DNA of 25,706 nt, from the IMG/VR virus record IMGVR_UViG_3300044630_007489, positions 1 to 25,706 of that record. One strand, given 5' to 3'. How positions within the stretch are numbered: the first letter of the stretch is position 1; each line of letters begins with the position of its first letter. The stretch is from a virus. A program made the translations under genes and the position numbers. Positions 1 through 25,706 of this stretch are shown one piece after another. The notes below the pieces were generated by a model. That model made no database searches. It saw only the letters and a program-made list of their open reading frames with translations, and had not been told where the DNA came from.

Positions 1-367
1 TAACACCAGTAGAAACTGCTTCTCCAGCGTAGGCAGAAGTCCCTGACTGTAGTTCTACTGGTGAGCCATCTCCGAATGGCAAAACTACAAAAAATCTTTT
101 TGGTTTTACACCGTATAGACGCACACTGACTGAATACGCCCAGCCTTGCGGTGACAGAAGCAAGTTGTCTGTTGTCGGCAGTGCGATTGAAAAAGACCCA
201 TTGATGTCAAGCGTAGCTGTAATGGTATCTTCAATAACTACAGCGTCTTGGTCATCTAATATTCTTGCAGTCGGAGTGAAAGTAACTCTACCTTTTGCAG
301 GCGACCCAGCGCCTGTTAAATAGGTAGCAGTGACAGTTCTTGTTACTACGTCATTTGGCCAGGTCAC
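1..367 (-). CDS. Partial beta-rich protein, possibly virion/tail structural
   Basis: An open frame on the minus strand begins at a GTG (365-367) and runs off the left edge, so only the first 122 residues are seen. The start is chosen because a GGAG-type ribosome binding site lies 6 to 7 bases upstream and the frame is closed by a stop just before it. The visible part begins (M)TWPNDVVTRTVTATYLTG and continues with alternating hydrophobic/polar strands, Thr/Val-rich and without Cys, in the style of an immunoglobulin-like or tail-appendage domain. No signal peptide is visible. It lies downstream of the metallophosphoesterase gene on the same strand. Function is not recognised; 'structural' is an inference from composition and phage context only. 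Confidence 0.5.
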   Translation of the reverse strand, partial: MTWPNDVVTRTVTATYLTGAGSPAKGRVTFTPTARILDDQDAVVIEDTITATLDINGSFSIALPTTDNLLLSPQGWAYSVSVRLYGVKPKRFFVVLPFGDGSPVELQSGTSAYAGEAVSTGV

Positions 368-381
368 CCGATCTCCAGTCT

Positions 382-429
382 ACTCTACTGTGTTATTTTA
401 TCAAATAACTACAGTGTAGATAGTAGAGT
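382..429. repeat. Nested inverted repeats between two minus-strand genes
   Basis: ACTCTACT (382-389) is perfectly complementary to AGTAGAGT (422-429). Inside, GTTATTT (392-398) and AAATAAC (403-409) form a perfect 7-bp stem with a four-base loop, followed by the near-palindrome CTACAGTGTAG (409-419). The element sits between the metallophosphoesterase stop and the ribosome binding site of the next gene. There is no clear T-tract on either strand, so it could be an operator or an RNA control structure rather than a classic terminator. Confidence 0.45.
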
Positions 430-431
430 GC

Positions 432-1436
432 TTAGTCTAGCCATACGGTGTATTCTGCCGTAACTCTTCCCTTGTCTGGGTCAACGAAATGAAGTCTCTG
501 TGAAGGCTTTCCTACTGCGGCTATCACTTCACGAGCGTACTCGTTGTGCGATTCTGGCGACCCAGTTACAAACACTCTACCAGCATTTGCCATTGTCATC
601 GTAGTGGGGGTATGAAAGTGGCCCATATACACATCGGTAAACGGCTCCACTACGCCAGTAGCCCACGCGTTCGCTTTGCGTAGAATCCCTGCCTGAGCTT
701 TGCATTCATCTCCGTGCACAAGCAATGCTTTGTAATTACCGATAGTAACCATTTGGTACCAGTCAGGTGACATTTGCCATGTGACATTTTTTAGATCTTT
801 TGTTCTGTCTTGTGCGATCTTATAGGATATTGCGTCAATATTGTCGTTTGCTGGCATTTCGCCTTTGCGGCCGAGTCGGCCGTGGTTTCCGTACTCGCAA
901 ACTACATGCACTTTGTCAAAAAATGCGGCAAAGGTTCTAATGAGAGTCTCTTCAATGCGCACAGTCTCAAAAAGTTGTTCAAAAAGATGAGCTTCAACTT
1001 CCCAAGCTTGACCCGGGAAAATAGTAATCCCTTCAACCATGTCTCCACCGAACATTACAACGCATTCACGAACTGGGTGATGGGTTCGCTGAACTGTTGT
1101 AAGCTCCATAACCTTGCGCGCTAATTGTTCAATACGCTCTGAGCACTTTTCCATTCCGTATGTGATGCTTCTTTTGCCGTTTTGCCAGTCTGTGGCGTGG
1201 ACTAGAGCTACTTCTGGTTTAGTTTTTCTAGTGTCTTTTTGTGGTTTTTGTACTGGCGATTTTAACGCTTTGCCTAGGCCACAGGCGATAGCGGAATCAT
1301 GAGCAGCGGCATACACTGCTTCTACAATAATTTCATTGGCACGCTTGGCTTTATACTGCGCTTGCTGCGCTTTCTTGAGTGCAGCGCGAAGTTCTGTTAT
1401 TTCGTCTTCTTTGCGAATGTCGTCTGAAAGGCTCAT
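432..1436 (-). CDS. Calcineurin-like metallophosphoesterase
   Basis: A 334-residue protein with the metal-binding motifs of the calcineurin-like phosphoesterase fold in order: D83 in ATDWQNG, GGD at 130-132, GNHGR at 183-187, HGD at 241-243 and GHFH at 272-275. The usual first motif DxH is DWQ here. The first 45 residues are charged and probably coiled coil (KKAQQAQYKAKRANE). Such phage proteins may be nucleases of the SbcD/Mre11 type or generic phosphodiesterases; the sequence does not settle the substrate. Its ATG overlaps the stop of the upstream HTH gene (ATGA at 1433-1436), implying translational coupling and transcription from the control region at about 1700. Family assignment is firm; role in phage DNA metabolism is inferred. 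Confidence 0.85.
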   Translation of the reverse strand: MSLSDDIRKEDEITELRAALKKAQQAQYKAKRANEIIVEAVYAAAHDSAIACGLGKALKSPVQKPQKDTRKTKPEVALVHATDWQNGKRSITYGMEKCSERIEQLARKVMELTTVQRTHHPVRECVVMFGGDMVEGITIFPGQAWEVEAHLFEQLFETVRIEETLIRTFAAFFDKVHVVCEYGNHGRLGRKGEMPANDNIDAISYKIAQDRTKDLKNVTWQMSPDWYQMVTIGNYKALLVHGDECKAQAGILRKANAWATGVVEPFTDVYMGHFHTPTTMTMANAGRVFVTGSPESHNEYAREVIAAVGKPSQRLHFVDPDKGRVTAEYTVWLD

Positions 1437-1672
1437 TTAATTTCCGTCGTCAATTCTCCGCGGCGATAGCGGCTAATAACATTAATAGCTAATTTGTGCC
1501 CGCGCTTGGCTAGTGCCTTTGAAATATTCGATGCCGGAATTGCATGGTCATTTAGCGCTTTTAGCAGATCTTTCTTTTCGTCGTCAGGTAGCGAATCTAG
1601 TATCTCAGCGATACGAGATCTATTACCTTTTTTTGATTGCTCTTTTTTGATATCATCAAATAAAGACCCCAC
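1433..1672 (-). CDS. Small HTH-like DNA-binding protein
   Basis: A small basic/acidic protein with a C-terminal segment (IPASNISKALAKRGHKLAIN, then SRYRRGE) that looks like a helix-turn-helix. The start is placed at GTG 1670-1672 (79 residues) because GGAGG (complement of 1680-1684) lies 7 bases upstream. The longer frame starting at ATG 1702 has no ribosome binding site and would run through the operator-like palindrome. It overlaps the metallophosphoesterase start by ATGA. It faces another HTH gene across a divergent region with several dyads, so it may be a repressor or antirepressor of that switch; this is inference. It could alternatively be a phage-specific DNA-binding accessory protein. 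Confidence 0.65.
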   Translation of the reverse strand: MGSLFDDIKKEQSKKGNRSRIAEILDSLPDDEKKDLLKALNDHAIPASNISKALAKRGHKLAINVISRYRRGELTTEIK

Positions 1673-1692
1673 GTAAGTGCCTCCTGTTTTCG

Positions 1693-1777
1693 GTACAATC
1701 ATACAGTATCATATACTGTTTGTTGTATTGTACATAAGTTAAAACTTAGCTGCATAAAAGTATGATACAGTTGTATC
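1693..1777. promoter_or_regulatory. Divergent control region with nested operator-like palindromes
   Basis: Three dyads are visible. GTACAAT (1693-1699) pairs with ATTGTAC (1727-1733). Enclosed in it, ACAGTAT (1703-1709) and ATACTGT (1713-1719) form a perfect 7-bp dyad around CAT. GATAC (1764-1768) and GTATC (1773-1777) form a third around AGTT. The dyads share the core ATACAGT/ATACTGT. The region is very AT rich and separates leftward and rightward genes that both encode HTH proteins. A -10-like TATAGT lies at 1843-1848 in the rightward direction. The arrangement is typical of phage operator regions; which protein binds is not known. Confidence 0.6.
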
Positions 1778-1905
1778 CCAAAAACTTACTGAGTTCTATT
1801 GAAAATTACTTCAAGAAGCCAAAAACAAAGACAACTGTTTGATATAGTGACCAGGTTACAAATTTCACAAATGTCACAAAAAACTCTCTAACATGGACAT
1901 TCAAA

Positions 1906-2121
1906 ATGCAAAATACAGAAAGCAATAAGCGACTTAGCGTACGTCGAGTTGCGATAATGCTTGGTATACCAGCGCGAGTTGTTGCGCGTGCTGTAGCCAG
2001 CGGCGAACTGCCAGCAATTAAAATAAAAACCGAGACTGGCCGAGATAGAGCTTATATCCTGTACGAAGACGCTCAAGCGTGGGTATGTACGTTGCAACAG
2101 AGCGTGAGCGCTGCAAAGTGA
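1906..2121 (+). CDS. Excisionase/MerR-like HTH protein
   Basis: A 71-residue protein with the pattern of excisionase-type or MerR-type winged-helix proteins: LSVRRVAIMLGIPARVVARA (residues 10-29) as the helix-turn-helix, followed by a wing-like strand pair (GELPAIKIKTETGRDRAYIL) and a final helix (YEDAQAWV). No good ribosome binding site precedes the ATG. It is immediately followed by the primase gene with a GTGA overlap at 2118-2121, so the two are probably co-translated. Candidates are an Xis-like recombination directionality factor, a repressor of the divergent region, or a replication-initiation helper. Fold assignment is fairly sure; function is open. Confidence 0.75.
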   Translation: MQNTESNKRLSVRRVAIMLGIPARVVARAVASGELPAIKIKTETGRDRAYILYEDAQAWVCTLQQSVSAAK

Positions 2122-4727
2122 GTGACTGGGACAAAGCAAACGGAAGACTCGGGCCTGCAGCAGAATGGTATGCGGCTCACGGTTGGAGCGTTCTACCGTG
2201 CTATGGCATTGTCGGCGGCCGTTGTACTTGCGGCGGCGCGCATGCAGAACCAAAAGATGTTGGAAAGCACCCAAGTATTGGTGAATGGAATAGTCAAGCT
2301 ACGCCAAACGTTGAAGTTGTAAAACAATGGTGGACTGCTAGCCCAGAACAGAATACTGCGGTATTCTGTCGCCCTAGTGGATTTTTTGTAATTGACATCG
2401 ACCCACGAGCTGGCGGGCCAGACTCTTTTGAAAAGTTTGAAGCTCTTGTTGAAGGAGCACTACCGCCAACTGTTGAGGCAATCACCGGAGAGTATTCAAT
2501 CGGTGGGAGAATTCAACGTGGCAGACACCTATTCTATAAATGTAGTGAGTCTGAAGCGCTTGTTGGTAATCTTAAAAAAGCAGGTCTTGGTGGAATAGAC
2601 ATTAAACATAATGGCTATGTTCTTATTGCGCCGTCGCGTCACTTTTCTGGTGTCTGCTATGAATGGGCGCCTGGTAGAGCTCCTTGGGAAATTGAAATAG
2701 CGCATGCGCCTGAAGAACTTTTAGTGTCACTGCGCAAGCGCGGTAAGCGAGCAGAGACAGCGCTTGGCGAAGGTGACTGGGGCTTTTTAGACTCGTTAGA
2801 TTTTGCTGGAGAGCGTGTCGATGTAGATCGCTTGCTTGCCGACGGTATTGACGAAGGTTCTAGAGCTGTAGATATTTATGCTCTTGCGTGTGCACTTGCA
2901 AATAAGTTCCCAGCAAATACTGAAGCAGGTCGTCTTGCAATTGAAACAATGATGATTCGGTTCAATGCAGAAAAAGTTCGGCCACCACTTGAGCTTGAAG
3001 GCCCTGGCGGATTGCTTATGCACGTTCGAAGAGCTATTGATTTTGTAGTCAATAACCCAAAAACGGAAAGACTATGGCCTGGATTAAAAGAATGGGCAAA
3101 TAAATCAACTGAGGAGAGCCGTGCATCTATTTCGCAATCGCAACAAACAACAAATACTTCTCAGTCAGTCGGCTTTTCTAACCTTCCCGGTACTATTGGT
3201 GGCGCTGTGCACAGCTCTATGGTTGACGGCGACTCGTTATCGTCAGCGACTAGCCTCATTAACATCGACGTACCACTTGACCCAGATGCTCTTGGTTCAG
3301 AAGAAGGCGGAGAACCGGGCAAACGAAGTCTTACTGACACTGGTAATGGGCGACGACTCGTTGACTCTTTCGGACCAGCAATTAGATACACTCCAGGGCT
3401 TGGCTGGTTTCATTGGGACGGCGGATATTGGAAGCCTGACGTTGAAAGTCTCGAAATGCGTGAGCTCTCTAAGAAAATTGCGCCAATCGTTGCAAGTGAG
3501 GTTGTTCACTATCTTGACGACGCGGACAAACAGTCAGAAGTAATTCGCTGGGCGCAACAAGCAAAATCTAATTCGCGTATCAATGGCTCTATAGAAAGCG
3601 CTACGTCTGACCCACGGGTGCAAGTTGATGTAAATTCTTGGGACAGCGATGAAACACTTCTTGGCGTTGCTAATGGCGTTATTGACTTAAGAACTGGAGA
3701 ATTACTTCGTGGCCGACCAGACCTTTACATTACTCGTAGGGCTCCTGTTGCTTATAACCCCGGGATTCGCAATATTCGTTGGGAACAATTTATTGATTTT
3801 GCTACAGGCGGCGATAAAGAATTACAAGAGTGGTTGCAAAAAGCAGCAGGATACTCTCTAACTGGTTTACGCACATATGACATTATGTTTCTTGTGTATG
3901 GTCCGCCTGGCTCTGGTAAAAATACACTGGTTGAAGCTCTTGTTAAAGCAATGGGCACATCGCAATACGCGTGGCCACTTGACTCAAGCATTCTTGCCCA
4001 AGGGGACGGGCAAGTGCACGGCTCTGATCTTTACCACTGGGCAGAGCTTCGAGGTCGTCGTATGGTTTGGGTCGATGAGCTCCCAGAATCTGAGCGTATA
4101 AAAGAAAACTCAATTAAGAAGTTAACTGGTTCATCTGAAATTTCTGCTCGTTCTCCTGGCGAAAAGCCATTTACATTTCAATCTCGTGCGAAGCTCTGGA
4201 TTACTACTAACCACAGGCCAATCATTACTGACGACGCTATGTGGCGCAGAATTCGTCCAGTGCCACTGACAAAAGTTCCAGAAAATCCAGACCCAGATCT
4301 AAAGCACTATTTGTTCGACCCAGAAGGTGGACTGCCAGCAGTGCTGTCTTGGGCAGTTGAAGGCGCTATCAAACTTCTTGGGTCTAGCGCGAGAGATGCA
4401 CTAGGCTGGTGCTCTGTTGTTAGCGAAGCCGCAGATATTTACCGTAAAAATGAAGACCGTATCGGGTTCTTTATGACAGAAGAAACTAAAGAAACTGAAG
4501 GTGCGTCTACGCCTGTCAAGTCTTTGTACGCTGTCTATCGCGTATGGTCTGAAGAGCGTGGTGAAAAGCCAATGACACAGATTGCGTTTCAACGAAAGCT
4601 AAGTGAGCGTGGGATGGAGATCAACGGTCTAGGCTCTAGAGCAGAAATCGCTGGGAGAATGCTCATGCCGAGATCAGTCTCTACAGGAGAAGTTGACTGG
4701 GGCATCGCAAGTAGATTTGCAAGATGA
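2118..4727 (+). CDS. Bifunctional primase-polymerase / SF3 helicase (D5-like)
   Basis: A replication protein of 869 residues from GTG 2118, which overlaps the preceding stop as GTGA; an ATG at 2079 would add 13 residues inside the upstream gene. The N-terminal archaeo-eukaryotic primase-polymerase domain begins with AAEWYAAHGWSVLPCYG, has a Cys/His-rich insert (C28, C36, C38, H42, H51), the catalytic DxD in FFVIDIDPRAGG (D93, D95), the RGRHLFYK motif (H137) and a third acidic residue in GGIDIKHNGYVLIAPS. A Ser/Thr-rich linker (about 330-380) leads to a D5-type N-terminal domain and an SF3 helicase: Walker A GPPGSGKNT near residue 595, Walker B RMVWVDELPE near 648, and motif C KLWITTNHRP near 692. 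It would synthesise primers and unwind DNA at the phage replication fork. Family assignment is very secure. Confidence 0.95.
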   Translation: MSDWDKANGRLGPAAEWYAAHGWSVLPCYGIVGGRCTCGGAHAEPKDVGKHPSIGEWNSQATPNVEVVKQWWTASPEQNTAVFCRPSGFFVIDIDPRAGGPDSFEKFEALVEGALPPTVEAITGEYSIGGRIQRGRHLFYKCSESEALVGNLKKAGLGGIDIKHNGYVLIAPSRHFSGVCYEWAPGRAPWEIEIAHAPEELLVSLRKRGKRAETALGEGDWGFLDSLDFAGERVDVDRLLADGIDEGSRAVDIYALACALANKFPANTEAGRLAIETMMIRFNAEKVRPPLELEGPGGLLMHVRRAIDFVVNNPKTERLWPGLKEWANKSTEESRASISQSQQTTNTSQSVGFSNLPGTIGGAVHSSMVDGDSLSSATSLINIDVPLDPDALGSEEGGEPGKRSLTDTGNGRRLVDSFGPAIRYTPGLGWFHWDGGYWKPDVESLEMRELSKKIAPIVASEVVHYLDDADKQSEVIRWAQQAKSNSRINGSIESATSDPRVQVDVNSWDSDETLLGVANGVIDLRTGELLRGRPDLYITRRAPVAYNPGIRNIRWEQFIDFATGGDKELQEWLQKAAGYSLTGLRTYDIMFLVYGPPGSGKNTLVEALVKAMGTSQYAWPLDSSILAQGDGQVHGSDLYHWAELRGRRMVWVDELPESERIKENSIKKLTGSSEISARSPGEKPFTFQSRAKLWITTNHRPIITDDAMWRRIRPVPLTKVPENPDPDLKHYLFDPEGGLPAVLSWAVEGAIKLLGSSARDALGWCSVVSEAADIYRKNEDRIGFFMTEETKETEGASTPVKSLYAVYRVWSEERGEKPMTQIAFQRKLSERGMEINGLGSRAEIAGRMLMPRSVSTGEVDWGIASRFAR

Positions 4728-4915
4728 GTAAATTAGTTGACTTTTTCACAAGGCGGCGGGTCATTGTTGTAGTGAATACCGCTGGTACAAAAATAGCAAA
4801 AATACGTCTTTCAAAGCGTGAGTTTAATGACATTAAACTTAAGGCAGATAATGACTATCTGTCTGTTGAGAATTACATTCTTAAGGCCATAAAAAATTAC
4901 TTAGAAATAGCGTGA
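4724..4915 (+). CDS. Small ribbon-helix-helix-like protein
   Basis: A 63-residue protein overlapping the primase stop by ATGA (4724-4727). The N-terminus is basic (TRRRVIVVVN), followed by a possible strand (KIAKIRLS) and two helices (KREFNDIKLKADNDY and SVENYILKAIKNYLEIA). The strand-helix-helix pattern with S-x-E-x-Y-I-x-x-A-I resembles Arc/MetJ/CopG ribbon-helix-helix repressors. In this position it may regulate the replication operon or bind DNA with the primase. The assignment is from pattern only; an unrelated small phage protein remains possible. Confidence 0.65.
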   Translation: MSKLVDFFTRRRVIVVVNTAGTKIAKIRLSKREFNDIKLKADNDYLSVENYILKAIKNYLEIA

Positions 4916-4967
4916 AACTGGGACCTGTTTTCTTTTAGTTTCAATGTAATATCCCATTATAAGGTTT

Positions 4968-4989
4968 GACGCCTTGGGAGAGGGGCGTC
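4968..4989. terminator. GC-rich hairpin downstream of the replication genes
   Basis: GACGCC (4968-4973) pairs with GGCGTC (4984-4989) around a 10-base loop. It lies between the convergent RHH-like gene and recombinase gene. No T-tract follows, so it would be a weak or factor-dependent terminator, or part of the larger structure next to it. Confidence 0.35.
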
Positions 4990-4992
4990 TAT

Positions 4993-5042
4993 AGCCGGAG
5001 TGAGCGTCTTAATGACACGGTTTTAAGTATGCTCCTCCGGCT
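4993..5042. repeat. Long inverted repeat over the recombinase 3' end
   Basis: The left arm AGCCGGAG (4993-5000), GAGC (5002-5005), CTTAA (5008-5012) pairs with TTAAG (5023-5027), GCTC (5031-5034), CTCCGGCT (5035-5042), giving 17 pairs with small bulges and a 10-base loop. The right arm encodes the last residues and stop of the serine recombinase. It may be a bidirectional terminator between convergent genes, but neither side has a T-tract; a recombination (res/att-like) site for the adjacent recombinase is an alternative. Confidence 0.55.
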
Positions 5043-5712
5043 GCCTTTGTCTATCCAGATAGTTCTTAACTGTCGTCGGGTGCCACTTTTTGTCAAACGC
5101 TGTTTTGACATCGTCTTTGTTGAGACGATCTGCAATTGCCTTGTATGACATTCCGCCTTCTCTGTACTTTTTGATTGTCTCGTACAGCTCTTCCGTGATC
5201 TTTGACTTTGGGCCAAGATCAACTCCCCACTTGAGGCCTTTTTCACGACGATCCTTGTGAACGTCTTTTTGGCGCTCAGCGATAATTCCGCGCTCCATCT
5301 CGGCAAGTGCACTCATGATAGTGACAACAAATCTGCCTTGGTACGACGCGGTATCTAAGTTGAGGTCGAGCATTACAATACGCCAATCGTTAGAGTTGGC
5401 TCTGTCTACGATGCTGAGAAAGTCTCTGGTAGATCTCGCTAGTCTGTCAATGCGCGTTACAAAGATCGCAGCAGCATCGCCCCGGTCAAGTCTGTCAAGA
5501 GCATCGCGAAGAACCGGGCGGCCTTGAATTGATTTGCCAGAGCGTCCCTCTTCGCGCAGGAGTTCCATTTCCGTGAATCCTGCCTGTTCAGCCGCTCGAC
5601 GTAAATCTCGCTCCTGAGCGCCTAGAGACATGCCGTCATTGACCTGCATTTGGGTGGAAACACGGGCGTACAAAAGTGCCACGTTTTTCTTCTCTTTTGG
5701 TTTCTTTACCAT
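5023..5712 (-). CDS. Small serine recombinase (resolvase/invertase family)
   Basis: A 229-residue protein of the size of resolvases and DNA invertases rather than large serine integrases. The catalytic domain shows YARVSTQMQ with nucleophile S19, the EEGRSGKSIQGRP loop, RIDRLARSTRDF (arginines and serine of the active site) and ALAEMERGIIAERQ before the long E helix. The C-terminal 40 to 50 residues (YREGGMSYKAIADRLN, then WHPTTVKNYL) form the expected Hin-type helix-turn-helix. It would cut and rejoin DNA through a 5' phosphoserine link. No flanking pair of matching inverted or direct sites is evident in the window; the hairpin overlapping its 3' end is the only nearby candidate. It stands alone on its strand, so it may have been inserted as a module. 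An AAAGG-like ribosome binding site precedes the ATG. Confidence 0.93.
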   Translation of the reverse strand: MVKKPKEKKNVALLYARVSTQMQVNDGMSLGAQERDLRRAAEQAGFTEMELLREEGRSGKSIQGRPVLRDALDRLDRGDAAAIFVTRIDRLARSTRDFLSIVDRANSNDWRIVMLDLNLDTASYQGRFVVTIMSALAEMERGIIAERQKDVHKDRREKGLKWGVDLGPKSKITEELYETIKKYREGGMSYKAIADRLNKDDVKTAFDKKWHPTTVKNYLDRQRQPEEHT

Positions 5713-5794
5713 ATTTCATATACCTTTCAAGGCCATTTTGTACAACTTCTTATGTATAGGTTTAACATTAATGGTATACGGAGGAGAGCCATAC

Positions 5795-5878
5795 GTGGTA
5801 ACGACTTTAAAAGAGAAACATTTTATTTTTAATTCTTTCCTTAGATGCCAGGTGTTAGAGAGCTTTTATAATAGATAA
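5795..5878 (+). CDS. Possible small protein with strong RBS
   Basis: A 27-residue frame starts at GTG 5795 with GGAGGAG (5780-5786) 8 bases upstream and ends at TAA 5876-5878. It encodes (M)VTTLKEKHFIFNSFLRC and so on, with no recognisable domain. It lies in the otherwise non-coding stretch between the divergent recombinase and the Rpf-like operon. The only support is the ribosome binding site; it may equally be chance. Confidence 0.25.
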   Translation: MVTTLKEKHFIFNSFLRCQVLESFYNR

Positions 5879-5904
5879 GTTCGCTTTTTGCCGCTTGGGG
5901 AAGT

Positions 5905-5910
5905 TATAGT
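5905..5910 (+). promoter_or_regulatory. Candidate -10 element upstream of the Rpf-like operon
   Basis: TATAGT lies 40 bases before the ATG at 5951 and could give a leader of about 34 bases carrying the AGGAG ribosome binding site. It is flanked by GGGG (5897-5900) and CCCC, which may form part of an operator. No convincing -35 hexamer is seen. Confidence 0.35.
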
Positions 5911-5950
5911 AGTAATTACCCCTAGCAATAACCGTACCTAGGAGATAATC

Positions 5951-6058
5951 ATGAAACACTTTACTGCTTTGCTATTGTTTTTTGCAAGTGCATTGATACA
6001 AGGAGCTAATATGAATAGCAACTACACCCTGTCCACCAAACAAGGAAAAGTATCTTGA
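5951..6058 (+). CDS. Small signal-peptide-like protein, coupled to Rpf-like gene
   Basis: A 35-residue frame, MKHFTALLLFFASALIQGAN and 15 more polar residues, preceded by TAGGAGATAATC (a good ribosome binding site). The N-terminus has the lysine, hydrophobic core and small residues of a secretion signal or a single membrane helix. Its TGA overlaps the TTG start of the next gene (TTGA at 6055-6058). It may be a leader peptide controlling translation of the muralytic protein, or a small secreted partner. No family is recognised. Confidence 0.55.
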   Translation: MKHFTALLLFFASALIQGANMNSNYTLSTKQGKVS

Positions 6059-6834
6059 GGACCATGCTCGCTATTTTGGCGAGCGGTACAATGATAACGC
6101 CTGGCTTATTCGGCACTACAGTGACACTAGAAGAAACTCAAGAAACCGTGCCAACAGTTGAAACCTTGGCAGTTGAGGTTTTGACTGAGCCACTTTCTGC
6201 TCCTTCTCACAAAAGCCTTGTAGTTGACTTGACACCTAATGCTTCTTTAGAATTCTGGGAAAAATTAGCAGTCTGCGAAACAAATAGCAACTGGCAAGAC
6301 AAAGGAACTTGGGCAGGTGGTTTAGGTATTTACACTAGAGGTAAGTTTCCTCAATCTGGTATGGGCACTTGGGAACGCTACGGCGGTGAAGAGTTTGCTC
6401 CTTCTCCTGACAAAGCAACCAAAGAACAGCAAATCATTGTTGCTGACCGTATCTCTGTGGAGGGTTGGAAAACTACAGTAGACCGTGGAGCAGACAAAGC
6501 AAGACGTATGGGTGTTCCGCAAATATATGAATGGGACCAAAAGCCTGTTGGCTTCGGTGGCTGGGGATGCTACAAGTCTAAATCAACAGGCAAATACAGA
6601 ATGGCAAAACCTAAGCTGTTTCACTACGACCCAGCGATGGTCCCTATAGTTCAATATTATTGGAATCAAAAAGGTCGTATCGTAAAGGACCTGCAAAAGA
6701 TCATTGGCGTAACTGTTGACGGTCACTATGGCGCAAAAACAAAAGCAGCGCACGTCAAGTATTTAAAGAAACACAAGCTTTCGTTAATTGGCGTAGGGCG
6801 ACTGCCTAAGTCTGCAATAGTGTCTTTACCTTAG
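6055..6834 (+). CDS. Rpf-like transglycosylase with peptidoglycan-binding domain
   Basis: A 259-residue secreted protein. The start is TTG 6055, with AAGGA (6042-6046) 8 bases upstream and a 4-base overlap with the preceding gene; ATG 6064 is an alternative. The N-terminal 20 residues are hydrophobic (signal-like), then a Thr/Glu-rich linker. Residues 65-135 match the transglycosylase domain of resuscitation-promoting factors: FWEKLAVCETNSNW with catalytic E75, WAGGLGIYTRGKF, the GTWERYGGEEFAPSPDKAT block and EQQIIVADRI. The C-terminus (KDLQKIIGVTVDGHYGAKTK) is a peptidoglycan-binding repeat. Rpf domains cleave the glycan backbone of actinobacterial walls. On a phage it may act in lysis, entry or host resuscitation; no tail-gene context supports entry specifically. 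Confidence 0.88.
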   Translation: MRTMLAILASGTMITPGLFGTTVTLEETQETVPTVETLAVEVLTEPLSAPSHKSLVVDLTPNASLEFWEKLAVCETNSNWQDKGTWAGGLGIYTRGKFPQSGMGTWERYGGEEFAPSPDKATKEQQIIVADRISVEGWKTTVDRGADKARRMGVPQIYEWDQKPVGFGGWGCYKSKSTGKYRMAKPKLFHYDPAMVPIVQYYWNQKGRIVKDLQKIIGVTVDGHYGAKTKAAHVKYLKKHKLSLIGVGRLPKSAIVSLP

Positions 6835-6844
6835 AAAGGAGAAA

Positions 6845-6871
6845 ACCCGCCGTCACCTCCGAGCGGCGGGT
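6845..6871. terminator. GC-rich terminator hairpin after the Rpf-like gene
   Basis: ACCCGCCG (6845-6852) pairs perfectly with CGGCGGGT (6864-6871) around 11 bases, starting 10 bases after the TAA of the Rpf-like gene. A short T-run (GTTTCCCC) follows on the plus strand and TTTTC follows on the minus strand, so it could terminate transcription from both sides. Confidence 0.75.
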
Positions 6872-6983
6872 GTTTCCCCCTAAGGTAGCGCTTAGATCTG
6901 CTACACTGTTAATTGAACTTTTCCGGCGTAACTATTTTCCTTTCAGACTTTACGCTCCGGATGTGGCCAATGCTCGTGTGTCG

Positions 6984-7202
6984 TTATTGTTCGCTTTTGT
7001 TGCGATTCATTAATGCTTGGTGGCGACTTTTTTTAGACCCTGGTGATTTTAGATCGTGTGTGCGAAGCGGATGACCAAGTGGCAGTAGCTGACGCTTTTT
7101 CCCTGACCTAGTGCCACTAATTGTTTCTGCTTCTCCAGTTAATGGATTAACGCGGATTCTCTGCCCTGATCGCGCTCCACTTGACTTCTTTTTCTTGCCC
7201 AC
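6984..7202 (-). CDS. Small very basic protein
   Basis: A 72-residue protein rich in Lys, Arg, Ser and Gly (MGKKKKSSGARSGQRIRVNP at the start). The start is GTG 7202 with GGAG 6 bases upstream. The composition suggests nucleic-acid binding and little fixed structure. It lies on the same strand as the lysis cassette, about 95 bases downstream of the holin-like gene. A degenerate dyad (CCGG...CGTAA at 6922-6931 with TTACG...CCGG at 6950-6960) follows it and may act in termination. No family recognised. Confidence 0.55.
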   Translation of the reverse strand: MGKKKKSSGARSGQRIRVNPLTGEAETISGTRSGKKRQLLPLGHPLRTHDLKSPGSKKSRHQALMNRNKSEQ

Positions 7203-7297
7203 TCCCGGCTCCTATCTTTTGCTCATTCTTCCGGAAATAAAACCAGAAGCCCACATTGTTACCAACAATACGAAGATAACAATTCTTTGTTTCATTG

Positions 7298-7549
7298 CTA
7301 TTGCAATCGACCTGTTACATGGTCATTGATATGCTGATCTAACTTTACTTCAGTACGAAGAGCTGTATCTTCTACTCTGTCAATTGAGAGTCCAAGACTT
7401 TTTCCAAGATTTTCAATTTTGTCTACTACAAAGTTGTGATCTTGCTTATTTTCTTCCCACCGCTTTTTGTTAGTGCGACGACCTGTCTCAATTAAAGCAA
7501 CAGCAATAAGGCTAATTGCGCCAATAAGCGAGACAACTATTTCACTCAT
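7298..7549 (-). CDS. Holin-like single-span membrane protein
   Basis: An 83-residue protein with one N-terminal hydrophobic segment (VVSLIGAISLIAVALIETG, residues 5-23), a basic stop (RRTNKKR) and a predicted amphipathic or coiled-coil tail ending in KLDQHINDHVTGRLQ. Its ATG overlaps the stop of the endolysin gene by ATGA (7546-7549). Position directly after an endolysin gene and the N-terminal span suggest a holin, antiholin or spanin-like factor. Short holins are too diverse to prove by eye. Confidence 0.65.
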   Translation of the reverse strand: MSEIVVSLIGAISLIAVALIETGRRTNKKRWEENKQDHNFVVDKIENLGKSLGLSIDRVEDTALRTEVKLDQHINDHVTGRLQ

Positions 7550-8079
7550 GCAGCGCCAGGCTTAGGGAGTGCGCGCCAGGCTGCCTCGAACTTTACTGCG
7601 TCTTTTGCCATTTCAGGATCAAGCTCAAGGTGAATCCACATGCCGCCCTGCGAGCCAGCGTTGTCCTTGGCATTGTAAATCTTTACACCTTTTTCGCCTT
7701 CACCACGTGAGCAGCGGAATCCACGTCCCCAGCCTGGCTTTTTGTCTGTTACATCAGCGTCAAACGCGTAGTCGTGAATCTCAACAATGCCGAGCTCCTT
7801 CGAGTACTTAAGGAACCAGTCCCACATTTCTACGCCTGTTGCACGCTTCGCGTATCCAACGTCACAAGCCGCGCCAGTTGCGTGAACGCTGAGGAACTTG
7901 TCCATTCCTGGGTCAGACGCTTTCTTGCCAGCAGTCTGCGAGTTGCGCATAAGACGATTTGCGTAGATGCCCATGTTTTTTGTCTTCCAACGCTTACCGC
8001 AGAGCTCTACAAGCTTCTCGGTCCCCGGCTGGGCTTTCTTTCCGTCAAACGATGGGTAGTATGGGTATTTGCGTGGCAT
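7546..8079 (-). CDS. M15/VanY-type peptidase endolysin
   Basis: A 177-residue protein with the zinc-site pattern of D,D-carboxypeptidase/L-alanyl-D-glutamate endopeptidases of the M15 and related families: S-x-H-x-x-G-x-A-x-D as SVHATGAACD (H66, D73) and a second histidine in MWIHLEL (H150). It would cleave peptide cross-links or stem peptides of host peptidoglycan. No signal peptide and no separate wall-binding domain are present, so release depends on the holin encoded immediately downstream. The ATG has GGAG 8 bases upstream and a TATAAT at 8114-8119. The catalytic pattern is clear; exact bond specificity is not. Confidence 0.87.
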   Translation of the reverse strand: MPRKYPYYPSFDGKKAQPGTEKLVELCGKRWKTKNMGIYANRLMRNSQTAGKKASDPGMDKFLSVHATGAACDVGYAKRATGVEMWDWFLKYSKELGIVEIHDYAFDADVTDKKPGWGRGFRCSRGEGEKGVKIYNAKDNAGSQGGMWIHLELDPEMAKDAVKFEAAWRALPKPGAA

Positions 8080-8113
8080 AATAGATCACTCCGTGTGCTA
8101 GGGATTAAGTAGA

Positions 8114-8119
8114 ATTATA
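8114..8119 (-). promoter_or_regulatory. -10 element for the lysis cassette
   Basis: On the minus strand TATAAT lies 35 bases before the endolysin ATG, leaving room for a leader of about 28 bases with the GGAG site. No good -35 hexamer is seen at 16 to 18 bases. A rightward -10 lies 34 bases away, making this a divergent promoter pair. Confidence 0.5.
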
Positions 8120-8152
8120 GCTCGCTTCTTTAGCCTTCATTTCCAACTGCAG

Positions 8153-8158
8153 TATAGA
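8153..8158 (+). promoter_or_regulatory. -10 element of a likely leaderless transcript
   Basis: TATAGA ends 8 bases before ATG 8167, and no ribosome binding site is present. Transcription would start at or within a base or two of the start codon. Confidence 0.5.
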
Positions 8159-8166
8159 ATGTCCTA

Positions 8167-8967
8167 ATGAAGTCTCACCCGTATTTTGGAATCAGTGACA
8201 GGGTTGTAGATGTGGCGAAGCCTTTATTGAATAATAGTGGTGATTACCATATGACTCATAGCGCTAGACTAGCGAGAACTGCTGAGATCCTGACAGGGCT
8301 GGTAGAGGAGGCGGGAGAAAACTGCCGAATTCTTGAACTTGGGACCAGCAGCTTTTTTCCAGTTTTTTTAAAGTCACTTTTTCCGGGCGTCACTATTGAT
8401 GTAACTGACTACGACGGAGTTCGAAAAGAGGGAGAACGCCAAAGGGGTGTGGATGTGGCTGGGCAGTCTACAGTGGTGCGTGCGTTTACAGTCGATCTTG
8501 AGCACGATGTTTTGCCTGTTAAAGATGAAACATATGACATCGTCATTTGTTGCGAGGTTCTTGAGCATATGGAAATAGACCCAATGTTTATGCTCAGTGA
8601 GGTAAATAGAGTTCTAAAAACAAATGGAAAACTTCTATTGACTACGCCAAATGTTCTTAGTTCTCGCGCGTTTGTAAGAATCTTTGAAGGATATCCTCCG
8701 TACTTCTTTATGCAGTATCACAAGACGCGTGAGTATCATCGTCACAACTATGAGTACTCGCTTAAAGTTCTTTGGAGTACATTGAAATGTGCTGGATTCG
8801 AGCCATCGGTGTGGACGGAGGACTTATTTGAAGATTCGCGTCCTCATATTGTTGACAACTTAAACTACTTTGGATTTAAGGTTGCAAACACAGGAGATAA
8901 CTTAATTGCAATTGCTCCAAAGATATCTGGAGTTGTAGAAAGATATCCAAATGGTCTCTACGTTTAA
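8167..8967 (+). CDS. Class I SAM-dependent methyltransferase
   Basis: A 266-residue protein with a Rossmann-type methyltransferase core: motif I RILELGTSS (residues 54-62), an acidic residue after strand 2 (VTIDVTDYDG), FTVDLEHDVLPVKDE, motif IV YDIVICCEVLEHM (123-135) and the strand 5 segment GKLLLTTPNVLSS. This is the pattern of UbiE/small-molecule or glycan O-methyltransferases (Methyltransf_11/23) rather than DNA methyltransferases, as no NPPY or PCQ motif occurs. It lacks a ribosome binding site and has a -10 element close to the ATG. It overlaps the GH130-like gene by 17 bases, so the pair probably acts on the same carbohydrate-containing substrate; that is inference. Confidence 0.82.
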   Translation: MKSHPYFGISDRVVDVAKPLLNNSGDYHMTHSARLARTAEILTGLVEEAGENCRILELGTSSFFPVFLKSLFPGVTIDVTDYDGVRKEGERQRGVDVAGQSTVVRAFTVDLEHDVLPVKDETYDIVICCEVLEHMEIDPMFMLSEVNRVLKTNGKLLLTTPNVLSSRAFVRIFEGYPPYFFMQYHKTREYHRHNYEYSLKVLWSTLKCAGFEPSVWTEDLFEDSRPHIVDNLNYFGFKVANTGDNLIAIAPKISGVVERYPNGLYV

Positions 8968-9880
8968 AGATCTTGGCGGAGACATTAAGTACTTACGCCG
9001 ATTAGTAGACAAGGAAGTTAAAACATGGAGCGCATTCAACGCGTCTATTGGTGTGTCGGACTCTGGCTCATACGCCGTAGCTATCCGCTCGAGCAATTAC
9101 GTAATTCTTCCTCACGGAGAATTGCGCGTCACGACTGGTGGTCCGATACGAAACCAGGTATGGTTTGCAGAGTTAACCGACAGTCTAGAGCTAGAGAATC
9201 TGCGACAGATAGATTTCAGTCGGTGCGGAATGGACGTAACTCGTGGAGTAGAGGATCCTAAGCTGCTCTGGCGCGACAAGAAATGGATGTTTACCGGTGT
9301 TGTATTGGAAAGAAACATACCAGTTGCTCGCAATTGCTTGTGCTATCTAGATAAAAACGCGGAGTACGTTACTAAAATAGAAGTTCTTCCCGGGTACGAA
9401 ACAAAACGCGCAGAAAAAAATTGGATGACTGCCTATAAAAAACCAAAGAATTTTGACTACATATACGATGGAAATGGCATTGTAAGCAACGGTAGCGTTA
9501 TTCACCGTTTACGTGATAACGAGCGTACTTCTGCTCTTCGTGGGAACGCTCATCTTATTGAATTTGACGATGGCACTTACTTAGGGATAATGCATAATCT
9601 TTCAATTAAAAGATCTACTAGATTTTCCAACGAAACATTTGGGATGCAGGAGACAGTAATCAAAGACTACAATCATTTCTTTGTAAAATTTGATAACAAT
9701 GGCTGGGCTACGCATGTTAGTGAACCTTTTCAATTTGTATCAGAAGGCATTGAGTTCGCGGCAGGTATTGTTGCAAAAGATAGCGACTACGTTATTTCAT
9801 TTGGCAGAGAAGATATGTCTTGCAATTTAGCAATCATTAATCAAGAGACAGTTCACAAGATGCTGCATTCAATAGAATAA
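8951..9880 (+). CDS. GH130-like beta-propeller protein
   Basis: A 309-residue protein with hallmarks of five-bladed propellers of the GH130 phosphorylase type: GVEDPKLLWRDKKWMFTGVV (residues 99-118, with conserved E101/D102), RGNAHLIEFDDGTYLGIMH (197-215) and EGIEFAAGIV followed by YVISFGREDMSCNLAII (265-296). GH130 enzymes split beta-mannosides with phosphate. The final blade could also serve only as a glycan-binding fold. It begins inside the 3' end of the methyltransferase gene, indicating an operon. No signal peptide is visible, so it would act in the cytoplasm. Family call is from these motifs; substrate is unknown. Confidence 0.65.
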   Translation: MVSTFKDLGGDIKYLRRLVDKEVKTWSAFNASIGVSDSGSYAVAIRSSNYVILPHGELRVTTGGPIRNQVWFAELTDSLELENLRQIDFSRCGMDVTRGVEDPKLLWRDKKWMFTGVVLERNIPVARNCLCYLDKNAEYVTKIEVLPGYETKRAEKNWMTAYKKPKNFDYIYDGNGIVSNGSVIHRLRDNERTSALRGNAHLIEFDDGTYLGIMHNLSIKRSTRFSNETFGMQETVIKDYNHFFVKFDNNGWATHVSEPFQFVSEGIEFAAGIVAKDSDYVISFGREDMSCNLAIINQETVHKMLHSIE

Positions 9881-9883
9881 AAT
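9878..9883 (+). promoter_or_regulatory. Possible -10 element, leaderless Nei/Fpg gene
   Basis: TAAAAT ends 7 bases before ATG 9891 and overlaps the stop codon of the preceding gene. No ribosome binding site is visible before the ATG. Confidence 0.3.
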
Positions 9884-9890
9884 AAACTTC

Positions 9891-10685
9891 ATGCCTGAAG
9901 GACACACAATACGACATCTAGCAACAGTTCACTCCTATGGGTTTGTTGGTACGATTGTAGACGCTACTAGCCCGCAAGGTAGATTCACTGATGGCGCCGC
10001 TAGTATCAACGGTTCTATTATGACAGAGACAAGTGCGCACGGCAAGCATTTATTTCTGCACTTTGACGAAAAGATTCTTCATGTTCATCTTGGGTTGTAT
10101 GGGTGGTTTAAACTTCGTAAGTTTAAGAATCAAGAGCCAGGCGATTCAACAAGACTGCGCCTTTCTAACGGTGAGTACTTGTCAGATTTGTCTGGGCCAA
10201 CTGCATGCGAAATCTACACTTATCAGCAGATGCTAGATAAAAAAGCTAAACTTGGCCCGGACCCTATTCACGAAGACGCCGACCCTGAAAAGGCTTGGGC
10301 ACGAATTAGCAAGAGCAAAAAAACAATCGGTGGGCTGTTAATGGACCAAGCGACGATTGCTGGTATTGGAAATGTGTATCGTGCAGAGATCTTGTTTCTT
10401 AATAACCTTTCTCCATTTGTTTCTGGCAAAGATGTGCCGCGTGAAAAGTTTAACAGCATTTGGGACGACTCAGTTAGATTGCTCAAGCTTGGCGCAGAAG
10501 ACGGCAAGATAAAAACTGTCGATGAGAAGCACTTACAGATGCATGGCGTTGAATTACACGGTTGTACTCAATATAGCTATGTGTATAAAAGAACTGGCAA
10601 CTCTTGTTTACTTTGCAATCAAGCAGTTTTATCAGATACTCTTGACGGACGCACAGTCTATTGGTGCCCATCGTGTCAGAGATAG
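9891..10685 (+). CDS. nei: Fpg/Nei-family DNA glycosylase/AP lyase
   Basis: A 264-residue protein with the full set of Fpg/Nei features. The N-terminus is MPEGHTIRH, with the catalytic proline P2 and E3 exposed after Met removal. A lysine in AHGKHL (K52) matches the beta-hairpin lysine. The helix-two-turn-helix contains GNVYRAEILF (160-169), and a C-terminal zinc finger has C239, C242, C259 and C262. The PEGH start resembles Nei and actinobacterial Nei1/Nei2 more than Fpg (PELPE). It removes oxidised bases and nicks the abasic site. It sits between the GH130-like gene and the DUF3039 gene. The gene is complete and all key residues are present, so it is probably active; the symbol indicates the subfamily only. 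Confidence 0.9.
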   Translation: MPEGHTIRHLATVHSYGFVGTIVDATSPQGRFTDGAASINGSIMTETSAHGKHLFLHFDEKILHVHLGLYGWFKLRKFKNQEPGDSTRLRLSNGEYLSDLSGPTACEIYTYQQMLDKKAKLGPDPIHEDADPEKAWARISKSKKTIGGLLMDQATIAGIGNVYRAEILFLNNLSPFVSGKDVPREKFNSIWDDSVRLLKLGAEDGKIKTVDEKHLQMHGVELHGCTQYSYVYKRTGNSCLLCNQAVLSDTLDGRTVYWCPSCQR

Positions 10686-10894
10686 AGATAAAAGAAAACA
10701 CGCAGTTAAACATTTCGCCTGACGGTAATCACGACAAGTTTGCTCACTATGTTGACGAAGTTGAGGCTATGGAATCGTTTGTGTATGGCGTACCAATCAT
10801 GGCGCTGTGCGGGAAGATTTGGGTGCCATCGCGAGACGGAAGCAGTTATAACATCTGCCCAACTTGCAAAGAAATCTATAGTCAATTACATTGA
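10673..10894 (+). CDS. DUF3039-like zinc-knuckle protein
   Basis: A protein of about 73 residues matching the actinobacterial DUF3039 pattern: GNHDKFAHYVDE, then PIMALCGKIWVPSRDGSSYN and ICPTCKEIY. The conserved cysteines (ALCGK and CPTC) suggest a bound metal. It overlaps the 3' end of the glycosylase gene. The start is uncertain: GTG 10673, GTG 10664 and TTG 10661 are in frame and none has a strong ribosome binding site; 10673 gives the smallest overlap. Function of DUF3039 is unknown. Its presence is good evidence for an actinobacterial host. Confidence 0.75.
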   Translation: MSEIEIKENTQLNISPDGNHDKFAHYVDEVEAMESFVYGVPIMALCGKIWVPSRDGSSYNICPTCKEIYSQLH

Positions 10895-10916
10895 CAGTCA
10901 TTTCACCAAGTATAAT
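10891..10916 (+). promoter_or_regulatory. Promoter candidate for the ribonucleotide reductase gene
   Basis: TTGACA (10891-10896) and TATAAT (10911-10916) are both perfect consensus hexamers but are only 14 bases apart, shorter than the usual 16 to 18. A 36-base leader follows, with a GAGG ribosome binding site 9 bases before ATG 10953. The -35 hexamer overlaps the end of the DUF3039 gene. Confidence 0.5.
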
Positions 10917-10952
10917 TTATCTTTCTAATCATTTCAGTTTGAGGTTTTCACT

Positions 10953-13004
10953 ATGTCATCGCTATTTTCTTTTCGTATCAATGACGAATTTGTAGCGGGA
11001 TATAAAGATAAAAAAGCTCCGTTTGGCTATCGAGATGCTGCAGGAAACTCAGTTGGTGAAATCACTTTTCTTCGCACTTACTCTCGTTTAAAAGAAGACG
11101 GAACTAAAGAGACTTGGGTTGACGTCTGCGAACGAGTAATCAACGGAATGTATTCATTGCAAAAAGATCATTGCAAGTCGAGTCGTCTTCCGTGGAATGA
11201 TTCTAAAGCGCAAGCGAGTGCAAAGGAAGCTTTTGACCGCTTGTTCAATTTAAAGTGGACGCCGCCTGGTCGTGGGCTTTGGGTAATGGGTACGCCAATT
11301 GTAAACACTCAGAAAAACTCTGCTGCTTTGCAGAACTGTGCGTTTGTTTCAACTGCTGAAATGAATAAGCATAACCCAGCAAAACCATTTGCATTTCTTA
11401 TGGAAGCATCAATGCTTGGCGTTGGCGTTGGATTTGATGACAAGGGCGCAGACAAAGACTTTACAATTTACAAGCCACTTGACAATAAAGTTATTCTTCA
11501 AATCATTCCAGATACTCGCGAAGGTTGGGTTCAATCAGTAAGCGATTTGATTAACACTTACTTAAAGCCAGAGCAGACATCTCTTACATTTGACTACTCG
11601 CTTATTCGTTTAGCAGGCGAGCCAATTAGAACATTTGGTGGAACTGCTGCTGGCCCAGATCCTTTGATTATGTTGCATAACCATATTCATAGAATATTTG
11701 CTGGACGCGAAGGACAGAAACTTTCGCGCGTCGATATTGCTGATATCGGAAACCTTATCGGAGTATGCGTAGTATCTGGCAACGTTCGTCGTTCTGCTGA
11801 ATTGCTACTTGGTCGCCTTGGTGATGAAAGCTTTTTAAATCTTAAAAATGCTGCTGTGTATCCTGAGCGCAATTCGTATGACGCAGACTCTCCTGGTTGG
11901 GGTTGGATGTCTAACAACTCTGTTGAGACATCTGTTGGCCAAGATTTATCAAGTATTGTTGAAGGAATTTCTTTAAATGGAGAACCTGGTGTTATTTGGT
12001 TAGATGTATCGCGTAAGTATGGACGACTTGCTGACCCTGCTAACAATAAGGACTGGCGCGTTGCTGGATACAATCCTTGCGCAGAACAGTCACTTGAGTC
12101 GTACGAGTGCTGCACGCTTGTTGAGACATATCTAAACCGTCATGAAAATCTTGAAGACTACAAGCGCACGTTGAAGTTTGCTTATCTTTACGCCAAGACA
12201 GTGACGTTGTTGCCAACGCATTGGGAAGAGACAAACGCAATTATGCAGCGGAATCGTCGCATTGGCACTTCAATGTCGGGTGTTGCTAACTTTGCTGATC
12301 GTGTTGGTTTGCCTATTCTTCGTGAGTGGATGGACACTGGTTATAGCACTATTAAAAGCTATGACAATATTTACTCTGAATGGTTGGGTGTTCGCGAATC
12401 AATCAAGATGACAACAGTAAAACCTTCAGGTACTGTGTCTATTCTTGCTGGAGAGTCTCCTGGAGTTCACTGGACACCTGGTGGTAAATACTTTAACAGA
12501 GCAATTCGTTTCTCTAATGATGACCCAATGCTGCCATTATTTAAGATGGCGAACTATCGAGTTGAGCCTGCGTCAGAATCGCCAACTACAACAAGCGTTG
12601 TGTTCTTTCCGATTAAGTCTGATGCTGAGCGTGCTGAACGAGATGTAACAATCTTTGAAAAAATGTCACTTGCTGCTGTTGCACAAAGATACTGGTCAGA
12701 CAACTCTGTTTCTGTAACTATTTCATTCGACCCAGAAACTGAGTCACAGCACGTCGGAACTGTTCTACACATGTATGACGGTCAATTAAAAACTGTTTCA
12801 TTCTTGCCATCAGGAAACTTTACATATCCACAAATGCCTTATACACAAATCACCGAAGAAGAGTATAGAGAAGAAGGAGAGAATAAATTGTTCCCTATTG
12901 ACTTCTCTGGCGTTTACGCAGGAATGGCCGCTGACGCAATCGGAGAGTCGTATTGCACAACGGATTCTTGCGAGATTAAGTTTATTACCGAAAACAATAA
13001 GTAA
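10953..13004 (+). CDS. nrdJ: Adenosylcobalamin-dependent ribonucleoside-triphosphate reductase (class II)
   Basis: A 683-residue class II reductase of the monomeric RTPR type (Lactobacillus leichmannii family). Visible key residues: C129 in LQNCAFVST, the NPCAEQ motif with thiyl-radical cysteine C376 and glutamate E378, C387 in YECCTLVE eleven residues later, the VKPSGTVSILAG segment, and the C-terminal shuttle pair C668/C673 in SYCTTDSCEIK. It reduces ribonucleoside triphosphates using B12 and thioredoxin-like reductants, needs no oxygen, and would supply dNTPs for phage replication. The distance between the first two active-site cysteines (247) is shorter than in the L. leichmannii enzyme (289), suggesting loss of part of an insertion. 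It is followed 2 bases later by a WhiB gene. Confidence 0.95.
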   Translation: MSSLFSFRINDEFVAGYKDKKAPFGYRDAAGNSVGEITFLRTYSRLKEDGTKETWVDVCERVINGMYSLQKDHCKSSRLPWNDSKAQASAKEAFDRLFNLKWTPPGRGLWVMGTPIVNTQKNSAALQNCAFVSTAEMNKHNPAKPFAFLMEASMLGVGVGFDDKGADKDFTIYKPLDNKVILQIIPDTREGWVQSVSDLINTYLKPEQTSLTFDYSLIRLAGEPIRTFGGTAAGPDPLIMLHNHIHRIFAGREGQKLSRVDIADIGNLIGVCVVSGNVRRSAELLLGRLGDESFLNLKNAAVYPERNSYDADSPGWGWMSNNSVETSVGQDLSSIVEGISLNGEPGVIWLDVSRKYGRLADPANNKDWRVAGYNPCAEQSLESYECCTLVETYLNRHENLEDYKRTLKFAYLYAKTVTLLPTHWEETNAIMQRNRRIGTSMSGVANFADRVGLPILREWMDTGYSTIKSYDNIYSEWLGVRESIKMTTVKPSGTVSILAGESPGVHWTPGGKYFNRAIRFSNDDPMLPLFKMANYRVEPASESPTTTSVVFFPIKSDAERAERDVTIFEKMSLAAVAQRYWSDNSVSVTISFDPETESQHVGTVLHMYDGQLKTVSFLPSGNFTYPQMPYTQITEEEYREEGENKLFPIDFSGVYAGMAADAIGESYCTTDSCEIKFITENNK

Positions 13005-13006
13005 GT

Positions 13007-13339
13007 ATGACAACACAAAAGGTGAATATTACCCCTGTTCAAGGTGACACAGCCTGGGCTATTCATGGTGAATGCAGAGGACTTACTGCGCTGTTTTTTG
13101 GTGAACTAAAAGAAAAAGAGCATGCTCGTGCGCAAAGAGAAGCTGCGGCAGTTGCTGTATGCAAGCAATGCCCTGTCATGCTGCAGTGCAGACAGTTCGC
13201 TAGAGAGAACCGTGAACTTGGTGTTTGGGGCGGAGAAACAGAAGACGAGCGATACTTTGCCGGGTTTCTTAAAAACCCAGATGTCGTAAGACGCAATAAA
13301 GCCCGAGAGACCAGGTCTAAACTAGCCAACACCCACTAA
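13007..13339 (+). CDS. WhiB-family iron-sulfur protein (first copy)
   Basis: A 110-residue WhiB-like protein. The four cluster ligands are C23, C52, C55 and C61 in the pattern C-x28-C-x2-C-x5-C, followed by the family turn GVWGGET (72-78) and a basic C-terminal tail (RRNKARETRSK). WhiB proteins bind a 4Fe-4S cluster and act on the host sigma factor to change transcription; phage copies can repress host whiB genes or block superinfection. The start codon lies 2 bases after the reductase stop, so translation is probably coupled. All ligands are intact. Confidence 0.95.
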   Translation: MTTQKVNITPVQGDTAWAIHGECRGLTALFFGELKEKEHARAQREAAAVAVCKQCPVMLQCRQFARENRELGVWGGETEDERYFAGFLKNPDVVRRNKARETRSKLANTH

Positions 13340-13340
13340 A

Positions 13341-13349
13341 TGCTAGAAT
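13341..13349 (+). promoter_or_regulatory. Extended -10 candidate upstream of the small ORF/holin-like pair
   Basis: TGCTAGAAT fits an extended -10 (TGn plus TAGAAT) immediately after the WhiB stop codon. No clear -35. It would drive the 36-residue frame at 13387 and the membrane protein at 13512. Confidence 0.4.
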
Positions 13350-13386
13350 GCAATTAGGGAGAGGGCTGCCTACCAAGGAGCTCTCA

Positions 13387-13497
13387 GTGCAGTTTAAGAA
13401 AGTTTTGTCACAATTGCTTGTGGACACTTGTCTGTGCAGACCAGAGCATACTCACTTTACGTTATTTAATACGCGCGTCGGCAGCAGAAAGCGATAA
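13387..13497 (+). CDS. Small protein with strong RBS
   Basis: A 36-residue frame from GTG 13387, with AAGGAG (13375-13380) 6 bases upstream, ending at TAA 13495-13497. It encodes (M)QFKKVLSQLLVDTCLCRPEH and 16 further residues ending in a basic GSRKR. No family is recognised. It fills the gap between WhiB 1 and the holin-like gene. The ribosome binding site is the main support. Confidence 0.4.
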   Translation: MQFKKVLSQLLVDTCLCRPEHTHFTLFNTRVGSRKR

Positions 13498-13511
13498 CCA
13501 AGGAGTATACA

Positions 13512-13754
13512 ATGGAGCAAACAAAACAAATCATCTGGAGAATTGTTGCAACGTTTGCAGCAACCGGTCTTAGCGTCGTTGGCGCTGGAGCGATTGTAGA
13601 CGTTCCACTTATTAAGGCTGTTCTAATGGCTGGTATCGGTGGAGTTGCGTTCGTAGTTGAAGGTCTCGCAAGAGCGTACATGGACGATGGCAAACTAACA
13701 ACAGCTGAGATTAACGAAGTCTTCCGAAAGGTAGACAAGAAAAAAGGCGAATAA
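13512..13754 (+). CDS. Holin-like two-helix membrane protein
   Basis: An 80-residue protein with two hydrophobic segments (IVATFAATGLSVVGAGAIV, about 11-29, and LIKAVLMAGIGGVAFVVEGL, about 33-52) and a charged C-terminus with the motif DDGKLTTAEINEVFRKVD. Two short spans and a charged tail of this type are common among actinophage holin or lysis-associated membrane proteins. AAGGAG lies 8 bases before the ATG. It is flanked by two WhiB genes rather than by the endolysin. Confidence 0.65.
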   Translation: MEQTKQIIWRIVATFAATGLSVVGAGAIVDVPLIKAVLMAGIGGVAFVVEGLARAYMDDGKLTTAEINEVFRKVDKKKGE

Positions 13755-13762
13755 GGTAGACG

Positions 13763-14047
13763 TTGAAGATCACGTGGATGAATGAAGCAAATTGTAAAAA
13801 GAAGACAAATCTTTTTTATATAGCACTAGATGAAACCGCTACTCAGCGAAGAAAACGTGAAGCTCTAGCAAAGGCGATATGCAAATCATGCTCTGTTATC
13901 GGCCCATGCAGAGACTACGCTCGAGCTAACAATGAACTTGGCATATGGGGAGGCGAAACCGAAGAAGAAAGATTCTTTGGTGGCTATCTTAACAGTCCTG
14001 TGGTGAACAAACGTCTTGCTCGAATGCGTCGTCGTCTTGAGCGTTAG
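13763..14047 (+). CDS. WhiB-family iron-sulfur protein (second copy)
   Basis: A 94-residue WhiB-like protein with ligands C11, C40, C43 and C49 and the turn GIWGGETEEERFFGGYL (60-76), close to the first copy over this part. The start is TTG 13763 with AAGG 6 bases upstream; ATG 13778 is possible. The N-terminus is about 12 residues shorter than in the first copy and the tail ends in RMRRRLER. The two genes are 420 bases apart and probably paralogues from duplication or separate acquisition; they could recognise different sigma partners or promoters. Confidence 0.93.
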   Translation: MKITWMNEANCKKKTNLFYIALDETATQRRKREALAKAICKSCSVIGPCRDYARANNELGIWGGETEEERFFGGYLNSPVVNKRLARMRRRLER

Positions 14048-14108
14048 TCTCTCCTTGCCACGCTAAGGCTCGTAAAACTGCATTGCGCATTTCTTCAAAG
14101 TCTGGCAT
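13989..14108 (-). CDS. Small protein overlapping the WhiB 2 3' end in antisense
   Basis: A 39-residue frame, MPDFEEMRNAVLRALAWQGE and 19 more, starting 2 bases after the stop of the upstream minus-strand gene and ending inside WhiB 2 on the opposite strand (about 59 bases of overlap). The first 20 residues form a plausible amphipathic helix. There is no strong ribosome binding site; translation could be by coupling. Confidence 0.3.
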   Translation of the reverse strand: MPDFEEMRNAVLRALAWQGETNAQDDDAFEQDVCSPQDC

Positions 14109-14110
14109 TG

Positions 14111-14308
14111 CTATTCGTCGTCAATGTTGACTTTTGTTCTTGTGACTGTAAAAGTGCGCATCGCAAGTTTAGACAGCAATTTCTTATCTTGCTCCAAGCG
14201 AGCAACATGCTTTTTTAGATCTTTTAGATCTGGAGTAATCCACCAATGGTAAAAAGCTAAACCAGCTATTGAACCAAGGCATACTCCAGTTAGGAATCCT
14301 GTAAACAT
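14111..14308 (-). CDS. Single-span membrane protein with coiled coil
   Basis: A 65-residue protein with an N-terminal transmembrane helix (FLTGVCLGSIAGLAFYHWWI, residues 4-23) and a charged helical segment (LKDLKKHVARLEQDKKLLSK) that looks like a coiled coil. Its ATG follows directly on the stop of the upstream gene (TAAATG). The shape is like an inner-membrane spanin or a small lysis factor, but nothing in the sequence proves it. Confidence 0.6.
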   Translation of the reverse strand: MFTGFLTGVCLGSIAGLAFYHWWITPDLKDLKKHVARLEQDKKLLSKLAMRTFTVTRTKVNIDDE

Positions 14309-14560
14309 TTAGTCCTCTTTTTTGTGATTAAAAACAGTAGTCGCTCTGTCAATTGCTTGCCATAAGTCTGGCCATTCGTCGCGATGCTTTCGTGCTACGA
14401 AGTCTTGATACTTAGGCATTTTACCTTTATTTTCTATGGCAGCAAATATATCGCCGAACGCTCGTTCGTAGTTTTCAATTCTTTTCTTTAGTAAAAAATT
14501 AGCTACCCAGACTTTAACAAGTTGCTTTTGAAGTTGTTTTACTTTAGAACTGACAAGCAT
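14309..14560 (-). CDS. Hypothetical protein, helical
   Basis: An 83-residue protein with a basic helical N-terminus (SSKVKQLQKQLVKVWVANFL) and a mixed C-terminal half containing DEWPDLWQAIDRATTVF. No membrane span, Cys motif or known family is seen. It is the middle gene of a head-to-tail set with the HTH protein upstream and the single-span protein downstream, so it is presumably co-transcribed with them. Confidence 0.55.
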   Translation of the reverse strand: MLVSSKVKQLQKQLVKVWVANFLLKKRIENYERAFGDIFAAIENKGKMPKYQDFVARKHRDEWPDLWQAIDRATTVFNHKKED

Positions 14561-15028
14561 TTAGTCTATAAGATAAGCGTGACGCTGCACGCCGTAGTAC
14601 AGTGGGCCTGCATTTGAAATGCCAAGACCTTTTGCAATTACAGATAGCGAAATACCATTTTTGTAGTACTCAATTGAAAGCTGTTCATGGTACTTTTCAG
14701 TACTAATTTTACGAGCTTCTTGCACTCGTGCTACAGCTTCTTCTGCTACGTTTGGGTCTAGCTTTGTGCGAGCGTTTTTATTGTTCATTGCTGGCAATGA
14801 AGCGGTCATCACACGGCGGCGGAGGCCTGAATACGATACTTCAAGTTCTGCAGACAAATGAATAAGACTTCCCTTATTTTCTACAAATTCAACAAGAAGT
14901 TTTGTGTATTCTCTGCTCGCTTGATGCGCTGGTGTGTTTTGCGTTTTTGAGCCATACGCTTTATGCGCCAGTGGCATTAGCGGGCGTATTTTTTCAGCGT
15001 ATTGCTGAGTGATTGCAGTGTTTTTCAT
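14561..15028 (-). CDS. DNA-binding protein with two HTH-like segments
   Basis: A 155-residue protein with two possible helix-turn-helix regions: GSLIHLSAELEVSYSGLRRR (residues 53-72) and GISLSVIAKGLGISNAGPLY (about 125-144). Between them is a charged helical linker. The pattern resembles phage regulators or Sigma70 region 4-like folds, without a recognised family. The ATG is preceded by GGAAAAG and by a TATAAT about 40 bases upstream. It heads an operon of small proteins, so it may regulate its own transcription. Confidence 0.65.
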   Translation of the reverse strand: MKNTAITQQYAEKIRPLMPLAHKAYGSKTQNTPAHQASREYTKLLVEFVENKGSLIHLSAELEVSYSGLRRRVMTASLPAMNNKNARTKLDPNVAEEAVARVQEARKISTEKYHEQLSIEYYKNGISLSVIAKGLGISNAGPLYYGVQRHAYLID

Positions 15029-15066
15029 ATCTTTTCCTATGTAATGTGTCAGGGGGTGACTAATTC

Positions 15067-15072
15067 ATTATA
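15067..15072 (-). promoter_or_regulatory. -10 element upstream of the HTH operon
   Basis: On the minus strand TATAAT lies 38 bases before ATG 15028, in an AT-rich gap between the nucleotidyltransferase stop and the HTH gene. No clear -35 is visible. Confidence 0.45.
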
Positions 15073-15099
15073 CACATAATAAGTTATAAAAGGTGAAAG

Positions 15100-15768
15100 T
15101 TAGACAGATTTCTTTGTACGAGACTTTTTGCGATGCGCTTCCCAGATTTCAAGATCTTCTGGGAAGTCAAAGTCTTCTGTCCAGTCGTTGATCTCGATGA
15201 AATGAGGATTGTTAAATAGACCGTTTGCTGTTGTGCCAATCATGTAAGTGTACAGCGCCCAGCCTGCCTGCCGTTGAGCTTGCGCCATTGACACAAGATA
15301 CAGTAGATTTTGACCAATAGTTTGTGCCATTGTTTGATCAAACGACAGCGCAAAGATTTCTTTCCAGCGAGCGCCTGTTTCTTCGTTTGGCCCAGTGCGA
15401 AGGAAGAACTTAAAAGGATTCTTTTCACGCATGATTGTTTTTACAGCTTCACTCGTGAAGTACACATCGCCAAAAACTAAAACTGTACGGCCGTCGTTCA
15501 GCCACAGATTCTTAGATGACAAGAACTTTGATGCGTCTTTCCAGTGAGTGTTCTGCGCCTTGATGACATAAAGACTTGTACCTTCAACTTGGTATCTGTT
15601 ATCTAATCCGATAACACAGACATCGTCGGTGTACTTTAAGAACTGCTCACATGTGCGCTCTAGAAGTACTTTTCCTTCTACCTTTGTTAGGTGCTTTGGC
15701 GTACCGCGAAAGTTGTCCCAGCGCTCACTAGCACCGGCGGCTAGAATGATTACGCGTGGTTTTACCAT
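15100..15768 (-). CDS. MobA-like/sugar nucleotidyltransferase
   Basis: A 222-residue protein with the nucleotide-binding signature of NTP transferases near its N-terminus (VIILAAGASERW at 6-17, then TPKHLTKVEGKVLLERT with K25). A metal-binding aspartate lies in VLVFGDVYF (D101), and a second acidic motif is in INDWTEDFDFPEDLEIWE (193-210). Such enzymes make NDP-sugars or CDP-alcohols, or transfer nucleotides to cofactors. With the phage glycosyltransferase and GH130-like genes, sugar activation is a plausible role. A TATAAT lies 6 bases before the ATG and no ribosome binding site is present, indicating a leaderless mRNA. Confidence 0.85.
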   Translation of the reverse strand: MVKPRVIILAAGASERWDNFRGTPKHLTKVEGKVLLERTCEQFLKYTDDVCVIGLDNRYQVEGTSLYVIKAQNTHWKDASKFLSSKNLWLNDGRTVLVFGDVYFTSEAVKTIMREKNPFKFFLRTGPNEETGARWKEIFALSFDQTMAQTIGQNLLYLVSMAQAQRQAGWALYTYMIGTTANGLFNNPHFIEINDWTEDFDFPEDLEIWEAHRKKSRTKKSV

Positions 15769-15774
15769 ACATTT

Positions 15775-15780
15775 ATTATA
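15775..15780 (-). promoter_or_regulatory. -10 element of a likely leaderless transcript
   Basis: A perfect TATAAT on the minus strand ends 6 bases before ATG 15768, so the transcript would begin at the start codon. Confidence 0.55.
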
Positions 15781-15784
15781 CGCC

Positions 15785-16030
15785 TCAAGGCTCTATAAAA
15801 ATGCATTCTCCTGGGCATTCTTCTGCTGACTCAATTACGTCACTAAGTCTGTCGTCTGAAAAAGACGCTAAACCGGCTGCACCCTCTGGGTTGCCCACAG
15901 CGGAGCAAAATATCTTGTCGCCTTCTTTTACGTAAGCCAGACCGTCGTCCATCATCGTAAATACATCTGGTGCTATCTCTGCGCACAGCCCGTCGCCAGT
16001 GCATAGGTCTTGGTCAATCCAAACTTTCAT
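15785..16030 (-). CDS. Ferredoxin, single-cluster (3Fe-4S type)
   Basis: An 81-residue ferredoxin of the actinobacterial type that pairs with cytochromes P450 and similar enzymes. Cluster ligands are C10 and C16 in LCTGDGLCAE, with aspartate D13 in place of the middle cysteine, and C72 in ECPGEC. This pattern typically holds a 3Fe-4S cluster. APDVF after the second ligand is also typical. Additional C42 and C76 occur outside the standard set. The length agrees with the family, although the segment between residues 40 and 60 has a small insertion. It would act as a one-electron carrier in the cytoplasm; no P450 or obvious partner is encoded in the window. No ribosome binding site is visible. 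Confidence 0.88.
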   Translation of the reverse strand: MKVWIDQDLCTGDGLCAEIAPDVFTMMDDGLAYVKEGDKIFCSAVGNPEGAAGLASFSDDRLSDVIESAEECPGECIFIEP

Positions 16031-16037
16031 AGTGACA

Positions 16038-16043
16038 ATACTA
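16038..16043 (-). promoter_or_regulatory. Possible -10 element of the ferredoxin gene
   Basis: On the minus strand TAGTAT ends 7 bases before ATG 16030, overlapping the stop codon of the upstream gene. It matches the leaderless arrangement of other genes in the window. Confidence 0.35.
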
Positions 16044-16238
16044 GTCCATGTCGTTCTTGGCCATTACACGAATGTAATGAACAAGAAGAGCCACGCCTGT
16101 TGCAATGATAGCAATCTTGCGCGTTTGACCTGAGAGGGTCACAAACACAACAGTGCTTCCTGCAAGGGTGAATGCCAAAGCGGCGGTCTCGTCTGCGAAT
16201 TTCTTAATGAATCCAATGGGGCTGAATTTTCTTTTCAT
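16041..16238 (-). CDS. Small two-helix membrane protein
   Basis: A 65-residue protein with a basic N-terminus (MKRKFSPIGFIKKF) and two hydrophobic helices (TAALAFTLAGSTVVFVTLSG and IAIIATGVALLVHYI), ending KNDMD. An AGGAG ribosome binding site lies 7 bases before the ATG, inside the 3' end of the surface-protein gene. It may be a partner or anchor for that protein, or another holin-like protein. No family recognised. Confidence 0.6.
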   Translation of the reverse strand: MKRKFSPIGFIKKFADETAALAFTLAGSTVVFVTLSGQTRKIAIIATGVALLVHYIRVMAKNDMD

Positions 16239-16240
16239 GG

Positions 16241-18829
<2,589 letters not shown>

Positions 18830-18832
18830 TAC

Positions 18833-19078
18833 TTAGTAATCTTCATCCTCATCTTCTTCGCTGGGTGGCAAGGCGCTGTATTGCCAGGCAATGTCTCTAA
18901 TTGACTCAGTAATATGGTGAGCTATGTCAATTAGGTTCTCGGCTGCGATAAGCAGATCTGCTCTGGCATCAACGTCTTCTGGATCTTCGAGTTCGTCGGA
19001 GACAGAATAGAGAGTATGCGTGCAAGAAGTTAGCCTGCGAAGAGCTCTCTGAGTGTCTGTCTCTTGAAGAAACGTCAT
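18833..19078 (-). CDS. Hypothetical acidic helical protein
   Basis: The start is placed at ATG 19078, giving 81 residues, MTFLQETDTQRALRRLTSCT onward, ending in the strongly acidic PPSEEDEDEDY. The middle looks like a helical bundle (ADLLIAAENLIDIAHHITES). A TATAAG lies 7 bases before this ATG, as at other leaderless starts here. The frame stays open upstream to TTG 19222 (129 residues), but that part is proline-rich, low in complexity (PEAPPPPSASARS) and translates a G-rich tract, so it is probably not coding. The stop lies 3 bases before the surface-protein start. No family recognised. Confidence 0.55.
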   Translation of the reverse strand: MTFLQETDTQRALRRLTSCTHTLYSVSDELEDPEDVDARADLLIAAENLIDIAHHITESIRDIAWQYSALPPSEEDEDEDY

Positions 19079-19085
19079 ACCTAAT

Positions 19086-19091
19086 CTTATA
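19086..19091 (-). promoter_or_regulatory. -10 candidate at the left edge of the control region
   Basis: On the minus strand TATAAG ends 7 bases before ATG 19078, in the leaderless arrangement. No -35 identified. Confidence 0.4.
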
Positions 19092-19176
19092 CTATGCACC
19101 TCTCTGTCATAGTACACATCGAGACTCTCAAGCAAAAAGAGCCGACCATAACTATCTATGTGCCGTTCTGTAGACC

Positions 19177-19211
19177 GGGCGGAGGCGGAGGGCGGAGGGG
19201 GTGCTTCGGGG
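19177..19211 (+). other. G-rich tract with G-quadruplex potential
   Basis: Four runs of three or more G occur on the plus strand (19177-19179, 19190-19192, 19197-19201, 19208-19211) with intervening loops of 10, 4 and 6 bases, and several GG pairs between. Folding is a prediction only. Confidence 0.4.
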
Positions 19212-19217
19212 TCACTT

Positions 19218-19499
19218 TTCAAGGCGTCAGTATGCCAAATGAACCAAGAAAAGAAGAAGGGGAAAAGACGGGGGAAGAGTGAAGTTACAGGGGTTAAAAA
19301 TGTTTACCTGTCTTGAGAGGCCATACTTTTATGGCTTAGAAAAAAAGTTTGAAAAAGTTTGACAAATTCCTGACATTTTGGGGTTCAAGGACCCTTGGGG
19401 GCCTAAATGAGCCTAGCAAGGAGCTGCAAAGAAAACCTTGATACACCCCCTGTAGCTTCTTTTTAAGGTTTCTAATGTACAACTTCAAGGCGTCAGTAT
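19218..19499. repeat. Exact 16-base direct repeat pair
   Basis: TTCAAGGCGTCAGTAT occurs at 19218-19233 and again at 19484-19499, same orientation, 266 bases apart. Both copies are outside convincing coding sequence. Confidence 0.8.
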
Positions 19500-19580
19500 T
19501 GTTGAGTAAGCGGAGGACGAGGGGGTTTAGTTTGAGAGTTTGTGTGTGGGTTGGGCTCAAGGACGGCGGAGGCTCTCTAA

Positions 19581-19628
19581 TATACTAAGCGGATTCTGCT
19601 TTCATTGAAGAGAAAAGAGCTTAGTATA
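19581..19628. repeat. 10-bp perfect inverted repeat
   Basis: TATACTAAGC (19581-19590) pairs with GCTTAGTATA (19619-19628), with a 28-base loop. It lies in the control region upstream of the rightward genes. Confidence 0.7.
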
Positions 19629-19647
19629 GCCTAGATTATAAATTAGT

Positions 19648-19729
19648 AAACCGTAAAGAGAACTATTATTCTATTACGTGTATACGTCTGCGTAGGTGGC
19701 TAACGAAAGAAAGGTTGAGTTTACGGTTT
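19648..19729. repeat. 10-bp perfect inverted repeat, widely spaced
   Basis: AAACCGTAAA (19648-19657) pairs with TTTACGGTTT (19720-19729), 62 bases apart. The spacing is consistent with paired operator half-sites or a large RNA fold just upstream of the rightward promoter. Confidence 0.65.
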
Positions 19730-19773
19730 CTATCTTTATTAAGTACTTTTATGTTTCATAAGTAGAACTTTTG

Positions 19774-19782
19774 TGGTATAGT
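19774..19782 (+). promoter_or_regulatory. Extended -10 promoter for the rightward gene block
   Basis: TGGTATAGT is a good extended -10 (TGn plus TATAGT) located 28 bases before ATG 19811. The leader would contain the AGGAGA ribosome binding site. No strong -35 is present, as is usual for extended -10 promoters. Confidence 0.55.
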
Positions 19783-19810
19783 TCTGAATGTTGTACAAAC
19801 AGGAGAAAAG

Positions 19811-20299
19811 ATGAGTGAAGAAGAAAAGAAATGGGTGTCTGCTCAAGACGCTCTTGCTATGATGGGAATCACTGCAGACGAAGTAGATGAGTCAGATTCA
19901 GATCTTATTGAGAAAAAGAAACATGGCGTAGATCGCCAAGTGTGCGCGTGTGGTCATCCGATGGCACGACACACAGTTGTTCATGGCGTAGTTTTGTGCA
20001 AGCCAGCACGAATGGAATGCCCATGCAAAAAAGCAAGGCCAGTTCTTGAATGTCAAGACACTCGGTTGTTCATTCGTAAAACTGAAGGAGCTGGCTCTGC
20101 TCATGCACTGACTCGAGGAATCAGAGTTTCAATTGAGAAAAACAAGTCAGTAGCTTGGATCGTAGATCTCGTTTGTGACAGGTGCGGAGTTGCGCATAAA
20201 AATGTCGTGCCAGTGCCTGTAACACAGACGGGTCACGCTTCTTCGTATTCAACAGGTTATGATGCTTTACTATGTCCAGACTGTCGAGTAGAGGTGTGA
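19811..20299 (+). CDS. Cys/His-rich zinc-binding protein
   Basis: A 162-residue protein with two cysteine clusters. The first (about residues 44-81) reads VCACGHPMARHTVVHG, then LCKPARMECPCKK and LEC. The second is CDRCGVAHKN, with LLCPDC near the C-terminus, a typical treble-clef or zinc-ribbon spacing. The N-terminus is acidic (MSEEEKKWVSAQDALAMMGI) with a possible helix-turn-helix-like start. It is the first gene after the control region and has a good AGGAG site. It may be an early regulatory or nucleic-acid-binding protein; no family name can be given. Confidence 0.7.
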   Translation: MSEEEKKWVSAQDALAMMGITADEVDESDSDLIEKKKHGVDRQVCACGHPMARHTVVHGVVLCKPARMECPCKKARPVLECQDTRLFIRKTEGAGSAHALTRGIRVSIEKNKSVAWIVDLVCDRCGVAHKNVVPVPVTQTGHASSYSTGYDALLCPDCRVEV

Positions 20300-20300
20300 A

Positions 20301-20381
20301 ATGACTACTACAATTATGCTTATTGCCGTTATCGCGTTGTACTACGCGTTTCTAAGAAACAGTGGTCGTGGTCGTGACTGA
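20301..20381 (+). CDS. 26-residue single-span membrane peptide
   Basis: MTTTIMLIAVIALYYAFLRN plus SGRGRD, a near-ideal short transmembrane helix with a basic cytoplasmic end. The ATG is 1 base after the previous stop, with GAGG upstream. Its stop overlaps the start of the glycosyltransferase gene. It may be a membrane anchor or a small lysis or signalling peptide. Confidence 0.5.
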   Translation: MTTTIMLIAVIALYYAFLRNSGRGRD

Positions 20382-21033
20382 ACATTATGAAGTAGTAATC
20401 GCTACGCCCGGAAGAATGATGCACGCTGAATACGTGCGAAGTCTGACAGACACGATTAGCTACTTGTCTAATCTCGGAATCCGAGTTAAGTATCTCAATA
20501 AGTACTCTTCGTTTGTCCCGACCGCTCGCGAACTGACTGCGTCAGATACCTGGACTCACGACTACACTTCAAACAAAATCGCTAATGGTGCATTTTCGTA
20601 CGACAAGATCTTCTGGATTGACTCTGATATTGAGTGGACGATTGAAGACTTTATGCAGCTGTACACTTCAGATCTTGACATTGTGTCTGGGTTGTACGCT
20701 TTAGATCAGCACGGCAAGGTTGCTGTTCACTACCCGAACGACTTGGGCGTGCCGACAAGCGTGAACAAGGTGGAGTTTCTTTTGCACATTGACCCAGTCG
20801 AAGTTGGCGGAGTTGGTTTTGGTTTTGTATGTATGAAGCATGGAGTCTTTGAAACTATGCCACGCCCGTGGTTTCTAATCGGCAGAGTGCAGTGGTCACA
20901 AGACTCCCTTATGCGAGTAAATGTTGGGGAAGATTACTCTTGGTGTGGAAAAGCTCAGCAGTCTGGGTATAAAATATATGTAGACCCAACGGTCAAAGTA
21001 AGACATCACAAAGAAGCTGTCTACGAAATCTAA
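20374..21033 (+). CDS. GT-A type glycosyltransferase
   Basis: A protein of about 219 residues with a GT2/GT-A-like layout: strand EHYEVVIATPGRMMHAEYV, DxD motif in FWIDSDIEWTIEDF, the acceptor-side segment GGVGFGFVCMKHGVFE, and a late GEDYSWCGKAQQSGYKIYVD motif (the ED catalytic-base region), ending VKVRHHK. It transfers a sugar from a nucleotide sugar to an unknown acceptor, possibly phage DNA, virion protein or host surface. The start GTG 20374 overlaps the stop of the small membrane gene; GTG 20362 would add four valine-rich residues. The nucleotidyltransferase and FkbM methyltransferase elsewhere in the window may belong to the same pathway. Confidence 0.82.
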   Translation: MTEHYEVVIATPGRMMHAEYVRSLTDTISYLSNLGIRVKYLNKYSSFVPTARELTASDTWTHDYTSNKIANGAFSYDKIFWIDSDIEWTIEDFMQLYTSDLDIVSGLYALDQHGKVAVHYPNDLGVPTSVNKVEFLLHIDPVEVGGVGFGFVCMKHGVFETMPRPWFLIGRVQWSQDSLMRVNVGEDYSWCGKAQQSGYKIYVDPTVKVRHHKEAVYEI

Positions 21034-21047
21034 GAAAAGAGTGAAAA

Positions 21048-21191
21048 GTGGAAGACCAAGAAATGCCAGAAGAAATCAACGCTGATACTGCTAGCGACGC
21101 TGAAGCAGAACTTGAAGACCTTCGTATGCAAATTGAAGATTTACAAAATGAAGTAGCGTCACTTAACGCACTTCTTGCTGAGCAACAATAG
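21048..21191 (+). CDS. Small acidic coiled-coil protein
   Basis: A 47-residue frame from GTG 21048 (or ATG 21063, 42 residues) reading (M)EDQEMPEEINADTASDAEA, then ELEDLRMQIEDLQNEVASLN and ALLAEQQ, a clear leucine-heptad coiled coil. It follows the glycosyltransferase by 14 bases and is followed by the tRNA genes. It could be an oligomerisation or scaffolding helper; no family recognised. Confidence 0.6.
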   Translation: MEDQEMPEEINADTASDAEAELEDLRMQIEDLQNEVASLNALLAEQQ

Positions 21192-21198
21192 TTCAGTC

Positions 21199-21270
21199 GC
21201 CCTCTTAGCTCAGTGGTAGAGCAACGCACTTGTAATGCGTAGGTCCTCGGTTCAATCCCGAGAGTGGGCT
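21199..21270 (+). tRNA. tRNA-Thr (anticodon TGT)
   Basis: Cloverleaf: acceptor GCCCTCT/AGTGGGC with one mismatch, D-stem GCTC/GAGC, anticodon stem ACGCA/TGCGT with loop CTTGTAA (anticodon TGT at 21231-21233), T-stem CTCGG/CCGAG with loop TTCAATC. No CCA is encoded. It reads ACA codons. Confidence 0.95.
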
Positions 21271-21273
21271 CCG

Positions 21274-21324
21274 GTCTCCGTTCGTAGGTCTTGCACCGAA
21301 ATCCCCAAAGTTGCGAGCGGAGAC
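21274..21324 (+). ncRNA. Stable hairpin between the two tRNA genes
   Basis: GTCTCCGTTCG (21274-21284) pairs with CGAGCGGAGAC (21314-21324), 11 pairs including one G-U. The 29-base loop itself contains GGT/ACC complementarity. It starts 3 bases after tRNA-Thr and ends 16 bases before tRNA-Arg. It could guide tRNA processing or be an independent structured RNA. Confidence 0.5.
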
Positions 21325-21340
21325 TACCCCCAGTCATATA

Positions 21341-21413
21341 GCCGAGGTAGCTCAGTGGATAGAGCAAGAGCCTTCTAATCTCTTGGTCGCAGGTTCAATT
21401 CCTGCTCTCGGCG
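21341..21413 (+). tRNA. tRNA-Arg (anticodon TCT)
   Basis: Cloverleaf: acceptor GCCGAGG/TCTCGGC with a terminal G-T wobble at the base, D-stem GCTC/GAGC, anticodon stem AGAGC/TCTCT with the loop-proximal pair mismatched, loop CTTCTAA (anticodon TCT at 21374-21376), T-stem GCAGG/CCTGC with loop TTCAATT. No CCA encoded. It reads AGA codons, which are common in this window. Confidence 0.93.
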
Positions 21414-21439
21414 CTATGTTTAGAAGCATTTTATATTTG

Positions 21440-21445
21440 TATAAT
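21440..21445 (+). promoter_or_regulatory. -10 element downstream of the tRNA genes
   Basis: A perfect TATAAT lies 27 bases after tRNA-Arg in an AT-rich stretch, pointing towards the membrane protein at 21579 with a leader of about 125 bases. No good -35 is seen. Confidence 0.45.
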
Positions 21446-21503
21446 AGAACCGAGGAAAGCCATTGTTTCTAAAAGAAGCTGCCAAGTGTACCCCACAGGG
21501 CGT

Positions 21504-21528
21504 GCACTCCGAAAAAACTCTCGAGTGC
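21504..21528 (+). other. Hairpin in the leader of the holin-like gene
   Basis: GCACTC (21504-21509) pairs with GAGTGC (21523-21528); outside them GGGC and GACCC can extend the stem after an internal bulge. It sits between the TATAAT at 21440 and the ribosome binding site at 21565, so it may be an attenuator or RNA control element. Confidence 0.35.
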
Positions 21529-21578
21529 TCGACCCAGTATATAGTTTCGCTGGAACCATAGTCCAAGGAGAAATAAAC

Positions 21579-21785
21579 ATGGAAGCACTACTCACACCAC
21601 AAGTCAAGGCAATTCTTGCATCGTATGGCCGTTCGGTCTTAGGTGCCGCGATTGCCGCCTACTCCGCCTCTGGTGGATCCGCTACCGCAGCATTGAATGC
21701 TGTATGGGCAGCAGCGATTCCAGTAGCGATGCGCTATCTCAACCCAAACGATCTTGCTTTCGGCAAGGGCGCTGAGAAAAAATAA
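21579..21785 (+). CDS. Holin-like small membrane protein
   Basis: Start ATG 21579 is chosen because AAGGAG lies 8 bases upstream; the frame is open to 21486, but that part covers the leader hairpin. The 68-residue product has two moderately hydrophobic, Ala-rich segments (VLGAAIAAYSASGGSATAAL and AVWAAAIPVAMRYL) and a basic end (GKGAEKK). Size and pattern suit an actinophage holin or small membrane protein. It is followed closely by the lysine-rich protein. Confidence 0.6.
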   Translation: MEALLTPQVKAILASYGRSVLGAAIAAYSASGGSATAALNAVWAAAIPVAMRYLNPNDLAFGKGAEKK

Positions 21786-21810
21786 TCAAAAACAGAAAGA
21801 CAGTCATCAC

Positions 21811-22068
21811 ATGACCGAGAAAAAGAAAGCTCCAGCTAAGAAAGCCGTAGCAAAGAAGACAGCCCCAGCTAAGAAAGCAGCGCCTGCAAAAAAGGCAGTG
21901 GCAAAGAAGACAGCAGCAAAGCAAGAGGTCACACAGTCTCCTTCAGGATTGGCTCCTATGACCGGAGCAGTCACGCCAGAAGGCAAGATTACAATCTCAA
22001 CCACTCCAACCCCGAAGGCTGCTCCTGCAAAGAAGAAATCTTTCTTTGCACGACTCTTTCGTCGCTAG
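21811..22068 (+). CDS. Lysine/alanine-rich histone-H1-like protein
   Basis: An 85-residue protein whose first 40 residues are repeats of the type KKA(P/V)AKKT, as in the tails of actinobacterial HupB or bacterial histone H1-like proteins. They are followed by a Pro/Thr-rich section and a second basic end (AAPAKKKSFFARLFRR). It would bind DNA or RNA non-specifically, for example to condense phage or host DNA. The start is ATG 21811 (weak ribosome binding site). A strong hairpin follows its stop. Confidence 0.7.
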   Translation: MTEKKKAPAKKAVAKKTAPAKKAAPAKKAVAKKTAAKQEVTQSPSGLAPMTGAVTPEGKITISTTPTPKAAPAKKKSFFARLFRR

Positions 22069-22084
22069 ACGCTGCACTATTCGG

Positions 22085-22121
22085 GGGTCCGTCGAAACCG
22101 CCCTCTCCCCTCGGCGGACCC
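22085..22121 (+). terminator. GC-rich hairpin after the lysine-rich gene
   Basis: GGGTCCGTCG (22085-22094) pairs with CGGCGGACCC (22112-22121), 10 pairs with one G-U, loop of 17 bases, starting 16 bases after the stop codon. No T-run follows, so termination would be incomplete or factor dependent. Confidence 0.5.
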
Positions 22122-22163
22122 TCTCAACCCTAAACCTCACCTTCACACTTTAGAAAGACTAAC

Positions 22164-22841
22164 ATGACACTCACTGACTCAAACTTCTTCTTCTCAAGCA
22201 AGAGAGATCTCTATCTACGCCCTGAAACTTTTGACGACAGTGTAGCTGCAGAAGTCTCTGGCTACAAGTTGCTCAAACCCCGCGACGGTGGTACATTGCT
22301 TGACATTGGCGGCAACATTGGCGCAGTTTCACGTTGGTGGATGAAAAACGGCGGAGAAAGCGTAGTTGCTGTAGAGCCAGAGCCCGAGAACACACAGCTC
22401 CTCCGTAAGAACCTCGAAGAATTCGGCGATCGAGCCACAGTGTACGAAGCAGCAGCTGTAAATCGCGCCGCGCCAAAAACTCTAAGCCTATTTTTGAACA
22501 ACGGCATCAACAAAGGAGCTCACACAATCCGTGAGACTCGTGGTCGCGGTACAATTGAAGTACAAACGGTCCCTCTCTTCGATCTCATCGAACGCCACAA
22601 TCCCAACGCCGTGAAAATTGACATCGAAGGTGGAGAATTCCAGCTCATCGATGAAATCTTAAGTCTTCCACCCCAAGTAACGCGTTTCGCAATCGAATAT
22701 CACCTCAATCCAAAGGGTCACCGCGAAATGGGCAGAGATCTTGACGCTGCACTTCAGGCTCCCGAGCGCGGCTGGTCCCCAGTTCGTGGCACTGCGCTGA
22801 CAAGTTCCGCTTGGTATGTCATGCGAGTCTATCATCGATGA
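22164..22841 (+). CDS. FkbM-family methyltransferase
   Basis: A 225-residue SAM-dependent methyltransferase. Motif I is GGTLLDIGGNIGAVS (about 42-56), the SAM-ribose acidic residue lies in VVAVEPEPENTQLLRKNL, and the family motif VKIDIEGGEFQLIDEIL lies near residues 150-166. FkbM-type enzymes O-methylate sugars and natural products, and phage copies often accompany glycosyltransferases. It therefore may modify a glycan made with the upstream glycosyltransferase. The last 4 bases overlap the start of the next gene (ATGA at 22838-22841). Confidence 0.88.
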   Translation: MTLTDSNFFFSSKRDLYLRPETFDDSVAAEVSGYKLLKPRDGGTLLDIGGNIGAVSRWWMKNGGESVVAVEPEPENTQLLRKNLEEFGDRATVYEAAAVNRAAPKTLSLFLNNGINKGAHTIRETRGRGTIEVQTVPLFDLIERHNPNAVKIDIEGGEFQLIDEILSLPPQVTRFAIEYHLNPKGHREMGRDLDAALQAPERGWSPVRGTALTSSAWYVMRVYHR

Positions 22842-23743
22842 GCATTGAGCCGTTTGGCGGAGAACCAGAGGCAGAAAAGCCAGAGATTCAGATTGATGAA
22901 CCGATCAATCTGCGCCCGGTGCTTTCTGACATTGGTGTTGACGAAGTCGAACGAGGTATTTGCCAAGACACATACGAAAATCGTGCAATCTTACGAAGAA
23001 ACAAGATGGGCTGGGACCCAGTCTACGCTTCGAACGGCGTGCCAACAGGTCTAATCCAAGCACGATCTCCAGAAATGGACAAAGCTCGTAGACACTTAAG
23101 TCTTACCGAGAAAAAACCAATTCTTGTTGACCCTGATCGTACAAACTCAGATTATTTGACAGGCTATGATCTGTTAGCTGAAAGCGCGACGGACTATCTT
23201 GTGCCGCCCTGGGTGATCGGCGCAACAAAAGCCTATATAAAAGAACAAGAAGTTGGCGCTGAATCGTCTCGCCGGAAGCCAGCGGCCATGCCAACACGCT
23301 GTCGTGCCGTAAAGGACGACGGTATCCGCTGCATGCTCTGGTCTTCAGGACGCCCGAAAGATGACGGTTACTGCCGAGTACACTTAGGAAGCGTACAGAG
23401 AAAACCAGGCGAAGACATCGAGCGCGCGCGAATGAAGCTTACACAAGCTGCGCCATACGCCGTTGACGTTCTTGAAGAACTCATGGAAAACGCGTCAAGC
23501 GAACCGATTCGCCTAAAAGCATCAGCAGAAATATTAGATCGCGCTGGTGTACGGGGTGGAGTAGAGTTTGATGCTAATATCAACATCAATGACACACGGT
23601 CGCCAGCACAGATTGTTGCTGAGCGTCTGACTCGTTTAGCTTCAGGCGCGGCTGAAATCGCATCTAAGCTAACCGATGCCGGAATCATAATGCCAACCAA
23701 TGACGAAAGTGATATTCAAGATGCTGAGATCGTTGAGGGATAA
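22838..23743 (+). CDS. Small-terminase-like zinc-finger protein
   Basis: A 301-residue protein from ATG 22838, which overlaps the methyltransferase stop by ATGA. After a poorly conserved N-terminal half there is a zinc-binding block of the type C-x9-C-x13-C-x2-H (C155, C165, C179, H182) reading TRCRAVKDDGIRC, then DDGYCRVHLG. A helical part follows (QAAPYAVDVLEELMENASSE, then RLKASAEILDRAGVRGG). This CxxxxxxxxxC...GxxxCxxH plus helical layout occurs in actinophage proteins annotated as small terminase or terminase-associated. The acidic C-terminus (DESDIQDAEIVEG) is typical too. A small terminase recognises the packaging site. The large subunit is not in the window, so the assignment is tentative; a regulatory zinc-finger protein is the alternative. 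Confidence 0.6.
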   Translation: MSIEPFGGEPEAEKPEIQIDEPINLRPVLSDIGVDEVERGICQDTYENRAILRRNKMGWDPVYASNGVPTGLIQARSPEMDKARRHLSLTEKKPILVDPDRTNSDYLTGYDLLAESATDYLVPPWVIGATKAYIKEQEVGAESSRRKPAAMPTRCRAVKDDGIRCMLWSSGRPKDDGYCRVHLGSVQRKPGEDIERARMKLTQAAPYAVDVLEELMENASSEPIRLKASAEILDRAGVRGGVEFDANININDTRSPAQIVAERLTRLASGAAEIASKLTDAGIIMPTNDESDIQDAEIVEG

Positions 23744-23934
23744 TGACCGCGGAACATATAAAGAATCTCGCGCAGGAACTTGTCGAGCGTCTCAAGGCAG
23801 ACATTCTTCAAGCAGGGAATCGCGAGTCGCACATTCGTGCATCGGCACGCGCGAACGAAGCGGACTTACTTCTGCAAGGTCTAAATCAAATGTTCGATAC
23901 GAGCGTAGTAGATGACGATCTTCAAGAAGAATAA
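23743..23934 (+). CDS. Small acidic helical protein
   Basis: A 63-residue protein, MTAEHIKNLAQELVERLKAD onward, predicted almost entirely helical, with an acidic end (VVDDDLQEE). The start overlaps the preceding stop (TAATG) and the end overlaps the CHAP-like gene by 23 bases. Its size and tight coupling suggest a helper of the flanking genes. No family recognised. Confidence 0.65.
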   Translation: MTAEHIKNLAQELVERLKADILQAGNRESHIRASARANEADLLLQGLNQMFDTSVVDDDLQEE

Positions 23935-24706
23935 ATCAGACGTAAACCCTGACCGTGATCTATTTATAGAGACGGCGAAATCTCACCTTGGCTACAAGAC
24001 ACGGCCTTCCGGCCTTAGCGAGTTTGCAGTGCGGACGGGTTACCAAGGAGAGGCTATTCCATGGTCCGGCGCGTTTATTGATTGCGTGGCCCGCGATAGT
24101 GAAATATTTTTACCGGCCTGTGTTTACACACCTTCAGGCCTGGCAGAGTTTTCTGCAGACGGGTTGCTTGTACAGAGTCCTCAGCCTGGTGACATCGTGT
24201 TCTACTCGTTTCCAACGGCATCACAATTTGGCATGCCTCATTGTGGCATCGTGTCGGCCTCAGATGAATATGAGCAGACGGGCATGTTTACAGCAATTGA
24301 AGCTCAAGTAAGCTCAGGCCTGCCTAAGGCAAGTGCAGACCGTAACGGGGTGTTTGAACGTTCTCGTTGGAAATACGAAGTACTCGCGTTTGCTCGTCCA
24401 AAATTTTCACGCAGGCCTGCTACTGGAAATAAAAAGCAGACGGGTGACACTTTGATCAAACTGCAAAGCGTTCGCGTCGGTAGACAGAACCCATCAGTAC
24501 AAGTAATGCAAAACGCTTTAGTACTCTTGTGCGACTTACAAGACTATTCAGCCGGCGAGTTCGATGCGCGCACTCAACAGGCATACGCTCGATGGCAGAG
24601 AAAAATCGGATTTGTACATCCTGATTCAACAGGAATTCCAGATCTGTCGAGTCTTCGATTACTTGGTGAGGTCAGTGGACTTTTTGGTATAAAAGAAGAA
24701 AACTAA
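23912..24706 (+). CDS. CHAP/NlpC-like protein with wall-binding-like C-terminus; contains DNA repeats
   Basis: A 264-residue protein. The segment ETAKSHLGYKTRPSGLSEF, then IPWSGAFIDCVARDSEIFLP, and QPGDIVFYSFPTASQFGMPH with CGIVSA follows the CHAP/amidase layout (Cys-loop, then PGD-x-V, then H). The position normally held by the catalytic cysteine in PWCAAF is a serine (S52); H110 and a possible third residue E130 are present. Residues 193-250 resemble a peptidoglycan-binding helix bundle (PSVQVMQNALVLLCDLQDYS, TQQAYARWQRKIGF). It may be an endolysin with altered chemistry or a non-catalytic binding protein. Five copies of the CAGGCCTG...GCAGACGGG repeat lie inside the reading frame. No signal peptide is seen. 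Confidence 0.7.
   Translation: MTIFKKNKSDVNPDRDLFIETAKSHLGYKTRPSGLSEFAVRTGYQGEAIPWSGAFIDCVARDSEIFLPACVYTPSGLAEFSADGLLVQSPQPGDIVFYSFPTASQFGMPHCGIVSASDEYEQTGMFTAIEAQVSSGLPKASADRNGVFERSRWKYEVLAFARPKFSRRPATGNKKQTGDTLIKLQSVRVGRQNPSVQVMQNALVLLCDLQDYSAGEFDARTQQAYARWQRKIGFVHPDSTGIPDLSSLRLLGEVSGLFGIKEEN
24011..24039 (+). repeat. Bipartite repeat, degenerate copy 1
   Basis: GGCCTT (24011-24016) then GCGGACGGG (24031-24039), in frame within the CHAP-like gene. Both halves deviate by one or two bases from the consensus. Confidence 0.5.
24133..24163 (+). repeat. Bipartite repeat, copy 2
   Basis: TTCAGGCCTG (24133-24142), 12 bases, GCAGACGGG (24155-24163). Read as S-G-L...A-D-G in the CHAP-like gene. Confidence 0.85.
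24253..24282 (+). repeat. Bipartite repeat, copy 3 (left half degenerate)
   Basis: GTCGGCCTC (24253-24261), 12 bases, exact GCAGACGGG (24274-24282). Read in another frame than copy 2 (E-Q-T-G at the right half). Confidence 0.7.
24313..24350 (+). repeat. Bipartite repeat, copy 4 (right half interrupted)
   Basis: CTCAGGCCTG (24313-24322), 12 bases, GCAGAC (24335-24340) followed by CGTAA and CGGGG. The spacer CCTAAGGCAAGT resembles that of copies 6 to 8. Confidence 0.65.
24411..24444 (+). repeat. Bipartite repeat, copy 5
   Basis: GCAGGCCTGC (24411-24420, a 10-base palindrome), then GCAGACGGG (24436-24444); 16 bases separate CAGGCCTG from the right half. Read as R-P...Q-T-G. Confidence 0.85.
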
Positions 24707-24715
24707 AGAATATAG

Positions 24716-24721
24716 TATAAT
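24716..24721 (+). promoter_or_regulatory. -10 element upstream of the winged-helix-like gene
   Basis: Perfect TATAAT 25 bases before ATG 24747, directly after the CHAP-like stop codon; an AGGAGA ribosome binding site follows. No -35 recognised. Confidence 0.5.
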
Positions 24722-24746
24722 ACCAAACCTTACTACAGGAGACAAA

Positions 24747-25247
24747 ATGACAAAGACAAAAAAGCTACCCACACAAGCGCGAATTGCAATTCTTGCAAAA
24801 GGGCAGTCAACGCGAGACGCAGTATACGCTGCACTAGCATCTTCGGATCAACCGCTGATTGCTTTGGAAGTTAAGCAAAAGCTGGCGGCTCACAACATTC
24901 TGCTTGATACAAGTTATGTGCGATTGATTCTAAATCAACTTTGCGAAACTGGAAATGTTCGTACACGACTAGAAACGTTGACCGAGCGCGAAATTCGTAT
25001 GAACGGCCGCCAAGAAAACAGAGGCAAGCACCTTAACGTGCATTACTACTGGGCAGGACCCGGACGGTTCCCTGGCCGCACAAAAGCATCAGAGTTCTCA
25101 GGCCGCGAGAATCGCAACATCAAAAAGAACTTCAGGCCTGCTAAGCAAGTAAAAATGCAGACGGGCACCCCAGAGACACAAACTCTCATGCAGCGCGTTG
25201 CGTACCTCGAAGCAAAACTTGCAGAGATCCAAAAAACTCTCGGCTAA
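24747..25247 (+). CDS. Winged-helix-like DNA-binding protein; contains a DNA repeat
   Basis: A 166-residue protein. Residues 15-75 look like a winged helix: STRDAVYAALASSDQPLIAL, EVKQKLAAHNILLDTSYVRL and ILNQLCETGNVRTRLE, as in MarR/replication-terminator-like folds. The middle is basic and aromatic (GKHLNVHYYWAGPGRFPGR), followed by a basic linker (RENRNIKKNFRPAKQVKMQT) that is encoded by repeat copy 6, and a final coiled coil (TLMQRVAYLEAKLAEIQKTL). It has its own TATAAT and an AGGAGA site. Proximity to the repeats makes it a candidate for the protein that binds them; this is inference. No family is recognised with certainty. Confidence 0.7.
   Translation: MTKTKKLPTQARIAILAKGQSTRDAVYAALASSDQPLIALEVKQKLAAHNILLDTSYVRLILNQLCETGNVRTRLETLTEREIRMNGRQENRGKHLNVHYYWAGPGRFPGRTKASEFSGRENRNIKKNFRPAKQVKMQTGTPETQTLMQRVAYLEAKLAEIQKTLG
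25131..25165 (+). repeat. Bipartite repeat, copy 6
   Basis: TTCAGGCCTG (25131-25140), 16-base spacer, GCAGACGGG (25157-25165), inside the winged-helix-like gene near its 3' end. The preceding CAAAAAGAAC (25121-25130) is also shared with copy 8. Confidence 0.9.
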
Positions 25248-25250
25248 AAC

Positions 25251-25285
25251 TTCAGGCCTGCTAGGCAAGTAAATATGCAGACGGG
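25251..25285 (+). repeat. Bipartite repeat, copy 7 (intergenic)
   Basis: TTCAGGCCTG (25251-25260), 16-base spacer, GCAGACGGG (25277-25285), starting 4 bases after the winged-helix stop codon. First unit of a 50-base tandem pair with copy 8. Confidence 0.92.
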
Positions 25286-25300
25286 TCACTCAAAAAGAAC

Positions 25301-25335
25301 TTCAGGCCTGCTAGGCAAGTAAATAGGCAGACGGG
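25301..25335 (+). repeat. Bipartite repeat, copy 8 (intergenic)
   Basis: TTCAGGCCTG (25301-25310), 16-base spacer, GCAGACGGG (25327-25335). Over 40 bases it differs from copy 7 at a single position. It ends 5 bases before ATG 25341. Confidence 0.92.
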
Positions 25336-25340
25336 TCACT

Positions 25341-25631
25341 ATGTGTGATAGCGTGTATCGCATGATACATCTAGCGCTGTACGTTATTGAAGACCCAGAG
25401 GACGCGATTCTTGCAGGGAAAAACGATGTCTTTGACTTTGTCATAGACCATTCCGAATGTGAAAACTGTGGAATGGTTATTGGCCCGTCACTAGACACGT
25501 TCTTCCCCTGCATAGTTGTTGTTGACACTGATGATCGGCTTGATGTAGATCGGTGGGCGATATGCCTCGATTGCGCTGCACCTTTGCTTTATCCAAACGA
25601 ATGGATAATAAACCTAGAGCTTGGAAACTAA
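25341..25631 (+). CDS. Hypothetical protein with two CxxC pairs
   Basis: A 96-residue protein, MCDSVYRMIHLALYVIEDPE onward, with CENCG near residue 40 and CLDC near residue 76, likely a zinc site. The rest is acidic and mixed alpha/beta. No ribosome binding site precedes the ATG, which lies 5 bases after repeat copy 8; ATG 25362 is an in-frame alternative. It could be a small regulatory or nucleic-acid-binding protein. No family recognised. Confidence 0.6.
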   Translation: MCDSVYRMIHLALYVIEDPEDAILAGKNDVFDFVIDHSECENCGMVIGPSLDTFFPCIVVVDTDDRLDVDRWAICLDCAAPLLYPNEWIINLELGN

Positions 25632-25637
25632 AGACTT

Positions 25638-25643
25638 TATAAT
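25638..25643 (+). promoter_or_regulatory. -10 element of a likely leaderless transcript
   Basis: Perfect TATAAT ending 6 bases before ATG 25650, with no ribosome binding site in between. Confidence 0.5.
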
Positions 25644-25649
25644 TGCCTC

Positions 25650-25706
25650 ATGGGACTAATACAAGCGTACGCTGTATACAAATACGGAAAGAAAAAAAGC
25701 GAGCGC
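25650..25706 (+). CDS. Partial small protein at the right edge
   Basis: The frame MGLIQAYAVYKYGKKKSER runs off the window. The start, a short hydrophobic/aromatic helix followed by a lysine cluster, resembles the N-terminus of a small phage membrane-associated or basic protein. A TATAAT lies 6 bases before the ATG. Too little is seen to assign a function. Confidence 0.45.
   Translation, partial: MGLIQAYAVYKYGKKKSER

Follow-up and report, generated by a model that had tools for sequence, protein, structure and literature searches.

One-directional two-part repeats at a conserved phage locus, putative binding sites of a phage-encoded regulator

A stretch of viral DNA of 25,706 nucleotides (IMG/VR record IMGVR_UViG_3300044630_007489; hereafter, the window) carries a family of two-part repeats that run in a single direction through and beyond an endolysin gene. 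It is close to certain that these repeats are a real, conserved signal that is not a protein feature. We read them as asymmetric sites, each made of two parts, at which a DNA-binding regulator encoded by the phage would bind; the most plausible candidate for it is the winged-helix protein encoded at 24747. Judged from the sequences, we put the probability of this reading at about one half. The repeats occur in a widespread clade of uncultured actinophages of aquatic bacteria, on whose regulation these sites may bear.

The repeat family in the window and its relatives

Each element consists of C[AC]GGCC[TC]G, about 19 bases and then GACGG[GA], and runs along the + strand. The window cluster extends from about 24003 to 25335, over the endolysin gene, the end of the winged-helix gene and the following gap (Table 1). 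The initial annotation, made from the sequence of the window, had reported at least six exact copies of one half and six of the other. Our counts agree and lie far above chance: the 3' word GCAGACGGG occurs at 24155, 24274, 24436, 25157, 25277 and 25327 (0.11 copies expected in the window; six copies reached in 0 of 100 shuffles), and the palindrome CAGGCCTG at 24135, 24315, 24412, 25133, 25253 and 25303 (0.37 expected), with no exact copy of either elsewhere in the window. The bipartite pattern is found six times on the + strand and not once on the − strand. The halves had also been described as paired in the same order with 12 or 16 bases between them, which is true of five exact pairs (gaps of 12, 16, 16, 16 and 16) and not of the sixth, since after the palindrome at 24315 comes GCAGACcgtaACGGG in place of an exact 3' half, and the exact GCAGACGGG at 24274 has as its 5' partner a degenerate CGGCCTC at 24252. 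A degenerate copy noted near 24011 has an intact version at the same place in close relatives, and the last two copies are, as described, non-coding and near-identical.

Table 1. Elements and genes of the conserved locus (window coordinates)
Feature	Position	Strand	Context and basis
Element 1, degenerate (CGGCCTTCCGGCCTTAGCGAGTTTGCAGTGCGGACGGGT)	24003..24041	+	Endolysin gene; intact in L007 and L022; from sequence and relatives
Element 2, CAGGCCTG-N12-GCAGACGGG	24135..24163	+	Endolysin gene, read GLAEFSADG
Element 3, degenerate 5' half CGGCCTC plus exact GCAGACGGG	24252..24282	+	Endolysin gene
Element 4, CAGGCCTG-N12-GCAGAC, 3' end interrupted (SGLPKASADRNG)	24315..24350	+	Endolysin gene
Element 5, CAGGCCTG-N16-GCAGACGGG	24412..24444	+	Endolysin gene, read RRPAT..KQTG
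Element 6, CAGGCCTG-N16-GCAGACGGG	25133..25165	+	3' part of winged-helix gene, read RPAK..MQTG
Element 7	25253..25285	+	Intergenic; first unit of 50-bp tandem pair
Element 8	25303..25335	+	Intergenic; second tandem unit; ends 5 bases before ATG at 25341
Conserved locus-marker gene	22838..23743	+	Possible small terminase; in Microbacterium phages the homolog is gene 1, at the left end of the genome
Endolysin gene	23912..24706	+	PHROG endolysin matches, best E 4.9e-11; homologs in 32 related loci; hosts elements 1-5
Winged-helix protein with C-terminal coiled coil	24747..25247	+	AlphaFold model; PadR/Fur-type matches in PDB
Conserved small gene directly 3' of the cluster	25341..25631	+	Homologs in 25 related loci

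To follow the family beyond the window, we used the 22838 gene as a query and found 58 loci among viral contigs; it also matched cultured Microbacterium phages and DSL-LC01, an Actinomycetia phage assembled from the metagenome of a Chinese lake. Elements were then counted in ten sequences, the window and nine relatives, totaling 622 kb, with the regular expression GGCC[TC]G-N14-22-GACGG and a zone set from -0.8 to +16.5 kb of the 22838 gene or its homolog. Among the 81 matches, which are not fully independent across the ten sequences because G001 and G002 are closely related, 77 fell on the + strand of the zone and one on its − strand; outside the zone there were one and two, respectively. A second-order Markov model predicts at most 0.25 matches per zone. 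Searching relatives on both strands, a check that the initial annotation had proposed, showed the motif to be non-random and to recur at the same locus; in most relatives, further copies are scattered over about 14 kb.

A scan of 2.9 million viral contigs with a strict 33-bp form recovered the clade, including a new member (L122). Outside it, strict matches were few, about as many as expected by chance, and were isolated singles in the absence of the clade's genes. The regular expression matched nothing in Big4 or Pumpernickel and once each in Zooman and Cece. Tandem copies about 48-50 bp apart are present in the window, G001, G004, G007 and G013. The published account of one member genome does not mention the repeats, and in the literature on terminal-repeat or early-gene motifs in such phages we found nothing that matches them.

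More distant relatives carry altered forms. L050 has CAGCCTG..GACGGG within its endolysin gene, and the sequences of the most distant relatives, L033-L048, suggest an [GA]ACGG variant. In L058 (8102-8570) and L031 (7841-8210), arrays of 6-8 units of 46-54 bp lie between the endolysin gene and the next gene, each in a single orientation (CAACCCGG..CGGG in L058, CAACCTG..CCGGAC in L031), and the next ~12 kb, other promoters included, hold no copies beyond the array. These compact arrays identify the cluster at the locus as the constant part of the family and the dispersed copies as the variable part. The L058 units contain inner dyads whose sequence varies, and they finish in runs of T; A or T runs come after the L031 units.

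The gene order, 22838 homolog, small ORF, endolysin, winged helix and small ORF, is kept in most relatives. The 22838 protein is very conserved, with up to 83% identity in relatives and invariant Cys155, Cys165, Cys179 and His182. Its initial description as small-terminase-like agrees with one depositor's record (Cece), the only one to call the homolog 'terminase small subunit'. Pfam gives a match to DUF5763 only, and the AlphaFold model is too poor (mean pLDDT 51.7) to confirm a terminase by structure; in DSL-LC01, the annotated small terminase is a gene other than the 22838 homolog. The 24747 protein is modeled as one winged helix and a coiled coil, with a VIA Z of 11.1 to Zur and about 9 to PadR-type proteins in the PDB, and its homologs have weak winged-helix matches in Pfam. 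Foldseek returned no match to the model at an E value of 0.001 or better, and tblastn against annotated phages returned none for the protein.

Conservation of the DNA word and its half-sites

The coding copies had been reported to lie in different frames, and GGCCTG indeed begins in codon phase 0 at two sites (24137 and 24317) but in phase 1 at two others (24414 and 25135). Aligning the endolysins of related phages revealed elements at four to six homologous places, where the 3' half encodes A-D-G in some phages and Q-T-G or R-R-x in others, and small length changes accommodate it. For example, the DNA word is kept in SGLAEFSADG of the window, SGLAEFSHSRR of L022 and SGLAELLRRRR of L019. Homologous positions combined with different frames of the 3' half indicate selection on DNA or RNA, not on protein, as the initial annotation had held; the opposite case, in which protein sequence alone explains the conservation, fails because the frames switch among relatives. 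An internal control points the same way. The FGRP peptide, conserved in the same endolysins, uses GGCC in 3 of 13 genes, and the RP at site 4 uses it in all 13. The signal is evidently strong enough that gene sequences accommodate it in changing frames.

Across 44 copies of the main clade, the 5' half is C[AC]GGCC[TC]G, followed by a purine-rich stretch and a variable spacer, and the 3' half is GCAGACGG[GA][CT]; the distance from GGCCYG to GACGG is mostly 19-20 bases, with a range of 14-22. Phages G004 and G007 mostly have ATGACGGG or TTGACGGG as the 3' half, DSL-LC01 has [AT]GACGG[TA], and G019 has CAGACGG or TGACGG. The 3' half is thus largely uniform within one phage and different between lineages, as expected if the copies share a trans-acting factor, and these lineage-specific forms offer a natural series for studying the co-evolution of a regulator and its sites.

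Promoter-proximal copies and a candidate regulator

Outside the endolysin and winged-helix genes, copies mostly lie between one stop codon and the promoter of the next gene. Of the 17 copies near a promoter, 13 stop 17-20 bases short of a TATAAT or TACAAT box and the remaining four stop 9, 26, 27 and 27 bases short of it; the common spacing puts the 3' half in the -35 region, and such a fixed distance to the -10 box is what an operator or a class II activator site would have. Two families of small genes recur downstream, MGL..YKxGKK and YFAxDGxYGDA..DTSxW, both of which are found in G004, G011 and G013 and one of which is found in G016 or G019.

We also considered whether the element is itself the promoter and rejected this, as a separate promoter consensus, TTCTAAAGAAGTTATAATG, occurs in about 40 copies, mostly without an element. 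In G011 (L071-L073), about 40 copies of TTCTAAAGAAGTTATAATG on one strand precede nearly every small gene between 13.7 and 35.2 kb, and the consensus is also present in G013. The window has two weaker promoter copies, near 24700 and 25625, with AAACTAAAGA followed by an A/T-rich -10.

The strand bias, the independence from reading frame, the lineage-specific halves and the promoter spacing are most simply explained by a trans-acting factor with a set orientation on its sites, and the presence of a winged-helix gene inside the cluster makes its product the natural candidate. We infer that this protein binds the sites, and that it does so on DNA rather than RNA. It would read both halves of an element in one orientation, its own gene carrying one of them, and once bound would have an effect that depends on the direction of transcription. 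Scattered copies at the -35 region of certain early promoters would then set promoter output, and the dense cluster in and after the endolysin gene would control or block transcription of the segment and of the regulator's own gene. Some features count against this reading, namely the spacer variation, which is unusual for a rigid DNA site, and the in-gene copies that have no promoter after them, which make up about half of all copies. The compact arrays of L058 and L031 would suit an origin, or one master control site, equally well.

Alternative functions and known systems

The initial annotation listed a packaging site, replication iterons, a partition site and regulator-binding sites as possible functions. 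The promoter positions, the two downstream gene families and the winged-helix gene in the cluster favor the last of these, packaging is weakened by the dispersal over about 14 kb, and the L058 and L031 arrays keep an origin or partition role in consideration. As an origin, the repeats would be iterons in a common direction at which an initiator, either the 24747 protein or the primase-helicase encoded at 2079-4727, starts replication. We consider this doubtful, though it is the main alternative. It would account well for L058 and L031, where 6-8 units, all pointing the same way and spaced 46-54 bp apart, make up a single array and none lies elsewhere nearby, and the D5-type primase-helicase matches Pox_D5 at its C-terminus, a region that is a winged helix in P4 alpha-type proteins. 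An origin inside an initiator gene is established in lambda, where the ori iterons lie in gene O; these, like the type I iterons of P4, form compact origins. The elements here resemble them in being same-direction repeats, partly within a gene and near the gene of a winged-helix protein, but most of these phages add copies that are spread over about 14 kb at a fixed distance before promoters, which an origin does not need. In addition, the cumulative GC skew of DSL-LC01 and G004, admittedly a weak test, has no turning point at the locus.

It is unlikely, in our estimate, that the elements act in the transcript, with the 5' half as a small hairpin and the 3' half beside it being bound by a protein or processed, on the model of nut-type antitermination sites or mRNA-stability elements. 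Such a function would explain at once why copies occur only on the transcribed strand, and is in line with the L058 units, whose inner dyads differ in sequence, and with a stem potential above that of shuffled sequences in the G004/G007/G019 group (z 4.7). However, no stem excess is seen in the main clade (z 0.7) or DSL-LC01 (z -1.5); support for the 5'-half hairpin differs from group to group. Moreover, 11 of 44 copies end in GACGGA, breaking the pairing between the halves with no compensating change, and the copies between genes are found 5' of promoters rather than where transcripts begin. Since the support for a hairpin is inconsistent and the GACGGA copies go uncompensated, a protein on double-stranded DNA is favored.

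The location of the locus in cultured phages raises the question of genome ends. In Microbacterium phages, the marker gene comes first in the genome (gene 1), with 62 bp between it and the physical end, and in Big4 an exact terminal repeat of 17,669 bp begins at the 22838 homolog (unique sequence, 174.7 kb). Big4 also contains a directional motif that has no relation to the elements here, TTT[AG]G[TC]G..CTT[GA]CGT, with 10 forward copies and one or two reverse ones (near 7996 and 9203); it spans 1205-16358, every copy lies inside the terminal repeat, mostly between the terminators of upstream genes and the next promoters, and the motif is also present in Zooman. These observations would suit sites that mark the left end of the terminal repeat for the terminase or help to duplicate the repeat. 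We nonetheless regard a packaging signal as quite improbable: the known pac and cosB sites are compact and adjoin the cut, whereas the sites here are 1-14 kb away and at promoters (compact only in L031 and L058), and G013 also has sites upstream of the marker gene. A broader idea, rather unlikely in our view, is that long-terminal-repeat phages mark the repeat with lineage-specific, one-way, two-part sites, such as GGCCYG..GACGG here, CAACCCGG..CGGG in L058 and TTTRGYG..CTTGCGT in Big4, so that it may be recognized, silenced or duplicated as a unit, and not for ordinary promoter control. The parallel motif in the cultured phage Big4 makes the idea of such one-way signals testable in a laboratory strain.

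Finally, the elements might be a short repeat family without function, spread by neutral or selfish local duplication, as the near-identical 50-bp tandem units in the window could suggest. This is highly improbable, being already contradicted by the conservation of positions between phages with only ~40% endolysin identity. The spacers are unrelated while both halves are fixed and frames switch, and strict matches elsewhere among the 2.9 million contigs are the isolated singles described above.

Among known systems, the stoperators of Cluster A mycobacteriophages are 13-bp single sites bound by a monomer of the L5/TipsytheTRex repressor with two domains; they are asymmetric, number more than 20 per genome, follow the direction of transcription, lie at promoters and in short gaps between genes, and are recognized by a phage DNA-binding protein whose specificity diverges between relatives (PMC9283540). 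The elements here are likewise asymmetric, numerous and oriented with transcription (77 against one on the opposite strand of the zone). They differ in having two halves around a variable spacer of about 19 bases and in being densest inside the endolysin gene within a zone of ~16 kb. The candidate proteins differ as well, since the stoperator repressor, which halts elongation when bound, combines an N-terminal HTH with a Stoperator domain, unlike the 24747 model. MotA of T4 binds at the -35 region of a chosen set of promoters, which still have a TATAAT box. Like its sites, most promoter-proximal elements here reach into the -35 region before a TATAAT-type box. MotA boxes are described at middle promoters (PMC6755090). 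They are single and do not cluster inside coding genes, in contrast to the two-part elements here, which are clustered in genes. On present evidence, the elements would work most like stoperators or MotA-box regulation while belonging to neither, as site structure and candidate protein differ. A further comparison is with repeats bound by small terminases. The R sites of lambda cosB are directional, near genome ends and compact beside the cut site; the elements here share the direction and, judging from Microbacterium phages, the nearness to genome ends but are spread over kilobases.

Elsewhere in the window, two tRNA genes (21199-21270 and 21341-21413) lie shortly 5' of the conserved locus, and an Rfam search over the window gave nothing beyond them. 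A large protein without a clear family, encoded on the − strand at 16241-18829, has long threonine runs that derive from GTA/ACT-type repeats. By eye and by synteny with DSL-LC01, we also recognized a serine-recombinase-like gene (5023-5712, − strand) and a WhiB-like gene (13007-13339), which are consistent with a phage of actinobacteria.
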